A DNA stretch of 64,000 nt from Thermoplasmata archaeon (GTDB lineage Archaea; Thermoplasmatota; Thermoplasmata; RBG-16-68-12; SOIM01): contig JAGLME010000015.1 in NCBI GenBank assembly GCA_023140195.1, forward strand, positions 248,001 through 312,000, given 5' to 3'. Positions 1 to 64,000 of this stretch are shown one piece after another (positions within the stretch are counted from its first letter, which is position 1; every line of letters begins with the position of its first letter). The notes below the pieces were generated by a model. It had not been told where the DNA came from, did no database searches, and was given only the letters and a program-made list of their open reading frames with translations. The translations under genes and the position numbers were made by a program.

Positions 1-1023
1 GAGGACCTGCGGATAATGGACCTTATCGTACATCTGGAGGAGGTAGGCCAGGCAGTCGTCAGAGATGGGGGATCTTCCACTCTGATGGAGATAGCCAACT
101 TCATGAAGAAATGGAACGAGATGGACGACGGGATGGTGAGGATACAGACCCACGGGAAGGACAAGAAGATCTCCTACAAACTGCTGGACCCATCCATTCT
201 GAGCGCGCCCATATTCAAAGAACTGCATTCTTCAATCATCATGAGCGGCACCCTCCACCCGGTCAACATGTACAGGGACCTACTGGGTCTGGAACCCGAA
301 AGGACGATGTCTGGTAACTACCCTTCGCCTTTTCCCAAGGAGAACAGGTCGGTTGTGGTGACTCCAAGCCTAACAAGTTTGTACGCCAAGAGGACCGAGA
401 GCATGTATGCTTCCTACGCCCAGAACATCATGTGGATCGCAGATGGCCTGCCAGGGAACATCGCAGTGTTCTTTCCGTCCTACGCCTTTCTGCAGAAGAT
501 CAAGGAGGGAATGGGACAATGGAAGGGCAAGGACCTGCTGCAAGAGAGGTCGAGAATGAAGAAGGAAGAGAAGACCGCCCTGCTGGAGGAACTGAAGGTG
601 AAGAAGGAGAAGGGTGGAGCAATCCTCATGGGCGTCCTGGGAGGTTCGCTCTCCGAAGGTATCGATTTCAAGAACAACCTGCTGCACTCGGTCGTGGTCG
701 TCGGTCTTCCCCTGAGCCCACCCAGTATAGAGAACCAGGCCCTCAAGGACTATTATTCCGATAAGTTCGGTCCCAGGAAGGGATTCGAGTATTCGGTCAT
801 CCATCCGGCTCTGAACAAGGTCCTCCAGGCCGCCGGGAGGTGCATCAGGAGCGAGAAGGACAAGGCGATCATATTCCTCATGGACTCCAGATACACGCAG
901 GACCGGTACTCGAAATGCATGCCCCTAGGCTTCGATTTTGACGTGTCCAGGGACGTGCGTGGGAACGTCTCCAGGTTCTCCAAAAGGGCCTTCCCGGAAC
1001 TGGTCACGGTCAGAGTATCTTAA
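1..1023 (+). CDS. XPD/Rad3-like DNA helicase, C-terminal part (5' end outside window)
   Basis: The frame is open from base 1, so the ATG at 16 is internal and the gene begins before the window. The protein is the second RecA-like half of a superfamily 2 DNA helicase of the XPD/DinG type. Visible motifs are SGTLHP near residue 80, GGSLSEGIDF (motif V) near 215 and QAAGRCIRS (motif VI) near 275, which together form the ATP and DNA contacts. XPD-type enzymes unwind DNA 5' to 3' in repair. The iron-sulfur cysteines expected in XPD would lie in the missing upstream part, so XPD and DinG-like archaeal helicases cannot be separated here. It is followed by Bud32 on the same strand after a 33-base gap. 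Confidence 0.85.
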   Translation, partial: EDLRIMDLIVHLEEVGQAVVRDGGSSTLMEIANFMKKWNEMDDGMVRIQTHGKDKKISYKLLDPSILSAPIFKELHSSIIMSGTLHPVNMYRDLLGLEPERTMSGNYPSPFPKENRSVVVTPSLTSLYAKRTESMYASYAQNIMWIADGLPGNIAVFFPSYAFLQKIKEGMGQWKGKDLLQERSRMKKEEKTALLEELKVKKEKGGAILMGVLGGSLSEGIDFKNNLLHSVVVVGLPLSPPSIENQALKDYYSDKFGPRKGFEYSVIHPALNKVLQAAGRCIRSEKDKAIIFLMDSRYTQDRYSKCMPLGFDFDVSRDVRGNVSRFSKRAFPELVTVRVS

Positions 1024-1056
1024 CTTATTTCTATTCGGTCGGCGATTAGTGCGCCG

Positions 1057-1665
1057 ATGCACATTCGGACCGGGGCGGAGGCCGAGATACACCTGGATGA
1101 ATGGGAAGGCCGCAAGGTCGTGAACAAGATCAGGGTGAAGAAGGGCTACCGGGACCCGGAACTGGACGAAAGGCTCAGGTCGAAGAGGATCAAGACAGAA
1201 GTCAAGCTCATGAGGGAGTGCAGGAAACTGGGCATATCGGTCCCGATAATCTATGATGTAGACCTCACTGGCAACAAGATCATGATGGAATTCGTGGAGG
1301 GCGAAAGGGTCAAGGACATCCTGGATTCCGACCGGAAGGACAAGAAGGGTCTGTGCTGGGAGATAGGGGAGAAGGTCGGCAGGATGCACAGAGAAGGCAT
1401 TGCACATGGGGATTTGACCACCTCAAACATGATACTGAATGGAGAGAGACTGTATTTCATCGATCTCAGCCTGGGGGAGAAGTCGGAGGAACTGGAGGTT
1501 CTGGGTGTGGACCTTCACCTTCTGAGGGAAGCGTTCTTGAGCGCCCATTCCAAGGTCTTCGATCTGTTCGAGGAGGTTCTCAAGGGGTACCTCGCCTCAT
1601 ATCCAGAAGGGTCTGATGTGATACAGAAGATGAAAGACATCGAATCCAGGGGGAGATACACCTGA
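1057..1665 (+). CDS. bud32: Bud32, Kae1-associated atypical protein kinase/ATPase of the KEOPS complex
   Basis: A 202-residue stand-alone Bud32 (PRPK-type kinase fold). The N-terminus carries the family pattern of an acidic GAEAEI stretch followed by a basic VVNKIRVKKGYR segment with the ATP-binding lysine. The catalytic loop HGDLTTSN lies near residues 117-124 (Asp119, Asn124), and the DLS motif near 136-138 replaces the usual DFG. In KEOPS, Bud32 supports Kae1 in t6A modification of ANN-decoding tRNAs. In many archaea Kae1 and Bud32 are fused; here Bud32 is separate and no Kae1 is visible in the window. Its stop overlaps the start region of the XTP pyrophosphatase gene, which suggests translational coupling. 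Confidence 0.95.
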   Translation: MHIRTGAEAEIHLDEWEGRKVVNKIRVKKGYRDPELDERLRSKRIKTEVKLMRECRKLGISVPIIYDVDLTGNKIMMEFVEGERVKDILDSDRKDKKGLCWEIGEKVGRMHREGIAHGDLTTSNMILNGERLYFIDLSLGEKSEELEVLGVDLHLLREAFLSAHSKVFDLFEEVLKGYLASYPEGSDVIQKMKDIESRGRYT

Positions 1666-2210
1666 TACGGTTCGTGACCACCAATGAAGGCAAGTTCAGA
1701 GAGGTCTCCAGGATGCTGGCTGAGGCCGGGATCGAATCCGAGATGGTCGATCTGGATTACCCTGAGATTCAATGCGATACACTGGAAGAAGTGGTCAAGA
1801 ATGCCTTGAACTGGTTATCTGGCAAGGTGGAAGGGGATTTCTTGATAGATGATTCGGGATTGTTCATATCTTCTCTGGGGGGCTTTCCTGGCGTGTATTC
1901 CTCGTACGTCTTTCACACCGTTGGTTGCGAGGGCATACTGAAGATCCTTGAGGGCGTGGAGGACAGAGATGCTGAATTCAGGTGTTGCTTTGGTCTGCAC
2001 TGGCGTGACGAGGACAAGTTGTTCCCAGGCGTTTCGCCCGGGACAATGGCCAAGGATGAGAGAGGCGAGAGAGGATTCGGCTACGATCCCATCTTCGTGC
2101 CGTCTGGACATCAGAAGACGTTTGCCGAGATCTCCACTGAAGAGAAGAACGAGCTCTCCCACAGGGGCAAGGCACTGGAAAAGGTGCTGGAGTTTCTCAA
2201 AGGACAGTGA
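1665..2210 (+). CDS. XTP/dITP pyrophosphatase (RdgB/HAM1 family)
   Basis: House-cleaning nucleotide pyrophosphatase that hydrolyses XTP and dITP to the monophosphates. The signature VTTNEGKFREV is at the N-terminus, DDSGLFI and GGFPGVYSSY sit in the middle, and GERGFGYDPIFVP with the C-terminal SHRGKAL helix complete the active site. The ORF track starts at GTG 1674, but that removes the first strand (IRFV) conserved in the family. The reading frame continues upstream with no ATG, GTG or TTG. A GGGGGAG ribosome site at 1650-1655 is well spaced for ATA at 1665 or CTG at 1662, so a rare start overlapping the Bud32 TGA is likely. The function is clear; the exact first codon is not. Confidence 0.92.
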   Translation: MRFVTTNEGKFREVSRMLAEAGIESEMVDLDYPEIQCDTLEEVVKNALNWLSGKVEGDFLIDDSGLFISSLGGFPGVYSSYVFHTVGCEGILKILEGVEDRDAEFRCCFGLHWRDEDKLFPGVSPGTMAKDERGERGFGYDPIFVPSGHQKTFAEISTEEKNELSHRGKALEKVLEFLKGQ

Positions 2211-2228
2211 GACAACCATATAGGAACG

Positions 2229-2235
2229 TTAATAT
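2229..2235 (+). promoter_or_regulatory. TATA-like box upstream of the epimerase gene
   Basis: TTAATAT centred about 24 bases before the ATG at 2256, the distance expected for a leaderless archaeal transcript. No ribosome site precedes this ATG, which agrees with a leaderless start. Confidence 0.45.
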
Positions 2236-2255
2236 CCCCGACATACTTTCGAAGA

Positions 2256-3236
2256 ATGTCTGATGGTGATGAGCAGATGGATGAGAACCGAGTGCTTCTA
2301 ACTGGCGGTGCCGGATTCATTGGCAGTCATCTAGCGGACAAGCTCATCGAAATGGGCAAGGATGTAGTCTGCATAGACAATTTCAGCTCAGGCAAGATGG
2401 AGTACATCGACCATCTGATGACAAACCCGAAGTTCTCTCTTATCAGAGCTGACCTTTTCAAAGAGGATTTCACCGAGGCTTTGAGGGACTGCGATGTCGT
2501 CTTTCATGTTGCTGCGAACCCGGATGTTAGGTTGGGAGCGGACGATACGGGGGTACATCTCGATCAGAACGTAACCGTCACCCACAATGTGCTTGAGGCC
2601 ATGAGGAAGAAAGACGTCGAGAACATACTCTTCACTTCCACTTCAACCGTCTATGGAGAAGCCTCTGTCATTCCAACGCCTGAGGACTATGGCCCCTTGG
2701 AACCCATTTCGCTTTACGGTTCATCCAAGCTTGCCTGCGATGCCCTGATCTCTGCCTATTGCCACACCTTCGGGATGAAGGCGGCAACCTACAGGTTCGC
2801 GAATGTCGTGGGACCGAGAAGCACTCATGGGGTCACGTATGATTTCGTTCACAAACTGAGGAAAGACCCTCAGAAACTGGAGATCCTCGGCAAGGAGCCA
2901 GGTACTAAGAAATCGTATTGCCACATCGACGATTGTGTTTCCGGGATGATTACAGGCTGGGAGAGACTTGAAGATAGGTTCGAGGCGTTCAACATCGGCA
3001 GTGACGATTCCATCTTCGTGAAGCAGATAGCGGACATTGTGTGCGAGGAGATGGGTCTGGAGAACGTGGAGTACTCATGGACCGGCGGAGTGGATGATGG
3101 AAGGGGCTGGAAGGGTGACGTAAGGACCATGCTCTTGGCCACTGATATGCTCAAAGGCCGGGGATGGATGCCTAAGTACAACAGCGAAGGCTCGATAAGG
3201 GAAGCTGCTACGTACATTATCCAGGAACTCGGCTGA
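2256..3236 (+). CDS. NAD-dependent nucleotide-sugar epimerase/dehydratase (extended SDR, UDP-glucose 4-epimerase-like)
   Basis: A 326-residue extended short-chain dehydrogenase. The Rossmann dinucleotide motif TGGAGFIGSH lies at about residues 15-24, an acidic residue that reads NAD ribose follows in CIDNFSSG, and the catalytic pair is YGSSK, with the serine/threonine in the preceding TSTSTVYGE strand. The pattern is typical of archaeal UDP-glucose or UDP-GlcNAc 4-epimerases that feed N-glycosylation or exopolysaccharide, but substrate cannot be read from sequence. ATG 2256 is favoured by a TATA box 24 bases upstream; an internal ATG at 2277 is the alternative. It is the last protein gene before tRNA-Pro and the integrated element. 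Confidence 0.88.
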   Translation: MSDGDEQMDENRVLLTGGAGFIGSHLADKLIEMGKDVVCIDNFSSGKMEYIDHLMTNPKFSLIRADLFKEDFTEALRDCDVVFHVAANPDVRLGADDTGVHLDQNVTVTHNVLEAMRKKDVENILFTSTSTVYGEASVIPTPEDYGPLEPISLYGSSKLACDALISAYCHTFGMKAATYRFANVVGPRSTHGVTYDFVHKLRKDPQKLEILGKEPGTKKSYCHIDDCVSGMITGWERLEDRFEAFNIGSDDSIFVKQIADIVCEEMGLENVEYSWTGGVDDGRGWKGDVRTMLLATDMLKGRGWMPKYNSEGSIREAATYIIQELG

Positions 3237-3252
3237 AAACAGAATGGCAACC

Positions 3253-3259
3253 TTTATTA
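3253..3259 (+). promoter_or_regulatory. TATA box for tRNA-Pro
   Basis: TTTATTA about 28-34 bases before the first base of the tRNA, the normal archaeal spacing for a stable-RNA promoter. Confidence 0.5.
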
Positions 3260-3286
3260 GACGACCTTTTCTTTGCTGGTAAGCAG

Positions 3287-3361
3287 GGGCCCGTAGGGTA
3301 GTTTGGCCTATCCTAGTGGCTTTGGGAGCCATTGACTCCGGTTCAAATCCGGGCGGGCCCA
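3287..3361 (+). tRNA. tRNA-Pro (anticodon TGG)
   Basis: A complete cloverleaf can be folded by hand. The acceptor stem is GGGCCCG with CGGGCCC, the D stem GGGTA with TATCC, and the anticodon stem GTGGC with GCCAT around the loop TTTGGGA, giving anticodon TGG (reads CCA). The T arm is TCCGG-TTCAAAT-CCGGG and the discriminator base is A. CCA is not encoded; the next bases are TAC. The final 20 bases recur exactly at 50410-50429, so this tRNA is the attachment target of the 47-kb element, whose left end restores the 3' part of the gene. Confidence 0.95.
3342..3361 (+). repeat. attL core (3' end of tRNA-Pro)
   Basis: The 20 bases ttcaaatccgggcgggccca, covering the T loop to the discriminator base, are repeated without mismatch at 50410-50429 in the same orientation. 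A tRNA T-arm plus acceptor strand is the classic crossover target for tyrosine integrases, and the integrase gene starts 52 bases to the right. Confidence 0.9.
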
Positions 3362-3412
3362 TACCCTTCTAGGTTCAGAACCATTAAGTAATCGGGGAAA
3401 TATGTCCCAAAT

Positions 3413-4702
3413 ATGGCGAAAAAGGGAAGAGGGTCCCGTTTCACGAAGTTACTAGACGATCCCGAAGTCCGCAGGTGGTATGAGAACAATGCAAGAGGAT
3501 CTGTTGTTACTGCCGATGTCTATCTTCGTCGATTGGGCAATTTCTGTGAGGCTCACAGCACGACTCCAAAGAAGTTTGCTGCCAAGAGTGAGAAGGATAT
3601 CTATGGCATCTTGCTGGACTATGTCAGCAAACTCGAGAAAGAGGGGAAGTCTGGCTCCTACATCAGTTCAATAATGAAAGCACTGAAGTCCTGGCTGGCA
3701 TTCAATGACAAGGAAGTGAAAAGAAAGATCAAGATCCGAGGGGCAGATGCTACTCCAACTCTGAAAGATGAAAGAATCCCCACTCCCCTGGAACTAAAGG
3801 GTATTCTTATGTCAGGAGACAAGAAGACCCGCGTTGCGTGCGTATTGGTCGCTCATTCGGGCTTTAGACTCCAAACGTTGGGCACATATCTCGGTGACAA
3901 TGGTCTTCGGGTAGGAGATTTTCCAGAACTTCGAATTGACGGTGATCACGTGGATTTCTCAGAGGTCCCAGCGATGATTGTGGTAAGGCCGGAACTGAGC
4001 AAGGCCGGACACAAGTACATCACCTTTCTTTCAGAGGAGGGCTGCGAATACCTTAAGGAGTATCTGGAAGAGCGCATGAGAACCGGGGAGAAGCTGAGCA
4101 ATCGATCATCGATTGTCAGGCCAAAGACGGCAGCCAAGCAGTTCATATCTACAACGAACATTGGAGACACGATTAGACATGCGATAAGGAAGGCTGGATT
4201 CTCTTGGAGACCCTACGTGTTGAGGTCCTATTTTGATACGCAGCTGATGTTGGCGGAATCCAAAGGCCACCTCCTCAGAGACTATCGCACACTCTGGATG
4301 GGCCACAAAGGCGATATTGAGCACACTTACACGACGAACAAGAGCAGGTTGCCTCCTCAAGTCATAGACGACATGCGGGAAGCGTACAGAAAGAGCCAGG
4401 AGTTCCTTCAGACGAAGAGACCTGAGGGCCCCAAGGAGGAGGACCTGAAGTTCATGTTCCGCGCCGAATTACTTCGGATGGCCGGCTACGACGACGAAGA
4501 GATGGAAAAGGCAGGACTTCTTGAACTCCCTGAGGATGAGTTCAGGGAAGCTGTTCAAGAACGGTTGCTCGGTGCAAAAGGGAACAACAATTACAGTCAG
4601 AAGGCAATATCCATGGATGAGGTTGATAAGTATCTTGAAGAAGGATGGGAGTTCGTCACAACGCTTCCAAATGACAAAGTGGTAGTGAGGTGTCCATTGT
4701 GA
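3413..4702 (+). CDS. Tyrosine recombinase / integrase of the element
   Basis: A 429-residue phage-type integrase. An N-terminal helical core-binding domain spans about residues 15-105 and the catalytic domain about 125-315. Readable catalytic residues are Arg152 in SGFRLQTLG, a lysine near 197-201 in SKAGHKY, Arg271 in YVLRSYF (the usual His of the HxxR box is Tyr268), His298 in MGHKG and nucleophile Tyr306 in HTYTTN. About 110 extra residues follow the nucleophile. It would excise or insert the element between the 20-base tRNA repeats. It starts 52 bases beyond the tRNA in the same direction, and the gene is not split by the att site, unlike SSV-type integrases. Confidence 0.93.
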   Translation: MAKKGRGSRFTKLLDDPEVRRWYENNARGSVVTADVYLRRLGNFCEAHSTTPKKFAAKSEKDIYGILLDYVSKLEKEGKSGSYISSIMKALKSWLAFNDKEVKRKIKIRGADATPTLKDERIPTPLELKGILMSGDKKTRVACVLVAHSGFRLQTLGTYLGDNGLRVGDFPELRIDGDHVDFSEVPAMIVVRPELSKAGHKYITFLSEEGCEYLKEYLEERMRTGEKLSNRSSIVRPKTAAKQFISTTNIGDTIRHAIRKAGFSWRPYVLRSYFDTQLMLAESKGHLLRDYRTLWMGHKGDIEHTYTTNKSRLPPQVIDDMREAYRKSQEFLQTKRPEGPKEEDLKFMFRAELLRMAGYDDEEMEKAGLLELPEDEFREAVQERLLGAKGNNNYSQKAISMDEVDKYLEEGWEFVTTLPNDKVVVRCPL

Positions 4703-5067
4703 GGATTGGTGGCCGCACTCTGTTTGCCAACGCCTATCTCAACGTCAGTACAAGGACGGAAGTATGCTAAGTCAGAGGGAGCATATGGGCAAGAATGTCG
4801 TTGTTCTCATTGAACAACGACAAAACTTCCTGTGTCTTCTCCAATTGGACATCTGAGGGGAGCAAATGATAGAGGTGGAAAGGATTAGAAGAGACTTTCG
4901 AGAGAACAGAAGGGGGCTTACGGCGGTGACCTGGCACCCTTCACCCCTTCTTCTTGTGTGGCCAGTATGTTTCTCTGTTGGTTTTCGGATGAGAATATGT
5001 ATCAAGAGCGATGCTGAGAATCTTTTTTCGTTTTTTCTAACTATAATGCTGACGATATGAATTGTGT
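4703..5067. other. Intergenic region between integrase and pilin-like remnant
   Basis: No convincing gene. It contains one copy of the palindromic repeat (4794-4822) and an 18-base sequence, aagggggcttacggcggt, at 4910-4927 that recurs exactly at 7645-7662. The ORF-track entries here lack protein-like composition. Confidence 0.5.
4794..4822 (-). repeat. Palindromic repeat copy 1 (TGTCG-N18-GACATT family)
   Basis: Read on the minus strand: TGTCG, 18 bases, GACATT. This copy is the most symmetric, with an 11-base perfect stem (TGTCGTTGTTC) and a 5-base loop. It lies 3' of the minus-strand pilin-like gene and points in its direction of transcription. Confidence 0.75.
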
Positions 5068-5662
5068 TCAACTCAAAGGAGTGGAGAACGTTACCTGCGA
5101 TATCAGTTCACCGTTTGGCCCCCAAATCAACTGGATGGTGTACTGTGATTTTGAGCCAAGCCCCGTGAACAAGAGATAGTCCCCCCCATCAACCTTCTCG
5201 TCTCCTTCGCTATCGTGGTAAGTGTCATTACACATGTCATCACCATGATGGAGAATCAAGCTTCCATCTCCGTCGCTCTGAAAGAAGTAGGTTCCCTTGC
5301 CTGTGGTATTTTCGACGATGATGTTCAGCATCGTTGGATGTGGATTATTACTCAACTTCCCAAAGGTCAAATTAGCCGTAGTGGCATTGATTACTTCAAC
5401 ACCTGAGAACGAGCCAGTCGGAGTGGGGATAGGCGGGTCTACGCGTGGGCCATCAGGCGGGATGATATAGAGGATCAAGGCAAGGGCTCAGAGGGCCGCA
5501 GACAAGAAGGATTAGCATCAGACAGACGCAGACGACGCTAGCGGGGATGGGCGAGATCTCACCCCAGTATTCATCATCAGAGTCAAACCCATCCCCAATA
5601 TATCCAAACTGGATTTCCCCATTCCGAGTTTTGCAGTCGCTTACTTCCTCTGACTTGCGTTT
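5068..5662 (-). pseudogene. Archaeal type IV pilin-like protein, frame broken in the N-terminal helix
   Basis: The intact 136-codon frame (5068-5478) ends with a pattern common in archaeal pilins: an asparagine-rich beta domain, an acidic DSEGDEKVDGGDY loop and a final strand ending in VTFSTPLS. It lacks the N-terminal hydrophobic helix except for ALALILYIIPP. Immediately upstream, one frame over, the minus strand encodes GEISPIPASVV followed by CVCLMLILLV, which matches the prepilin SPI-type start of that helix. The two frames overlap only in about 5452-5487, so a single-base change there would join them. This is most simply a decayed pilin gene or a sequencing error; no obvious ATG was found for the upstream segment. 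Confidence 0.55.
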
Positions 5663-5757
5663 CTATCACTTCTCGAAAGCATGCGCTGGAACTGATTGCT
5701 TACGGATTTCTCCTCTGATGGCCAGTCAATCTGTGCGCACAGACTGCTAGTGGAATC

Positions 5758-7155
5758 TTAACGGTACCACGGATTCTCGACCAAGAACCAGAGCATGTAC
5801 ATGCTGTAGTAGAGGACGGGGACGGGATCGATGCTGATGATTCGGTATGCGTTGGTGTTCGGCGGGGAACCTGGTGGTGGTGCAGTCGGATTGACAACCG
5901 AGTTGGGAAGGTTAGTTATGATTAGGCCGTTCACTGTCACCGGATTCCAGTAGTCCGGAACGACCACATCGATGCAGAACGTCGGTTGGCTGGCTACTGT
6001 ACGGAAAGTGCTTTCAATGTCAACGCTGAACAGCTCATGCTTCCCGTCGTACTCGTTGAAGTCGGCGTAGACGAAGGACGGACTCAGTGGGAACAGGACG
6101 CAGCCAGGGTCGAAGTAGTAGTAGACCCAGGCGAGTCTATCCGTATGCCATTCATTATCGACCTTGACCAATATCGAATCCGTTGCCGTGGCGACGGCGA
6201 TGACCGTCGCCTTTGCCTCAATCTTATAATGATAGAGGTCACCGAGATTATCCATCCTCGAGCAGTCGAGTTCTGCTACCCATAGGCCTGTGTGTTCATC
6301 GTAGGTCGCTGGGAGCGTTAGAAACCACGTGTCTCCAGGGACTATGGTGATTTCGTATCGAACGTCTACGAGGGTGCCGTAGTAGTCCACTCTCGATTTC
6401 AGCGTCGGGCACGTGCAATTGTTGGAAAGGATTGCATCCCATTCTTCTGGTGGGTCGACGGCCATTTTTGGCTCGACTATCTCAACATCGACATAGGGTT
6501 GCGGATCCTCGTAGTCGATGGTGAGCTTCGGTTCCGTGCTCGGCCACGGGGGTGGCGCGGGGTCCCTGGTAAAGAAGCCATTGCTACAAGCGTCGCCTTC
6601 ACTGTCACCGCCTTCGTGGGCCATTCTCAACATCACGCCGTAGTTGTCAAATGTCCCGTCGTACCAATCCTGAACAAGATCGGTTATCTCGAAGTCAAGA
6701 ATGCCCATCTGAACATCAGAATCCTCTCCCGAGGGTTCTGCCGCATAGTCGGGTTCCTTGTTCCAAGTGACTGAAGATTCTCCCCAATACGTACGGGCTC
6801 TGTACGCGTGCACGTTCGTTGGGAGGTCGAAATCTATGCAAGTAACGCCGGTCGGTCCTTGGACGGTCAAAACAGCATTCGTTACTACGTATCCTTGTCC
6901 AAGCGAGGACAGATCGAACTTCAGAAGGAATCTGTTGTTAGTCATAGGACCCGATCCGATTCCGGCTGTTCCATCTTTTCCGTAATTCGTGGTCGGATTT
7001 GCCTGACTGATGTGCGAATCGATATCGCTCGGCTGTATCACCATCTGATATGCTCTTACTCCATCCGGCAGGACGAGAATTACACCCTGCATCAACAAGC
7101 TCACAGTGAGAACTATCAGGATAGCTCTCATCACTATCTTCTTTCTTTCTCTCAT
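5758..7155 (-). CDS. Secreted DNRLRE-domain protein
   Basis: About 465 residues. A basic start and hydrophobic stretch (IVMRAILIVLTVSLLMQGVILVL) form a signal peptide, with likely cleavage after VRA. Residues about 45-215 match the DNRLRE/CBM96-like jelly-roll found in secreted proteins, with the patterns NNRFLLKFDLSSL, AVLTVQG, WGESSVTWNKEP and LVQDWYDG. The second half is a beta-rich region rich in Tyr, Pro and Asp without a recognised fold. It presumably acts outside the cell, possibly in carbohydrate or surface binding. ATG 7155 is preferred over 7170 because GAGAGGG lies five bases before it. A TATA-like TTATTTATA lies near 7260-7272 on the minus strand. Confidence 0.8.
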   Translation of the reverse strand: MRERKKIVMRAILIVLTVSLLMQGVILVLPDGVRAYQMVIQPSDIDSHISQANPTTNYGKDGTAGIGSGPMTNNRFLLKFDLSSLGQGYVVTNAVLTVQGPTGVTCIDFDLPTNVHAYRARTYWGESSVTWNKEPDYAAEPSGEDSDVQMGILDFEITDLVQDWYDGTFDNYGVMLRMAHEGGDSEGDACSNGFFTRDPAPPPWPSTEPKLTIDYEDPQPYVDVEIVEPKMAVDPPEEWDAILSNNCTCPTLKSRVDYYGTLVDVRYEITIVPGDTWFLTLPATYDEHTGLWVAELDCSRMDNLGDLYHYKIEAKATVIAVATATDSILVKVDNEWHTDRLAWVYYYFDPGCVLFPLSPSFVYADFNEYDGKHELFSVDIESTFRTVASQPTFCIDVVVPDYWNPVTVNGLIITNLPNSVVNPTAPPPGSPPNTNAYRIISIDPVPVLYYSMYMLWFLVENPWYR

Positions 7156-7170
7156 ATGTTCCCTCTCCAT

Positions 7171-7696
7171 GTGGTGTCCTAAAGGTCCTCTTTGAGCCTC
7201 ATATCCATTCCCAGATTCCTTTCTCAGTCACATGGACACCGTTTCGCCATGGATAGGAGATATAAATAAGTGTTGCGTCTTTCTCATTCCTAGAGTTACT
7301 ACAAAAGAGAATATCCTATCACACGCACTACATCGCGGTGCCCTATTGAATTGCCACATTTCATGAGCCGTGCGACCTCTGCCCTCAGCAGTTCGATCGC
7401 GTCTGCTTACAGTAAAAGCAAACAACAACGCTCAGAAGGTCATCCCTCACTGATTCCATATTCCTTGAATCAATGAGTATTCCCCTACAAATATGCTACC
7501 ATCCGCTGGCAGACATGATTTGGATGACATGCTTCTTCAGTCTGTGTGGCAGTAAAAAAGAAAAGAACAGGACCCGTTCCCGAGCCCCTTGTCTCAAGGA
7601 ATTCCAGACATTTCCTATCCGATCAGGCAAGATCCGACCGACCTAAGGGGGCTTACGGCGGTCGTGAGAATGTGACCTATGGAAGGAGGTGCCAAA
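7171..7696. other. Intergenic region upstream of the DNRLRE gene
   Basis: Holds the minus-strand promoter of the DNRLRE gene (TATA-like box near 7260-7272) and, at 7645-7662, the second exact copy of the 18-base sequence also seen at 4910-4927. No coding sequence is convincing. Confidence 0.45.
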
Positions 7697-7765
7697 ATGT
7701 CGTCCATCCCTATGCAAGAAGACATTTTGTTCACTCAGAACATTGGCAAGGTATTTATCATTTGA
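7697..7765 (+). CDS. Possible 22-residue mini-ORF with strong ribosome site
   Basis: ATG 7697 follows GGAAGGAGGTG with good spacing, and the frame runs 22 codons to TGA. Its start codon lies inside palindromic repeat copy 2. It may be a leader peptide for the ATP-cone gene, whose own ribosome site is 70 bases further on, or a remnant of a removed gene. There is no homology to support it. Confidence 0.25.
   Translation: MSSIPMQEDILFTQNIGKVFII
7698..7726 (+). repeat. Palindromic repeat copy 2 (TGTCG-N18-GACATT family)
   Basis: TGTCG-N18-GACATT on the plus strand. The flanking bases extend an outer stem, CAAAATGTC with GACATTTTG (9 base pairs). It shares the central TCCCTATG with copy 6. It is not downstream of an intact plus-strand gene. 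Confidence 0.65.
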
Positions 7766-7847
7766 TCTGTTATCTTATTCCATCATAAGGGGGCGCCGAG
7801 GCGGGGCGCAATAGAAATACCGATATGGAAGGGAGGTGAGAATTGTC

Positions 7848-8312
7848 ATGCCTTTAGTGAATAAAAGAACAGAGACCCAGGAGGAGTTCGACAGGGCAAA
7901 ACTGGAAGAGTCTGTTAGACGGGCTGGAGCTACTGAAGAGACGGCAAAAGAGATTGCATCGAGAATCGATCCCGCTACATTGAAGACAACCGAGGAAATT
8001 AGGAGACATGTAGTCGAAGAGTTGAGAAAGACGGATGCGGCTATTGCCGAACGATATGAGAGAACAAGGAATCTTGCAGCAAAGAAAGCAATGGAAGCAG
8101 TAATGGGCACAGTTAGGTTGCACATGGAAACTATGAAAGCATTGGGCGCGAACACAGGCGATACGATTGTCATAGAGCACCTGGAGAATACACATACCTT
8201 GAGAGCAGAAACTGCTTCTGTCGAAAGAAAGGAGATGCATCTGCACAAGAGGGACTTGGAAACACTGGGTGCAACCGAGGGAGCAAGACTGGCTGTGAGA
8301 CGAAGCACATAG
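7848..8312 (+). CDS. ATP-cone domain protein with a C-terminal beta-barrel-like domain
   Basis: 154 residues from ATG 7848. The track begins at GTG 7836, but that codon is part of the GGGAGGTGA ribosome site, which is correctly spaced for 7848. Residues about 3-90 match the ATP-cone fold (VNKRTETQEEFDRAKLEESV, then RRAGA and an EEIRRHVVEEL helix), known as the nucleotide-sensing domain of ribonucleotide reductases and NrdR. The C-terminal part has two strand-turn repeats, MKALGANTGDTIVI and LETLGATEGARLAV, resembling the half-repeats of a double-psi or AbrB-like barrel. A nucleotide-responsive regulator is possible, but no reductase gene is nearby. A strong hairpin terminator follows directly. 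Confidence 0.75.
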   Translation: MPLVNKRTETQEEFDRAKLEESVRRAGATEETAKEIASRIDPATLKTTEEIRRHVVEELRKTDAAIAERYERTRNLAAKKAMEAVMGTVRLHMETMKALGANTGDTIVIEHLENTHTLRAETASVERKEMHLHKRDLETLGATEGARLAVRRST

Positions 8313-8313
8313 T

Positions 8314-8346
8314 GGAGGAAAAACCCTCCTTTTTTCATTTTTTTGG
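8314..8346 (+). terminator. Hairpin plus T-tract terminator of the ATP-cone gene
   Basis: GGAGG-AAAAAC-CCTCC followed by TTTTTT and, after CA, a second T-run. It starts two bases after the stop codon. Confidence 0.75.
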
Positions 8347-8682
8347 GAAAAGAACCCCGCCTCTTGAATCTATGAAGAGGACATTCCTTCTATGAGTGGA
8401 TTCGATATTACCAAGAAGTTTCGATTTCAGGATGTCCTTCCTGTTTGAACAAAGGAACTCCTTGTTTTCTGTGCATCGGTCGCAACTGTCCGATGCGTTT
8501 CCTGTCGCAACCACGCTACAAGAATCCACACCTGCTGAGGACCTCTGCAATCGATTCGACCGCGCGATCCGGCGAGAGATTTGATAGGCTCAACCGCATA
8601 CTGAGAACTTGGCAAGACATACGGTATGGTCCTTCAAGAAGCAAGAACACTCATCTAGGGGCTAGGGAGTATTCTGATACAA
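8347..8682. other. Intergenic region
   Basis: No convincing gene. At 8373-8390 the sequence ATGAAGAGGACATTCCTTC resembles the right half of the palindromic repeat family, but the left TGTCG arm is missing, so it is at best a degenerate copy. Confidence 0.4.
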
Positions 8683-9006
8683 TTATCGCCCTTCTATGCG
8701 AAGAGCCCCCAATTCGCATGCTATGTTGTCAGTGAGCTGATATACGAACAGGCCACCGCGCTTCCGCCCCTTGGGAGATTCGGGACTATATCGGTTCAAA
8801 AGGTCTGCCTCCAAGAGCTTTCGAACCTTTGCCATGCACATGGACAGCTTCAGACCAGTAGAATAGCATATCTCTTCGATCGTAAGCGGCTGTTCCAGAG
8901 CACATGCCAGTATGAAGATGTCTTCTTCATCAACTTCAACATCGGACTTGTTCTGGAGATAGCTTTTCAAATCCTCGAACTTGCCAAGAGTCTTTTCTCG
9001 GTTCAT
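8683..9006 (-). CDS. Winged-helix transcription regulator (small)
   Basis: 107 residues. Residues about 27-75 form a helix-turn-helix unit (DIFILACALEQPLTIEEICYSTGLKLSMCMAKVRKLLEADLL), followed by a wing with KGRKRGGLFVYQLT. This layout is common among small archaeal one-domain wHTH regulators of the ArsR/MarR kind. A TGAGGTAA ribosome site precedes ATG 9006. About 50 bases upstream of the start lie three GATAAT half sites in alternating orientation (9056-9085), a plausible autoregulatory operator. Ligand and targets cannot be read. Confidence 0.75.
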   Translation of the reverse strand: MNREKTLGKFEDLKSYLQNKSDVEVDEEDIFILACALEQPLTIEEICYSTGLKLSMCMAKVRKLLEADLLNRYSPESPKGRKRGGLFVYQLTDNIACELGALRIEGR

Positions 9007-9055
9007 ATGATTGGTTACCTCAGCAATGCAAGAACGCTACGTCGGTTGCCAAAAG

Positions 9056-9085
9056 GATAATGTTATCATTATCAGACGGGATAAT
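9056..9085. promoter_or_regulatory. Triple GATAAT half-site array (candidate operator)
   Basis: GATAAT at 9056-9061, ATTATC at 9068-9073 and GATAAT at 9080-9085. Successive starts are 12 bases apart in alternating orientation, about one helical turn. The array sits upstream of the wHTH gene at 8683-9006. Confidence 0.4.
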
Positions 9086-9111
9086 AGTGAGGCGAACCTG
9101 CTAGCTGTTGA

Positions 9112-9303
9112 GACCTTCCCTATGAACTAAGACCTATCCTTGGGGTTGGGGACGATGTTACTTTCAGTGGGTACAGCCAAATGGGTCTCTTAATCGAAAG
9201 GTACGCAACAACCAAAAGGACTGGGAAGGGCGAAAGAATCTCCATCCCGAACGCCGTCGTCATGAGGAACGTGACCGTGAAGATGTCTCCAGAACTCGGT
9301 TAG
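9112..9303 (+). pseudogene. Fragment of an MscS-type mechanosensitive channel
   Basis: An open stretch with no start codon reads LRPILGVGDDVTFSGY, then LLIERYATTKRTGKGE and ISIPNAVVMRNVTV, ending at TAG 9301. This order matches the beta domain of MscS (RPF-GD-V...G...T...DGE...IPN...N). The transmembrane part and the rest of the C-terminal domain are absent. It is a remnant too short and too headless for the ORF track, and one of several decayed genes in the left half of the element. Confidence 0.55.
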
Positions 9304-9409
9304 GACATGGCAACAACAAACGGAATGAGCTAAGGTTCTTATCAGATTGGAAAACCAGTGTCGAAAGCCTTTTAAGTTGTCGAGAATTCAAAACTGCTTA
9401 GAGGATAGA

Positions 9410-9670
9410 ATGCGTTGTGAAGATTGTGACAATGAGGTTTCCCTCGAGGCTCAGTTTTGTCCGTTCTGCGGAGTCGAAATACGAACGACAACGAAGACTG
9501 TGGGTACGATCGAAGAAGCTGGGAGAAGGACAGTGGACCTGGGAAAGAAAGCGGTCGAGAAAGGAAAGCCGGTTCTAAAGGACGCCGCCCGCTTGACAGG
9601 AAAAGCTCTTGGCAAGCTGGGCTCTGCCACTAAGAAAGCTGGGAACAAGCTCAAGGGTACTGAAGAGTAA
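9410..9670 (+). CDS. Small zinc-ribbon protein with basic amphipathic tail
   Basis: 86 residues from ATG 9410. The upstream part of the ORF-track entry is non-coding, because GAGG lies six bases before this ATG and a TTTTAAG box about 40 bases before. The N-terminus is a one-knuckle-pair zinc ribbon (CEDC...CPFC near residues 3-22). The rest is a Lys/Ala/Gly-rich amphipathic segment with repeated KKAxxKxK patterns, like membrane-surface or nucleic-acid-binding tails. The function is unknown; zinc binding is inferred from the cysteines. Confidence 0.7.
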   Translation: MRCEDCDNEVSLEAQFCPFCGVEIRTTTKTVGTIEEAGRRTVDLGKKAVEKGKPVLKDAARLTGKALGKLGSATKKAGNKLKGTEE

Positions 9671-10091
9671 TCGAGTAAACTGAGATACCCAGATCGCCCG
9701 TAAGACTCATTGACATTGAGGGAACGAACAGAGAAGTCTCTGCCCTTCGGGTCGACAGTGTTCTTGCTCATTTATCACGTATTGGTAAGAATGGACAACA
9801 ATAGTGTAAAGAGTGCTCAGATCAGTGAGGTAGGTGGCTCTCCTCCGCGAGAATTGCTCCGAAATCATTAAGTCGGCTTCTCAAATCAGGAACCGGATAT
9901 CATGGGAAATGGAGAAATTGTCGTCGGAAAGAAGGTCATAAGACCGTCTTGGTGGAATCGAAGGAGTGTACTAAGTTCACGGTGCACAAATATGAGGAAC
10001 AGAACCCAAGACTATAGGACATTCTGGCTTGCTTGGAGTCAGATTTGAAGAAGCAATAAATATGCTTCAGAAACATGTATTTCCTGAGAAG
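9671..10091. other. Intergenic region with a possible frame-broken mini-gene
   Basis: ATG 9902 begins MGNGEIVVGKKV; after an apparent one-base slip the neighbouring frame reads KTVLVESKECTKFTVHKYEEQ to a stop near 10014. Together these would make a small protein of about 38 residues, but no homolog is recognised. A TATA-like AATAAATA lies at 10053-10060 before the coiled-coil gene. Confidence 0.25.
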
Positions 10092-10598
10092 ATGGACGAA
10101 GAGGGCCCTCAAATGGATTCCGAGATTGATCTACACCTGAAGAAGAAGGAAGTCGTCCGCAAACTGGCCGAGCTGTCACAATATGAGGAGGACCTGAAGT
10201 CGAAAGAAGCTGATCTCCGAGAATTGCACCGCAGACTGTCTCAACGAGAGGATGAGATAGAGAAGAAAGAGGAGCACCTATCCCTATGGGAAAAGGAACT
10301 CAGGGGGATAGCCGCGCAGGTCGCCGAAGAGAAGAGAATAATGAAAGAGACAGTCGAGCCGGATGAGATGCCTACTATGGCGCCCGGAGATGCCGAAATT
10401 CCTGTCGAGGAGAAGGAGAAGACAGCCATATGGGCCGAGAGTCTTCCAGAAGTAGAACCGATACAAGAAGAACCCATGGAGGAGGAACAACTCATATCGG
10501 ACGACCCAATAGAAAAAGATAGCGAGCAAGATGTCCCTAGAGAAGTCCCCTTGAAAAAGGTCAAAAAGAAGAAAAAGAGGTTTGGGCTGTTCAAATAG
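10092..10598 (+). CDS. Coiled-coil acidic/basic protein
   Basis: 168 residues from ATG 10092, chosen because AATAAATA at 10053-10060 places a leaderless or short-leader transcript here; the track start is a TTG at 10029. Residues about 10-85 form a heptad coiled coil rich in Glu and Lys (LAELSQYEEDLKSKEADLRE and continuing). A Glu/Pro-rich acidic linker follows, and the protein ends in a very basic tail, KKVKKKKKRFGLFK. No enzyme motif is present. It could be a scaffold or nucleic-acid-associated protein; the family is unrecognised. Confidence 0.6.
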   Translation: MDEEGPQMDSEIDLHLKKKEVVRKLAELSQYEEDLKSKEADLRELHRRLSQREDEIEKKEEHLSLWEKELRGIAAQVAEEKRIMKETVEPDEMPTMAPGDAEIPVEEKEKTAIWAESLPEVEPIQEEPMEEEQLISDDPIEKDSEQDVPREVPLKKVKKKKKRFGLFK

Positions 10599-10602
10599 AA
10601 AG

Positions 10603-10631
10603 AATGTCGTCGTTCTTTTCGAAGTGCGACA
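10603..10631 (-). repeat. Palindromic repeat copy 3 (TGTCG-N18-GACATT family)
   Basis: On the minus strand this is TGTCG-N18-GACATT, five bases past the stop of the 10636-12240 gene and in its sense direction. With flanks it differs from copy 5 (20229-20257) at only 2 of 34 positions. Confidence 0.8.
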
Positions 10632-10635
10632 TAAA

Positions 10636-12240
10636 TCACTGGGATACCAATCTTCTTTGAAAGCGAAGCCCGAAGCCTCCTATCGGGTCCGCGATGGGTG
10701 GAGAAACCTCATGCTCTTCTCTGAAGTGTGATGATAGACATCCCCTGGAATCAGACAACAAACGACCCTCCCTATGATCCCCAACGTCTATTACCCTTAT
10801 GACGTCATGAAGCTCGAAGGCCTCACCATCCTTCCACTGACCAGTGACCTTCATATCCACCTCTTCTGAAACGGATACTATGGCCTGCACCGCAGAGCGA
10901 CTGAACTTGACCGTAAGGGTTGTGTCATTTTGTATGCCCCACCATTCGGGTTCGATGACCTCGTTCAGCAGAAGAGATGTTGGGTCAATGTCCTCGGCCA
11001 TGGCATTCTCGGTTGTGATGTAGGCTGTGATCCATCTTCCTCCGGACTTGAGGTTGAGGGTATTGGGATCGATATCCAATCTGGCTTCGGCGTGAGCGGT
11101 CCCCTCGATATAGTAAACCCGGTTTCCGGATGTGGTGCACATATTGATTCCACACATCGCGAAATACCGGAAGTGAACGGTACCGATTACAAACGTTGAC
11201 CAAGTGGTACCATCGTACCAAACTATGTTGTGTCCAGAGATCTCTGATGCGCCTGCGTAGATTCTGTTCTCGAAGACGAAACCTCTTGTGAAGATCTCAT
11301 AGGACAGATTCTCGCCAGTCCAAGTCATTCCGTCCTGTGTCTTCCAATGCCATCCCCATCGGTAGCTCAGGGCATGAAGATGACCACTGTAGTTCACTAG
11401 TCCGAATATGCCGTGTCCGCCCAGCTTCCATTCCGTGTCACCGTCCACCGCTCCGCCCAAGGAATACCACCAGGTGTTGTTCGAAGGGTAGTATCTAAGA
11501 ACCGAAGCAGAGTCATAGGTGGAAAGATACAGATTTCCGTTGAATTCTTCGAGCTTGGCTCCGTCGTCGAATCTGCCGATATCTGCACGAGAATTGTTCG
11601 TCCAATGCCAATCTTCGGCAGACATACAGGGTGCGTTGTCACAATACTTCACAAAGAAGTAGTTCGAATTCCCCGGTATGGATGTACATATGGTTCCAGC
11701 AGCGTACAGGCGGTCGTTGAAGACCTTGAAATCTTCAATCCAACCAGAGACGCTCGTGGACGAAAACCAAACATCCTCGGGTATTGAACCGAAGGTTGTA
11801 CCGTCGAAATAGAGAAGCGGTCCAGTGGTTGAACGCTTCGTGCCCCTATTCCCCCAGAATGCAACGCCTCCGTATGTGCCGGACGAATACACAAAGTACA
11901 CACCTGCGTCTTTCCACTTCGTGCAGACATCGGTCACTGGGTCATACCTGTAGATGTAGGGATGGTTCGATGCACTCGCGGAACCAATGTAGAGATAACC
12001 TTGATACTCGAGCATTGTCGTGAAAATGTCACCGTCAGGAACAGAACATGGGAGAACTGAAAGCTCATCTTCATTGACGGTCATGGGATTGCTGTGTTCA
12101 GCGAGATCAGAGACTCCCCTCGTGAGGCTGTCATTGGCCAAAACAGAAGCAGTCAAAGTGGTACTGATGATCAAAGAGCTGCTCAATAGCACAAGGATGA
12201 TTCCTGATATGCTACCCCCCTTTCTGCGAACCTCACACAT
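10636..12240 (-). CDS. Secreted beta-propeller-like protein with DIDPDTLNLKS-type C-terminal module
   Basis: About 534 residues from ATG 12240, preceded by GGTGGAG at good spacing; the track start 12303 is upstream. A signal peptide (GIILVLLSSSLIISTTLTASVLA) leads into an irregular propeller-like region with kelch-like strands such as YIYRYDPVTD and VLRYYPSNNTWW. Residues about 415-510 form a module (RLDIDPNTLNLKSGGRWITAY ... VKFSRSAV ... VTGQWKDGEAFELHDVIRVI) shared with the 18695-20191 gene. The last 45 residues after HDVIRVI are not shared and read as a run-on, possibly from a small frameshift near the original stop. Extracellular role unknown. Confidence 0.75.
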   Translation of the reverse strand: MCEVRRKGGSISGIILVLLSSSLIISTTLTASVLANDSLTRGVSDLAEHSNPMTVNEDELSVLPCSVPDGDIFTTMLEYQGYLYIGSASASNHPYIYRYDPVTDVCTKWKDAGVYFVYSSGTYGGVAFWGNRGTKRSTTGPLLYFDGTTFGSIPEDVWFSSTSVSGWIEDFKVFNDRLYAAGTICTSIPGNSNYFFVKYCDNAPCMSAEDWHWTNNSRADIGRFDDGAKLEEFNGNLYLSTYDSASVLRYYPSNNTWWYSLGGAVDGDTEWKLGGHGIFGLVNYSGHLHALSYRWGWHWKTQDGMTWTGENLSYEIFTRGFVFENRIYAGASEISGHNIVWYDGTTWSTFVIGTVHFRYFAMCGINMCTTSGNRVYYIEGTAHAEARLDIDPNTLNLKSGGRWITAYITTENAMAEDIDPTSLLLNEVIEPEWWGIQNDTTLTVKFSRSAVQAIVSVSEEVDMKVTGQWKDGEAFELHDVIRVIDVGDHREGRLLSDSRGCLSSHFREEHEVSPPIADPIGGFGLRFQRRLVSQ

Positions 12241-12408
12241 CTCAACTCCACCAGTATCGGAATTGTCTGGCTTGTATAAGACGACGCTTGTTCTGAATTC
12301 CATATGCTTTTAAGGAAACTCGCCCGTCTCTGCATAGCGCGAATCTGAAAGGACGATTATTGACGTGTATCCATTGGCTTGAGTTCTGCAACGCACCCGG
12401 TCGTTCGT

Positions 12409-12873
12409 CTACTCTGATTGGGCCGTCCCACCTTTCGGTTCCTTGACTCCTTCTCCTCTCCTCGCGACGGCACCCATCCCGATCAGGGCCACGATTAGGA
12501 GGACAACGTTGACTATCAGTCCCACAGAGAACCAATTCTCGATATCCGGTACACTGATCGGACCTGGATGATTCAACCAGGAGTAGATTGCGATGATCGC
12601 CTCGACGACAACGAATGGAAGTGCCACAAGAATGGAGGTGTGTCTTCTGTCGGCAGCCAATGCCTTCGCTTTCGCCAAGGGGAGGTATCTCTTGCATCTC
12701 GGACACATCTCCAGTTTCTGCTCACATTGCTCGTGCAGAGCGAGACCGCACCAGTCACATTCGGTTGCCTTGTTCCCCGAAGCTATTTCGGAACCGCAGA
12801 CCGCACAAGGCTCAAGCTGCTGGACTTCCTCCCTGACTTCCACCTCTGGATCCACGTAGGACTCCTTTTCCAC
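12409..12873 (-). CDS. Membrane protein with N-terminal zinc-finger-like cysteine cluster
   Basis: 154 residues starting with GTG directly after the TGA of the upstream gene (TGAGTG junction), so translation is probably coupled. Residues about 22-60 hold CAVCGSE, CDWCG and CPRCK pairs plus a histidine (LHEQCEQ), like a treble-clef/RING-type zinc site. Two transmembrane helices follow at about 82-100 and 115-138. The protein ends in a short charged tail. Being co-translated with the large secreted CARDB protein, it may be a membrane partner or processing factor for it. No family assigned. Confidence 0.7.
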   Translation of the reverse strand: MEKESYVDPEVEVREEVQQLEPCAVCGSEIASGNKATECDWCGLALHEQCEQKLEMCPRCKRYLPLAKAKALAADRRHTSILVALPFVVVEAIIAIYSWLNHPGPISVPDIENWFSVGLIVNVVLLIVALIGMGAVARRGEGVKEPKGGTAQSE

Positions 12874-14823
12874 TCAGACCACCTCTTTCACCCTCTCACT
12901 CTCTTCGGTCTCAGGAGGGCTCTCAGCAATCCCATCCCCGACGACTTCTTCCATCTCCATCTCCTTTTCTTTTTCGAGGAGGGTTTCTTCCACTTCTCTT
13001 ATCTTCTTTCTGGCCATCAGGAGAGGTCTCTTGTAGCCTACCACTGCTCCGATCATCATGACGATTATCATGAAGATGACGGCAATCCAGGGTTTGTAGT
13101 TGGATCCGTAAACCACTATCCCGAGTGACTGCGGTTCGCCGGTGTTGTTCAGATTGTCAGTGCTGCGGTAATAGATGGTGTGCCCTCCAACACTGTCGAA
13201 CCTGAAAGGTCCTGTGTACGTTCTCCAGTCCGTCTCATCGTCCAACCTGTATTCGATGACTTCAACCCCGCAACCTCCCCGATCATCGGCCGAGAGTTCG
13301 AACTCGGTCTCGAGCTCCACATATGGAATTCCATCCCTGTCCAGTCTTGGCTCTCCGATGTGAACCTGAGCTTGGGGGGCGGTGTCATCCACATACACTG
13401 TACGGTTATTCGTGATTTCCGCATTTCCAAGGAAGTCGACAGAATACCATTCGATGAATCTCAATCCGTCCGTCGTGCCAAGACCAACTAGGTCGCCCTG
13501 AGAGTAGTCAGTCCAAGGCCCCCAATCAAACACCAACTGAAAGACCCGGTAACTTGTCCGTTCTCTTCCGACTGCCAGCTCTGGCTCGTCATCTCTGATC
13601 CATTCAATATAGATGGGGGTCGCTGGGTCCAGGCTTTTTATCCAGGCAATCCCACCCGACACATACTTCGGCTCGGTGACGCTCAATGTGGCAATTGGTG
13701 GAGAATCGTCCACTATGACTTGTCGAACGTTCATATCTTCCAGATTTCCAAGGCTGTCAAAGCTGGAGAAGTTGATATAGTGAACTCCTTCACCAGCAAT
13801 CGTGAATTGTCCCGTTTCCGAATAATTCCACGGACCCAGACTGTCGACATAGTACAGGACATGCGCCCAATCGGCGACGTGGCTAATCACTAATCCCAAG
13901 GGAGTTGTCGATTTGATGTAGAGGTCTGGGCCTTTGTAATGGTAAGGATCTCTTGGAAGGAGTGATGTAATGGGACCGGGAAGAACGTCGAGTTCAATGG
14001 TCACCCTATTATTGATCTCATTCGTTTCGGTAACGTTGTCATAATAGTCCACTGTTATGTTGAAGAAGAAATGTCCGGCTGATGGAGCTGTCCACGAGAA
14101 GTTGAAAGGTCCAACAGAACTCCCTGCATCGATTGTTGACGCCGTGTCCTGGCCGATCACTCCCGATGCATTGCCTAACACAATCGTATTCGGTTCAGAG
14201 ATAAGGGGTCTGCCAACGTTTGCGATGTTGGACGAAATGGTTGCTGTGCTGAATGAAGCGACCGCCATCGGCGGGAAATAGGGTACGCCATTGATCCTGA
14301 TATCAGTGGGTATCAGATCCACACTTGAGCACACGACATCCCACTGTTGCGAGTTGTTGAAACCTCCTCCGCTCACCCAATTCATCTCGTTGTTGTACGA
14401 GCCTCTTGGAGATACTGGATCGCCTGCAGACCCCGTTCCGTTGCTCGTCGCATTCTGGGCCAGGTCGCCTGAAGGTGTGCAATCAACCTGAATCCTGTAT
14501 AGGTCTCCATCAGTCCAGTTTGTCTCCCTTTGATCCCAAGGAAGGGTGTAGGAATAGAAACCGCCCATCGTGCCGACAGGGTCCCAAGTTGTGTTTGAAG
14601 GGAAACCCTTCCAGGTGGCATTATGCTGTACCCAGACACGGAAGTTCGTGTCATAAGAGAGAAGAAGGCCATCACTGTCGAAGATCATGCCCCAGATGTA
14701 TTGGTCGTCATCCGCGGCTCTGACTGTCTCAGTGAAGAACAAGGGCACTGCAAATGAGAACACTGCAAAAACCACCAGCATCGCTCCCACTTTCTTGACC
14801 ATTTCTTCCGACTGCCAATTCAT
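12874..14823 (-). CDS. Secreted, membrane-anchored CARDB / OmpL47-like repeat protein
   Basis: 649 residues. A signal peptide (VGAMLVVFAVFSFAVPLFF) is followed by a beta domain, a CARDB-like adhesion domain at about 170-280 (SVDLIPTDIRINGVPYFPP ... NEINNRVTIELDV) and three Ig/OmpL47-like units, each containing a YYxxDxxGN-type strand (VHYINFSSFDSLGNLED, FIEWYSVDFLGNAE, TIYYRSTDNLNNTGE). A C-terminal transmembrane helix (IAVIFMIIVMMIGAVVGY) and a charged Glu-rich cytoplasmic tail complete a single-pass surface protein. Its stop abuts the start of the 154-residue zinc-finger membrane protein. Likely a cell-surface adhesin or binding protein. Confidence 0.8.
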   Translation of the reverse strand: MNWQSEEMVKKVGAMLVVFAVFSFAVPLFFTETVRAADDDQYIWGMIFDSDGLLLSYDTNFRVWVQHNATWKGFPSNTTWDPVGTMGGFYSYTLPWDQRETNWTDGDLYRIQVDCTPSGDLAQNATSNGTGSAGDPVSPRGSYNNEMNWVSGGGFNNSQQWDVVCSSVDLIPTDIRINGVPYFPPMAVASFSTATISSNIANVGRPLISEPNTIVLGNASGVIGQDTASTIDAGSSVGPFNFSWTAPSAGHFFFNITVDYYDNVTETNEINNRVTIELDVLPGPITSLLPRDPYHYKGPDLYIKSTTPLGLVISHVADWAHVLYYVDSLGPWNYSETGQFTIAGEGVHYINFSSFDSLGNLEDMNVRQVIVDDSPPIATLSVTEPKYVSGGIAWIKSLDPATPIYIEWIRDDEPELAVGRERTSYRVFQLVFDWGPWTDYSQGDLVGLGTTDGLRFIEWYSVDFLGNAEITNNRTVYVDDTAPQAQVHIGEPRLDRDGIPYVELETEFELSADDRGGCGVEVIEYRLDDETDWRTYTGPFRFDSVGGHTIYYRSTDNLNNTGEPQSLGIVVYGSNYKPWIAVIFMIIVMMIGAVVGYKRPLLMARKKIREVEETLLEKEKEMEMEEVVGDGIAESPPETEESERVKEVV

Positions 14824-14905
14824 TGCATCTCCTCCCAGTGAAACGGAATCTTACTGGAGTACATCAAGTTTCCTCAGATGTGATTTGGGGATACACGGTT
14901 CACTC

Positions 14906-17806
14906 CTACCACCCCACGAACGTGAACCTCCCCAATACGATGCCTGACATGGAAATCTGAAAACCTTCTGACACCTGGACAACCGAATCGTACACTCCAG
15001 ACGGCATTTCTCCCGCATGGAACTTCCACATCTCGAAAACCATGTAGGCCATTCCAACCACATTCGGAATGTTGTCGCAGAACCAATCCAGGGAATTGGT
15101 ACCCGCTGGTTTCAAGGGCAAAGCAAATGTGCCCGATCCCGCCTGGTAGATTATTGTGAACACACCGACGCTGTACGTGCTGCTCCCCGTTCCACCGGCT
15201 GAGTCCAGTGGAATGACCATGTAGTAGTACTCGCTGTTCTGATTGCCGATGATTCCCGCATCCCTCCAATACGTCTTAGTCGTGTTCGCTATTGGAGACA
15301 GCGAGAGATCGTGGAGACCGTCCCTCTTGTCGCTTCTGAAGACAAGATATCGATCAGCACCGACTGGAGCAATCCAGCTCAGATTGACGTCGTTTCCTTC
15401 GATCGAGGCGGATAGGCTCTTTCTGAATATGACCGAGTCTCCCAGTCCTTCCTGGAATCTAATCATCGATGCGGGGGAACCTACGAACGTGTACGTTGCC
15501 TGCAAGCTCAGTGAAATCTCATATCCCTCGCCCATTCTCGCTGGAGAGTCGTTGATGCCGGGACCCATCGAGGGATAATGGCTCACCCAGTGACCGTTCA
15601 AGTCCATCCACCTGATGAGATCGACATTTGGGATTCCAACGGCATAATCGCTAATGTTCTGATCTTCGAAGGGGTCCAGCGGTAGAGAGAAAGCGTTCAA
15701 ACCGGAAATGAATGATCTTGTCCATTTGCCGGCGGTGTTGCTGGTGATGCTCATGTTTCCCAGCCCATTCACGGCTCTCACGACATAGTAGAACTCTCTT
15801 GGAGCACTCAGGTTGGCTGCATCAACGTCCGTCCAGTTCGTTCTGAGCGGATCGGTATCGGCGGACGTGTCGTAAGCCGGGGTGGAGAAGTCGAATTCCC
15901 TCTGGTCGGTGCTTCGATAGATGAGATAGTGGTCTATCGAGGTCGAGTTCGAGACCGTCCAATTCAGGAAGATGCCGTCGTTGTCTGTCACCTGTGCGGT
16001 CAGGTTAGCAGGTGGCGGTGGTGGGAGTGGAGGGCTTTCCACCATGAATTCGATCGTGTGGAAGTTGTTGTTCTCAGATAATTCGGATATGGCGTCTCCG
16101 TAGTCAACTTCTATCGTTATTTCATATGAACCCGGGACAGGCGGAGCCGTCCAGACGCCCTGATGCAAAGAAGACTTCTCTACCCTGCCCAACGGTGGAA
16201 CCACTCCTTGATAGAAGGGAGAACCGGGAGATGTCGAATTGTAGAATGCTACACTGGAAGTCAATGTCGCGGCTTCTCCTCCGTTGTACACCTTCGCGGA
16301 TATCGTGTTCATGCTCCCTGCAAGTACACGCGTTGCCGTGGAGGGTGTAACTTCCATGGGCATGTAGTCAGGAAGAACTATTCCACTCTCGTACCATCGC
16401 AGGTAAACATCAAGATCGGGCCCGCTGCCAAGCAAACCGCTCGGGTCGGTCCACACGACGACCACATTGCCAAGATTGTCCGCGTCCAGCCCGGGACGTT
16501 TGGAGGGTTGGTAATTGTCAAGGAGGTCATTGGTGAGGGACATTGTGTCATTCCAGATTCCGGTGAGGGCATCCCATTTCTTGTAGAACACGTCTCCTCT
16601 GTTGGGGCCTGCCCCGTCAACGTCGCTTGTGTCGATCCAAGCAATGTGAACATTCCCTCCGGGATCGGTGCAGATTCTGGCATCACTCGAGTATCCTGTG
16701 TTCGCCGGATCATTCGATACGAGAACTCTTGGTTCCCACTCTTCTGTTGTTGAATTCAATTTCCTGTAGAATATGTCAGCATCAGCTCCACTTCCGCTTT
16801 GCTCGCCTTGATCCTCCCAGATAATGTGAACGTTCCCAAAGATGTCCGACGCAATGCCCCAGAAGTTCGTAGCAGTCGAATCACTCTCGTCGTCGTCGTT
16901 GACATGGGAAATCGGACCCCAAGTGTTAGTGTTCACATCAAGTCTCCTGTGAAAGACATCTTGGTCACTTCCATTGGAACTGGCACCGGAGATGTTCGCG
17001 GCGTCCTCCCAAGCAACGTGTACATTTCCAGAGGGGCCAACAGCTATGTGGGGATTATCTGAGTTTGTCGAGTTGTCAAAGACCGCCATCCGCTGTCCCC
17101 AGAACTCCGTGGTTCCATTCCATTTCTTGTATTGGATATTGAGACCAGGGGAACTGGTGCGCCAAGTAAGATGCACGTTCCCAAGATGGTCTGCTGCCAG
17201 ACTGGGGTGGACATCGTGTAAGTTGCTAGGTTCATCCGTAGCGAGCACCCTGGCTCCCCATCCATTCGTAGTGGCATTCCACATTCTCCAGAAGATATCA
17301 GCGTTGCTTCCACTTCCGTTGAGGTCGCCAAACTGTTGCCATACGATGTGTACATTTCCGAATGAATCGGTCTCGACATCGGGGAGGCGTGACGATTCAG
17401 TGTTGTTTGCATTATCGTCTGTTATCAGAACTCTTGTCTCCCAAGACAGAGCCGTGGAATTCCATTTTCGATAAAAGATGTCCCCGTCTGGTCCGCTTCC
17501 GTCAAGGACTCCGTCGACCCACACTACGTGCACATTTCCAGAATTGCCTATTGACACGACTGGGCGTAGGGATCCATCGAGGTTGTCGATGCCGTCTGTG
17601 ACTAGAATCCTAGGATCCCACCAGCCCGCCTGTGCTGATTGACTTGAAAGTGAAGTGAGAACGACAAATACGTTTGGAATGATCAGAGCCAAGGCCAGTA
17701 GTCCAATGCCGAGTCTTCTTGAAGAAGTTCCAAGCGATTTGGCTTCTCTCATCTCCTCCATCATCCTCTCCGAGCTTTCAGCGCCGCCATTATCTGGTAA
17801 TGACAT
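14906..17806 (-). CDS. Large secreted protein: seven-bladed propeller, CARDB and fibronectin III domains
   Basis: 966 residues. A signal peptide (LGIGLLALALIIPNVFVVL) precedes seven repeats of about 65 residues, each with a GNVHVxW-type strand and a DIFYRKW-type strand, forming a BNR/sialidase-like propeller (about 45-480). A CARDB domain (about 490-600) and two fibronectin III units follow (NLTAQVTDNDGIFLNWTV; NDVNLSWIAPVG). Each is followed by a similar C-terminal unit with LPL...IPN...W...MP...GeGyqI...TFVG. There is no C-terminal anchor, so it may be released or held by partners. Start at ATG 17806; internal methionines near residue 15 are possible alternatives. Confidence 0.82.
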   Translation of the reverse strand: MSLPDNGGAESSERMMEEMREAKSLGTSSRRLGIGLLALALIIPNVFVVLTSLSSQSAQAGWWDPRILVTDGIDNLDGSLRPVVSIGNSGNVHVVWVDGVLDGSGPDGDIFYRKWNSTALSWETRVLITDDNANNTESSRLPDVETDSFGNVHIVWQQFGDLNGSGSNADIFWRMWNATTNGWGARVLATDEPSNLHDVHPSLAADHLGNVHLTWRTSSPGLNIQYKKWNGTTEFWGQRMAVFDNSTNSDNPHIAVGPSGNVHVAWEDAANISGASSNGSDQDVFHRRLDVNTNTWGPISHVNDDDESDSTATNFWGIASDIFGNVHIIWEDQGEQSGSGADADIFYRKLNSTTEEWEPRVLVSNDPANTGYSSDARICTDPGGNVHIAWIDTSDVDGAGPNRGDVFYKKWDALTGIWNDTMSLTNDLLDNYQPSKRPGLDADNLGNVVVVWTDPSGLLGSGPDLDVYLRWYESGIVLPDYMPMEVTPSTATRVLAGSMNTISAKVYNGGEAATLTSSVAFYNSTSPGSPFYQGVVPPLGRVEKSSLHQGVWTAPPVPGSYEITIEVDYGDAISELSENNNFHTIEFMVESPPLPPPPPANLTAQVTDNDGIFLNWTVSNSTSIDHYLIYRSTDQREFDFSTPAYDTSADTDPLRTNWTDVDAANLSAPREFYYVVRAVNGLGNMSITSNTAGKWTRSFISGLNAFSLPLDPFEDQNISDYAVGIPNVDLIRWMDLNGHWVSHYPSMGPGINDSPARMGEGYEISLSLQATYTFVGSPASMIRFQEGLGDSVIFRKSLSASIEGNDVNLSWIAPVGADRYLVFRSDKRDGLHDLSLSPIANTTKTYWRDAGIIGNQNSEYYYMVIPLDSAGGTGSSTYSVGVFTIIYQAGSGTFALPLKPAGTNSLDWFCDNIPNVVGMAYMVFEMWKFHAGEMPSGVYDSVVQVSEGFQISMSGIVLGRFTFVGW

Positions 17807-17999
17807 ATGTAAGACCCCGTATTAATGGAAATTGGTTCAATATTCAATGGTTTTGAGCGTTTTTCCCTATACTTACAGTCTTCCCAGGTTGCGTTATTTC
17901 GTCTCAGCTTTAATCAGTAGAGTCCAATAGCCGTATTCTCCTCCATCTTTTTTCGTTGAATTGATCTCACGCGTTTCAAGTGTTTCGGTCATCAATGCA

Positions 18000-18332
18000 A
18001 TGAGTGTTCTGTGGCCTATTCCTTTCAGCAAACGGCACAGTCAATCTAGGGTGGGTCTCCCCAGACAAGCAGCAATCTATGCGATTATGACGAGACTGGA
18101 CGCACGGGGGGAGCCAAGTACTTTCCGACCTCTCTATTTCGGTGAATCTGGGAATCTTTCAGAGAGAGGTTTCTTGCGTTCCCATCACAAGTTTGGTTGT
18201 TGGATGAACGAAGCTGGCTCCGCACGGAATCTCTTCATAGCAATCTATACCATGCACCGGAGTACGGAGGCCAGAAGGCGAAATGTTGAGGCTCAGTTGA
18301 TCTCTATGTACAGCCCAACCTGCAACGATTGA
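18000..18332 (+). CDS. GIY-YIG domain protein (compact nuclease-like)
   Basis: About 110 residues from ATG 18000 (track start TTG 17961). The GIY-YIG core is readable: AIYAIM for the GIY strand, PLYFGESGNLSERG for the YIG strand and catalytic Arg region, and NVEAQLISMYSPTCND for the metal-binding Glu helix and C-terminus. The domain is essentially the whole protein, as in stand-alone GIY-YIG proteins rather than homing endonucleases. The first Gly is Ala and the Ile of YIG is Phe, so activity is uncertain. It stands alone between surface-protein genes and may be cargo of the element. Confidence 0.65.
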   Translation: MSVLWPIPFSKRHSQSRVGLPRQAAIYAIMTRLDARGEPSTFRPLYFGESGNLSERGFLRSHHKFGCWMNEAGSARNLFIAIYTMHRSTEARRRNVEAQLISMYSPTCND

Positions 18333-18694
18333 AGAGTCTGAGAGAATCTGTTCTATTCGACTCAATCTAATGCAGTACAGACAACTGGACCCAGAATTCA
18401 TTGGAGTATTGTGGAATCTTGTCACCCTGAAAATGTCGTACCTGGGTATCTACCCCTCTCGATTCAAAAACCACCTCTCCTGTGAGTGTCCCAAAAGCAG
18501 GATATTCTGTCGCACTTGATAATGAAGGAAGACATTTTTTTCTCAATTTTTCTACTAGCTTTGGGCGATTGAGGTGTCCCTGCATTGGTCAAAAGGTTGT
18601 TCCAGAGTTTTCTTATATCCAGTCTTCCATTCTTTTCTCAGGAGAAGACCATGGAGCAGAGGAGGGAGGGGATGAGACCTTCCGGAGGGGTTGC
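18333..18694. other. Intergenic region
   Basis: Contains palindromic repeat copy 4 (18508-18536) followed directly by a seven-T run, a good terminator-like signal. The start of the ORF-track frame (18482) is not supported; the ribosome site for the next gene is at 18684-18690. Confidence 0.5.
18508..18536 (+). repeat. Palindromic repeat copy 4 (TGTCG-N18-GACATT family)
   Basis: TGTCGCACTT ... GAAGACATT followed by TTTTTT. It lies 176 bases 3' of the GIY-YIG gene on the same strand. Confidence 0.75.
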
Positions 18695-20191
18695 ATGCAA
18701 GAAATGAAGGATCGGAGAATGATAGGAAACTCGAGTAGGATTGTGCTCTCTGTCGCCATTGCGATGACGTTGTCGGTATTGGGGGTGCCTCAGATTTCGG
18801 AGCCCGAACCTGCTCAGGTGGGTGACTGGAACATCTATACGGTAGACTCTGCGGGTGACGTAGGCTTTGCTAGTTCGATTGCTCTGGGCCCAAACGGTGT
18901 TCCGCACATAAGCTACTATGACTGGAAAAACATGACGCTCAAATATGCTCATTGGACGGGAGAAGGATGGAATGTTGAAACCGTCGACTCTTCTCACACT
19001 CCAGGCTATTCGGCTGGAAGGACTTCTTCAATAGCCGTAGACAGCAATGGCTATCCTCACATAAGTTATGAGTATCATTTCTATGTCTCCGGATACATCT
19101 GGAGCAACCTAAGATACGCATACTGGAATGGAAGCGCTTGGAACATCCAGACTGTGGACCCTGGTCAATGGCTGGGTTTCTGGAGTTCAATAGCCCTCGA
19201 TAGGAACGGCCATCCGCATATAAGCTACAAAGACAGTCAATTCCCTGGAGGACTCAAGTACGCGAAGTGGAATGGGACGGCGTGGAGCATCGAGGATGTA
19301 GAACTCTCTCGCGAATATGCTGTCGGTGGGTTCCCTTCTCTGGCCCTCGACAGAAATGACAATCCTCACATAAGCTATGTGGACGGCAATGACGATGGCG
19401 GCATCAGATATGCAAGATGGAACAGGAGCGCGTGGATCTTCGATACCGTGGACGCTGGTCCTGGTGGTTGGTTTTGGCATCCCACATCCTTGGCCCTCGA
19501 CAAGAATGACAATCCTCACATTGGCTATTATAACAACGAGATTGGCGACATCAAGTATGTAAAATGGAATGGAAGCTCGTGGAATATCGCTTCAGTTGAT
19601 TTGATTGGTGCTTCTAGTGTGCCTGTTTCCTTGTCTCTCGACAAGAATGACAATCCTCACGTAAGCTATGTTGACTCCTTCATCGATGAGGTCCTCATCG
19701 TTGAGGTCAAATACGCAGAATGGAGCGGAACCGATTGGAGCATCGAGACAGTTGATTATGGTTCCCGTAGTTCCCTGGCACTTGACAGCAACGACGATCC
19801 ACACATAAGCTACCTTAATTGGACTAACAAAGACCTCAAGTATGCCACCAAAGCCGAACTAGCCTCGGCAGAACGCTCCATCACGCTCGACATCGATCCC
19901 GACACACTGAACCTCAAATCCAAAGGTAAATGGATAACCGCCTATCTCACAACTGAGAATGCCCACGCCGATGATATTGACACTTCGTCTCTTCTACTGA
20001 ATGATGTCATCAGGCCCGAATGGTGGGACATACAGAACAACACAACTCTGATGGTCAAGTTCGACCGAGTTGCGGTCCGGGCCATAGTACCCGTCTCAGA
20101 TTCGGTGGATATCAAAGTCACAGGTCAGTGGACGAACGGCGAGAGCTTCGAAGTGCACGATATGATAAAGGTTATCAATCCCGGACAATAG
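18695..20191 (+). CDS. Secreted seven-bladed propeller protein with DIDPDTLNLKS-type C-terminal module
   Basis: 498 residues from ATG 18695, chosen because GGAGGGG lies four bases upstream; the track start 18482 runs through repeat copy 4. A signal peptide (IVLSVAIAMTLSVLGV) leads to seven repeats with NPHISYxD-type and LKYAxWNGxxW-type strands, one per propeller blade. Residues about 395-495 form the module LDIDPDTLNLKSKGKWITAYL ... VKFDRVAVRAIV ... VTGQWTNGESFEVHDMIKVI, shared with the 10636-12240 gene. The shared module and the near-identical hairpin after each gene point to duplication of a cassette end. Extracellular, with no membrane anchor. Confidence 0.8.
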   Translation: MQEMKDRRMIGNSSRIVLSVAIAMTLSVLGVPQISEPEPAQVGDWNIYTVDSAGDVGFASSIALGPNGVPHISYYDWKNMTLKYAHWTGEGWNVETVDSSHTPGYSAGRTSSIAVDSNGYPHISYEYHFYVSGYIWSNLRYAYWNGSAWNIQTVDPGQWLGFWSSIALDRNGHPHISYKDSQFPGGLKYAKWNGTAWSIEDVELSREYAVGGFPSLALDRNDNPHISYVDGNDDGGIRYARWNRSAWIFDTVDAGPGGWFWHPTSLALDKNDNPHIGYYNNEIGDIKYVKWNGSSWNIASVDLIGASSVPVSLSLDKNDNPHVSYVDSFIDEVLIVEVKYAEWSGTDWSIETVDYGSRSSLALDSNDDPHISYLNWTNKDLKYATKAELASAERSITLDIDPDTLNLKSKGKWITAYLTTENAHADDIDTSSLLLNDVIRPEWWDIQNNTTLMVKFDRVAVRAIVPVSDSVDIKVTGQWTNGESFEVHDMIKVINPGQ

Positions 20192-20228
20192 TGGCGTATC
20201 TGCCGATCTTTGTCCCGAAGGATCATCT

Positions 20229-20257
20229 TGTCGCACTTCGAAAAGAAGGACGACATT
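20229..20257 (+). repeat. Palindromic repeat copy 5 (TGTCG-N18-GACATT family)
   Basis: TGTCG-CACTTC-GAAAA-GAAG-GACGACATT lies 37 bases past the stop of the 18695-20191 gene, in the sense direction. It is nearly identical to copy 3, but on the opposite chromosomal strand. Confidence 0.8.
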
Positions 20258-20370
20258 CCTTCTGTGCTCTGGCGGGACGATATTGGAATTCGGACCTTAA
20301 GCTCAAAGACGAGGGAATGTTAGCAGTTCACGTATTATAGAAACTGCAAGCCTGTCCATCATAGAACCCG

Positions 20371-23300
20371 CTATTCCAATCCCTCTTCGCGGTCAGCGTT
20401 TTCTTCAACATCCAAACGCCTAGACTGAGTAGCCTCTGATGTCGTCCCTTCTCTCGCAGAATCCTTCTCTTCAGACGGGTGTTTCTTGCGCGTTCTCCAC
20501 GCTATGAAAACCACGATTATGGTGACGATTATCAACACAAGGATGATCCACCAATAGTCTATGGCGGTGAGTGGCTCTTCTCCCGGTTTCTCTCCAACTT
20601 CTTTGGTTGTGAAGATTGTTTCGCTGACTGTCACTAAGCTGTTGCCTGCTATGTCCTTGGCCCATGTTGTGATGATGATTCGATAAGTTGTGTTCTTCTC
20701 CAATTCCTCTTTTGGAATGAAGAAGAGCGTACTACCATCAATTGTCCAACTCAGAGATCCTTCCACTTCCACAGTGTCATTCATCAGGTTGAATGAGCTG
20801 CTTGTGGCAGACTGATTCATCCTCTCGGTGAAAGTCACCACGATGTTCGTTGTCGTCTCCAAGTCTCTCTCTCCATCATATGGTGATATGCTGACTATCG
20901 CGGGTGGTGTTGTGTCCAATTCAATGTCGTCAGAGTAAGTAATGGACTCAAGACCAGCATTGTCCTTGATCTGGTAGTAGACCTTCTTCTTTCCATCTCC
21001 AGACGTGAGCATCCACGCTCTAGTCGATGAGGGAGACTCCCAAGGTTCGGTATCCCACAAACCGTCATTGCTGTATCTGACTTGAGAGACGCCCGAGAAC
21101 TTATCTGAGTAAGTCAACCTCAGGCTCACTGATGCTGAGGAGGTCAATTCGGCCCCGTCGTTGATGACTATAGAACCTGTGGGAGGCTTGGTATCCAAAC
21201 CTATGTAGTCCAGATAGGTGATTGACTCCAAACCCGAATTGTCTTTGACCTGGTAATAGATGATCTTTATACCATCGTCACTCTCGATCGTCCATGGCTC
21301 CATTGGAGAGGGTGTCGCCCAGAGCTCCGTATCCCACACACCATCGTTGTTGCTGTACCTGACGAGAGAAACGCCTGAGGTTATGTCGGAATACCCCAAT
21401 GTCAATGCTACCAATGTTGAAGTTGTCCATGCATCCCCATCGTTTATCATGATTGAACCTGTTGGCTCTGTTGTATCCAGACCAATCATATCTGAATAAG
21501 TGATGGACAGCAACCCGACATTGTCCTTGATCTGATAGTAGACGGTCTTTGTTCCATCTCCACGTGTTAGCGGCCATTCTTTAATTGGGAAAGGTATCTC
21601 CCAGGACTCGGAATCCCAGGTGCCATCATTGCTGTATCTCACTTGAGAGACACCTGATGTTGGGTCTAAGTACGTTAGTGAAAGAGTCACCCAAGCGGAT
21701 GTTGTCCATGCATCTCCATCATTTACGATTATTGAACCTGAGGGAGGTGTGGTGTCCAAACCTATATCGTCCGAGTAGATGTTGGAAAGGAGTCCAGCAT
21801 TGTCCCTAACCTGGTAGTAGACATCCTTCGTCCCGTCCCCACTTGCTAGATTCCACGCCTTCGTGGGTGAAGGAGCCTCCCAGGGTTCGGTATCCCAGAC
21901 GCCATCATTGCTGTATCTCACTTGCGATACGCCGGACAGAGCATCTACGTAAGTGAGCATCAGGGTCACGGATGTTGTCGTTGTCCATGTATCTCCACTG
22001 TTTATGATGATCGAACCCGTTGGAGGGGTCGTGTCCACACATACAATTGCGTCCGCAGACGTCGGTGCTGGTTCACCGTTCCCTGAGGTGTCATTGGCGA
22101 TCGTGTAGAACTCGTAGAAACCATCTCCATGCGGGGATGTAAATAGGAAGCTTCCCACGGCAAGCGTACCAGAGATGGTGTTATCGTACGCCCACTCCTC
22201 CCAATCAAGCCAGGTGATGTTATCGGGACTGTACCTATAATAAAGTGAGATATTTGCCAGCCCATAGTCGTCCGTGGCTATCCAGTCAATGTTGAATGTC
22301 GAGGTCGTCTGCCAAAATGGCAATATCAAGTTTGCTTTTGACTCGGGCGGCATGATGTCCTCCGTACTCCTCGTGTATAGGATATCGTTGTCCCCGTCTC
22401 TGCTGTCCGCCCAAGCAACGTGAACCACACCAGTGCCAATAGAAATAGACGGGTAGGTTGTCCATTCTATCCCCACAAACGTTGCAATCTCTTCCTCAGG
22501 CTGCCAGCTCGTGCCATCAAAATACCTATAGTAGATGTCAGTATCCCCTAGCCCCCCTTCCATCCAAACCACATGCACGTTCACACCATCAACCGCTAAG
22601 ACAGGGGCGAACTGTGTCTCCGTCCCCACATCCGAACTTATCTCTTGGTCGGGTTGCCAACTTACCCCGTCAAAGTACCTGTAAAAGATGTCGGAGTCTC
22701 CGTCGTATTTCCTGTCTGCCCAAACGGTGTGCACCTTCCCCCCATTTGCAGCGACTGATGGCAATATTTTGTCCCACATGAAGTCAGTGCTGAGCTCTTC
22801 ATCAGGCTGCCAGCTTATGCCATCAAAGTGCTTGTAGCGGATTCCAAAGAGGCCAAAGGTACTGTTTTCCCAGACGACATGCACTCTTCCGTTCTCTGCA
22901 GCGATTGAGGGGTTCGTATGATCTGCGAACCACGGGTCAGGACTAATTTGCTGCTTGGGTTGCCAGGTTGCTCCATCGAAGCGCATGTAGAAGATATCCC
23001 AGTCCCCGTCACCATAGTCGTGCCAAACCACATGCACACGCCCATTGTCCACTGCGACTTCCGGAGCAGCCTCTTGATTAACCCTCAGGACATCGGTGCT
23101 TAAGCGCAGTTGTGGTTGCCAAGTAGCTCCGTCAAAATGCCCATAGTAGATGTCTGATGTGGTTAGATTCCACTCTTCCCAAACGATGTATACTTTGCCA
23201 TTCTCAACCACGATCGAAGGATTCATTTGCCATTCACTTGCATCATCAATGCTGATTTCCTGCTCAGGTTGCCAACTGGTACCGTTGTAGTATCTGTAGT

Positions 23301-23604
23301 ATATGTCGTAGTCTCCATCTCCGAAATCTGCCCATACGGCATGTACTTCATCGTCTTCCGCTGCAAGAGACACATTCCACTGTTTTTCGGTGGCGATGTC
23401 GGTGCTTATCACCTGTATCGGTTCCCAAAACCTAGCAGCGGCATTTTGGTTCAAGATGGTCATCGGCACGATCATACACAATAAGAGGACAATTAACAGA
23501 GACACCGCTTCCAGATTCCCTCTCTTCTGATACTTTCTCAACCATCTTACACTTGGCAACGCTAATTCCTCCCTCCTGAAATGCATTTCCACACCACCAC
23601 TCAT
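20371..23604 (-). CDS. Giant membrane-anchored surface protein: seven-bladed propeller plus Ig-like array
   Basis: 1077 residues. After a signal segment (AVSLLIVLLLCMIVPMTIL) come seven propeller repeats (about 55-405), each with VHVVW-type and DIYYRYFDG-type strands. A linker domain follows, then four Ig-like units of about 93 residues beginning DTTPPTGSI and containing VSQVRYSNDG and VYYQVKDNAG. A Big_5/SbsA-type Ig domain (IVSISPYDGERDLETTTNIVV) precedes a C-terminal transmembrane helix and a charged tail. Start 23604 has a TTTTATAT box about 23 bases upstream; ATG 23586 is an alternative. Likely a cell-surface binding or adhesion protein. Confidence 0.82.
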   Translation of the reverse strand: MSGGVEMHFRREELALPSVRWLRKYQKRGNLEAVSLLIVLLLCMIVPMTILNQNAAARFWEPIQVISTDIATEKQWNVSLAAEDDEVHAVWADFGDGDYDIYYRYYNGTSWQPEQEISIDDASEWQMNPSIVVENGKVYIVWEEWNLTTSDIYYGHFDGATWQPQLRLSTDVLRVNQEAAPEVAVDNGRVHVVWHDYGDGDWDIFYMRFDGATWQPKQQISPDPWFADHTNPSIAAENGRVHVVWENSTFGLFGIRYKHFDGISWQPDEELSTDFMWDKILPSVAANGGKVHTVWADRKYDGDSDIFYRYFDGVSWQPDQEISSDVGTETQFAPVLAVDGVNVHVVWMEGGLGDTDIYYRYFDGTSWQPEEEIATFVGIEWTTYPSISIGTGVVHVAWADSRDGDNDILYTRSTEDIMPPESKANLILPFWQTTSTFNIDWIATDDYGLANISLYYRYSPDNITWLDWEEWAYDNTISGTLAVGSFLFTSPHGDGFYEFYTIANDTSGNGEPAPTSADAIVCVDTTPPTGSIIINSGDTWTTTTSVTLMLTYVDALSGVSQVRYSNDGVWDTEPWEAPSPTKAWNLASGDGTKDVYYQVRDNAGLLSNIYSDDIGLDTTPPSGSIIVNDGDAWTTSAWVTLSLTYLDPTSGVSQVRYSNDGTWDSESWEIPFPIKEWPLTRGDGTKTVYYQIKDNVGLLSITYSDMIGLDTTEPTGSIMINDGDAWTTSTLVALTLGYSDITSGVSLVRYSNNDGVWDTELWATPSPMEPWTIESDDGIKIIYYQVKDNSGLESITYLDYIGLDTKPPTGSIVINDGAELTSSASVSLRLTYSDKFSGVSQVRYSNDGLWDTEPWESPSSTRAWMLTSGDGKKKVYYQIKDNAGLESITYSDDIELDTTPPAIVSISPYDGERDLETTTNIVVTFTERMNQSATSSSFNLMNDTVEVEGSLSWTIDGSTLFFIPKEELEKNTTYRIIITTWAKDIAGNSLVTVSETIFTTKEVGEKPGEEPLTAIDYWWIILVLIIVTIIVVFIAWRTRKKHPSEEKDSAREGTTSEATQSRRLDVEENADREEGLE

Positions 23605-23623
23605 TAAAGAAATTTGGTCAGCG

Positions 23624-23631
23624 ATATAAAA
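23624..23631 (-). promoter_or_regulatory. TATA box for the 20371-23604 surface protein
   Basis: CTTTTATATC on the minus strand, matching the archaeal TATA consensus, centred about 23 bases before ATG 23604. Confidence 0.5.
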
Positions 23632-23881
23632 GGATGTTTGTACTAACTTCTATATGTTCTTAAAATCTTCTGGTGTTGAGATAACCTGCCCAGTACTCCA
23701 ATTGTCTTCAAGTCGTAAGAAAGCTATCCCGTCCTTAGCACTTGAGATTGTGCAGTCAGGAATGTCATGGTTGCAGGCCCTTGCCTGTTGCTTGGCCACT
23801 CACTCGCCTCTGACATGCTGGAAATATGGACATTCGTCACAGCTAGTAGTGTTCTCCGACATTCCTCTATCTTCAATCGAG

Positions 23882-23910
23882 AATGTCGTCATTCATAGGG
23901 AACAATGACA
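23882..23910 (-). repeat. Palindromic repeat copy 6 (TGTCA-N18-GACATT)
   Basis: Minus-strand TGTCA-N18-GACATT with one change in the left arm. It is 55 bases 3' of the metallopeptidase gene stop, in its sense direction. A neighbouring CGACATTC / GAATGTCG pair (23868-23888) adds a second possible stem. Confidence 0.7.
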
Positions 23911-23964
23911 TTTACTGCAAATGCACTTCAAGCACAGACGGGAAGGTCGCTGTGGTGACCTGAC

Positions 23965-26900
23965 CTATTGTTCTGTCGGTTGTTGCTTTTTCTTTCTTCT
24001 CCAGAGAAGCATTGCCACAACGACAGTCACTATTGTCACTAGAATCAGGAGGTAGAGGGGTACTCCGCCCATGAGGCCATTGGGACTGGATGGATTAGTG
24101 TCTATGGTGAACTCCGTTCTCTTCTCGTTGAGGTTACCAGCTCTATCGACTATTCTTACTATGACGGTGTGAGAGCCGTCATCCAACCCCGTGAATGTAT
24201 GTGTAGTTGTCAATCCAACATCCCAAAAGCTCTGGTCGTCCAATGCTACTTCGTAGCGCTCTATCCCTGATGTTTCGTCGTAACCTGTCCATACAACCGT
24301 CACACTGGAAGCGGTCAGGGTTCCATCACTGCCTGGATCGCTAGTTGTCAGAGTATCGATTCTTGGTTCGGTTCTATCAATCTTAAGAGTCAAGGTCTTT
24401 GCGCTTTCGATATTTCCGGCTATGTCAACCGAGTAGAATTCTATCCTATGTGACCCGTCGCTTGTTATGTTGAGCATGCCCGAATAATCCTGCCACACAC
24501 CACTATCTATCCTATAGCTTGTGTGTCGAACATCACTTGTCACATCAGATGCATCGAGCGCAATTGTCACATCGCTTGTATACCATTCATTTGTACCCAG
24601 TGTTCCAGAGAGTGATGAGCCCGTCCTCGGAGGTTTGGTATCAATCTTCAGCTGGACCGACTTCGTGTTCTCAGTATTCCCTGCATTGTCCACTGAGTAG
24701 TACTCCACCGTGTGTATCATATCGCCAGTAACCATGAAGGGAGTGCTGTAGGTCTGCCACATACCCCCATCTATCCTGTAATTCGTCTGCAGAACACCAC
24801 TTGTCACATCTGATGCGTTGAGGGTGATTGTCACCTCACCTGTGTACCATTCATTCAATCCCTGTTTCCCAGAAAATGATGAATCGGTGTCTGGAACTCC
24901 AGTATCAATCTTCAGCTGGACCGATCTTATATTCTCAGCATTCCCTGCGTTGTCCATTGAGTAATACTCCACTGTGTGTATGCCATTGTCACCGACAACG
25001 ATGGGGCCGCCACAAACCTGCCATATGCCCCCATCTATCCTGTAATTCGTCTGCAGAACACCGCTTGTGCCATCGGATCCAATCAGGGTGATTGTCACAT
25101 CACTTACGTACCATCCATTTGTTCCAAGTGTCCCCAAGAGTGATGAACTCGTGCTTGGATTCACAGCATCAATCTTCAGCTGGACCGACTTCGTGTTCTC
25201 AGTATTCCCCGCGTTGTCCACTGAATAGAATTCCACTGTGTGTATCATATCGCCAGTAACCATGAAGGGAGTGTTGTAGGTCTGCCACATACCCCCATCT
25301 ATCCTGTAATTCGTCTGCAGAACACCACTTGCCACATCAGATGCACTGAGGGTGATTGTTACTTCAGTTGTATACCATCCATTTGTTCCAAGTGTCCCCA
25401 AGAGTGATGAACTCGTGCTTGGAAGCACAGTGTCAATCTTTACTTGGACCGATTTCGTGCTTTCGATGTTCCCTGCGTTGTCCACTGAGTAATACTCCAC
25501 CGTGTGTATCATATCACCAGTAACCATGAAGGGAGTGTTGTAGGTCTGCCAAATGCCCCCATCTATCCTGTAATTCGTCTGCAGAACACCACTTGTCACA
25601 TCTGATGCGTTGAGGGTGATTGTTACTTCAGTTGTATACCATCCGTTTCCTCCTGATGTCCCGGAGAGTGCGGAGCCCGAGCTCGGAGCCACAGTGTCAA
25701 TCTTCACTTGGACCGATTTCGTGCTTTCGACATTCCCTACATTGTCTACTGAGTAGTACTCCATTGTGTGTATCCCATTCGCACTGACAATGAAAGACCC
25801 GCTGTAAGCCTGCCACGAGCCTCCATCTATTCTGTAGTTCGTGTATTGAACACCACTTGTGACATCAAATGCGTTGAGTGTGACTGTAACAGGGGAAATG
25901 TACCAGCTGTTTGCTCCTATGGTCCCAGCAAGGCTTGAACTGGTGCTTGGCGCAACGGTATCAATCGTAACCGTGTCTGAGCCATACGAAGTCTCCCAAT
26001 TGCCAACAGTATTCCTTGCCCTTGTTTCAATAACATGGGCGCCATCAGAGAGGGAGGCTGTGATGAATTCAAATGATTCCACAGCTTCATCAAAAGCGCC
26101 ATCAGAGGCCGTGGCCGGTAGCCAGGGCCCGCCGTCCACTCTGTACTGAACGTCTATTATCGCGTTAATGCTCACGTCATTGCCCGCGTTAACTCTGCGT
26201 CCATCAAAGAACTCATAATACTTCGGATTTCGGTTCTCGAGAGGGACTTCTTCAGCAAGGCCTGTATATGATAGAGAACTACTGGTTGTGGGATTGGGGA
26301 CATAAGGGTCTAGGTTCGTGTTGGGGATCGTATCTTCTGGATCCAGAAGCCCGTCAGCGTCACTATCGAACCAGCCGATTTGTCCCACTGTCCCAGCGGA
26401 AAGGGACCATGAAGCTGTGTCCATCATGCAACCGGAATTGTCGGTCTCACGGACATTGAGATAACCACTGTATTCCCCGGGATCCATATATTCATCCGTC
26501 GCGTAGAACATATGTCCTGTCTCGTGAGCTAGGACCTGGTCCATCCTGTCTATCCCCCAACCGTTGTTATCGTAAGTCATCATGACGAAGGGGCCTCCCC
26601 AAATAAAGGCATACGCAGAGAATCCATCTTCGAAAGATCCGTCTGGATCGTTGAGACTGTCCACTACGAAGATTGTATATGCCCAGTTCTTGTTGTATGT
26701 GCTTCTCACGTAGTTGTTCAAATCCCTGACCTGCCGGTAGAAATCCCCGGAAGTATACCCGAGATTCCCCAGGATTTCATTGATCCACAGACTTTGGTCA
26801 TAATAGGGCCTCGTAATTGGTTCATAGCTTGTTGGCTGTGCTCCGTAGGTGTAGATGTTGAATTCGAGACGTCCATTGGGGATTTGTGATTCCCACCAGT

Positions 26901-27474
26901 CCAAACCAATCAATATCTTGTCATAAACAGCATCCATACGTGTGGAGTCCCAAGTTTCGGTATCTGGATCAATTGCACCATCGCTCTCAGCAAATATCGT
27001 GGTGACTGCCACGGTGCCTATCATATATTCTGTTTGGTCTTCTGGTCCTGGGGGACTTTGCGGCAAACGAGGCGGAGGCGACTGAAGCACAGGTTCTTGG
27101 GCCTCGCCGTCTGGAAGCGACTCGTTCCCACTACTGTATTCAGACCGACCATCTGGTCCCGAGGGACTTCGTGGCAAAGAAGAAATAGGCAACGGCAATG
27201 CGGGTTTGTGACGCTCACCACTAACAGCGAATTCTGTCATATCGCTTTCAAATCCTTCCTGAGCTCTTTGCAGTCCTTCCGAAATCAGGGGATTTCTCGT
27301 TTCATATGAGATTCTTGGCGTGTGTCCGCTCAATGTTGCCGGATTGTCTAACGAACCTGTTGAGGTTCTTATTGAGAATTCTCCTGCGCTCACTTCCTGT
27401 GGCACATAACCCATAATCCCTAGTCCAACAGACGTTACTATCGATACTGCTAACAGAACGCAGCAACCTTTCAT
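23965..27474 (-). CDS. Secreted, membrane-anchored HExxH metallopeptidase with long Ig-like array
   Basis: 1169 residues. A signal peptide (VLLAVSIVTSVGLGIMGYV) and a Pro/Ser-rich spacer with two similar segments precede the peptidase domain (about 150-400). Its zinc site is VLAHETGHMFYATDEY, with His-Glu-x-x-His and a downstream Asp as probable third ligand, followed by CMMDTAS in place of a Met-turn. After it come six Ig-like units of about 88 residues (DTVAPSTSSSL ... YRIDGG ... YYSVDNAGN), a seventh divergent unit, a transmembrane helix (LYLLILVTIVTVVVAMLLW) and a basic tail. It would act as an ecto-protease held at the cell surface. GGAGGCGTGA lies before ATG 27474. Confidence 0.85.
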   Translation of the reverse strand: MKGCCVLLAVSIVTSVGLGIMGYVPQEVSAGEFSIRTSTGSLDNPATLSGHTPRISYETRNPLISEGLQRAQEGFESDMTEFAVSGERHKPALPLPISSLPRSPSGPDGRSEYSSGNESLPDGEAQEPVLQSPPPRLPQSPPGPEDQTEYMIGTVAVTTIFAESDGAIDPDTETWDSTRMDAVYDKILIGLDWWESQIPNGRLEFNIYTYGAQPTSYEPITRPYYDQSLWINEILGNLGYTSGDFYRQVRDLNNYVRSTYNKNWAYTIFVVDSLNDPDGSFEDGFSAYAFIWGGPFVMMTYDNNGWGIDRMDQVLAHETGHMFYATDEYMDPGEYSGYLNVRETDNSGCMMDTASWSLSAGTVGQIGWFDSDADGLLDPEDTIPNTNLDPYVPNPTTSSSLSYTGLAEEVPLENRNPKYYEFFDGRRVNAGNDVSINAIIDVQYRVDGGPWLPATASDGAFDEAVESFEFITASLSDGAHVIETRARNTVGNWETSYGSDTVTIDTVAPSTSSSLAGTIGANSWYISPVTVTLNAFDVTSGVQYTNYRIDGGSWQAYSGSFIVSANGIHTMEYYSVDNVGNVESTKSVQVKIDTVAPSSGSALSGTSGGNGWYTTEVTITLNASDVTSGVLQTNYRIDGGIWQTYNTPFMVTGDMIHTVEYYSVDNAGNIESTKSVQVKIDTVLPSTSSSLLGTLGTNGWYTTEVTITLSASDVASGVLQTNYRIDGGMWQTYNTPFMVTGDMIHTVEFYSVDNAGNTENTKSVQLKIDAVNPSTSSSLLGTLGTNGWYVSDVTITLIGSDGTSGVLQTNYRIDGGIWQVCGGPIVVGDNGIHTVEYYSMDNAGNAENIRSVQLKIDTGVPDTDSSFSGKQGLNEWYTGEVTITLNASDVTSGVLQTNYRIDGGMWQTYSTPFMVTGDMIHTVEYYSVDNAGNTENTKSVQLKIDTKPPRTGSSLSGTLGTNEWYTSDVTIALDASDVTSDVRHTSYRIDSGVWQDYSGMLNITSDGSHRIEFYSVDIAGNIESAKTLTLKIDRTEPRIDTLTTSDPGSDGTLTASSVTVVWTGYDETSGIERYEVALDDQSFWDVGLTTTHTFTGLDDGSHTVIVRIVDRAGNLNEKRTEFTIDTNPSSPNGLMGGVPLYLLILVTIVTVVVAMLLWRRKKKQQPTEQ
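24370..25990 (-). repeat. Tandem Ig-like coding repeats (about 264-bp period)
   Basis: Within the metallopeptidase gene, six units of about 88 codons are nearly identical over long DNA stretches. For example, ctatcctgtaattcgtctgc occurs near 24773, 25034, 25298 and 25562. Such homogeneity implies recent expansion or gene conversion. Confidence 0.8.
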
Positions 27475-27908
27475 AATTCGTCACGCCTCCACGTCTCTGT
27501 TCACCGGTTCGCCATTCCTCTGTAGGCATACCGTCTTGTTCTTACTTAAGTCTTATTTCACATTGTCCAATAGAAGGCTCGCAGGATGGAATCGTGAGGA
27601 TGTCACTTCTGACTGGTGGCTTCTCCAGAGAAATGTCCTTTCACAGGCTGGCGTAGAGTTGTCCAACTTCATATTGAACTAAGTCATTCTCATAGCTACT
27701 CTTCAAGCACAACTAGACACAAAGATAACAAGGGACGGAAGGACTCTGATTGATACCTCGGTTCTCTGATTGCAGCAATAACATATCTACGGGGTTCCGT
27801 TGCTTATCGTGTTGTAGAGAAGACTCAAAAACATCAGCTTGCCCTGGAAACGTCGCAGAACAATGAGAACTACGACATTCCTTCCATTTTTGAGGGCCCG
27901 CAGGAGGC
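27475..27908. other. Intergenic region upstream of the metallopeptidase
   Basis: Holds the promoter side of the metallopeptidase gene and palindromic repeat copy 7. No gene is supported. Confidence 0.45.
27851..27879 (+). repeat. Palindromic repeat copy 7 (CGTCG-N18-GACATT)
   Basis: CGTCG-N18-GACATTCCTTC, then CCATTTTT. It shares CAATGAGAAC-ACGACATTC with copy 1. It precedes a degraded gene end instead of following an intact gene. Confidence 0.7.
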
Positions 27909-28184
27909 TTGGCTTGTAATCTCACGGTGGCAGGAATCGTTCCTCATAATACATCAATACAACTCAAATCTGGCTGGAACCTTGTCGGGTTCCCTTCCTT
28001 CAACTCCTCCTACACAGCTGCAGATTTGAAATCGAGCACCGGGTCTTCAAGAATAGAGGGATACGATCCGTTGTCGACTCCGTATTATCTGCGAGAGTTG
28101 GGGGATTTGGAGATTCTTGAACCAGGATATGAATACTGGGTCTGAGTAGAGTCCAATGCAACATGGATTGTTAAGTCCTCGTAG
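27909..28184 (+). pseudogene. C-terminal remnant of a secreted repeat protein with an in-frame stop
   Basis: The open frame reads TSIQLKSGWNLVGFPSF, then YTAADLKSSTG and a run ending EPGYEYWV, a pattern common at the C-terminus of archaeal and bacterial secreted propeller or dockerin-type proteins. TGA at 28143 interrupts it; reading on gives VESNATWIVKSS and a second stop at 28182, exactly the expected continuation (GYxYWVxVxxxxTWxV). There is no signal peptide or N-terminal domain. It is therefore the tail of a deleted gene, carrying at least one nonsense change. Confidence 0.6.
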
Positions 28185-28217
28185 GTGCAAATCAATCTGT
28201 CAGATTATGAAGACAAC

Positions 28218-28442
28218 TTAACTCTTGTAGTCGAGCAAAGTCAGCCAATTGTCCAGTTTTATCCGAAACTCCTCAACTGTCAACTCTGCCTTCTCTGAGG
28301 AAATCAACAATCGAAGGGGATGGTCGGAAGGAAGATGAGAAGACACAAGCGCTTTGATTCCCTTCGTAGAGATAGCCCGCGGAATATCATCCTGAGCACG
28401 ATCCTCACGAGTCTGTCTGTTTTGAGATGTTCGCTCTTTCAT
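28218..28442 (-). CDS. Small hypothetical protein
   Basis: 74 residues, basic N-terminal half and a helical C-terminal half (SEKAELTVEEFRIKLDNWLTLLD). No family is recognised and there are no cysteines or membrane segments. No clear ribosome site was found. Protein-like composition is the only support, so it may be spurious. Confidence 0.4.
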   Translation of the reverse strand: MKERTSQNRQTREDRAQDDIPRAISTKGIKALVSSHLPSDHPLRLLISSEKAELTVEEFRIKLDNWLTLLDYKS

Positions 28443-28600
28443 CGCACCACCGCTCCAAAAAGCACCAAGAGCCCTCCCTGTTCGTGTCCCGTGGTCACAT
28501 GAGTGATTCTATGCCTTTCAGAACCCGCTGTGAAAACCCGCTCCAAGTGCTTTCTGGAGGCAACTCCCTTTAATGAAATCCAAAGCCTGTCTGTCATAGT

Positions 28601-30109
28601 CTACTCCTCATCATCAGGACCCCCATCCTCCTGGCGTCCAAAGAAATAGCATCCCTCTTCCCCGCAACCTTTGCACTCTTCATCGCACTCAGTTCCCGAT
28701 GCCCATCGATCCTCGCACCTGAACCCCCTGCAGTGTTTCTTGTCACATCGATCCGGTGCTTCTATGCATCTGATCATGCAACTGTCGAACTCAGTACAGA
28801 ACTTGCACTCTCCATCGTTCTCACATCTGGCCTGACAGTGGAAGCGGCACCTATCGCAGTACCCATCACAGAATCTTCCCTGACAATTGTCTCTCTGACA
28901 TCTCCTGCAGGCTATCTTTTTGGGCCGACCGCCACAAGTCTCTTCCACATCTTCTTCCTCTATCGATTCCTCCTCTTCGGGGGACGTCTCCTTTTCATAT
29001 CCACCTCCTTCGTCCATCTTCACATCAACCTCCTTTTTTTCATTCTCATCATCGGACCCGGGGGTACAACCTACGCACCCCAATTTCATCAAGTTCCTCC
29101 TCCTGCACTCGTTCTCACACTTCAACGAACAGAAACTGAGGTGGCAGAGCTCGGCCATCTCCACGAGCACGTTCGGGACCCTTCGACCGCACTTGTGGCA
29201 CACTTTCGACCCGTTACACTCATGGTTCTCGTAGCACTCATCTAGGGAGTCGTTGCAGAAGATCTCCTTGCAGAAACCGCAACGGATCAGGGAGGACGGA
29301 ACCTCCAGGCACTTTGAGCATCTCTCCTCGCGGACTCGTTTGGCAAGGTCCTGATTGTCTCCGCACATCTCACTAGAAGACTTCTGGATTGGTTCTGGCA
29401 TGATTCTCTGGGTTGCGGGCAGGATGGTTGTTGTCGCGGAGTCGATGTCTGCTTTGACAGGCTTGACGCTCATCTCTGCCTTTGCAGGTAATTCCTCAGC
29501 TGGCATCCTGACCTTTCTCTTCAGAATGAGCCTCTTTTTCGGCTTCTTGACTTCAGTTCCTTCTTTCAGGGAGACTGGAGATATGTCGAAATTCTTCTGT
29601 GGATGAGATGGACGGGGCGTTTGCGTGACGATTCTGTTGTTGTCAGCTATTTTGAGACTTTCCCAGAGTCGCAAACTCGGTTTTGTCGTCAGGATGGAAT
29701 AGGATCCCGAACCATGTTGAGCGAGTTCCTCGCGGCTTGGAGGCTGATCATATGTCTTGATGTGTCGGAGCTGTCCTCGGCGATTTCTCTTCCTAACGAC
29801 CCATCTTTGGTTCAAAAGGGAGGCGAGGTTCTCATGGTTTGGATCGGGTTTCTTGTCCGAAGGATTGGTGTTCTTGGCTTGGAAAGCACCAAGGAGAAGA
29901 AGCATCAGGTTTAGCAGGATCCCAAGGCTCAGGGCTCGGCGGAGGATGCCTTGGAGCCAGCCGAGGCTCAGACCGAGGCTTGGAATGCTTACTCCTGACC
30001 GAGGCTTTGTATTGCCCCCGTGCATTGCTTCCGAGGATTCGCAAGTTCCCGAACTCGGTCCTCTGTAGGACATTTGCATGCACCTTGTCGCGAGATTCTT
30101 CCGAGACAT
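28601..30109 (-). CDS. Cysteine-rich protein with one membrane helix and several zinc-finger-like clusters
   Basis: Up to 502 residues; the true start may be an internal Met. A hydrophobic helix (SLGILLNLMLLLLGAF) lies near residues 60-77. Basic and proline-rich segments follow, including repeated KKPKKRLILKRK-type stretches. From about 255 to the end there are more than forty cysteines: CSKCLEVP ... CGFC ... CYENHEC, CHKCGRR, CSLKCENEC, an acidic spacer, then CRRCQRDNCQGRFCDGYC and further clusters. The spacing suggests repeated treble-clef or knuckle zinc sites, with no known family. It is divergent from the wHTH gene at 30202 across a 92-base shared promoter region. A membrane-anchored zinc protein of unknown role. 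Confidence 0.65.
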   Translation of the reverse strand: MSRKNLATRCMQMSYRGPSSGTCESSEAMHGGNTKPRSGVSIPSLGLSLGWLQGILRRALSLGILLNLMLLLLGAFQAKNTNPSDKKPDPNHENLASLLNQRWVVRKRNRRGQLRHIKTYDQPPSREELAQHGSGSYSILTTKPSLRLWESLKIADNNRIVTQTPRPSHPQKNFDISPVSLKEGTEVKKPKKRLILKRKVRMPAEELPAKAEMSVKPVKADIDSATTTILPATQRIMPEPIQKSSSEMCGDNQDLAKRVREERCSKCLEVPSSLIRCGFCKEIFCNDSLDECYENHECNGSKVCHKCGRRVPNVLVEMAELCHLSFCSLKCENECRRRNLMKLGCVGCTPGSDDENEKKEVDVKMDEGGGYEKETSPEEEESIEEEDVEETCGGRPKKIACRRCQRDNCQGRFCDGYCDRCRFHCQARCENDGECKFCTEFDSCMIRCIEAPDRCDKKHCRGFRCEDRWASGTECDEECKGCGEEGCYFFGRQEDGGPDDEE

Positions 30110-30129
30110 CCAAGAATCAAATGGCGATA

Positions 30130-30160
30130 CGTTTTTAAGCTATTTTGTTGTTTAACTAAA
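30130..30160. promoter_or_regulatory. Divergent promoter region between cysteine-rich and winged-helix genes
   Basis: The 92-base gap contains CGTTTTTAAGC and TTGTTTAACTAAAG, which can serve as TATA elements in opposite directions, 20-60 bases from the two starts. Confidence 0.4.
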
Positions 30161-30201
30161 GAGATTGAGGAATTTCCATAGAAATAGCTAAAGGTGGGCG
30201 A

Positions 30202-31092
30202 ATGGGAAGGAAGTCCAAGATCAAGTCGCCTGAAGAGTACTTCGTCAGGGAACCTTTCGCCTCGGTGTTGCGTGTTCTTCACTCAGCAACCGATCCCAAC
30301 GGAGAATGGATAAGGTTGAAGCCCAAAGAGATTCGCCAACGAATGAAATCTGTTGAAATTTCTGCCAGCAGATTGTCGCAGGTCTTGGGCGAGTTGGTCT
30401 CATGGGGGCTTGTGGAGAAGAATTCTGAAGGGTATGCATTTTCAGAGGATTGGGTCTTTGATCTGAGGAAGGACTACATCCGGTTCTGGGTATCCAACTG
30501 CGAATGCGGCGAAATAGCTTGGCGAAATGAAGGCTGGGCGATCCTGGGAGTGGGTCTAGATGATTCTGTGGAGTCTGCAGAGATCAGGCGCGAAGTCATG
30601 GATTTGGCCACAAAGACTGGTTATCTTAGAGAGAAGATTCACAACTTGATGGTCAAGGAGCGATTGAAGGGCATTGCTGAGCATTTGAGGAAGGTGTTGA
30701 ATTCCAGTGAGCTTTCCGAAAAGAAGAAGGGTTACGTTCTTCACTATGTGAGAAAGGAGGTGAGGTACCCATTCATTGTGAGGGCCGCACACAAGTTGCC
30801 CGATGAGGAGAAGGGGGAGAAGGAAGATGTCAAGAGCAAGGCTGAAGCACGACTGGAAATCGATGTCAGGAAGTATGAGCCTGAGTGGGGATCGATAATG
30901 GTCCCGAAGTTGAAGAGCGAGAAGTTGTCACGAGTAATTTTGGACATTGCGAAGGAGTATGACAAGGGAAGAGAGTCTGAATTCGACCGTGAGTGGCTTG
31001 ATTGGTTGTTCTTTGAAGAGTTTTCACAAAGTGATTTTCAATTCGAATGCGGTCCATTGCTTGCATTTGGGGATTTCACTAAGATACCTTGA
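30202..31092 (+). CDS. Winged-helix domain protein of unknown function
   Basis: 296 residues. Residues about 15-90 form a winged helix (FASVLRVLHSA ... LKPKEIRQRMKSVEISASRLSQVLGELVSWGLVEKNSEGYAFS). A longer helical and mixed domain follows without recognised motifs; it contains an acidic/basic linker (EEKGEKEDVKSKAEAR) and ends FGDFTKIP. The wHTH suggests DNA-binding regulation, perhaps of the divergent cysteine-rich gene. There are no nuclease residues I can identify. It opens the defence-like half of the element. Confidence 0.65.
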   Translation: MGRKSKIKSPEEYFVREPFASVLRVLHSATDPNGEWIRLKPKEIRQRMKSVEISASRLSQVLGELVSWGLVEKNSEGYAFSEDWVFDLRKDYIRFWVSNCECGEIAWRNEGWAILGVGLDDSVESAEIRREVMDLATKTGYLREKIHNLMVKERLKGIAEHLRKVLNSSELSEKKKGYVLHYVRKEVRYPFIVRAAHKLPDEEKGEKEDVKSKAEARLEIDVRKYEPEWGSIMVPKLKSEKLSRVILDIAKEYDKGRESEFDREWLDWLFFEEFSQSDFQFECGPLLAFGDFTKIP

Positions 31093-31257
31093 CCTGAGCA
31101 TTCGTGAAACCGCATGATTTGTCAGGAATGCCACAGTACAACGGCTTGCCTGCAGGTTGTGTGAGGAATCTAGTTCTCTTCAGCGCGGCAACATCTTTGT
31201 CAAGAGAAACACTTTCTTATATCGAGGAAAGAGTATCTCGCAAGGAGGAGATTGCTG

Positions 31258-32081
31258 ATGCATTGGGAGATTACTAGGACCCGAGGAAGGCGTGAAATAG
31301 GATCCAAATTTGAGATTGAGTTGAGAGGAAGGAGGGGGACCGGAGACAGACTCTCTTACAGAGTCTTGGGTGTTACCGGGGATTTCTACCTTCAGGGGGG
31401 TGTTTCACGTCGAGATTTATACCAATCTCAAAGACTCTTGACAGTGGAATAATCAAAGTCAATGTCACACTAAGTTTGAAGCCCACGGATATAGAACTGA
31501 TTGAAACAAAGAGGGCTGGTAATGACCTTGAACTCTCAGCAACAATGAACACACTTTTTGTGCGTTCAAACACGGTTCATAGCGAAATCAGATTCGAGGA
31601 CATCGGTTGGGACCAAATAGGAGCTCAACAGAGTAGGCTCTCGCAACGCGAATGGCTGAAGTGCCTGAAGGAAATGGGTTATGGAGACTACTTTGTGATT
31701 GAAATCCCGGTTCCCGAGATTCCAGAGAAGCCCGAGGCTCAAGAAGTGGCAAAAAGGCTGGAAAGAGCGCGGGAAATGCTCTGGAAGCATGAGAACAAGG
31801 AAGTGGTCGCCGAACTCCGACTGGCGCTGGAAGATTTGAGAAAACTCATTCACGTACCAAAGAAGAAATTGAAAGCCAGCATTGTCTCAAAGATAGACGC
31901 GAATTCTCCTGGACAGGAGGAATATCCGAAGAAAAGCGAGAGAATTGACAAAATGGAGAAACAGCTATGGGTCTTCCTTCATATCGCACATCACACAGGA
32001 TACGAAGTCACTCGAGAGGATGCAGAGCTCGCCATTATGGCTACTGTGCCTTTAGTCCGATATTTCTTGAGATGCTTGTGA
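31258..32081 (+). pseudogene. Hypothetical gene with an apparent frameshift at a GGGGGG run
   Basis: AAGGAGGAG, eight bases before ATG 31258, is one of the best ribosome sites in the window, yet its frame stops at 31452. The next frame is open from about 31321 and reads protein-like sequence (SRFIPISKTLDSGIIKVNV) straight into the track ORF 31476-32081, which has only a TTG start. Loss of one G in the six-G run at 31395-31400 would explain the break. Rejoined, the protein is about 274 residues: a beta-rich N-terminal half, then a helical half with KRLERAREMLWKHENKEVV. No family is recognised. It may be a natural mutation, programmed slippage or a sequencing error. Confidence 0.55.
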
Positions 32082-32267
32082 AAAGGGCAATCGCCTCATA
32101 CTGCCTCTCAAAGACAATTCGACATTACGTTGGAGTAGAGTTCGAAAACCATTGCCTGGACCTCGTCAATTCAACGCAAAGATCTAAGAAGGGACACGTC
32201 ACATTTCTGTGTAGTGCTGAAGATAACCTTGTGCTATCTCAGGACGCACCGAAGACAGAATGCTAAC

Positions 32268-33536
32268 TCAGACAGCATCTTCTGCGTCTGCCCCGTCGCC
32301 AATGATTGAAGAACCAAACAGTCGAGAAAGATTTCTCGGGTAGTTCTCGAGGGCATTCAACAAAGCCTCAGGAAAAGGAAAGTCCCCGTGTTTATTCTTC
32401 CAGACAATGATGCGCTCTCCCTCCCTATCTGGTAAGCTGTGCTCGATATAGACCCTATGTTCTTTGGACATTGCTCTCTCTGTAACACTCTCGAAGATGT
32501 ATGGCGGGGCAATCAGGATAAGTGCAGATAGTACGGGATACGTGGCAAGAACCGCTCCCACGTCATCAGCGGGATCTTCAAAGAACTGTATAGATTCCTC
32601 GGCTGGCAAGAACCTGTCATAGATGACCAACAAGCCAGGCTCCTTCTTTTGGAGCTGATTGCTTTTTCCTTTGGTCTGAATCTTCCGGATGATTTGTTCC
32701 TTCTTGTGCAACGATGATCGGCTCCACGTTCTGAACTTGCCGCGCGAATGCTCGGGTATCTCGTGGGCCAAATCTCTCGGAGCAACGTAAAGTGTCACCA
32801 ATCCCGGGTAGTTCCGCTTGACCATCTTGTTCTTCCTCAGCGCTTCGTCAACGGCTCCTTCCACAACATGTTCCAGCTCTCTAACGTGGTTAGGGGTTCG
32901 GAGATCGCAAATCACGCCTCCTCCTGTAACCTTGTTGTAGAACAACTTCGAATGTACGTATCCGAATGCATCAGAAGCCCGTTTGGCCTCATCTGGAAGG
33001 TTCATGGATGTAATCTCAAGTCCCGCGAGGTGCCCATCAAACTCCGCCATTAGATCAGGAGTTTGAGTCTCTGGGGAAGCCTCTATGAATTCAACTCGAA
33101 TTCCACCCAGATGCAGTTTCAATGCGAAGTCCAGTTCAGCAAGAGCACCATTGTACTCAGCGGCAATGGCCAGCTTCTTGATAACTCCCTCCGATCCCTT
33201 TGTGGTGCTGAGTTTCTGCAGTTTCTGGGCGAAGTGCATCAACCACAGGTAGTTGGGCTCAGAAGCTTGCACGAGCTTTGACCGGAGTGGATGGTCCAAG
33301 GTCTGTGTTTCATCCCAGTCGTCCCTCAGGAGACTCTCCAGATATAGGACAGCTTTGAGCGCATCCTCGCCTGAATCGTATCCACTGCTTGCGCTCTCAT
33401 GAAAAGTGAGGGTCATGTCCCAGAAGTTGATGGAAGCCACAGACTTCTTATCATGATGGAGGGCTTGAAGTTTTCCCGTGGTCTCAGGAATGCAATTTTT
33501 GGTACTCTTCCCTGGGAGAAATCGCATTATTCTCAT
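32268..33536 (-). CDS. Nuclease-like protein (PD-(D/E)XK variant with ExT)
   Basis: About 423 residues from ATG 33536; the ORF-track start 33767 adds an atypical Pro/Ser-rich segment. A TTAATAC box lies about 30 bases before 33536, suiting a leaderless start. The middle contains EYNGALAELDFALKLHLGGI followed by TPDLMAEFD and GLEITSMN. That is the helix-Glu, PD and E-x-[KT] order of the restriction-endonuclease fold, but with Thr where Lys is usual. A helical C-terminal half follows with ERIIVWKNKHG. Function is inferred as DNA cleavage or an inactive relative; it lies among other nuclease-like genes. Confidence 0.6.
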   Translation of the reverse strand: MRIMRFLPGKSTKNCIPETTGKLQALHHDKKSVASINFWDMTLTFHESASSGYDSGEDALKAVLYLESLLRDDWDETQTLDHPLRSKLVQASEPNYLWLMHFAQKLQKLSTTKGSEGVIKKLAIAAEYNGALAELDFALKLHLGGIRVEFIEASPETQTPDLMAEFDGHLAGLEITSMNLPDEAKRASDAFGYVHSKLFYNKVTGGGVICDLRTPNHVRELEHVVEGAVDEALRKNKMVKRNYPGLVTLYVAPRDLAHEIPEHSRGKFRTWSRSSLHKKEQIIRKIQTKGKSNQLQKKEPGLLVIYDRFLPAEESIQFFEDPADDVGAVLATYPVLSALILIAPPYIFESVTERAMSKEHRVYIEHSLPDREGERIIVWKNKHGDFPFPEALLNALENYPRNLSRLFGSSIIGDGADAEDAV

Positions 33537-33891
33537 CGGAGGATGACATTCGTTGCCTTGTGTATTAACAACACAAATCTTCACTCTTGAAGAATACTCT
33601 AGTCGAGGATGGGATTTTGCGAATCGTTGAGGATGATATTTCTCAGCAGGTTCAGGACTTGCCAAAGCGAAGGCATAACTCAGGCTGAATGTGATTGGTA
33701 GATATTCGATCAAAAAGGGTGAGCAGAGTTGTTGTAGTTGTGGAGGTGAGTTGGTTGAGATAGGCAATTAGGCGGGGCATTTTGAAATGTCAAGATGAGC
33801 TATAATTTGAGTGTGGAACAAGGCCAGCGAAAGCTCTCTGAATCGATCCTGTACACTTGTGAGCGTGCATAATAGTGCTTTCTACAACTTG

Positions 33892-34938
33892 TTAGATCCT
33901 ATATTCCTCGGCCATTCCAAGACATTTCTCTGCTTCCTTGTTCCTATTCAATCTCTGGAGACATACCCCTTTGCTATAACATGCATTTGCATCTTTGGGA
34001 TCTAACTCCAAGGCTTTATCGAAGTATCCAAGAGCTTCATCATATCGTTCTAGGTTGTAAAGAGCAAGACCTTTGTTATAACATGCATTTGCATCTTTGG
34101 GATCTAACTCCAAGGCTTTATCGAAGTATCCAAGAGCTTCATCGTAATCAGCATCAAAGTGGCTCATATTCCCCAGGGTAACATAAAGCTCAGCATCCGG
34201 GGTCTCGCCATACTTTTCAGAATACACCTTCGCTGCATCTTCCATCGATTTCTTGAATCTTCTGTCTTGTGCTGTAACCACTATCTTCTTCTCTGGGTCG
34301 ATACCTTCTCCAAATTTGCTCTTTGCAAGTTCAATACCTTCTTTTTCCTTTTGTACGTACTCTATGGCAGCTTCTCTATCGTTTACTTCCATTCTGTCTT
34401 TCAAATCCTCAAACTTCGCCAAAAGCTTTGATTCCAACTCATCAAATCTCTCCTGCCACTTCGCATCTAAACTGGCAACTTTCTTTCCCACTGCCCTTAC
34501 CTCATCCCCTATATCCGCAAACCTCTTCGAGAGAAAATCACTTAGATCTTCATAGTTCTCGTCAATACCCCCCATCATCAACTCAAGCGTTTCGGTAATC
34601 TCATCATGATAACTTCCCATATCCTCGCTCATAACCTCCAATCTGCTGACCAAGAATTCAAAACGGTCTTCTTCAGAATCTCTCAACTCTACTAAGAAAT
34701 CTTCAATAGCTTCAACTTCAATTTCAGTATCATCTGAATACTTTTCTTCAATGAACTTGGAAATTGGCCCACCTATAATTGGGATCTTTCTAACTTCATT
34801 TGCAACTGCTTCCACTATTACTTTCTTACCTTTTGTCTTAATTGCTCCTAGTGTTTTGTTCTTGATATTAGTTAGGGCTGTCCAAATGTGAGATCTTATT
34901 CCCTCCCTACAACGTATATCCATCGAGGGTTGAAGCAT
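33892..34938 (-). CDS. TPR protein with coiled-coil N-terminal domain
   Basis: 348 residues from ATG 34938 (track start TTG 34944). An N-terminal segment with KIPIIGGPISKFIEEKY is followed by a long charged coiled coil (about 85-200). From about 230 there are three or four tetratricopeptide repeats; two are nearly identical (YDEALGYFDKALELDPKDANACYxKG). TPR units bind partner proteins. In defence islands such proteins often act as sensors or adaptors for a nearby effector, but no partner is established. The DNA encoding the twin TPRs is duplicated exactly over 67 bases. Confidence 0.75.
   Translation of the reverse strand: MLQPSMDIRCREGIRSHIWTALTNIKNKTLGAIKTKGKKVIVEAVANEVRKIPIIGGPISKFIEEKYSDDTEIEVEAIEDFLVELRDSEEDRFEFLVSRLEVMSEDMGSYHDEITETLELMMGGIDENYEDLSDFLSKRFADIGDEVRAVGKKVASLDAKWQERFDELESKLLAKFEDLKDRMEVNDREAAIEYVQKEKEGIELAKSKFGEGIDPEKKIVVTAQDRRFKKSMEDAAKVYSEKYGETPDAELYVTLGNMSHFDADYDEALGYFDKALELDPKDANACYNKGLALYNLERYDEALGYFDKALELDPKDANACYSKGVCLQRLNRNKEAEKCLGMAEEYRI
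33975..34041 (-). repeat. Exact 67-bp direct repeat, unit A (TPR coding)
   Basis: Identical to 34077-34143 with a 102-base offset, exactly one 34-residue TPR. No synonymous change separates the units, so the duplication or conversion is recent. Confidence 0.9.
34077..34143 (-). repeat. Exact 67-bp direct repeat, unit B (TPR coding)
   Basis: Partner of 33975-34041, inside the same TPR gene. Confidence 0.9.
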
Positions 34939-34975
34939 ACTCAAAGTTAATAATCCTTTTCGTCAAATTGACATC

Positions 34976-35146
34976 TCATGGGGAGTGTGGTTTGAGAAAG
35001 CTGGGGAAGGCCCATTTATCTCTTTCTTCAAAATGCCTGTCACAATGCCAGAACTCATGCATTTGACAGTTCTCTCTTTTCCCATCGAGCCCAATGCAAT
35101 CCCTCTTAGTCTCATCGCTATTGGCGCTGTAAGGGCATTCTATCAT
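34976..35146 (-). CDS. Small cysteine-containing hypothetical protein
   Basis: 56 residues from an internal ATG at 35146 (track start 35170). Four cysteines and several histidines (IECPYS, RDCIGL, ENCQMHEFWHC) could bind a metal. It lies between the TPR gene and the nuclease gene on the same strand, so it may belong to that operon. No homology recognised; coding status is uncertain. Confidence 0.4.
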   Translation of the reverse strand: MIECPYSANSDETKRDCIGLDGKRENCQMHEFWHCDRHFEERDKWAFPSFLKPHSP

Positions 35147-35218
35147 TAACTTTGGCTCTCTAGTGAACAAGAGTCTGCCATGTCTTCCCAGAGTTCTTTT
35201 TTTGTAATAGAGACATAC

Positions 35219-36523
35219 CTAGTCGTAGTAGCTTACATTCTCTTTCAAGGCTTGGAGAATTATGTCACGATTGGAATGACCCATGATTCTCTCTTCTTCG
35301 AGGCTCTTGAGGGCCTCCTCAATTTCAGTCTTTCCCATGTATCCCTGATTTAGAACATCTTTCAGGAAGAGATTTACGAAGAATTTCTGGTTAATGTCCT
35401 TTTGCACACTCTGCGCCAACTCGATCAGTCCTTCAGGAGATAGCCAACTAACCACGATATCTTTGGGCATTCTGCGGTTTTCCAGGAGTCCCACCCTTGT
35501 CTTCGTACAGAATTCTGTGGCCTTCTTCTGACTCGAAGCACGCGCCAAGATTAGGAGACCTGACATCGACAAATCCAGGTCTCCAGCTTTGAGATTCTTC
35601 TGCGTCAGGGCATAGTCCTTCACTTTTCGTCGCTCCTTGATATTCAGCACTCCGCTCTTCGCATCAACAATGAAGTATCTGAGAGATGCAGGTAGAAATA
35701 CCAGAAAGTCCGGAAGATTTCCTCGTTCCCGAATTGTGTACTGGAAGAACAGATCTCCGCATAGTTGCTTGATGAGTTTCTCGTACACGTTCCCCAGTTC
35801 CAAATCGCTCTTACCCCTTCTCTCGATTTCTTCGATTATCTCTAGCGTTGCCTGGATAATCTCTTCCAAGGGTGCTTCCTCTGCAGGCCTAACTTTCTCC
35901 AGAGAAATCGTGCCCGCCATCTCTTGTTGACGCATGATACACCTGTTGGTTCTTGCCAAGCCCTCAAGATACAGGAGCGTCTTATGTCTGAATTGAGGGT
36001 CTGAGAAATCCTCGAACCGACAGAAGTACACTTCTGAGTAGTAGTTCTCGACGGTCTTGACATCATCAGACTTCTCTCCACCCAGCACAAGGCAAGCATC
36101 CCAATGGGCAATACGGGAAGCAGTCCCGAATACAGAGTTGAGGTCCTTTCTATAGAACTCTCCCACAAAGGGTTCGATTCCAATTCGAAGACCCTGCTTT
36201 GTGAACGTCACTCCATCCGCATCAAGTAGATAACCCTGCCCTTTCAGCTCTCTTCTGATCTCTTCCCGAAGGATGTCTTTCCAGTTGGGAGCCAGGGACC
36301 CACATTCAGTTTTGCTCCAGTCGAAATGGCGCTTCTTGTCACAGTCTGCGCCGTAAATCCGATTGCAGATGTCGCAAAACGCCTCGGATGTTTGAACAAG
36401 AATCTCAGATCCAATTTCACACCCTCGAATGAGTTGTTCCATTGATGGACGGCTACCTTCGTGCTCAAGTCTACCTAGTATCTTGAGATAGGCATCTAGT
36501 CTCTCAATCGATGACGTAATCAC
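35219..36523 (-). CDS. PD-(D/E)XK endonuclease-like protein
   Basis: 434 residues. The N-terminal half has CDICNRIYGADC and a further Cys, perhaps a zinc site. The nuclease core lies near 245-290: Glu248 in NVYEKLIKQL, Asp272 in NLPDFLVFLP, and Asp287-Ala-Lys289 in YFIVDAKSG, a complete PD-D-x-K constellation. A helical C-terminal region ends in DIILQALKENVSYYD. Its start overlaps the end of the 36504-37493 gene by 20 bases, so the two are certainly co-transcribed and likely act together. A restriction-type or abortive-infection effector is inferred. Confidence 0.72.
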   Translation of the reverse strand: MITSSIERLDAYLKILGRLEHEGSRPSMEQLIRGCEIGSEILVQTSEAFCDICNRIYGADCDKKRHFDWSKTECGSLAPNWKDILREEIRRELKGQGYLLDADGVTFTKQGLRIGIEPFVGEFYRKDLNSVFGTASRIAHWDACLVLGGEKSDDVKTVENYYSEVYFCRFEDFSDPQFRHKTLLYLEGLARTNRCIMRQQEMAGTISLEKVRPAEEAPLEEIIQATLEIIEEIERRGKSDLELGNVYEKLIKQLCGDLFFQYTIRERGNLPDFLVFLPASLRYFIVDAKSGVLNIKERRKVKDYALTQKNLKAGDLDLSMSGLLILARASSQKKATEFCTKTRVGLLENRRMPKDIVVSWLSPEGLIELAQSVQKDINQKFFVNLFLKDVLNQGYMGKTEIEEALKSLEEERIMGHSNRDIILQALKENVSYYD

Positions 36524-37493
36524 TCTCTCCCTGAACGTACCTGATATCGAACAACTTCAACATTTTCTGCAGCGCGACTTTTCCAATAACCTCCTGCAGT
36601 TTTTCCAGAACACTCTCTCCAGAGATGACAATCTTCTGTATCTTTCTGTCGTCTTTCCCTGCCAACTCGATCTGTCTCACTGGTTTGGCACCAGAGAGAC
36701 CTTGCTCGATTGCTTTGAGAACCTCCGAACTTTCCGGGGAGTGCTTTACCACATCCAGAGAAGACAGTTTGAGAACGTCCTTCAGAATTCCTTCAAGGTC
36801 GTGAAATATGCGGTGGTTCAGTGACGATTCGGAGACGGTGAGGCACCCATCTTTGAGATCTATCCATACTGTCAAGTAGTCTGGGACCCGAAGAATGTCC
36901 TTTTCGTGTTTCCAGAGAGACATGCGTTGTTCTCGAGGGAAATCAAATGTGATGATGAAATAGTCATTTCCTTGGAAGTTCGACTCACTGCAATACACCT
37001 CTGGCTCACCTTCAGGCACTTTCTTGATCTTGAATTCGGTTAGGATCTTGCTGTCGAATACTTCCAAGAACTTAGATTTCAACAACTTCTGAATATCGAC
37101 ACTCCTCTTCCTGATTTCTGAGAGTTCTGCAGGGTCCATTCTCTCCTCGAGGATTCTAATACGACTTGTTTTGGGCCTTTTGGAGAACGAGTTCAGTAGT
37201 TTGAGTTTCAGAAAGATGTCCGCGAAACGCTCACATGTTACAAGCTCCGCAAGTGCTCTATAGACATCCCTTCTTTCTGGAAAGCCAAAAACAGATCTTG
37301 ATTTGGTTACATCGATGCCTTCCCTCGCGAGGAAGTCTATCAGGATCTGATGTCTGCGTGGTGAGCCACCAAAATCAGTTATCTTGTTCAGGAAAGACTT
37401 GGGAAATTTCTTCAAGCCTCCGGTCTTCTTAATCTTCTTGCAGATTTCGATTAGTTTTGCCTTAGCTTTCTCCTCAGTAACCTTGTCGTTCAT
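36504..37493 (-). CDS. Unknown protein, first gene of an overlapping pair with a nuclease
   Basis: 329 residues, basic N-terminal helix-rich region (EEKAKAKLIEICKKIKKTGGL), then a possible HTH-like segment (SPRRHQILIDFLAREGIDVTKS) and a beta-rich centre (DYFIITFDFPREQRMSLW ... VPDYLTVWIDL). No catalytic signature or known family can be assigned. It overlaps the downstream nuclease gene by 20 bases. A sensor, DNA-recognition or inhibitory subunit for that nuclease is a reasonable guess from the gene arrangement only. Confidence 0.7.
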   Translation of the reverse strand: MNDKVTEEKAKAKLIEICKKIKKTGGLKKFPKSFLNKITDFGGSPRRHQILIDFLAREGIDVTKSRSVFGFPERRDVYRALAELVTCERFADIFLKLKLLNSFSKRPKTSRIRILEERMDPAELSEIRKRSVDIQKLLKSKFLEVFDSKILTEFKIKKVPEGEPEVYCSESNFQGNDYFIITFDFPREQRMSLWKHEKDILRVPDYLTVWIDLKDGCLTVSESSLNHRIFHDLEGILKDVLKLSSLDVVKHSPESSEVLKAIEQGLSGAKPVRQIELAGKDDRKIQKIVISGESVLEKLQEVIGKVALQKMLKLFDIRYVQGESDYVID

Positions 37494-37673
37494 GTCGAAC
37501 CCCTCCGGATTTGCTTTGAAATGTTCCCTGACTCTTTAATCTTTGCCCTCCTTGACAATTCAATTGGAGGGCACTCATCCAATCCTTCTCAGATCCAGGG
37601 AATAGTCCTTGCCTCCATACTAGCCTACGCCTCGAACATGGAACCGCAAGCGGAACATTCAGTGGCATCAACC

Positions 37674-38756
37674 TCAACCTCTCTTCATCTCCGTTCCTTC
37701 CAACTTGATACGTCGACCTAGGAATTTCCACGCGAACTCCTTATGTGAGACATTAGGCGCCAGGCGCTCATACAAGCGATAACTGATTCTCAAAGTTGTG
37801 TCACCACTTTTCTTGTCTGTAACGGGCTCAGTCTCCTCGAAGACAACATCAAAACAGGGTGGCTCCTCACCAATTCCTAATCGCGAATCACCGTCTTTGT
37901 GCAGGACCGTCGACAGACGTACAGCAATCGCATCCCACCATGGGATAGGATCGCTAGACATTCCCTTAGTTCGTGGCGTTCCTGTCAGAAAGAGAACAGC
38001 ATTCAAAAGGGCGAAACGCAAGGGTGATAGCAGTTCCTGTGCCACACTCATCATTGCCTGCACATTTGCAGATCCGTGTACGAAATCATTCCTCAGATTC
38101 TTGGCTGCACTGAAGAGTTCCTCACCATTCTCGATGTGACTTTCCAAGAAAGTCTTGATAGGCGTGAGTGTTCGTCTCTGAGTGTTCAGTTTTGTTGCCA
38201 GTGGTCTGTTCAGAGCTTCCAGACCAATCCAGAAATCGAGGAACCCATCAAGTGAATCTGTGGCCCGCAGTCCTTTGCGATAGTGTATCAAAGCTCTAGC
38301 AATGGACTCTCTGTCTTCACGTGACCCTAGATTCTCGAAATGATTGACAAAATCAATCATTTTCGGTGGAAGAATAGAGCCTCTCGAGAGAGGTGGGAGT
38401 GGTGGATAGATGAACTGGAGGTATTCGTGGTCTGTATGTTCCGGATCAATGTCGACAGCAACGAGTGGCTGTGCGGTTGGGAGACTTACTGAAGTTAGCA
38501 ACGACATGTGTGTGGCGAGTGTATCTATCATTGTCCGAGAAGCGGATATGGCATCTTCAATGCTGTCGGCATTCAATTCAGTATCAAACTGAATTCCACT
38601 AACATAGCGATTGCCCACTTTGTCTCGGTCCCAAATGTTTCTCATTCTCAATCTAGTGATATTATCGTGTTCGCCTATATCGAGATCTGTAGGTCCATGC
38701 AGTATCACACCAGGTTTGAGCTCGTATCTAACGGAATATCGTAACATTTTTCTCAT
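37674..38756 (-). CDS. Apea-like HEPN-domain protein
   Basis: 360 residues. The C-terminal half matches the Apea-like HEPN domain: FWIGLEALNRPL near 175-186, then a helix ending LRNDFVHG, with Arg222 and His227 forming the Rx4H motif typical of HEPN ribonucleases. The N-terminal 120 residues are beta-rich and unassigned. HEPN proteins in archaeal islands usually cut RNA during stress or viral attack. Transcribed alone on the minus strand, with 180 bases to the next gene downstream. Confidence 0.78.
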   Translation of the reverse strand: MRKMLRYSVRYELKPGVILHGPTDLDIGEHDNITRLRMRNIWDRDKVGNRYVSGIQFDTELNADSIEDAISASRTMIDTLATHMSLLTSVSLPTAQPLVAVDIDPEHTDHEYLQFIYPPLPPLSRGSILPPKMIDFVNHFENLGSREDRESIARALIHYRKGLRATDSLDGFLDFWIGLEALNRPLATKLNTQRRTLTPIKTFLESHIENGEELFSAAKNLRNDFVHGSANVQAMMSVAQELLSPLRFALLNAVLFLTGTPRTKGMSSDPIPWWDAIAVRLSTVLHKDGDSRLGIGEEPPCFDVVFEETEPVTDKKSGDTTLRISYRLYERLAPNVSHKEFAWKFLGRRIKLEGTEMKRG

Positions 38757-39049
38757 CTCTTCACTGGAATGATGGAATTGCAGAATAAAGTTTTGACAAC
38801 GAACTGATACCCCGTGCTGATACCGACTTGGCAGATGTCTATTTTGGAGATTGGGAAACGGAAAGCACCCGATTCTAGAATGTCTCTGCCTTCTTTCTTT
38901 CTGAATAAGATGTTGAACCTGTATGTTGTTATGGCTAGTAGTATTCGGAAGCCGGCTTGCTTTGGATGTGGCACCAAAACTGAAAAATACTTGACCTTGT
39001 GTGGGCTACACCTGAATATAGAAAGCTGCGTAAGACATGGAGGGCTGAT

Positions 39050-39547
39050 ATGAAGTATCTCGCGTATGGCTCGAATATGTGCACGGGGCGACTTCGAGAT
39101 CGCGTTCCGTCATGCACGGAGCCTTTCCCAGCTCGACTGAAAGGACACGAGCTGAGGTTCCACAAGAGAAGCGTTGATGGATCAGGCAAGGCCGACGCCT
39201 ACTCCACAGATGATCCGAATGACCAAGTCTGGGGCGTTGTGTTCGACATTGACAACTCTGAGAAACCAGATCTGGATAAGGCTGAGGGTCTGAACGAGGG
39301 ATATGACGAAACAGAGGTCGAGGTGGTTGATTACCAGAATATAGGTCACAAGGCAACAATGTACTTCGCCGAAATTGACTACATAGACCCTTTGCTGAAG
39401 CCGTACTCTTGGTACAAGCGCTTCGTCGTCGAAGGTGCTCGACAGCATGGACTTCCAGAAGCATATGTGAGTGAACTGGAATGTGTCGAGTCCCAAGAGG
39501 ATCTAGATGAGGATCGTAATGACGAAAACAGGACCATCCCATGTTGA
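39050..39547 (+). CDS. Gamma-glutamylcyclotransferase-like (GGCT/AIG2 fold) protein
   Basis: 165 residues from ATG 39050, preceded by GGAGGG; the track start 38999 is upstream. The family start YLAYGSNM (the YGSN substrate-binding loop) is at residues 3-10. The domain continues with KGHELRFHKRS, WGVVFDI and LDKAEGLNEGYD, whose Glu residues are near the catalytic Glu position. Such enzymes release 5-oxoproline from gamma-glutamyl amines, though many family members have other substrates. It is followed after 82 bases by a HEPN gene on the same strand. Confidence 0.8.
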   Translation: MKYLAYGSNMCTGRLRDRVPSCTEPFPARLKGHELRFHKRSVDGSGKADAYSTDDPNDQVWGVVFDIDNSEKPDLDKAEGLNEGYDETEVEVVDYQNIGHKATMYFAEIDYIDPLLKPYSWYKRFVVEGARQHGLPEAYVSELECVESQEDLDEDRNDENRTIPC

Positions 39548-39629
39548 TACGAAACAGCGCAACAGTGGTGAGAGAAGGAGAGATCAGACCCTTCCATCGC
39601 TCACCTAATTCCACGTTTGGAGGACTTGA

Positions 39630-40451
39630 ATGGATGTTGAAAAACTCTTCAAATCAAGCTGGCACTACGAGGGTGTCCACAAACTGCCTCCCAAGGGAGG
39701 GACTATCAAGACAGCTCGATTCGAGAAACCGAAACTCCAGGAGTTCGGAGGAATAGTACCTGGAGTAGGAGAACCGTACAGGCTGACCGCGATAACCAAG
39801 CACTCTGAAAGAGACGACATGATTCATTGCGGTCTATCTTCGAACCTCTACTTCAAGCTCATGAGAGGCATTCTGAATGGTGGGGTCCCTGACCGCAAAC
39901 ATCTCAAAGGCTTTCGATATCAACTTCTGCTGGAACAGCAGTGCATCGTTGCACTGGCCTCGGTCTTCGAGACATTTGCAAAAAGCATCATCAAAGACGT
40001 CAAGAGATTCAGGCATGTGCCGCACAACTTCGACGAGATAGAGAAATTCTTGCTGAAGAAAGGCATCAAGATACGAGACCTTGGAGATCTGAAGAAAAAG
40101 AACAATTATGAGAGAACAAGAAAGATCGTTGATTATCTCTTCCTGGTTCGCAATCTAATAGTACACAACGGAGGCATTGTTGACGATCCCTTCTGGAGGA
40201 AGTATCGTGGACGGATCAAGAAGAAGACCGTTGGCAAGCTGATAAGAATAGAATACTCTGACCTATCAGCAATGAGGAGCTGGGTATCCTACTTGGTGCA
40301 GGAGATATGCAAGGAGGTTCCAGACTACCACGATGTTTGGCTTGATTTTGTTCAGAGCGTGGGTATCATCATCCCTGGAGAGATTAGGGCTAGGCCCGTG
40401 TTCATCGATGGATCAGTGGGACCGGGATTTGGGTTGGAAGAGGGGAAATGA
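39630..40451 (+). CDS. HEPN-domain protein (Rx4H)
   Basis: 273 residues. A helical domain (about 95-240) begins GFRYQLLLEQQCIVALASVFETFAKSI and carries VRNLIVHNGG, in which Arg174 and His179 form the Rx4H catalytic motif of HEPN RNases. The N- and C-terminal parts are unassigned. It lies 82 bases after the GGCT-like gene and may be co-transcribed with it. The second HEPN protein of the island. The fold is inferred from the motif and helical pattern. Confidence 0.68.
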   Translation: MDVEKLFKSSWHYEGVHKLPPKGGTIKTARFEKPKLQEFGGIVPGVGEPYRLTAITKHSERDDMIHCGLSSNLYFKLMRGILNGGVPDRKHLKGFRYQLLLEQQCIVALASVFETFAKSIIKDVKRFRHVPHNFDEIEKFLLKKGIKIRDLGDLKKKNNYERTRKIVDYLFLVRNLIVHNGGIVDDPFWRKYRGRIKKKTVGKLIRIEYSDLSAMRSWVSYLVQEICKEVPDYHDVWLDFVQSVGIIIPGEIRARPVFIDGSVGPGFGLEEGK

Positions 40452-40563
40452 AGCCTCAATTGAGTATTGGGAATAGATGAGTCTGACTTCGTACATTGGG
40501 TATATTGAATGCAAATCCGATGCTATTGTACTGACATCTCGCTTCCTCTGACTTGCCGGGCTT

Positions 40564-41976
40564 TCAACGGCCAAGGATCTCACGGGACAGTTGCTGGCGA
40601 CTCATCAGATCACCGAGGTACTGCAAAACTTCACCGATTCCGCATCCGTCTTCAGCCAGCTCAAGAAGTTCCAACGAACTCTCCTTGTCAATCAAGAGGA
40701 TTCCATCGCTCTTCAGACGCACAAGGTCAGCCGGGTTTATCAGATCCCGTGATAGAGTCGTTGCCAGTACTCCAACAACTCTCGTCCCTGGTGCAACGGA
40801 TCCAATATGTCGAAGTCGAGCGACGAATTTGGTGGCTTTATGCCGAAGATCCGGTTCGGCGATTGTACATTCGATTACAAACGCGACGGTGGGATCTAAT
40901 GCCCAAGCTAGAATGTCAGGGTTTGCCTTGTCTTCTGCTCCGACATGAATGCAGGTGAATCCAAGGAATGACATGAGCTCGACAATGGCTTGCTCAAACC
41001 CTTTGCTAGGTTTCTTGGCTCTTCCACTCAATGCCCTTCTAAAGTCCTCAAGATTTGGATCCACAGATGAGCCCACACTCATCCTAGGGTTCCGTCCGCT
41101 CACTCGATTTCGATATAGATCCAACCGGTCCACAGAGTCTCCTCTGTAGGAGAGTAGGAGCTGGACATGATTCGATAGCTTCGTAACAGGGATCTCACTT
41201 TTGAGAAACACTTGCCTTTCCTTGCCTCTTGACGCAATTTGGAGAGATTGTCGGTCTCGCCGTAGGACCATACCCCCCTCCTTTTCAATTATCCCCACAG
41301 ACGCCTTGCTCAATTTGCAGCCTTCGCGCATCATAGCCTTGACTAAAACATTTTCAGACTCAAGAACTGAGCCCTGCTCGAATCGAAGCCAAATAGGTGC
41401 AATAATCTCAAGTTGACTGTGACACCAAGCATTCTTGTAGTCTTCGCTACCTGTATACGTCCTCACTAGATCATACATCCCTCCGAATGGTTTGTCAAGG
41501 GATGCGAGTCTTGACTCTAGTGATTCAAAACCTTCGGTTCCAATGCTCGCCATGACTGTCGACTCCCCTCCAGACAGAATGAAGCAGCGTGCATCAATGT
41601 TCATCAACCGGAGGCTATCCTGCCTCTTATAGGCCCGGAAGGTAGGTGAATAAGGATTCCCAAATCCAGAATGGTCTATTCTCTGGTAACTAATATCTGC
41701 TTTCTCCCATTCAAATTTCCCCGTCTTGAAGACATCAAGGATCCTTTCTATGTCGTCAATGGGCAGAAGGGCTCCCTCTATCAGCAAATCAGGAAGATTG
41801 GGAGGCTTTGCAGAGAATCTGAACCGTTTTGGTGTCTGTGTGCTCATTATAGCTCGTGTGGACAGGTTCACCCAGTGGGTTTCCCATTTGAAGGCGACCA
41901 AGTAAAACTCGATTGCTTTGTAGTCTTTCCTCAGCTGTTGTGTTGTGTCCAAGAATCGTCGAATGGGGTCTTTCAT
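40564..41976 (-). CDS. Large protein with C-terminal PD-(D/E)XK-like domain
   Basis: 470 residues. The first 310 residues are a mixed domain without recognised motifs. The C-terminal part shows the restriction-endonuclease-fold order: FEQAIVELMSFLGF (helix Glu), HVGAEDKANPDILAW (Asp354) and VAFVIECTI (Glu369-Cys-Thr371), followed by RHKATKFVARL. The VIECT variant with a downstream Lys/Arg helix occurs in known restriction-like families. A TTTTATAT box at 42005-42012 on the minus strand is about 32 bases before the ATG. No methyltransferase is adjacent, so a modification-dependent or abortive role is more likely than classic restriction. Confidence 0.68.
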   Translation of the reverse strand: MKDPIRRFLDTTQQLRKDYKAIEFYLVAFKWETHWVNLSTRAIMSTQTPKRFRFSAKPPNLPDLLIEGALLPIDDIERILDVFKTGKFEWEKADISYQRIDHSGFGNPYSPTFRAYKRQDSLRLMNIDARCFILSGGESTVMASIGTEGFESLESRLASLDKPFGGMYDLVRTYTGSEDYKNAWCHSQLEIIAPIWLRFEQGSVLESENVLVKAMMREGCKLSKASVGIIEKEGGMVLRRDRQSLQIASRGKERQVFLKSEIPVTKLSNHVQLLLSYRGDSVDRLDLYRNRVSGRNPRMSVGSSVDPNLEDFRRALSGRAKKPSKGFEQAIVELMSFLGFTCIHVGAEDKANPDILAWALDPTVAFVIECTIAEPDLRHKATKFVARLRHIGSVAPGTRVVGVLATTLSRDLINPADLVRLKSDGILLIDKESSLELLELAEDGCGIGEVLQYLGDLMSRQQLSREILGR

Positions 41977-42526
41977 ATCGGTTCAGATGTCGAACTCTTC
42001 CTCGATATAAAAGGCTTGTCGATTCTGCGTTTTCATCATGAAGGACCGCTTCTCACAAAGTTCCTTTCTAATCAAGTATGCTGTGATTCTGGTGAACGAC
42101 AAGCGCAAGTCATTACCAGAAGTCTCCACTAGTGCATAGAGGAGTCGTATAGAATGTCCTGTGTGATCAATGTCCGATTCTTTCTCTACAAACCTATATC
42201 CTCAATTCAAAATTGGGGAGATATTTCCTTTCCCTCACTTCGGATATTCTGCTTTCAAGCGACTCTTTGGAAACCACGCCTCGACTAACAGATTCTGAAA
42301 CGTGATTCCCTTAGGTCAGAATCCTAGGATAGTCTGTGGAATGTGCCAAAGGTCCTTGAGTATTCCACGGATAATTGTCTCGAAAGAGAGTGTCATCCAA
42401 AGGTAAGGAATCCTGGTCGATGGGAATGCTTTCATAGAATGAAACCATGAAGCCTTCACAGGCGAGATTGAGATTGGAGGGAATCTTCTGACACAGCTCA
42501 AAATCGACTCCAAAAGCTGGCCGTCA
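41977..42526. other. Divergent intergenic region
   Basis: Separates the nuclease gene (minus) from the 42527 gene (plus). It contains the minus-strand TATA box at 42005-42012. The remaining 500 bases show no convincing gene; ORF 42316-42513 lacks protein-like composition. Confidence 0.45.
42005..42012 (-). promoter_or_regulatory. TATA box for the 40564-41976 gene
   Basis: CCTTTTATATCG on the minus strand, 29-36 bases before ATG 41976. Confidence 0.5.
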
Positions 42527-43894
42527 ATGGCGATAATCAGATTTCCAGATCCTTACTTCAAGCTTCAAACCCGGAGTCTATATCTGGATGTCCCGAACAG
42601 CATAGTAGAGAACTTCTTGCATGAAGTTTCAAACATCACACAGAACAAACGACTCAGCACGTCCAAGATGTATGACAGGGTTGTTGCTCTTAGAGATCAA
42701 TTCAACGATGAACTTGGAGAGGAATATGGAAAATGGTTTCGTTTCGTAGTGAAGAAAGGTGGTTTTCAGAAGAAACCGTTTGCAATCCAAGTCAGGATTA
42801 ACTGGAAAGCTTTTGTGACTTTTCTGGACCAATATGCCACTAGAAGCGATCTCTCTCTTGAAGAGAAATATGAGTATATCTCCGAGTGCCGACATTTTAT
42901 TGGGTATATGACATCTGCTCCAAGAGATGAACATATTGCTAGGAATACAAAGGCCATTGCTGCTGATGAAATCTCTGCAGTGAAAAAGCACATTCGAGAA
43001 TTTCTAGCGTCTCTCAAGAGTATTAGGAGCAAGTTACGTTCAAGATTCCTTAGGAAGGGATGGCTCCCAAAGATAACGGTGTTCACCTCCGAGCTCGAAT
43101 CCATTATCCAGGGAATAGGATTGAGTTTCGACAGAGGGCTCATTCCAACGTGTTATAGGGAAATGAGGACTATTCTTGAGAACCTATCATGGGTAGTATT
43201 CGATGACCTGCTATGTTACACAAGCAGCGCAATCCGCTCAAATGAGACATTCATTCCTCCGTATCGAGTCCTTTCAAGAAGATGGTTTGACTGGGCAAAG
43301 AATCCGGGGTTCATGGTTAGGGGTATGGGCGAGTTGGGCAAATCTCTCAATAGGACCATTGGTCATTTCGATATTCTTTTTGAGAGCACTGAGTACGATT
43401 GGGGTAAGAAGAAGATCAAAGACGCTTTTTACAGGAATCTGACATATCCTTTGCTCATGAGCCTCGTGGGCATCAAAGCAGATGTGCCCACGGAACTGAT
43501 TGAATGGGTGCCAACATACGAAAGGAGATGGCTAGAAAGTGTACATCAGATGGACCTCGCGGAACTACTTAGCGACCTTAAGGGGAATAGGCTATCAGAG
43601 TCTGAAAGAATGCTAGCGAGACGAATGTCCAGGGCTATGACGAAGTCCCTCGAACCTCGCTTCACCATGCCATATCTCTCAAATGAAGTCGTTCTTCAAG
43701 TGACTAGCAAAATGCTTGGATTGAATCTTTATGATTTCTATGACAAATATAGTTACTTCGTGCATTCCTATAGCATGTCATGGCAGATTGCCCCCTTCTC
43801 ATCGATACTCGAACTCAAAGTCTTTGAGCAAGAACTCTCACGTTTCCTTCAGATTATTCAAAGCACACTACAAGAAGCATCACAAAGACTATGA
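42527..43894 (+). CDS. Helical protein resembling DUF5677/HEPN-like defence proteins
   Basis: 455 residues. Two features recall the DUF5677/AbiV type of HEPN-like domain: a helix CYREMRTILENLSWVVFDDLL (the R-x-x-x-E pattern) near 205-225, and YDFYDKYSYFVHSYS near 400-415 (the Y-x-x-x-S/F-x-x-VH pattern). The N-terminal 200 residues are unassigned. No ribosome site precedes ATG 42527, so a leaderless start is likely. Both the family match and an RNase role are tentative. Confidence 0.6.
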   Translation: MAIIRFPDPYFKLQTRSLYLDVPNSIVENFLHEVSNITQNKRLSTSKMYDRVVALRDQFNDELGEEYGKWFRFVVKKGGFQKKPFAIQVRINWKAFVTFLDQYATRSDLSLEEKYEYISECRHFIGYMTSAPRDEHIARNTKAIAADEISAVKKHIREFLASLKSIRSKLRSRFLRKGWLPKITVFTSELESIIQGIGLSFDRGLIPTCYREMRTILENLSWVVFDDLLCYTSSAIRSNETFIPPYRVLSRRWFDWAKNPGFMVRGMGELGKSLNRTIGHFDILFESTEYDWGKKKIKDAFYRNLTYPLLMSLVGIKADVPTELIEWVPTYERRWLESVHQMDLAELLSDLKGNRLSESERMLARRMSRAMTKSLEPRFTMPYLSNEVVLQVTSKMLGLNLYDFYDKYSYFVHSYSMSWQIAPFSSILELKVFEQELSRFLQIIQSTLQEASQRL

Positions 43895-43907
43895 CCTTGT
43901 TTCATTG

Positions 43908-44159
43908 TTACCAACGTGAATCCACTTGGTCGATCTGTATCATGGGAATTCCCAGATCGATTGAGAGGATAGCAACCATACCCGAGGAGAGACTCGTCGT
44001 ATGATTCACTAGAGAAGTCTCCCCATCACACCAGACGATTCTATCCCACACCCTCTCAAATCCAGTCTTCGGCATACCTGAGTCCACCCTCAAACGTCTC
44101 TTCTTCCTTAGCCGTAGAACCCAAAGACACAAGCAATTCTCCTTAGAACAGTTGTTCAT
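43908..44159 (-). CDS. Possible small hypothetical protein
   Basis: 83 residues, N-terminal Cys cluster (NNCSKENCLC) and a hydrophobic C-terminal run (GMVAILSIDLGIPMIQID). It starts 23 bases after the nuclease-like gene 44183-44620 on the same strand, with AAGAGAA before its ATG. No family; it may be spurious. Confidence 0.3.
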   Translation of the reverse strand: MNNCSKENCLCLWVLRLRKKRRLRVDSGMPKTGFERVWDRIVWCDGETSLVNHTTSLSSGMVAILSIDLGIPMIQIDQVDSRW

Positions 44160-44182
44160 TTCTCTTTTTTCTATCTTCTTGA

Positions 44183-44620
44183 TTATCCATTCAAGTTCTC
44201 TGCAGATGGAAACAATCTAGACGCCAGACCATCGATTGATTCTTCACCAAGCAAATCCCCTCTTGTGATTCTGCAATACGTCTTAGGATCGATGTTGGGC
44301 TTCGGTTTCTTCTCAAGGACGCCCAGTCTTTTGTCTTCGTCAAGAATTCGGTATTTCAAACTCATTCCTTGGCTCACATAATCGATCGTGACGAGTACAA
44401 CTGTTCCATTCTTTCTTCGCAAGAGGGACTTATGAACGATCCAATTGGGAACACTGCCCCCTCTTCTGACACTTTTCAACTGCACATATCTGCTGATATC
44501 GTCCACCTTCAGAACAAGATCGTAGCCAAAGGAATCCGTGTGACCTCTCAGGATTTCCAGTTTCTTCCTTTTGGAGGCGAGATGTTGAATCAAATCTGAC
44601 AAGAATTTGAATTCGACCAT
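44183..44620 (-). CDS. Small nuclease-like protein (D...QxK variant of PD-(D/E)XK)
   Basis: 145 residues. The order HTDSFGYDLVLKV (Asp34) then RYVQLKSV (Gln47-Leu-Lys49) matches PD-(D/E)XK proteins in which Glu is replaced by Gln, as in DUF4365-like domains. The remaining strands (TVVLVTIDY) complete a compact alpha/beta core. It is the only intact gene on the minus strand between two plus-strand genes. Nuclease activity is inferred from the motif alone. Confidence 0.6.
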   Translation of the reverse strand: MVEFKFLSDLIQHLASKRKKLEILRGHTDSFGYDLVLKVDDISRYVQLKSVRRGGSVPNWIVHKSLLRRKNGTVVLVTIDYVSQGMSLKYRILDEDKRLGVLEKKPKPNIDPKTYCRITRGDLLGEESIDGLASRLFPSAENLNG

Positions 44621-44795
44621 TTGTTCTCGATATTTCGAGTCCTTCTCTGTGAATGTCTCTAATGACCTCGTGTTTTCACAACCTTACGTCTTCTTTGCGT
44701 ATCTCATCCAGTAGATTGTGCAGGTATGAAGTTCTTTTGGGAAACGCTTTTGATGAGCTTCTCTATGTGGTATAGGAGGAAAGGGGTGGATAGAA

Positions 44796-45344
44796 GTGAC
44801 CAGACTTAAGACGACTGTCGAGAGGTGTATACACGAACTTATCAGAGACTACAAGGACAATGAACTCTCTTACCTGACTGAGAGCGACGTAGTGGCAAGT
44901 CTTTTGAGCCTGCTGAGAATGAGATTGGATTCTGACTCTGTTCATTGCGAGTTGCGTCCCTATGACAGCAAGAAGAGGTACATTTCTGGAAAACCCCACA
45001 AATGGAAGAAGGAAGCTAGGGGTTGTTTGGTTGACATCGTGATATTGAAGAAGCAAGGTCTCAAGAGGGTCATTAGAGAGAGACAGAGGAGGTATTGGCG
45101 ATATCTATCATTCCCTGTCGCATCATTCAGGGCATCGGTGGAAGTGAAAATCCGTACTTGGAGGAACAAAAGGAATATTCGTGCTGACATTGACAAACTC
45201 AATCTGATTCTTAGGGCCAACCCCCGGTGCCTTGTCTATCTTGTTGTTCTGGACAGGTATGCTCCGGAGGCAGATCTGATGAAGGTTCGTGATTACGCAC
45301 AGAAATATAAGGTGGGATTCTTTTCATACCCACCAAGCAGATAG
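44796..45344 (+). CDS. PD-(D/E)XK nuclease-like protein, first gene of a pair
   Basis: 182 residues from GTG 44796, preceded by GGGTGGA. Motif order: Glu29 in LTESDVVASLL, Asp80 in CLVDIVILK, and Glu116-Val-Lys118 in ASVEVKIRTW, followed by a basic helix. This is a full E...D...ExK set with normal spacing. A beta strand LVYLVVLDRYAPEADL closes the core. It lies nine bases upstream of the N-formylglutamate-amidohydrolase-like gene, so the two form an operon. A DNA-cleaving effector is inferred. Confidence 0.68.
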   Translation: MTRLKTTVERCIHELIRDYKDNELSYLTESDVVASLLSLLRMRLDSDSVHCELRPYDSKKRYISGKPHKWKKEARGCLVDIVILKKQGLKRVIRERQRRYWRYLSFPVASFRASVEVKIRTWRNKRNIRADIDKLNLILRANPRCLVYLVVLDRYAPEADLMKVRDYAQKYKVGFFSYPPSR

Positions 45345-45353
45345 AGGGTTTAT

Positions 45354-46031
45354 ATGACGAGTTACACTGTGTGGAAGTTCGTGAAATTCCGCTCGGGTAG
45401 TAACACAATACATGCACATGTGGACGCTGTTCATGCAGCCCCTCCAAGACACGACAAATACGCTGGTCAGATTGCAGACGCCATAGCTAAGATGGCAGGA
45501 TGCAGTGTAATCGTGGCCACTGTGTCGAGAGATATTGCAGATCTAAATAGACCTCCTAACGAAAGCAACCAAGAAGCCATCAAGGAGTACAGACGGGCGA
45601 TTAGGCTCATCTTGGAGCACCTTGGCAATCTTGATGTCAATGGGAAGGCTGCAAGACCCTATCTGCATCTAGCAATTCATGGTATGGCAGACACAGGGGA
45701 TGGCGATATTGAGATTGGAACTCGGTTCGGAGAGACTTGCTCAGAGAATATCAAGGATTGGCTTGTCAACAGAATAGATTCTTGGGGGGAGGAGGTACAG
45801 GTGGACAGGAGGTTCCCCGGAAATCCCTCCAAGTCGTTTCATAGATGCGGTGACAGCAGGAGCGACCTGGAGTATTTGGGCTACGGAGATAACTTCAACA
45901 CATTTCAAGTGGAAATTGGCAGAACGCTGAGAGAGAAATACCGAAGAAAGCTAATCAACAGATTCGCAGAGATTGTCGTGGATTTCAATGATACTTTTGA
46001 TTCCGCTACTACTCGCCAGGACGCGGATTAG
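45354..46031 (+). CDS. N-formylglutamate amidohydrolase-like zinc hydrolase
   Basis: 225 residues. It shows the order of motifs in the N-formylglutamate amidohydrolase family: an N-terminal His-rich metal loop (IHAHVDAVHAAPPRHD), ATVSRDIADLNRPP, LHLAIHGMAD, IGTRFGETCS and FQVEIGRTLR. The family hydrolyses formyl or acyl amino acids using one zinc. No histidine-catabolism genes are near, and the gene is paired with a nuclease-like gene nine bases upstream, so a metabolic role is doubtful. GAGGG precedes ATG 45354. The pairing with a nuclease has no known precedent that I can name. Confidence 0.72.
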   Translation: MTSYTVWKFVKFRSGSNTIHAHVDAVHAAPPRHDKYAGQIADAIAKMAGCSVIVATVSRDIADLNRPPNESNQEAIKEYRRAIRLILEHLGNLDVNGKAARPYLHLAIHGMADTGDGDIEIGTRFGETCSENIKDWLVNRIDSWGEEVQVDRRFPGNPSKSFHRCGDSRSDLEYLGYGDNFNTFQVEIGRTLREKYRRKLINRFAEIVVDFNDTFDSATTRQDAD

Positions 46032-46334
46032 AGCCTGTCTTGAGCTCTTTGACCAAATGCCTAATGTTCGGGAATCCGAAATAGCCATCTACACTTCGAA
46101 TGTTCAGGATACTGCGAGAACCCCCCAGATAGAAGTCAACGTCTTCCTCTTCTGTCTATGAGTTGGAGACTGACACCAAGCTGTATGTTAGCAGAAGTTC
46201 GCCTATTGATGTGGAGAAAAGTGTAGTTTTGTTTTTCTTGGGATTCACTGGGTACGAAGCATTTAACCAAATGCAGTGAACTAAAGGTCTGTGTTGAACG
46301 CTATACAAGTTAGTCTCAGTTCCCAGCGTTTTCG
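46032..46334. other. Convergent intergenic region
   Basis: Lies between the amidohydrolase-like gene (plus) and the STAND gene (minus), both ending here. I see no gene or clear terminator; a short T-rich stretch near 46225-46240 could end plus-strand transcripts. Confidence 0.35.
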
Positions 46335-49300
46335 CTATTCCAGCGTTCTTCTTTGAACATGAAATCGAGCGCTCGCCCTAATTTTGGATATCACATCGGA
46401 AGGACCCGCTATCTTGTGTTTCTCCAAGATAAGGAGGTCCTCACGGGTGCCTATGGCCTGCACGCACGTTGCTGCGATCTCAAGACCTTCAATTGTAGGG
46501 TGGGAGGCGAGCCAGCGATCCACAAGGTCGAGAGCTCGGTCCCTCGAATCGTGTCGTTTATCGAACTCTTCCAACCAGTACCCAACTCGCCATTTACCAT
46601 GCCTGTCGGCCAAAAACTCATTCAAGTCTTGAAGCAATTCATCGTCAGACGGATGGTAATCCCTCCTGAGCTTTTCGCTAAGTAGATTCGAAAGATGTTG
46701 TTGGCTCCATTCAGGGACCCCAAGTCGCTGGCATACTTCCGCCAATTCCCTGAGGTCATGCTCGCCTAAACGATCGAGATATGGTACTAGGTTTTCCAGG
46801 TGACCTACTGTCAAATACTTCTGTCTTTCGCTGTCCAAGAAACCGAAGTGAAAGTCGATGTGTTTGAATACGGGGACGTCGTTTGGACATTGAATTATGC
46901 TTGAAGAAGCGAGTTCGAGACACTTCGGAGTGCCAACATATAAGGCCGTCTGTATGAATAAGGGGCTGTAGCCAAGATGGTTCCAGTACTTGGTCAGTAG
47001 TATTTCGGCGTCCCTCGCGGGAATCATCATAAGCAATCTCGAAATCATATAGTGGATATCCAACCTGTCGCTCATGAAATCTTTCGAAATGTTATCCTTG
47101 AACGATTCCAAATGACGTTCTGCTACATTCATGATTTCATTGCACCATACGTAGTGAGCAACACTGAACCAATGAGTTTCGGTCGATAACAACGGAAGTA
47201 TATCTCGTACCACGCTTTGGTCACCGAGTTGGGCCCGCTTCCATAACGCTCTGTGGAAAAGAGGCGGAGTCTGTGGAATAACTCTCAGAATGTCGATTTC
47301 GGTCCATTCTACATTTGTGAGCCACAGGCGAAAGGCCTCTGTTTTCACGAATTCATCATTCTGTGGATTTTCCCACAAAGCCCTTAGCCTTGCCCAAGAT
47401 GCTTGTGACAGTCTGCGACCTCCCCTGCGGGAGTTATTCCAGTTGTCGACGATCATCGCCGTCCAAGGTGAAAATCTCTCTGTACCAGCTATCTCTCGCT
47501 CAATTCTGGCGGCACTTCGCACAATAAACTCGATTGCATTAGGTGTGTCAATTTTGTCGCACATAAACGTAATAGGCCAGCGCAACGATTCGTGCACATC
47601 GCACTGTTTGACAAGATAATCGATAACATCATCACGGATTCCACGTGCCAGTGCAAAACGAAGGTACTTCGCCATCTGTACTTTTGGCGATATACCGCGG
47701 GTGTTCTCTTCATCAGGCAAGCTAGCCCAACACGCCATCAGTGGGTCCAAGATGTCGCTAGGATTGGCTCCGCTACATTGGGTAGCAGCCCAAATCGCTT
47801 CTGGAAGAGTCCCTATTCTGTCCGTTGAGAGTCTCCAACATGCTGCTATCTCGTCCTGTAGATCAGTCAGGCCCAAGAAACCTGCCAATGCCAGAGACCC
47901 CTTTCGATTTCTGTCTGTTACTGTAGAGGATATCAATAGCATTTTCAGTTCCCTTAGGAGTTGTTCTCTGTGTTTCATCTTCGCATGGTCTAATATCCGA
48001 TCGCGCAGACCATCATTAATCCCAGGTGCGAAGTCCCCCCGAGTGCCGAAATATGAAGCACCGCTTTCTGCGCACCCATTGCGCAACCGGGCCAGAAGAA
48101 CCAGTGGATATGCACGTAACCTCTCAGTTACTTCAAGAACTGCTGGGGAGTCTGTTTCTAGAAGACTCCAACAAACAGCATTGATTACCGAATCTGGAGT
48201 GGCGCCCTTTGCCATTCCGCTTTCCATCCACTGCTTGACTTCGCCGATAATAGCCTTATGGTTGCTAGATGTGGGTATCCCAAAACACCGGATGGCTTCT
48301 ACTAGTGACAGGGGATTTCTATTCCGCATTTCTGCGAGAAACTCTCGATGTTGGGGAGAAATCAGAAGGGCACGGCCAATTATTCCCGCGTAGTATGGTT
48401 CTTCCAATACTTCAGAGTCTGACATGGAGTCTGTTAGTATCGTCACCATACTTCCAACAAGCAAAGTCTCCAGGATACGGTCATGACGGAAAACCAATTC
48501 TTCTTGGTCTCTCAATCGACAAAGCATGGAACGTCGAATGAGTTCTCTCATCGCTTTCAGATTTGAGTTCTCTCCCAACCATCTTTTGATTTCCTCCCAA
48601 GAAGGTTGGTGTTCTCGCTTTCGTAGCATATGAAGGCATGTAGTAGAGAGCGCCTTGCGATAATCGGACGACAAATAGGAGGCCCCAGGAGCGGAAGCAG
48701 CATCCTTAAGGCTAGATGTCACGAAGTTCTCGACAACGTCCTCCGCTAAAACATTGAGGTCGCTTTGCTTGGCGTTTGTAAGGAGTGAACTGAGCAAACC
48801 TATCATAACAGGGTCCCTTCCCATTTTGGTGGCCAAGTCACTGGCTTCTGCACTTGAGATTTCCACATCAGCATGGGAAGTCGCTACACGAACAGCCAGT
48901 GTTGCCTCTGCCAAAGTCATGGGGCCAATGATGATGGTATGTATCCAGGGTAATCTGGTGAGATTGTCCTCCATTTGCCCCCAAATGTGAGGCCATACGG
49001 GACACACAACAATGTGTTGTGAGACTGAGGAAGGCGAATCAGGAATGGTCGACGGTTGGGGCCTAGACCAAGAGAGGATCCTATGTAGTAGTCTTGTGGG
49101 CGCTTCCGCCCTGTTCACGTCATCCAAAACAATAAGAAGTTGTGAACCTTCTCGAACGAGCTGCAGGGCAACTCTCCCCGCTTCAGGTGATAAATGCGGA
49201 TGGAGAGCCTGCAAAACCTTGCTAATCACCTCCTCCAACGACAAACACTCATTGACCAAACTGGCAGGTGCCCACAAACCGTATCCACCGGACTGCAAGT

Positions 49301-50066
49301 GATTCTGCAATGCTCGGTAGGCTGTAACACTCTTGCCAAAACCAGATTCACCAACGAGGAACTGAATCGTATACCTATTGCTGCATATCCCCCCTTGAAC
49401 TTCGTCCTCAATCTGGCGCTGGACCCAGCTATCAGGAACTGACAGGAGAAACTCCCTTTCGTAGTGAGTCAAGCTCTGCATGCAAAGGCTTTGTAACAGG
49501 GACTCTGATAGCATCTCGGCATCAATACCAAGGTATTGCTTCCTGAGCCAATGGCCCTCAGAAGTATTGTCCAAAAAATCTGATAAGCGGGACTGATCCC
49601 AAATATCGCACATGACGTCAAATTCTTCCTCCTTTTCGTGAACTGACTGCAAGAGAGTCATGTCGGGACGTTGGTTGGTAGCCAGAATAACAGTGAATTT
49701 TGCCTTGGGAAATTCCTTTCTGATTTCTTGGGCCAAACGGCCAGCCTTGATCAAGTCTCCATCCGTACTCTTCGATGCCGCCTTCGTTTCTGGAGCCGAT
49801 GTCCCGTCGTATAGCCATTTTCTCTTTAGCTCCCTTCTATCTGTCGATGTGGTCTGAAGAATCAGGAAGTGAGGAGGTCTACTTCCCGGGGCGCGGCAGA
49901 ATCCATCTACCGGTGACTTCACTGGTTCCCCAGCGGCATTTACTCCAGTCTGCAAAATGTGTGGGTAGTCTCGGTCCACCTTGTGCAACACTGAAACCAC
50001 CAGGAGCTCAAACTGGCCCCTATCTGTCATTGCTTCGAGAGCTTCAGCCGTATTCAAATTGACCAT
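46335..50066 (-). CDS. Giant STAND NTPase with N-terminal nuclease-like domain (Avs-like)
   Basis: 1243 residues. The N-terminal 90 residues look like a PD-(D/E)XK variant: FELLVVSVLHKV, SPVDGF (Asp54), FLILQTTSTDRRELKRKWL. The NTPase core follows with Walker A GESGFGKS (239-246) and Walker B LLIVLDD (310-316), then a winged-helix-like stretch. The last 700 residues are helical, repeat-like and rich in Trp/Leu, the usual ligand-sensing part. This three-part plan is that of antiviral Avs-type STAND proteins, which recognise a viral protein and then trigger a nuclease. It is the outermost gene of the element, 344 bases from attR. Confidence 0.78.
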   Translation of the reverse strand: MVNLNTAEALEAMTDRGQFELLVVSVLHKVDRDYPHILQTGVNAAGEPVKSPVDGFCRAPGSRPPHFLILQTTSTDRRELKRKWLYDGTSAPETKAASKSTDGDLIKAGRLAQEIRKEFPKAKFTVILATNQRPDMTLLQSVHEKEEEFDVMCDIWDQSRLSDFLDNTSEGHWLRKQYLGIDAEMLSESLLQSLCMQSLTHYEREFLLSVPDSWVQRQIEDEVQGGICSNRYTIQFLVGESGFGKSVTAYRALQNHLQSGGYGLWAPASLVNECLSLEEVISKVLQALHPHLSPEAGRVALQLVREGSQLLIVLDDVNRAEAPTRLLHRILSWSRPQPSTIPDSPSSVSQHIVVCPVWPHIWGQMEDNLTRLPWIHTIIIGPMTLAEATLAVRVATSHADVEISSAEASDLATKMGRDPVMIGLLSSLLTNAKQSDLNVLAEDVVENFVTSSLKDAASAPGASYLSSDYRKALSTTCLHMLRKREHQPSWEEIKRWLGENSNLKAMRELIRRSMLCRLRDQEELVFRHDRILETLLVGSMVTILTDSMSDSEVLEEPYYAGIIGRALLISPQHREFLAEMRNRNPLSLVEAIRCFGIPTSSNHKAIIGEVKQWMESGMAKGATPDSVINAVCWSLLETDSPAVLEVTERLRAYPLVLLARLRNGCAESGASYFGTRGDFAPGINDGLRDRILDHAKMKHREQLLRELKMLLISSTVTDRNRKGSLALAGFLGLTDLQDEIAACWRLSTDRIGTLPEAIWAATQCSGANPSDILDPLMACWASLPDEENTRGISPKVQMAKYLRFALARGIRDDVIDYLVKQCDVHESLRWPITFMCDKIDTPNAIEFIVRSAARIEREIAGTERFSPWTAMIVDNWNNSRRGGRRLSQASWARLRALWENPQNDEFVKTEAFRLWLTNVEWTEIDILRVIPQTPPLFHRALWKRAQLGDQSVVRDILPLLSTETHWFSVAHYVWCNEIMNVAERHLESFKDNISKDFMSDRLDIHYMISRLLMMIPARDAEILLTKYWNHLGYSPLFIQTALYVGTPKCLELASSSIIQCPNDVPVFKHIDFHFGFLDSERQKYLTVGHLENLVPYLDRLGEHDLRELAEVCQRLGVPEWSQQHLSNLLSEKLRRDYHPSDDELLQDLNEFLADRHGKWRVGYWLEEFDKRHDSRDRALDLVDRWLASHPTIEGLEIAATCVQAIGTREDLLILEKHKIAGPSDVISKIRASARFHVQRRTLE

Positions 50067-50409
50067 CTCATCTTCGAATCCCCTTTTGGGTTTGTGCCAA
50101 TATCCGGATTACAGACTGTTGGCCAAGTGCCTTGTTTTGACATGCCTTACTCAATATCCCCCTTCTTTCAATCCCCGACAGCCTTGCCGAATATGAATTG
50201 GAGTTCTCATGTACTTATTGTCCTTTTTATGCAGTGAGACATTTGCGTCTCACATTCTATTGTTCGATTCTTGACGGTGCTCTCTCCGATCTCCTGCACT
50301 ATGCGTACTGCATGAACCCCGGAATTCATATTGTTTTTGTCGCCCTTCAAGACCTAGTACTCTTCCCCCGCAAAGCCTTACTTCCCAGCGGGTTCCGAAC
50401 CCAAACCCA
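50067..50409. other. Right-end intergenic region of the element
   Basis: Upstream of the STAND gene and inside attR. No gene seen. The last 30 bases before the att core (cccagcgggttccgaaccca) are unrelated to the tRNA body, as expected for element-derived sequence. Confidence 0.4.
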
Positions 50410-50429
50410 TTCAAATCCGGGCGGGCCCA
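50410..50429 (+). repeat. attR core (exact copy of tRNA-Pro 3' end)
   Basis: ttcaaatccgggcgggccca, identical to 3342-3361. The rest of the tRNA is absent here, so this is the original chromosomal 3' end of the tRNA displaced by integration. Confidence 0.9.
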
Positions 50430-50465
50430 CTTAGTTCTTCTCAATTCCTTTTTGGCTTATACCAA

Positions 50466-51212
50466 CTAAAGATCTTTCCTGCAGAACCATAAGCCGCCTG
50501 CCACAAACAGAACAATGGTCAGCACCAACACCACGTAGAATGCTTCAGCCAGGGGCAACCCTGCCATGACCCTGTATCCAAAGGCAAGAGGATTGAATAT
50601 TGAGGGCTCTGAGGCGGGATTGGCCATGAGCTCGAAGCTGTAGGTGAAAGACAAGACGAGGGAAACTGCAAATCCGACCAGCACAGTGTACGTGGTTGTG
50701 CGCAGTGGAACGCTAAAGAAGAACGTGAGGGCAAAGACGAACAACAGCATTGGCATGACCATTAGGTGATGGATCAGGAAGAGCGGCAGGTCCAGTCCCC
50801 CCACGATTGCCCATGCAACGCCCCCTGCAATGAGGGTCCCAATCATGAATATGATCAGAAAAGAGATCACGGAAGACAGTGTTCTTCGGACAAGGAAGCT
50901 CAACCGGGATTCTGGACGAGATAGGATGAGATCCAGTGTTTCATCATCATCCAGATCACATATGATGAATGCACCAAAGCTGACCACGATTAGAAACAGG
51001 AACCTCAAAACATCCTCGAACCAGATGAACTCAAACATGCCTGCGGAACCCTCCGGCACAGAGGCCTCTATTGCATCTCTCAAATCCTCTGGAGAGAACT
51101 CCACCACAAGGGCAAACGTCAGGGCGAATATCGCCATTATGATGACTGTGTAACTCGCTCGCTTGGACACCAACATGTCCTTTATGTCAAGTAGTGTCGG
51201 CTGGAGGTTCAT
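50466..51212 (-). CDS. ABC-2 type transporter permease
   Basis: 248 residues with about six transmembrane helices (VIIMAIFALTFALVV, FLIIFMIGTLIAGGV, MLLFVFALTFFFSV, AFYVVLVLTIVLFVAGGLW). It shows the ABC-2/NatB-like layout, with a large outside loop after helix 1 and the cytoplasmic stretch DLDDDETLDLILSRPESRL that couples to the ATPase. Its start overlaps the end of the second permease by four bases. With 51209-51994 and 51987-52712 it forms an exporter of unknown substrate. First intact gene beyond attR, on the chromosomal flank. Confidence 0.85.
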   Translation of the reverse strand: MNLQPTLLDIKDMLVSKRASYTVIIMAIFALTFALVVEFSPEDLRDAIEASVPEGSAGMFEFIWFEDVLRFLFLIVVSFGAFIICDLDDDETLDLILSRPESRLSFLVRRTLSSVISFLIIFMIGTLIAGGVAWAIVGGLDLPLFLIHHLMVMPMLLFVFALTFFFSVPLRTTTYTVLVGFAVSLVLSFTYSFELMANPASEPSIFNPLAFGYRVMAGLPLAEAFYVVLVLTIVLFVAGGLWFCRKDL

Positions 51213-51994
51213 AGATCCTCATTCCGGATTCTGAGTATCGCCAGTGCCAGGAAAGGAAGTGAAAACAGGATGATCACGACGGCGTATGCGATGAACAGTC
51301 CACCTTCGAGGTTGTGCGTCGTGAAGTAGGTTGCGTAGTAATGCGGTGTGAACTTGGCAACATCCACCATGACATCAGAGGTGTATTTCAGGGCATTGGG
51401 CATCATCAAGAACGAGAAGAGTCCGAACGAAGCGATGAACGAAACAAGATTACTCTTGACCAACGTGGATATCAGTAGAGCGACGCACAACGCAAAGAAC
51501 CCAAGGAGGTACATCAGGACTGTTGTGGCCAAGTAGGCCGATGCCGTCAGTTCTGGCACCTGTGGATGGATGAGGAAGTACCCTGGTATCAAGACACCAA
51601 GGAATATCACACCAAATGCCAGTATGGCAGAGACTAGGTGGATCAGCATGTACGTGGGCCTCGTTATCGGGCGGGAAAGAACAAGTCCTATCCTCTCACC
51701 GGTTCTGTCCCCGGACACAGCGTCAAAGATGAAAAGGGGCGCCAGGAATATCGTAACGAGCTTGCTCATTGCACCATCGAAGAAGAACCACTGGAACTGC
51801 AGATCTGGACGATCGATAAAGAGGGCGTATAGCTCACCAGTCACCGTCCCTGCCTCCATAAGAGAATCTAGGAAATAGGCCCCCGCGACGAGCATGTACA
51901 CGGACATGAGAAGGGCCAACAAACCTCTCACTGAGAAGAGCATTCTGTAGGTTCTATGCCAGATCACTGCTAGGAAGTCCACCTTATCATCCAT
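51209..51994 (-). CDS. ABC-2 type transporter permease
   Basis: 261 residues, about six membrane helices (GLLALLMSVYMLVAGAYFL, TIFLAPLFIFDAVSG, ILAFGVIFLGVLIPGYFL, LLGFFALCVALLIS, FIASFGLFSFLMM, FIAYAVVIILFSLPFLALA). The coupling segment SGDRTGERIGLVLSRPITR mirrors that of the partner permease. It overlaps the ATPase gene by eight bases and the second permease by four, so the three genes form one operon coding for a heterodimeric exporter. Confidence 0.85.
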   Translation of the reverse strand: MDDKVDFLAVIWHRTYRMLFSVRGLLALLMSVYMLVAGAYFLDSLMEAGTVTGELYALFIDRPDLQFQWFFFDGAMSKLVTIFLAPLFIFDAVSGDRTGERIGLVLSRPITRPTYMLIHLVSAILAFGVIFLGVLIPGYFLIHPQVPELTASAYLATTVLMYLLGFFALCVALLISTLVKSNLVSFIASFGLFSFLMMPNALKYTSDVMVDVAKFTPHYYATYFTTHNLEGGLFIAYAVVIILFSLPFLALAILRIRNEDL

Positions 51995-52712
51995 GGCTGG
52001 CCACCTTCAGGAATACCTCATCAAGGTCTTCTGCCTCATGCTTCTGCCTCAATTCTTCTGGGCTTCCCTCCTCGATAAGTAACCCTTCGTGTATTATGCC
52101 AACAGTATCACATATCTTCTCTACATCGCTGAGGATGTGTGTTGAAAAAAGAACTGTTTTACCTTTGTCTGCAAATGCCCTCATGGTATCCAGAACCTCA
52201 TTTCTGCCTATTGGGTCCAGACCTGTGGTGGGCTCATCGAAGAGAAGAGTGTCCGGGTCGTGGATCAGGGCCTGGGCGATACCTATTCGCTGCTTGTTTC
52301 CCTTGCTGATGGCTTTTATTCTCCTGTCAAGATTATCTGTCAGGTTTATCTCTCCAGCTATCTCTTCTATTCTCTTGGAGATGTCTGCTTTGGACATACC
52401 GCTCAGTATGCCCATATATGTGAGGAATTTCCTGGGAGTATCCCACCTTGGCATCCCATACGACTCTGGGAGATAACCTACGTGTCTTCTGGCCTCCACA
52501 CCGTCGTTGAAGACATCTATCCCTTTTATGCTGGCCTCACCGCCTGTGGCATAGACAAGCCCTACGAGTATCTTCAACGTGGTCGTCTTGCCAGCTCCGT
52601 TCGGTCCACAGAAACCATAGACCTGCCCCTCTTCAATGACCAGATCGAGGCCTTTTAGAGCTTGCACGTCTTTGTAGTCCTTCTTCAAACCCTTTATCTC
52701 AATTGCTCCCAT
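51987..52712 (-). CDS. ABC transporter ATP-binding protein
   Basis: 241 residues. Walker A GPNGAGKT (36-43), Q-loop in GYLPESYG, signature SKGNKQR, Walker B LLFDEPTTGLDP and the H-switch FSTHILSDVE are all intact. It belongs to the DrrA/CcmA/NatA-like group that drives ABC-2 permeases. It is the first gene of the three-gene operon on the minus strand. The substrate is unknown; such exporters move lipids, antibiotics or ions. Confidence 0.93.
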   Translation of the reverse strand: MGAIEIKGLKKDYKDVQALKGLDLVIEEGQVYGFCGPNGAGKTTTLKILVGLVYATGGEASIKGIDVFNDGVEARRHVGYLPESYGMPRWDTPRKFLTYMGILSGMSKADISKRIEEIAGEINLTDNLDRRIKAISKGNKQRIGIAQALIHDPDTLLFDEPTTGLDPIGRNEVLDTMRAFADKGKTVLFSTHILSDVEKICDTVGIIHEGLLIEEGSPEELRQKHEAEDLDEVFLKVASHG

Positions 52713-52780
52713 CGGATCTCCTCAAACTGTAGATTAGCGGTGGGATAATAATACTTCTGCGAGAACTCCCAGTCCGAGAT

Positions 52781-53476
52781 TCAGCAGGGCCCATACTTCT
52801 CGATCAATACGGCTTCGGTCACCGCAATGTGTCCTCTTGTCCCATCCCATTTCTTCTCCGATTCCTTGATCTGCAGTCTCTTCTCGAAGTTCGGACCATC
52901 CAGTACCAAGGTCTCATACTCTCCACCCTCACCCGATGGATTGATGCCCTTCTCTTGTTCCAGTCGCTGAAGATTCTTGAGACATTCGTCATCAATCATT
53001 CGACCCAGCCAAGATTCGTCCAGACCTTCTGCCGCTACCCCGATGATCATGACCTCGAACCCAGCTTGAACAATGTCCTCCATCACCCTCATCTGGTTCT
53101 TTCTCCACACCGGGCTGAAGACCTTGACGCCGATCTCTTCTCCGATCCTGTTGAACCTGCTCCACTGGTAGTCCGATGCAATGGCTCCTGTGATCAGACC
53201 TTCCACGTCCAGCTCACTCAGCACGCCTTTTAGTATTTCCAGCTCTTCTTCAGGCTCACCGCTCACTGCAGCCTGCTTCAAAGGTATCCCCATAGCCTCC
53301 GAGTGCAATCTCGTCAGGTGCACATTGGGGATATGGAACAGGTAAGAATCCTCTCCAGGCATCATGGATACCAGATACTTCACGTTCCAGCCTTTCTGCT
53401 GAACAAGGTACACGGCGTATGTCGAGTCCTTGCCTCCGGAGAAGAGGGCGGCCACGTCCATGGGACCGAATCCCAT
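52781..53476 (-). CDS. dph6: Dph6-type diphthine-ammonia ligase (ATP-PPase)
   Basis: 231 residues. The PP-loop SGGKDS is at about 14-19, and the family-specific GEGGEYETLVLDGP is near 190. These match the archaeal MJ0570/Dph6 family that completes diphthamide on elongation factor 2 by ATP-dependent amidation. ATG 53476 lies about 20 bases after CATAAAAG, suiting a leaderless transcript; ATG 53461 directly before DVAALFSGGKDS is the alternative start. It is followed by the ABC operon on the same strand after a 69-base gap. Confidence 0.9.
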   Translation of the reverse strand: MGFGPMDVAALFSGGKDSTYAVYLVQQKGWNVKYLVSMMPGEDSYLFHIPNVHLTRLHSEAMGIPLKQAAVSGEPEEELEILKGVLSELDVEGLITGAIASDYQWSRFNRIGEEIGVKVFSPVWRKNQMRVMEDIVQAGFEVMIIGVAAEGLDESWLGRMIDDECLKNLQRLEQEKGINPSGEGGEYETLVLDGPNFEKRLQIKESEKKWDGTRGHIAVTEAVLIEKYGPC

Positions 53477-53493
53477 TCCGCATTAATACCCTT

Positions 53494-54036
53494 TTATGCT
53501 TCGAAGAGGAGGTAGAGCGAGATCGCTGCCCTTGAGTCCTTCTTGAGTCTGTCCCTTTCGTGCTCCATTGAAGGTTCGCCCTCAACGCTGGTGGCAGACC
53601 TCCCGGTCAAGGATCCTATATCCAGTATCCCAGAATTGTCGACGCAGCTGAGAACTTCGGCGAGCGAGTACTCTTTTCCAAGAAGGCCGTTGAGGTCTCC
53701 GATCCAGACCTTCTTGACGTGACCGTTCTGAGGAAACCCTATCCTCTTCCTGAGGTAGTGATCTCTCAGTTCCATCGCCCGCAGATAGCCTTTGAAGGTG
53801 AGGAAATAGACCTTCCTTCTCCTTCTCTCGTTCTCGACCCTGCCCAATCTGTTCTCTACGTAGCCTTTCTTCTTCAGCGAGGAGAGCGTGATCGATACAT
53901 GGCTCCTCCTGGTTCTCAATACCTCTGCTATGCCTACTTGGGTGATATCCTGAGGGTACTCGGCCCTGCGACCTTCCCGGATGTGGCTCAGCAGATGGAC
54001 TAGAGCCCGCACGGTGGCGGTGGCTCCAATTTTCAT
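53494..54036 (-). CDS. MarR-type winged-helix regulator with extended C-terminus
   Basis: 180 residues from ATG 54036; the track start 54177 adds an N-terminus without protein-like character. Residues about 5-80 form a winged helix (VRALVHLLSHI ... ITQVGIAEVLRTRRSHVSITLSSLKKKGYVENRLGRVENERRRRKVYFLT). A C-terminal part includes KKVWIGDLNGLL and SLAEVLSCVDNSGILDI. It may control the neighbouring Dph6/ABC genes, but this is only by position. Confidence 0.7.
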   Translation of the reverse strand: MKIGATATVRALVHLLSHIREGRRAEYPQDITQVGIAEVLRTRRSHVSITLSSLKKKGYVENRLGRVENERRRRKVYFLTFKGYLRAMELRDHYLRKRIGFPQNGHVKKVWIGDLNGLLGKEYSLAEVLSCVDNSGILDIGSLTGRSATSVEGEPSMEHERDRLKKDSRAAISLYLLFEA

Positions 54037-54303
54037 TCTTTCCAGAACTAACCCTCCATTAGAGGGGCCTAGCAGATTGTTCCACACCCTGTGCCTGCCA
54101 GTGGCACTATTATATCTGTTGGAGGTCGTATTTATCTGATTTGGTGCAAATGGCGCACTCGCACATCGACCTGCCAACCATTTCGTGTATTTGATTTCCT
54201 TCCTGATGGACTATATACCTTGCCCTCACATGTAAACGAATTCACTCGTCCTCAACGACAAAAAGGTTTTCTGAATGGAATCCTTACTCGTCGCAGTGGC
54301 AGC

Positions 54304-55008
54304 ATGTTGCTTGATGATCTTTCCACCAAGGAGTTCGAGGAGCGGGTCGATGGTGACACCGTCGTGATCCTTCCTCTGGGCGTCATCGAGGAGCACGGAG
54401 AACATCTGCCATTGAGCACAGATTCCCTTCAATGCGAGTACGTAGTTGAGGAGATTGCCAGGAGGACCAATGCTCTTATTGCACCGCCCATCAGGTACGG
54501 CGTCTGCAACACCACACGCAACTTCCCTGGAACCGTCAGCATCGGTTTCGAGACGCTTCGAAGCCTGGTCTATGATGTCCTGTCCGAGTTCGCCCGGAAC
54601 GGGATCAAGAACGTGGTGATAGTCTCAGGACACGCCGGTTCATCACATCTGGCGGCGGTCAAACTTGCAGCAAAGGACATTGTGGATGAAGAGGACATGA
54701 AGATTCTGGCGCTCTCGGACTACGAGATAATCTATGACAAAGGAGTGGCGGGCAAGGATGAAGGCCATTCGGGCTGGATAGAGACCTCCCGGGTCATGGC
54801 GATCCGCCCCGACCTCATCAAGGGTGAGGGGAAGAAAGGCGTCAACAAGATACCACGGTACATGGTCCTCAGACATCCTGAGAAGCACTGGGAGGGGGTC
54901 ACCGGCGACCCTTCGAAAGCGACCAAGGAGAAGGGCGAGGAGCTCAACGAGATGGTCATAGAGGAACTGGTGAAGATGATCGAGGACATGCGAAGGATGG
55001 AGGTTTGA
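54304..55008 (+). CDS. Creatininase-family amidohydrolase (ArfB-like)
   Basis: 234 residues from ATG 54304; the first 71 codons of the track ORF are non-coding. The metal-binding signature GVIEEHGEHLPLSTDS is at about 27-42, with VSGHAGSSH near 110-118 and GHSGWIETSRVM near 155. In archaea this family includes ArfB, the formamide hydrolase of riboflavin and F420 precursor synthesis, as well as creatininase and MftE-like proteins; which one cannot be told here. Its stop overlaps the start region of rpiA, with a GGAGGT serving that gene. Confidence 0.85.
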   Translation: MLLDDLSTKEFEERVDGDTVVILPLGVIEEHGEHLPLSTDSLQCEYVVEEIARRTNALIAPPIRYGVCNTTRNFPGTVSIGFETLRSLVYDVLSEFARNGIKNVVIVSGHAGSSHLAAVKLAAKDIVDEEDMKILALSDYEIIYDKGVAGKDEGHSGWIETSRVMAIRPDLIKGEGKKGVNKIPRYMVLRHPEKHWEGVTGDPSKATKEKGEELNEMVIEELVKMIEDMRRMEV

Positions 55009-55010
55009 TC

Positions 55011-55679
55011 TTGAATCTCAAGCAGGTTGCTGGCGAGAAGGCCACTGAATATGTACAGGACGGAATGGCTCTGGGTCTTGGGACCGGTTCCACCGTGCGG
55101 TATTTCGTGGAGAAGCTCGGGGGGTTGGTGGCCGAGGGTTTGGACGTAATAGGAGTTCCGACCTCGGAGAGAACCGAAGAACTGGCAAGGAAGGTCGGTG
55201 TGCCTCTGTCCACACTTGAGAAGACCCCGGCGTTGGACCTGACGGTGGACGGCGCGGACGAGGTCGATCCCAACCTGAACTTGATCAAGGGCATGGGCGG
55301 CGCTCTGCTCAGGGAGAAGATGGTCGCTTCTTCCTCCAGGGAGTTCATGGTGATCGTCGATGACTCAAAGGTGGTGGAGAAGCTCGGGACCAAGAGCCCC
55401 CTGCCGGTCGAGGTGACCCAATTCGGCTGGACCTCCGTCAAGGAATGGATCGCGAAGCTGGGCAGCATTCCCAATCGAAGGATCATCGAAGGAAACCCGT
55501 ACCTCACCGACAACCAGAACTACCTCCTCGAATGCGAGTTCAAAGGAATAGACGATCCATACAAACTTGACGCTGACCTTCACAGACTTCCAGGTGTGGT
55601 GGAGACCGGCCTCTTCCTGGACCTGACATGCAGGGTGATAATCGGTAAAGAATCCGGTGTGGTGGAACTCGAGAAATAG
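55011..55679 (+). CDS. rpiA: Ribose-5-phosphate isomerase A
   Basis: 222 residues. LGLGTGSTVRYFVEKL (phosphate loop), GVPTSE, DLTVDGADEVDPNLNLIKGMGGALLREK (catalytic Asp/Glu/Lys region) and the LPVEV strand are all present. It interconverts ribose 5-phosphate and ribulose 5-phosphate. The TTG at 55011 is chosen over TTG 55005 because GGAGGT at 54998-55003 is seven bases away. It is coupled to the creatininase-family gene. Confidence 0.95.
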   Translation: MNLKQVAGEKATEYVQDGMALGLGTGSTVRYFVEKLGGLVAEGLDVIGVPTSERTEELARKVGVPLSTLEKTPALDLTVDGADEVDPNLNLIKGMGGALLREKMVASSSREFMVIVDDSKVVEKLGTKSPLPVEVTQFGWTSVKEWIAKLGSIPNRRIIEGNPYLTDNQNYLLECEFKGIDDPYKLDADLHRLPGVVETGLFLDLTCRVIIGKESGVVELEK

Positions 55680-55680
55680 G

Positions 55681-56049
55681 CTACTTCGGATGGCGCCTGA
55701 TATCCCTTATCATCCGCTCTATCTCGGCCATCTTGGCCTTCGCATCCTTCTCCAATACGTCAACAATATCATCCAAGGAGAGCGACAGTTTGTAGGCATG
55801 CACCGGTCTGCCCTTTCCTTCCTTTTTGATGTCCCTCTTCTCCACCCAGTTCCTGTTCCTGAGGTCCTGCATGGCGATGGAAACTTCCGGCTGTCTCAGA
55901 CCGGTTGCCTTCTCTATCTCAACGGATGTGGTCTCCGTTTTCTTGGTCAAACACACGAGTGTTTTGGACACGTTCTTGGACAAGCTAGCCTTTATCAGGA
56001 GATTGATGAAAGTGTGGTCCTTTCCCACCAGTTTTGTCTCCTTGGACAT
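55681..56049 (-). CDS. ArsR/MarR-like winged-helix regulator
   Basis: 122 residues. The helix-turn-helix is TTSVEIEKATGLRQPEVSIAMQDLRNRNWV, with the wing KKEGKGRPVHAYKLS and a C-terminal dimer helix (ILEKDAKAKMAEIERMIRDI). This is a common archaeal regulator type. A strong TATA region (ATATATATACTC on the minus strand, 56075-56090) precedes the start. Convergent with rpiA. Confidence 0.82.
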   Translation of the reverse strand: MSKETKLVGKDHTFINLLIKASLSKNVSKTLVCLTKKTETTSVEIEKATGLRQPEVSIAMQDLRNRNWVEKRDIKKEGKGRPVHAYKLSLSLDDIVDVLEKDAKAKMAEIERMIRDIRRHPK

Positions 56050-56281
56050 ATTAATCTAAGTAGCAATTATTAATATGAGTATATATATTTTTCCACCAGT
56101 TTAACTCGCTTGAAAATGAGAGAGCCAGTGTCCCTTCTGAGCAGCCATGATTCGTCGGTGACTTCACGCAAAATGAAGGCCAGAATCTCCGAGAAAACTC
56201 GATTTCCGCACCTCAAATGCATCCGTGAAACCTAAATCCTAAATACCAGTTGGGACATTGGACAGGTCTGCGAGGCCAATT

Positions 56282-56563
56282 ATGAAGATGCCACGTACGA
56301 TAAAAGGATACTGTCCCTTCTGCGGGAAACACTCAGACCTGGACATCGAGAAGGTGAAGACCAAACCCAGGTCGGAGTTCAGGCGGGGGCAGAGGCGCTT
56401 CAGACGTGTCTCCGCGGGTTACGGAGGGTCAACCAGGGCCATCTATAAAGATAGGGAGAAGCCCACCAAGAGGGTGTACATCCGGTACCGCTGCAGGGAA
56501 TGCAAGAAGGCCCATCACAGGAAGAACATAAGGGCAAAGGTGTTCGAGCTCACGGAGGTCTGA
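56282..56563 (+). CDS. rpl44e: Ribosomal protein eL42 (L44e)
   Basis: 93 residues from ATG 56282 ([17 protein letters not shown]). Zinc-ribbon cysteines CPFC and CRECKK flank a very basic middle ([27 protein letters not shown]), as in archaeal L44e near the ribosomal E site. It starts the L44e-S27e-aIF2alpha-Nop10 translation operon typical of euryarchaea; the next gene follows after one base. Confidence 0.97.
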
Positions 56564-56564
56564 G

Positions 56565-56747
56565 ATGGAGACAGTTCCCAAACCCAGAGGCAAGTTCCTC
56601 AAGATCAAATGCCCGGACTGCGGGAACGAGCAGGGTATTTTCGACAGGGCCTCGACCCAAGTCAATTGCCTGGTCTGCGGAGCGACGCTTGCCAAGCCCC
56701 AGGGGGGCAAAGCGGCTCTCAGGGGTGAGAGCAGGCCGGTGGAATGA
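56565..56747 (+). CDS. rps27e: Ribosomal protein eS27
   Basis: 60 residues with [15 protein letters not shown] and CLVCGATL, the four-cysteine zinc ribbon of S27e. It overlaps the aIF2alpha start by four bases. Confidence 0.97.
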
Positions 56748-57526
56748 TGCTTAGGACCTCTGAATACCCCGGGATCGGGGACCTCGTTATCTGTTCTGTC
56801 CAAAACGTCAAGAACTTCGGTGCTTTCGTCTCACTGGACGAGTTCGGCGACAAGGAAGGTTTTATCCACATCGCTGAGGTCGCGGCGGGTTGGATCAAGT
56901 ACATCAGGGATTACGTCAGAGAGGGCCAGAAGGTGGTCTGCAAGGTCATGAAGGTGGACATTTCAAAGGGCCACGTGGACCTCTCGCTCAAGCAGGTCAA
57001 CGCTCACCAGAGAAGGGAGAAGATCCAGGGATGGAAGAACGAGCAGAAGGCCGAGAAGCTCCTGGAGATGGTGGCCGAGAGTTCCGGCAGCAACCTGGAG
57101 GACTTCTACAAGGAAGTCGGTTCAGTGATGGTGGAGAAGTTCGGTTCGCTCTACCGGACGTTTGAGGACGTCTCGGTCGACGAGAACGCACTGAAGGACG
57201 AAGGCTTCAAGGGCAAGTGGACCAAGGAATTCATCCACGTGGCCAAGGAGAACATCGCTCCCCCAGAGGTCACCATCGACGCCCACATGGAGGTCACCTG
57301 TCCTCTGCCGGACGGGGTTGACCATATTCGGGAAGCACTGCTGACGGCCCAGAAGACCGACAATGTGGACATCAAGATACAATACATCGGCGCTCCCAGG
57401 TATCGAATGGTGGTCAAAGCACCTGATTACAAACTTGCAGAAGAAGAGCTCCTGATGGCATCCGAACGGGTCATCGAATACATCGAGGCCCATGAGGGAA
57501 AGGCGAAATACCAAAGAAAAGAATGA
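56744..57526 (+). CDS. eif2a: Translation initiation factor aIF2 alpha subunit
   Basis: 260 residues. An N-terminal S1 domain ([22 protein letters not shown] ... GFIHIAEVA, about 10-85) is followed by the helical domain ([27 protein letters not shown]) and a C-terminal alpha/beta domain ([29 protein letters not shown]). It is part of the aIF2 trimer that delivers initiator tRNA. It overlaps rps27e by four bases and is followed by nop10. Confidence 0.97.
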
Positions 57527-57543
57527 TGTAGAAAAGGATAGAT

Positions 57544-57714
57544 ATGCGAACGGCGATAAGGAGATGCAAGGGCTGTGACGTCTTCACTCTGAAGGAACAT
57601 TGTTCGAAATGTGGCTCTCAGACCGTCATGGCATTACCCCCCCGATACTCACCCGAGGACAAGTACGGCGATTATAGAAGGAAGCTCAAGAAACTGAAGG
57701 CAAGGTCATCGTGA
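57544..57714 (+). CDS. nop10: Nop10, H/ACA ribonucleoprotein subunit (missing from ORF track)
   Basis: 56 residues, below the ORF-track cutoff. It starts MRTAIRRCKGCDVFTLKEHC and continues CSKCGSQT, then PPRYSPEDKYGDYRRKLK, the zinc ribbon and C-terminal helix of Nop10. It supports Cbf5 in H/ACA-guided pseudouridylation. It lies 17 bases after aIF2alpha, and its TGA overlaps the ATG of the PAC2 gene (TGATG-type junction at 57712-57716). Confidence 0.95.
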   Translation: MRTAIRRCKGCDVFTLKEHCSKCGSQTVMALPPRYSPEDKYGDYRRKLKKLKARSS

Positions 57715-58469
57715 TGGACAAGATAGAGATACATTATGACGAGAAACCGGATCTCGACAATCCAATATTCATAGAGGGACTGCCCGGCATTGGCAATGTG
57801 GGAAAGCTGGCGGCGGAGCATCTCATCGACCAGCTCAAGGGGAAGAAGTTCGCAGATATCATCTCAAAGCACTTCCCTCCTCAAGTGGTCATCGAGGACA
57901 ACGGAGTGGTCAGGCTGGTGGACAACCAGCTGTATTATGCAAAGAGGGACGGTGCGAACCAGGACCTGGTCATACTCACCGGGGATTATCAGGGTCTGAC
58001 TCCCGAAGGCCAGTACGAGCTTTCGGATTTCATTCTTGGAGTACTGAAGGAGCTAAATGTCAAGAGGATTTTCACTCTGGGCGGATACGGGATCGGAAGG
58101 ATGATCAAGAAGCCGCGCGTGCTTGGTGCTGCCACTGAGGAATCCCTGGTCAAGGAGATGAAGAAGCTCGGTGTTGTTTTCTCACGCAACGAGCCAGGTG
58201 CCGGCATTGTGGGTGCCAGCGGCCTGCTCCTCGGGATGGCCAAATACTACGGCATGAAGAGCGTCTGCCTGATGGGCGAGACCTCCGGCTATTTTGTCGA
58301 TCCCAAGAGCGCGCAAGCGGTGCTAGAAGTTCTCGCAAAGATACTGGACGTCACCGTGAACTACGATGAACTGGAGGCCAAGGCCAAGCAGATAGACTCC
58401 ATCACCGCGAGGCTGAAGGAGATCGAGGCCAAGGTGGACCAGGACGAGGACTTGGGTTACATCGGATAG
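57714..58469 (+). CDS. PAC2-family protein (proteasome assembly chaperone 2-like)
   Basis: 251 residues from ATG 57714, overlapping the nop10 stop. NPIFIEGLPGIGNVGKLAAEHLI at the N-terminus, ILTGDYQGL, IFTLGGYGIGRM and GASGLLLGMAKYYGMKSVCLMGETSGYFVDPKSA mark the archaeal PAC2 family. The family is related to eukaryotic PAC2 and is often encoded beside nop10. A C-terminal coiled-coil ends in DEDLGYIG. Role in proteasome assembly is by analogy. Confidence 0.92.
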   Translation: MDKIEIHYDEKPDLDNPIFIEGLPGIGNVGKLAAEHLIDQLKGKKFADIISKHFPPQVVIEDNGVVRLVDNQLYYAKRDGANQDLVILTGDYQGLTPEGQYELSDFILGVLKELNVKRIFTLGGYGIGRMIKKPRVLGAATEESLVKEMKKLGVVFSRNEPGAGIVGASGLLLGMAKYYGMKSVCLMGETSGYFVDPKSAQAVLEVLAKILDVTVNYDELEAKAKQIDSITARLKEIEAKVDQDEDLGYIG

Positions 58470-58515
58470 TCCGAAAAGCTAATTATCTTACACACGTTAG
58501 GCGTTAATCGTAATC

Positions 58516-59235
58516 ATGGAAGACGAGGACAAGAAGAAGATCTACGGCAAGGGCTACGAGGATGGCCTGAAGGATGCTTGGACTTCTGTCATAAGGCTCA
58601 CGACCAGAGGGCATTCCGTCCACGAGATCAGGATGATATCCAAGGGCATCGTTGTTGCCATTCCCAACAGCGTCACCGAGAAGGTGGCGGATATCGACCC
58701 GTCCACTCTTCTACCCGAGGAAGAACCCTTGCTTCGCTACGATATGACCCGCCCCGTACAGGTAGGACGAGGCCATATCGTCAAGGAGAGGACGCCGGAT
58801 CGGAGCTTCATGATATTCCAAGAATTGGTGGAGCATGGCGCCGCTGGCCTCTGTATCACCAGGATCCTTCCAGATGACCTGAAAGAGACCTACGGAATGG
58901 AGAACGTCAGGTTCGTCTGGCTGACCAGATCTGAGAAGAAGGCGACAGTCCTGGGCGCACTGGGGGCCGAGGAGGAGTTCGTGTCTCCGACGAACCTTGC
59001 GGGTCTGGCGACAATATTGATCGGGTTCATGGAAGCTGGCGGGAACGTGATACTCCTGGAAGGGATCGAGTACCTCATCACACAGAACAGCTTCAGCCCG
59101 GTTCTCAAGTTCCTGATGAACATCAACGAGAAGGCGCTTTTGAGGAACGTCACATTCTTGCTGTCTGTCTCACCTTCAACAATGGACATAAAGGAATACC
59201 AGCAGATATCCAGGGAGATTGGACGTGAGGTCTAG
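58516..59235 (+). CDS. DUF835 domain protein
   Basis: 239 residues. The C-terminal half matches archaeal DUF835: SFMIFQELVEHGAAGLCITRI, LTRSEKKATV and the core GGNVILLEGIEYLITQNSF followed by LLSVSPSTMD. This domain is a KaiC/RecA-like fold without a complete Walker A and is common in Thermococcales and Thermoplasmatota, often with signalling domains. The N-terminal 80 residues are unassigned. A regulatory or signalling role is likely but unproven. Confidence 0.82.
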   Translation: MEDEDKKKIYGKGYEDGLKDAWTSVIRLTTRGHSVHEIRMISKGIVVAIPNSVTEKVADIDPSTLLPEEEPLLRYDMTRPVQVGRGHIVKERTPDRSFMIFQELVEHGAAGLCITRILPDDLKETYGMENVRFVWLTRSEKKATVLGALGAEEEFVSPTNLAGLATILIGFMEAGGNVILLEGIEYLITQNSFSPVLKFLMNINEKALLRNVTFLLSVSPSTMDIKEYQQISREIGREV

Positions 59236-59263
59236 GCGTGCTTGCCTTTCGAGATGATCTTCG

Positions 59264-59893
59264 ATGAGGGACATGCGCGAGATCGTCAAGAAGGGATATG
59301 AAGAGGGAGATTATCTCGAGTTCTATCGCCTTGATGAAGAGATAGATGAGTATCTATTGGCGAAGGCCAACATCGATAGGATGACCGCTTTCCTGCAAAA
59401 AGGGGCGAAGATACTGGACCTTGGATGTGGTCCTGGGATTCCATATGACAAGTACCTTGCTGAACAAGATTTCAGAATCACCGGCGTCGATTTCGTACAG
59501 AAACATATAGACTGGGCCAAGGAACATGTGCCCGAAGCCACCTTCATCCAAAAGGATATTGCTGAACTTGACTTTGACGGACGATCATTTGATGCAATTC
59601 TGTCCCTCTACACGATTTTCCACATTCCCAGGCAAGAGCACAGAGATCTCTTTCTCAACATGCACCGGACCTTGAAGGATGACGGCTTGCTCCTTGTGAC
59701 GATGGGCACTGGATGTGAAGATGAGATGGAAGTTTGCGACTTCATCGGATCAGAGATGGTCTGGAGCTCCTATCCTCTGGAGGAGAACTTGACACTCGTT
59801 GAGGATTGTGGTTTGGAGATCTTGCACTGGGAGGAAGAGGGCGAGAAAGGTCTTCCTGAACATCATCTATGGATATTGGCTGAAAAGGAATAA
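59264..59893 (+). CDS. Class I SAM-dependent methyltransferase
   Basis: 209 residues. Motif I is ILDLGCGPGIPYDKYL (about 50-65), motif II GVDFVQKHI, and motif IV FDAILSLYTIFHIP, with the C-terminal strand GLLLVTMGTG. The fold and SAM binding are clear; the substrate is not. It begins with ATG codons in MRDMREIV close to the end of the DUF835 gene. Confidence 0.88.
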   Translation: MRDMREIVKKGYEEGDYLEFYRLDEEIDEYLLAKANIDRMTAFLQKGAKILDLGCGPGIPYDKYLAEQDFRITGVDFVQKHIDWAKEHVPEATFIQKDIAELDFDGRSFDAILSLYTIFHIPRQEHRDLFLNMHRTLKDDGLLLVTMGTGCEDEMEVCDFIGSEMVWSSYPLEENLTLVEDCGLEILHWEEEGEKGLPEHHLWILAEKE

Positions 59894-59972
59894 GGGGCAT
59901 CAACTCCGCTGCCCAAACCAAAACCCTAAAGCCAATGATTTGTATGACATGAAAGTAATCCGATTGAATCGT

Positions 59973-60050
59973 GCTCCCGTAGTGTAGCCCGGCCAATCAT
60001 TCGGGCCTTTCGAGCCTGGGACTCGGGTTCGAATCCCGACGGGAGCACCA
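59973..60050 (+). tRNA. tRNA-Glu (anticodon TTC), CCA encoded
   Basis: The acceptor stem is GCTCCCG with CGGGAGC, the anticodon stem CGGGC with GCCTG around CTTTCGA (anticodon TTC, reads GAA), and the T arm contains GGGTTCGAATCCC. The discriminator is A, followed by an encoded CCA (60048-60050), unlike tRNA-Pro in the same window. Confidence 0.95.
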
Positions 60051-60111
60051 CCTTCCCCATTTCAAAATCGGTTTCTGGCGTTACATACGCGTCCGAGACT
60101 CAAAAATGACT

Positions 60112-60291
60112 CTACTCTATCTGGGAGGAATCTTCCTTGTACGGGTCCAGTTCCAGTTTCTTGGCACAGTTCTCGCAGGCGTACTCGTACTCCTCGGTCT
60201 CCGGATTCAGCTTGACGGTGTTCCTGAGCTCGACCATCTTCCCGCAGTACTTGCATTCCACCTGCTTCAACTCGACCATCTGATACCCCAT
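60112..60291 (-). CDS. Small zinc-ribbon protein (missing from ORF track)
   Basis: 59 residues, one short of the track limit. It reads MGYQMVELKQVECKYCGKMV, then VKLNPETEEYEYACENCAKK, giving a CxxC...CxxC zinc ribbon with an acidic C-terminus. AAGGA precedes the ATG. Track entries on other frames here are shadows of it. The function is unknown, but the clean motif and coding character make it real. Divergent from the ZIP-like gene. Confidence 0.85.
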   Translation of the reverse strand: MGYQMVELKQVECKYCGKMVELRNTVKLNPETEEYEYACENCAKKLELDPYKEDSSQIE

Positions 60292-60341
60292 CTTGAATCC
60301 TTCACAAAGGATTTTAAACTTCGTGTTTCTAACTACGTTAG

Positions 60342-61031
60342 ATGAACGAGGTCCAGACCGCTTTGGTTCTGTTGGTCGCCATCCTCATAAGTGTGATTCA
60401 TTACCTCAGCCACAAGGTCTCCGGGTTCATGGAGAAGCACCATTACAAGTTGTTGAGCTTCAACGGAGGCCTTTTCCTTGCTCTGCTCTTTCTGATCCTG
60501 CTCCCGGAGGTCATTACGTTCTCGGATACGGCCAGTGTGTACTTCCTAATGCTCCTGGGCTTCGTGATATTCCATCTGGCCGGGAAGTTCCTGTACCAGC
60601 ATGTCAGAAACAAGAAGGAGATGTTGGGAGAACTCAAGGTGATGCACGAGGTCGGTTTCTTCCTGGACCACTTCATGTTGGGGTTCGTCTTGGTGACCGC
60701 GGTCGATGTAGATCCGACCCTTGGTTTTCTGATAGCCATTCCCATCTTCCTTCACACCGTTTCATCATCCATTTCGATGCAACATATACATGAAAGCGCC
60801 AAGACTGGCACCAATAAGATCATTCTGTCTTTGTCAACATTACTGGGCGTCATCGTGGCTGTTGTGCTACAAGTCGAAAGGGACGTTCAGGGCGCTATAC
60901 TTGCTCTGCTACTGGGGATGTTGTTGTACATTGGCATAAGGGATTTCATTCCGAGAGAAGAAAAGGGCTATCCGATTCTGTTCCTGGTCGGTGTTGGCTT
61001 GGTGATGTTGTTCTGGCTTGTCATAGGCTAG
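60342..61031 (+). CDS. ZIP-like metal transporter family membrane protein
   Basis: 229 residues, about seven membrane helices. The second helix NGGLFLALLFLILLPEVITF matches the ZIP pattern GvllALaFlhLlPE, and later helices carry LDHFMLGFVLVTAVDVD and FLHTVSSSISMQHIHE, at the positions of the metal-binding helices IV and V, with several His, Asp and Glu. The classic HN/HExP residues are altered, so a metal transporter or a derived sensor is possible. Confidence 0.7.
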   Translation: MNEVQTALVLLVAILISVIHYLSHKVSGFMEKHHYKLLSFNGGLFLALLFLILLPEVITFSDTASVYFLMLLGFVIFHLAGKFLYQHVRNKKEMLGELKVMHEVGFFLDHFMLGFVLVTAVDVDPTLGFLIAIPIFLHTVSSSISMQHIHESAKTGTNKIILSLSTLLGVIVAVVLQVERDVQGAILALLLGMLLYIGIRDFIPREEKGYPILFLVGVGLVMLFWLVIG

Positions 61032-61046
61032 GACTAAGCAACGACT

Positions 61047-62036
61047 CTAGATCAGGTACGAGTAGGCGTGAATGACCGCTCTCTCAGCATTCCCAAACCC
61101 GATCGGTATCTGATTCCAATCATCGGTCACGTCTCCGACAGCGTATAATCCTTCGATTGGATTACCAGAGTTGTCTAGCACCCTGCTGTCCGAATCAATG
61201 ATCACATATCCCTCCTCATCCAGCTTCCCTCCTAACAACGCCGCTAGTTCGTTGTTTATCCTGTACACACCGAGTGCCGACATGCCAGTTTCAAACGTCC
61301 TCTCCGACCCGTCGGTGAATTTGAGTCCAAGTACATTATCGTCCAGTCCGAAGAGGCTGGCTATCTCGGTCGTGACTGCCTCAACTTCATGATCTTCGAG
61401 CTTGTCCAGGATGTCCTTCTTTTCGATCTCATTGAGGTCCTCACCCTCGAACATCTCCTTACCATTGGTCAATATGGTCACGGACTTGGCCTCGAACCAG
61501 TCCAGGTCCATGGCCGTGTTCACAGCGAACTTGGTATGTCCGAAGACGGCGACATCTTGCCCTGCCATCCGGTGCCCGTCGCAGAACATGCAGTAGTGAA
61601 CCAGCCCCTTGCCAGCGTATGGCAGAATGTGTTGTATCGATCCATCTATCAGCGGCTGGTTGTCACTGATCCCAGTCGCCAGGATGATGGCCTTGGACTC
61701 GAACACCTCCGTTCTGTTTGTCCTGCTGTTCAGGGCCTTGACCTTGTACGTCTTACCCTTCTCAATGCTGTTGACCTCGAGGAAGTCCTTCAGCTGGACC
61801 TTCTTCTCATGCTTCTTCAGCGCTTCTCTTCCCGAATTCACAAGATCGGCGCCCGAGATGCCATCGGGAAAACCTGGTATGTTGTCTATCCTGGGCACGA
61901 ACCAGACGCGGCACCACTTGCGGCCTTTGTCCAGCACCAAGGCGGTATGGTTCAGGAGTGCCGCCTTCAGTCCGGCATGCAGACCAACCGGACCTCCACC
62001 CACGACTATGAAGTCGTAGACCTCATCCTCTAGCAT
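61047..62036 (-). CDS. Thioredoxin-reductase-like FAD/NAD(P) flavoprotein
   Basis: 329 residues from ATG 62036; the track start 62093 adds an untypical N-terminus. The FAD site is FIVVGGGPVGLHAGLKAA, the redox-type pair is CMFCDGH near 150 (the TrxR CxxC position), a second nucleotide site lies in DVAVFGHTKFAVNTA, and the closing FAD motif is GLYAVGDVTDD. The GxGxxA/G motif of the NADPH site is incomplete (FGHTKF), so the electron donor may differ from NADPH, as in ferredoxin-dependent relatives. Confidence 0.85.
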   Translation of the reverse strand: MLEDEVYDFIVVGGGPVGLHAGLKAALLNHTALVLDKGRKWCRVWFVPRIDNIPGFPDGISGADLVNSGREALKKHEKKVQLKDFLEVNSIEKGKTYKVKALNSRTNRTEVFESKAIILATGISDNQPLIDGSIQHILPYAGKGLVHYCMFCDGHRMAGQDVAVFGHTKFAVNTAMDLDWFEAKSVTILTNGKEMFEGEDLNEIEKKDILDKLEDHEVEAVTTEIASLFGLDDNVLGLKFTDGSERTFETGMSALGVYRINNELAALLGGKLDEEGYVIIDSDSRVLDNSGNPIEGLYAVGDVTDDWNQIPIGFGNAERAVIHAYSYLI

Positions 62037-62095
62037 CACCCAAGGAATAGTCTCTGATATGAAAATCCTTTCTAATCCCCTGGTAGCCAACATTC

Positions 62096-62107
62096 TTTTT
62101 AAATATC
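62096..62107 (+). promoter_or_regulatory. TATA box for the V4R gene
   Basis: TTTTTAAATATC about 35 bases before ATG 62139; a GAGGCGGGG ribosome site lies between. Confidence 0.5.
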
Positions 62108-62138
62108 ACCTGGACTCTATTACCAATAGAGGCGGGGT

Positions 62139-62768
62139 ATGAGGGTCGAACCGACAGAGAAGGACATACAGAACGTTCACAAGATCTACCTTGACCAGTC
62201 CAATATCGATTACGCAAAAGGGCAGTTGAAACTGGGTGACTTGCCTATAATCTGGGCCCGCGCAGACCTTCTCTACGACATGTACATAGAGCTCAAGAAG
62301 ATAGTCGGGGACTCGGCCAACCCTTTGATGCAGAAGATGGGCAAGCCCTACGGGAGGAACTTCTTCAGGACGCTTGGTAGGGCATTCATAGCGGCCCACG
62401 GCAAGACCGACGAGGAGGCTCTCTTGAACTTCCTGGCCGCGGAGAACGCCGTCATTGGCTGGGGAAGGATATCAGTCGAGCGTTCAGGGGACAGATGGAT
62501 AGTGATATCTCCTACTGGCTTCCCGGTAGCCCAGTCCTTCAGAGCAAAGAAGATGTACTCCACCGTCCCGGTCGATTCATACTTTCTAGGATACTTCGAG
62601 GGTTTCGTCTCGGAGCTCTCCGAAGTCGTGTATGTGGGCAAGGAGACCAAGTGCATTGCACTCGGGGACGACTACTGTCAGATGATCTTTGAGCCCAGGA
62701 AGAAGGACAATGGACCACCGAAGCGGCTGGATAAACCTGCAGAGCCAGAACCGGACTACTCAGAATGA
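62139..62768 (+). CDS. V4R (4-vinyl reductase) domain protein
   Basis: 209 residues. The V4R small-molecule-binding domain covers about 60-190, ending with the typical KETKCIALGDDYCQMIFEP, whose two cysteines and a histidine upstream can bind metal. V4R proteins sense hydrocarbons or act in tetrapyrrole-like synthesis. The N-terminal 55 residues are helical. Acidic C-terminal tail. Here it is a single gene with its own TATA box. Confidence 0.85.
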   Translation: MRVEPTEKDIQNVHKIYLDQSNIDYAKGQLKLGDLPIIWARADLLYDMYIELKKIVGDSANPLMQKMGKPYGRNFFRTLGRAFIAAHGKTDEEALLNFLAAENAVIGWGRISVERSGDRWIVISPTGFPVAQSFRAKKMYSTVPVDSYFLGYFEGFVSELSEVVYVGKETKCIALGDDYCQMIFEPRKKDNGPPKRLDKPAEPEPDYSE

Positions 62769-62802
62769 ATCGCGATGCTGTCAGCCGCGATGGGTGTGAT
62801 CA

Positions 62803-63561
62803 TCATTTCTTCACTCCTGTGACCCAGGAATGAGAGTCCACTATCTCGTACCCTATCTTCTGTGAGAACTTGACCGAGGCCTCGTTGTCCTTGACGACGT
62901 AGAAAATGGGCTTCTTCCCCTTCTCAAGGATTCGATTGGTCAGAACGACGCACATGGACACGGCATACCCCCCTCTCCTGTACTCATCGAACACGAACAG
63001 GAATCCGAGCATCACCACCTTGTCGGTCTCGAAATGGGTCGCGTCCCAGCCGATCAGCTTTCCGTCTTCGCGAATTGCGGCGCTCATGCCGTTGATGACC
63101 CGGTCTCTAACGTGGTCGTAGGCGCCGTCGAAGTACTCCCAGTTATGTGCAACCGTCTCAATGTCGTCTTCCATCAGTGAAGTGACCTCATGGCGCACAT
63201 CGCCCTTCACCCCTTCCTCACCCAGAACAAAGAACCAGCACGGGTTGATGTCCGTCCGCTCGAATTCCTTCTTAAGGTACGGGATGAATATGTCCCTCAT
63301 CCCTGAGAACTGGTATTCCTTGCCGCTCTCCAAGACCCTGACGAGGTCAAGGAAGGACTCCTCATTGTCCGCGTATATGGAGCAGTGGTCCGGCTTGCCC
63401 TTCTGCAGGGTCATCACTCCATGAGGTTCGTCCGGGTCATCCACATAGATTTTCTTGTCCGGGTCCTTCGAGAAGACTCTGGCTATCACCATCGCGTTAA
63501 GTCCGTGTTCCTTGTCCAGAAGCTCCCTGACCTTCTCGAGGTCGGAGAGGAGTGAGGCCAT
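62803..63561 (-). CDS. GNAT-family N-acetyltransferase
   Basis: 252 residues. The GNAT core lies in the C-terminal half: MLGFLFVFDEYRRGGYAVSMCVVL (motif A, with the acetyl-CoA loop RRGGYA) and FYVVKDNEASVKFSQKIGYEIVDSHSW (motif B). The N-terminal half resembles the preceding domain of double-GNAT-like archaeal enzymes. Acceptor substrate unknown. Confidence 0.85.
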   Translation of the reverse strand: MASLLSDLEKVRELLDKEHGLNAMVIARVFSKDPDKKIYVDDPDEPHGVMTLQKGKPDHCSIYADNEESFLDLVRVLESGKEYQFSGMRDIFIPYLKKEFERTDINPCWFFVLGEEGVKGDVRHEVTSLMEDDIETVAHNWEYFDGAYDHVRDRVINGMSAAIREDGKLIGWDATHFETDKVVMLGFLFVFDEYRRGGYAVSMCVVLTNRILEKGKKPIFYVVKDNEASVKFSQKIGYEIVDSHSWVTGVKK

Positions 63562-63599
63562 GAGAACGAATTGGGAGATTGGTTAAAATGGTTTTTCCT

Positions 63600-64000
63600 T
63601 CAGAATGCTTGTTCGGAGCGAATGCCGTGAGATTCCAGTTCCTCGATTATTGCTAGTGCCGCTTCCCGGTAGTGTTCCTTGTCGCTGATGTTGCCAGAGT
63701 ATATGGAATGCAGTTCAGGGCTCTTCCCGTCAAGACGTTTCAGAATGTTCTTTCGCGTGCTCCTCTTCAGGTTCAGCTTGTCTACGAGTACGTGGTCGAC
63801 CCCGGTGTCTGAGATACGTCCAGCCAGTTCCAGAAGTTCATCTATCGAAACATGAGGCAGGATCGGTCCAATGAACGCCCAGGTCTTCACACCCTCATCG
63901 CTAAGAGTCCGTAATGCGGAGAGACGTCTTTCGATCGGAGAAGCGTTGGGTTCGAACAGCTTTCGAGTGCCTTCATCAAGGAATGCCACTGTGAATCCCA
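63600..64000 (-). CDS. Radical-SAM protein, C-terminal part (5' end outside window)
   Basis: The frame stays open to the right edge (GFTVAFLDEG...), so GTG 63989 is not the start. The sequence LFEPNASPIERRLSALRTLSDEGVKTWAFIGPILPHVS matches the late barrel part of SPL/Rv2578c-type radical-SAM proteins (EPxxPSPxxRLxALxxLxxAGI). The CxxxCxxC cluster would lie in the missing part. Substrate unknown. Confidence 0.75.
   Translation of the reverse strand, partial: GFTVAFLDEGTRKLFEPNASPIERRLSALRTLSDEGVKTWAFIGPILPHVSIDELLELAGRISDTGVDHVLVDKLNLKRSTRKNILKRLDGKSPELHSIYSGNISDKEHYREAALAIIEELESHGIRSEQAF

Follow-up and report, generated by a model that had tools for sequence, protein, structure and literature searches.

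A STAND protein with a nuclease-like N-terminal domain, carried by an integrated archaeal island and shared with bacteria, is a probable single-gene immune sensor

The large gene located at one border of an integrated island in a Thermoplasmata archaeon raises the question of what a protein that joins a nuclease-like domain, a STAND ATPase and a long helical region does for its carrier, and where such a protein comes from. In the window, i.e., the whole stretch of 64,000 nucleotides analysed here, this gene lies at 46335-50066 on the minus strand, and a sequence-only reading had presented its product as an archaeal Avs-like STAND NTPase. We propose that one gene probably encodes here a complete intracellular immune sensor, of STAND/NLR type and with a nuclease effector, carried as cargo by an integrative archaeal element.

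The open reading frame starts with an ATG, is devoid of internal stops and encodes 1243 amino acids, and the host genome holds a single copy of it. It is a real gene and not a chance frame, since seven plasmid proteins and 28 bacterial loci match it, with full-length homologs among them. The coordinates and the motifs read from the letters were recovered exactly on this strand (FELL at residues 19-22, SPVDGF at 51-56, QTT at 71-73, GESGFGKS at 239-246 and LLIVLDD at 310-316), and an alignment of 34 sequences of the family shows these motif residues to be invariant or almost so. A convergent gene at 45354-46031 encodes an N-formylglutamate amidohydrolase-like protein (Pfam FGase, 5.9e-11).

The island is delimited by the 3' end of a tRNA-Pro gene (3287-3361), whose last 20 nucleotides, TTCAAATCCGGGCGGGCCCA, form attL at 3342-3361 and are repeated exactly as attR at 50410-50429, 47 kb away from the tRNA gene and from the adjoining tyrosine integrase gene (3413-4702, plus strand; Pfam Phage_integrase, 1.6e-7). 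GC content is mostly 0.40-0.53 within these limits versus about 0.48-0.55 outside. The STAND gene sits just within the attR boundary, and its announced position beside attR is thus borne out by the exact repeat, the integrase next to the tRNA gene and the drop in GC inside the island. The archaeal host is likewise confirmed by the flanks, which carry archaeal Bud32 and archaeal Dph6.

The central part of the protein (about residues 217-545, 48432-49418) was assigned as a STAND ATPase followed by a winged-helix region on the basis of sub-threshold Pfam matches, all to P-loop families (AAA_16 at E 9e-5, AAA_22, NACHT and NB-ARC), and of Foldseek comparisons. In the alignment, G242, G244 and K245 of the Walker A motif (49329-49352) and D316 of the Walker B motif (49119-49139) are present in 34/34 proteins, as are F526, R527, H528 and D529 of an FRHDR motif (residues 526-530, 48477-48491) located where STAND proteins have their winged-helix His; in the model this motif comes after helices and a hairpin at model positions 296-332. 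The model of residues 195-1243 (pLDDT 88.2) retrieved NLRP9, NLRP14, the Pyrococcus ATPase 2qen, plant NLRs, NAIP/NLRC4 and HEAT-type solenoids. The last 700 residues or so (546-1243, 46338-48431) form an all-helical solenoid in this confident model, consistent with the helical repeat recognized earlier, and would constitute the sensor. Among the homologs, Pfam at E 1e-3 gave HEAT_2 in one protein and nSTAND3 in another. With its Walker A/B core, a winged helix carrying a conserved His and C-terminal repeats forming a superstructure, the protein is by the features tested a STAND protein, and the non-STAND outcome did not occur. The best PDB matches of its C-terminal 1049 residues are animal and plant NLRs (NLRP9, NLRP14, NAIP/NLRC4, RPP1 and WRR4A), with which it shares the order of STAND ATPase, winged helix and repeat sensor; it differs from them by a nuclease-like effector in place of a death, TIR or coiled-coil domain and by a helical solenoid in place of leucine-rich repeats.

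The N-terminal domain (residues 1-187, 49506-50066) was examined by AlphaFold2 and Foldseek. The model of residues 1-215 (pLDDT 90.8) displays, in order, helices, strands ending at residues 58 and 73, helices, a strand at 123-130, a helix and a strand at 152-156. The first two PDB matches are chains of Avs4 (8dgf_A and 8dgf_B; probability 1.00, E 3.8e-3 and 2e-2); EcoT38I comes next and then the nicking enzyme Nt.BspD6I. The best of these matches is remote (E 3.8e-3, TM 0.40-0.47, 13% identity) and none in the PDB has an E below 1e-3, so that the presence of the PD-(D/E)XK core fold is held with moderate confidence; the assignment draws on the agreement among the matched restriction-type enzymes and on the strand order, not on one score. 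The expectation of a nuclease-like fold was thereby upheld by structure prediction, with Avs4 as the best match, and the non-nuclease outcome did not arise. At the sequence level, phmmer and hmmsearch identified no credible match among PDB sequences, since those to PPR and sigma-factor entries were short or compositional and were discarded, and the Pfam library lacks this nuclease domain. It is the most conserved part of the protein, its mean pairwise identity reaching 44%, compared with 32% in the ATPase region and 28-30% in the solenoid.

Residue conservation in the alignment of 34 family proteins, read on the model, allowed us to delineate a putative active site. E20 (50007-50009) lies in the first long helix, D54 (49905-49907) at the start of strand 2 in the 'PD' position, and strand 3 ends with Q71-T72-T73 (49848-49856), which stand where ExK is expected. 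K83 (49818-49820) belongs to the helix that follows (77-85), ten residues past T73, and G103-D104-x-x-K107 (49746-49760) opens the helix 104-118. E20, G41, D54, T73, K83, G103 and D104 are found in 34/34 sequences, and K107 in 33. Position 71 is occupied by His (22 proteins), Glu (8), Gln (2) or Ala (2), and position 72 by His (31), Phe (2) or Thr (1), the proteins without H72 being exactly the three archaeal ones. The family motif is therefore [H/E/Q/A]-H-T, with [H/E]-H-T as consensus. This is not a canonical D...(D/E)XK site, as D54 is present, the (D/E) position varies and Thr stands for the catalytic Lys throughout. The sequence-only reading was thus right that ExK is replaced by something non-canonical, and wrong about the form of the replacement, QTT being a divergent outlier of the family in which only the Thr is constant.

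This pattern suggests a migrated-lysine active site in which K83 would act as the catalytic Lys. Replacement and migration of the acidic and Lys residues are known in the PD-(D/E)XK superfamily, including Vsr with FXH (PMC1189080). In COG4636/Tt1808, the Lys has left its strand position for a spatially adjacent helix (PMC551604), an arrangement that the placing of K83 in the helix after strand 3 resembles; the likeness is one of arrangement, and COG4636 keeps its Glu (PD-EXX-K), whereas in the present family this position varies and the Thr is invariant. The PD-QXK variant of Mrr-like nucleases, as in Type ISP enzymes (PMC3874165), offers a parallel for Gln in place of Glu, as in Q71, but these enzymes retain the Lys where this family has Thr. 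We infer that the N-terminal domain is an active, non-canonical nuclease.

The missing canonical Lys could also mean that the domain is inactive or not a nuclease, and the rival explanation that survives best is that a catalytically dead restriction endonuclease fold binds DNA or mediates oligomerisation, the STAND assembly itself killing or regulating. The loss of the (D/E)XK half-motif, with four residues tolerated at position 71 and Thr always at 73, speaks for it. Decayed active sites usually drift, whereas this domain is the best conserved of the protein and keeps E20, D54, T73, K83, G103 and D104 unchanged in 34 sequences from many phyla; non-canonical sites, migrated Lys included, are moreover documented in the superfamily. 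On balance we regard a dead domain as unlikely. Two orphan proteins of the same island (40564-41976 and 32268-33767) contain D...ECT and D...EIT motifs with a Lys nine residues past the Thr, a Thr-plus-later-Lys pattern similar to that of the STAND protein. The link that had been drawn between them holds as a motif resemblance but not as kinship, as comparison of profiles revealed no relationship between the nuclease domain and either protein; searches of plasmids and of some 290 genomes from the host's phylum found no match to either orphan.

In other organisms, 35 homologous loci were identified, 28 in bacterial genomes and seven on plasmids, two of the latter haloarchaeal. The seven plasmid proteins, found by translated search, align over 90-100% of the length of the window protein with 23-39% identity (E down to 0) and come from Pseudanabaena, two haloarchaea, Aliarcobacter (two), Sphingomonas and Acinetobacter. 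A translated search of GTDB species genomes, seeded with two peptide patterns, gave at least 28 loci with 24-50% identity, distributed in Cyanobacteria, Pseudomonadota, Myxococcota, Latescibacterota, Bacteroidota and other phyla, and among 390 genomes of the host's phylum the host's own gene was the sole representative. The family was not seen in the virus records searched, namely a phage collection and IMG/VR, the latter scanned with the protein and two alignments. In a maximum-likelihood tree obtained by quick search, the window protein clusters with proteins of Nostoc, Scytonema, Anabaena and Pseudanabaena with a support of 100, apart from the two haloarchaeal proteins, and it shares 51% identity with the Nostoc homolog over 1220 columns. 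The nearest relatives thus appear cyanobacterial, and the gene was probably transferred between domains of life. Tree placement and identity to Nostoc further suggest, under uneven sampling, that transfer between bacteria and archaea occurred more than once. In four loci (L020, L031, L033 and L035) the homolog's frame is broken, with an uninterrupted stretch of at most 65-82% of the match, pointing to decaying copies or assembly errors. On the Halalkalicoccus plasmid NZ_CP144464.1, much of one segment occurs twice, at about 5-38 kb and at about 126-159 kb, with many identical protein accessions, the STAND homolog included, as a result of duplication or assembly redundancy; the second copy, bearing the same accession, was accordingly rejected as a paralog.

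The system consists of one gene of constant architecture. Searches of plasmids with the nuclease alone or with the solenoid alone returned the same seven proteins, and hence no effector swapping is seen in plasmids. Comparison of neighbours across loci yielded no partner gene common to the family, recurrent neighbours being limited to those shared by close relatives and to some element-type genes, resolvases among them. In two loci (L029, 13670-16267, and L031, 4008-6605), a gene for an 865-residue protein, 86% identical between the two, directly follows the homolog and is possibly a lineage-specific partner.

These surroundings bear on a second rival, according to which the protein serves not defence but the maintenance, transcription or conjugation control of a mobile element, as a regulator of STAND type or an ATPase in stress signalling. 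Transcription regulators do exist among STAND proteins; furthermore, the window copy resides on an island, and the plasmid homologs lie amid mostly ordinary genes, many neighbours across the family being ordinary metabolic ones. However, a fused restriction endonuclease-like domain is atypical of regulators, the gene is not tied to any one type of element, and known defence-type genes recur next to the homologs: a Shedu nuclease, a Lit-family exclusion protein, an AbiEii-type toxin and toxin-antitoxin genes, to which pooled PADLOC scans of neighbours add AriA, AbiLi, HEC-01A, GajA and others in a few cases. We consider a regulatory role very unlikely.

The relation to Avs proteins calls for a distinction between mode of action and membership. 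The term 'Avs-like' is fair for the probable working mode and for an effector fold resembling that of Avs4, but assignment to Avs1-5 is not supported, as the Avs models tested did not recognize the protein. PADLOC at E<=1 and NCBIfam both returned nothing for it, and the best 50 Foldseek matches of residues 195-1243 include no Avs structure, neither Avs4 nor Avs3. Its homologs gave only weak PADLOC matches to P-loops (mad8, mad3 and Nhi); kinship with MADS was rejected, the mad8 and mad3 matches of the Acinetobacter homolog spanning the P-loop region only. In Avs1-4, recognition of terminase or portal leads the nuclease to cut the DNA of both phage and host (PMC12931631). Avs4 (AVAST type 4; PDB 8dgf, bound to the portal of phage PhiV-1) is likewise a single protein with an N-terminal domain of similar nuclease fold, a STAND ATPase and a long C-terminal sensor, but identity over the nuclease domain is 13% and the site of the present family is [H/E/Q/A]-x-T with a Lys in the next helix. 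That the protein belongs to the Avs4 clade, though strongly diverged, and senses portal in the same way, as the top two PDB matches of its nuclease domain might imply, seems to us least probable of all, given that Avs models ignore it and that its STAND-solenoid part retrieves neither Avs4 nor Avs3 among the best 50.

For the single-gene immune sensor that we favour, the following mechanism can be envisaged by analogy with Avs1-4. The STAND ATPase would hold the resting protein as an inactive monomer until the solenoid encounters and binds an invader's product, be the invader a virus or another element. Binding would trigger ATP exchange and oligomerisation, bringing together several N-terminal domains, which would then cut DNA, that of the invader and probably that of the host as well, and so end the infection. 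The variant PD-(D/E)XK site would comprise E20 and D54, the degenerate position 71 (H/E/Q/A), Thr73 in place of Lys, and K83 from the next helix. Sequence and confident models show the domain make-up, the residue conservation, the constant one-gene form, the mobile setting and the spread over two domains of life, from which the defence role, the trigger, oligomerisation, DNA cleavage and the function of K83 are inferred. No experiment on any member of the family was found in the open-licence literature. A bolder version is put forward as a tentative proposal, somewhat less probable than not: an uncatalogued, cross-domain NLR-like family of fixed architecture, with a new PD-(D/E)XK site (E-D-[H/E/Q]xT and a Lys displaced by ten residues). 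Its members would respond to a viral product different from terminase and portal, and the gene would have passed between cyanobacteria and the archaeon.

To our knowledge, NLR-type immunity has been little described in archaea. This full-length example, probably an uncatalogued virus-defence protein moving between two domains of life, comes with named bacterial relatives, a domain map and a few invariant residues that make its mechanism directly testable. If real, the pairing of an invariant Thr in place of Lys with an invariant Lys one helix further on would be an additional catalytic configuration for the nuclease superfamily. Surveys relying on the PADLOC 2023 models or on Pfam would miss the family, since it is absent from the former and its nuclease domain from the latter.

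Other genes of the island deserve mention. Its middle (10636-27474) is occupied by a run of large repeat proteins, apparently secreted or exposed at the surface, with, for instance, 264-nt repeat units at 24490-25845. A TPR protein is encoded at 33892-34944, where one 102-nt repeat is duplicated in tandem and nearly identical (97%), and the gene at 39630-40451 shows a weak HEPN (RiboL-PSP) match (E 0.003) and may encode a ribonuclease toxin-like protein.
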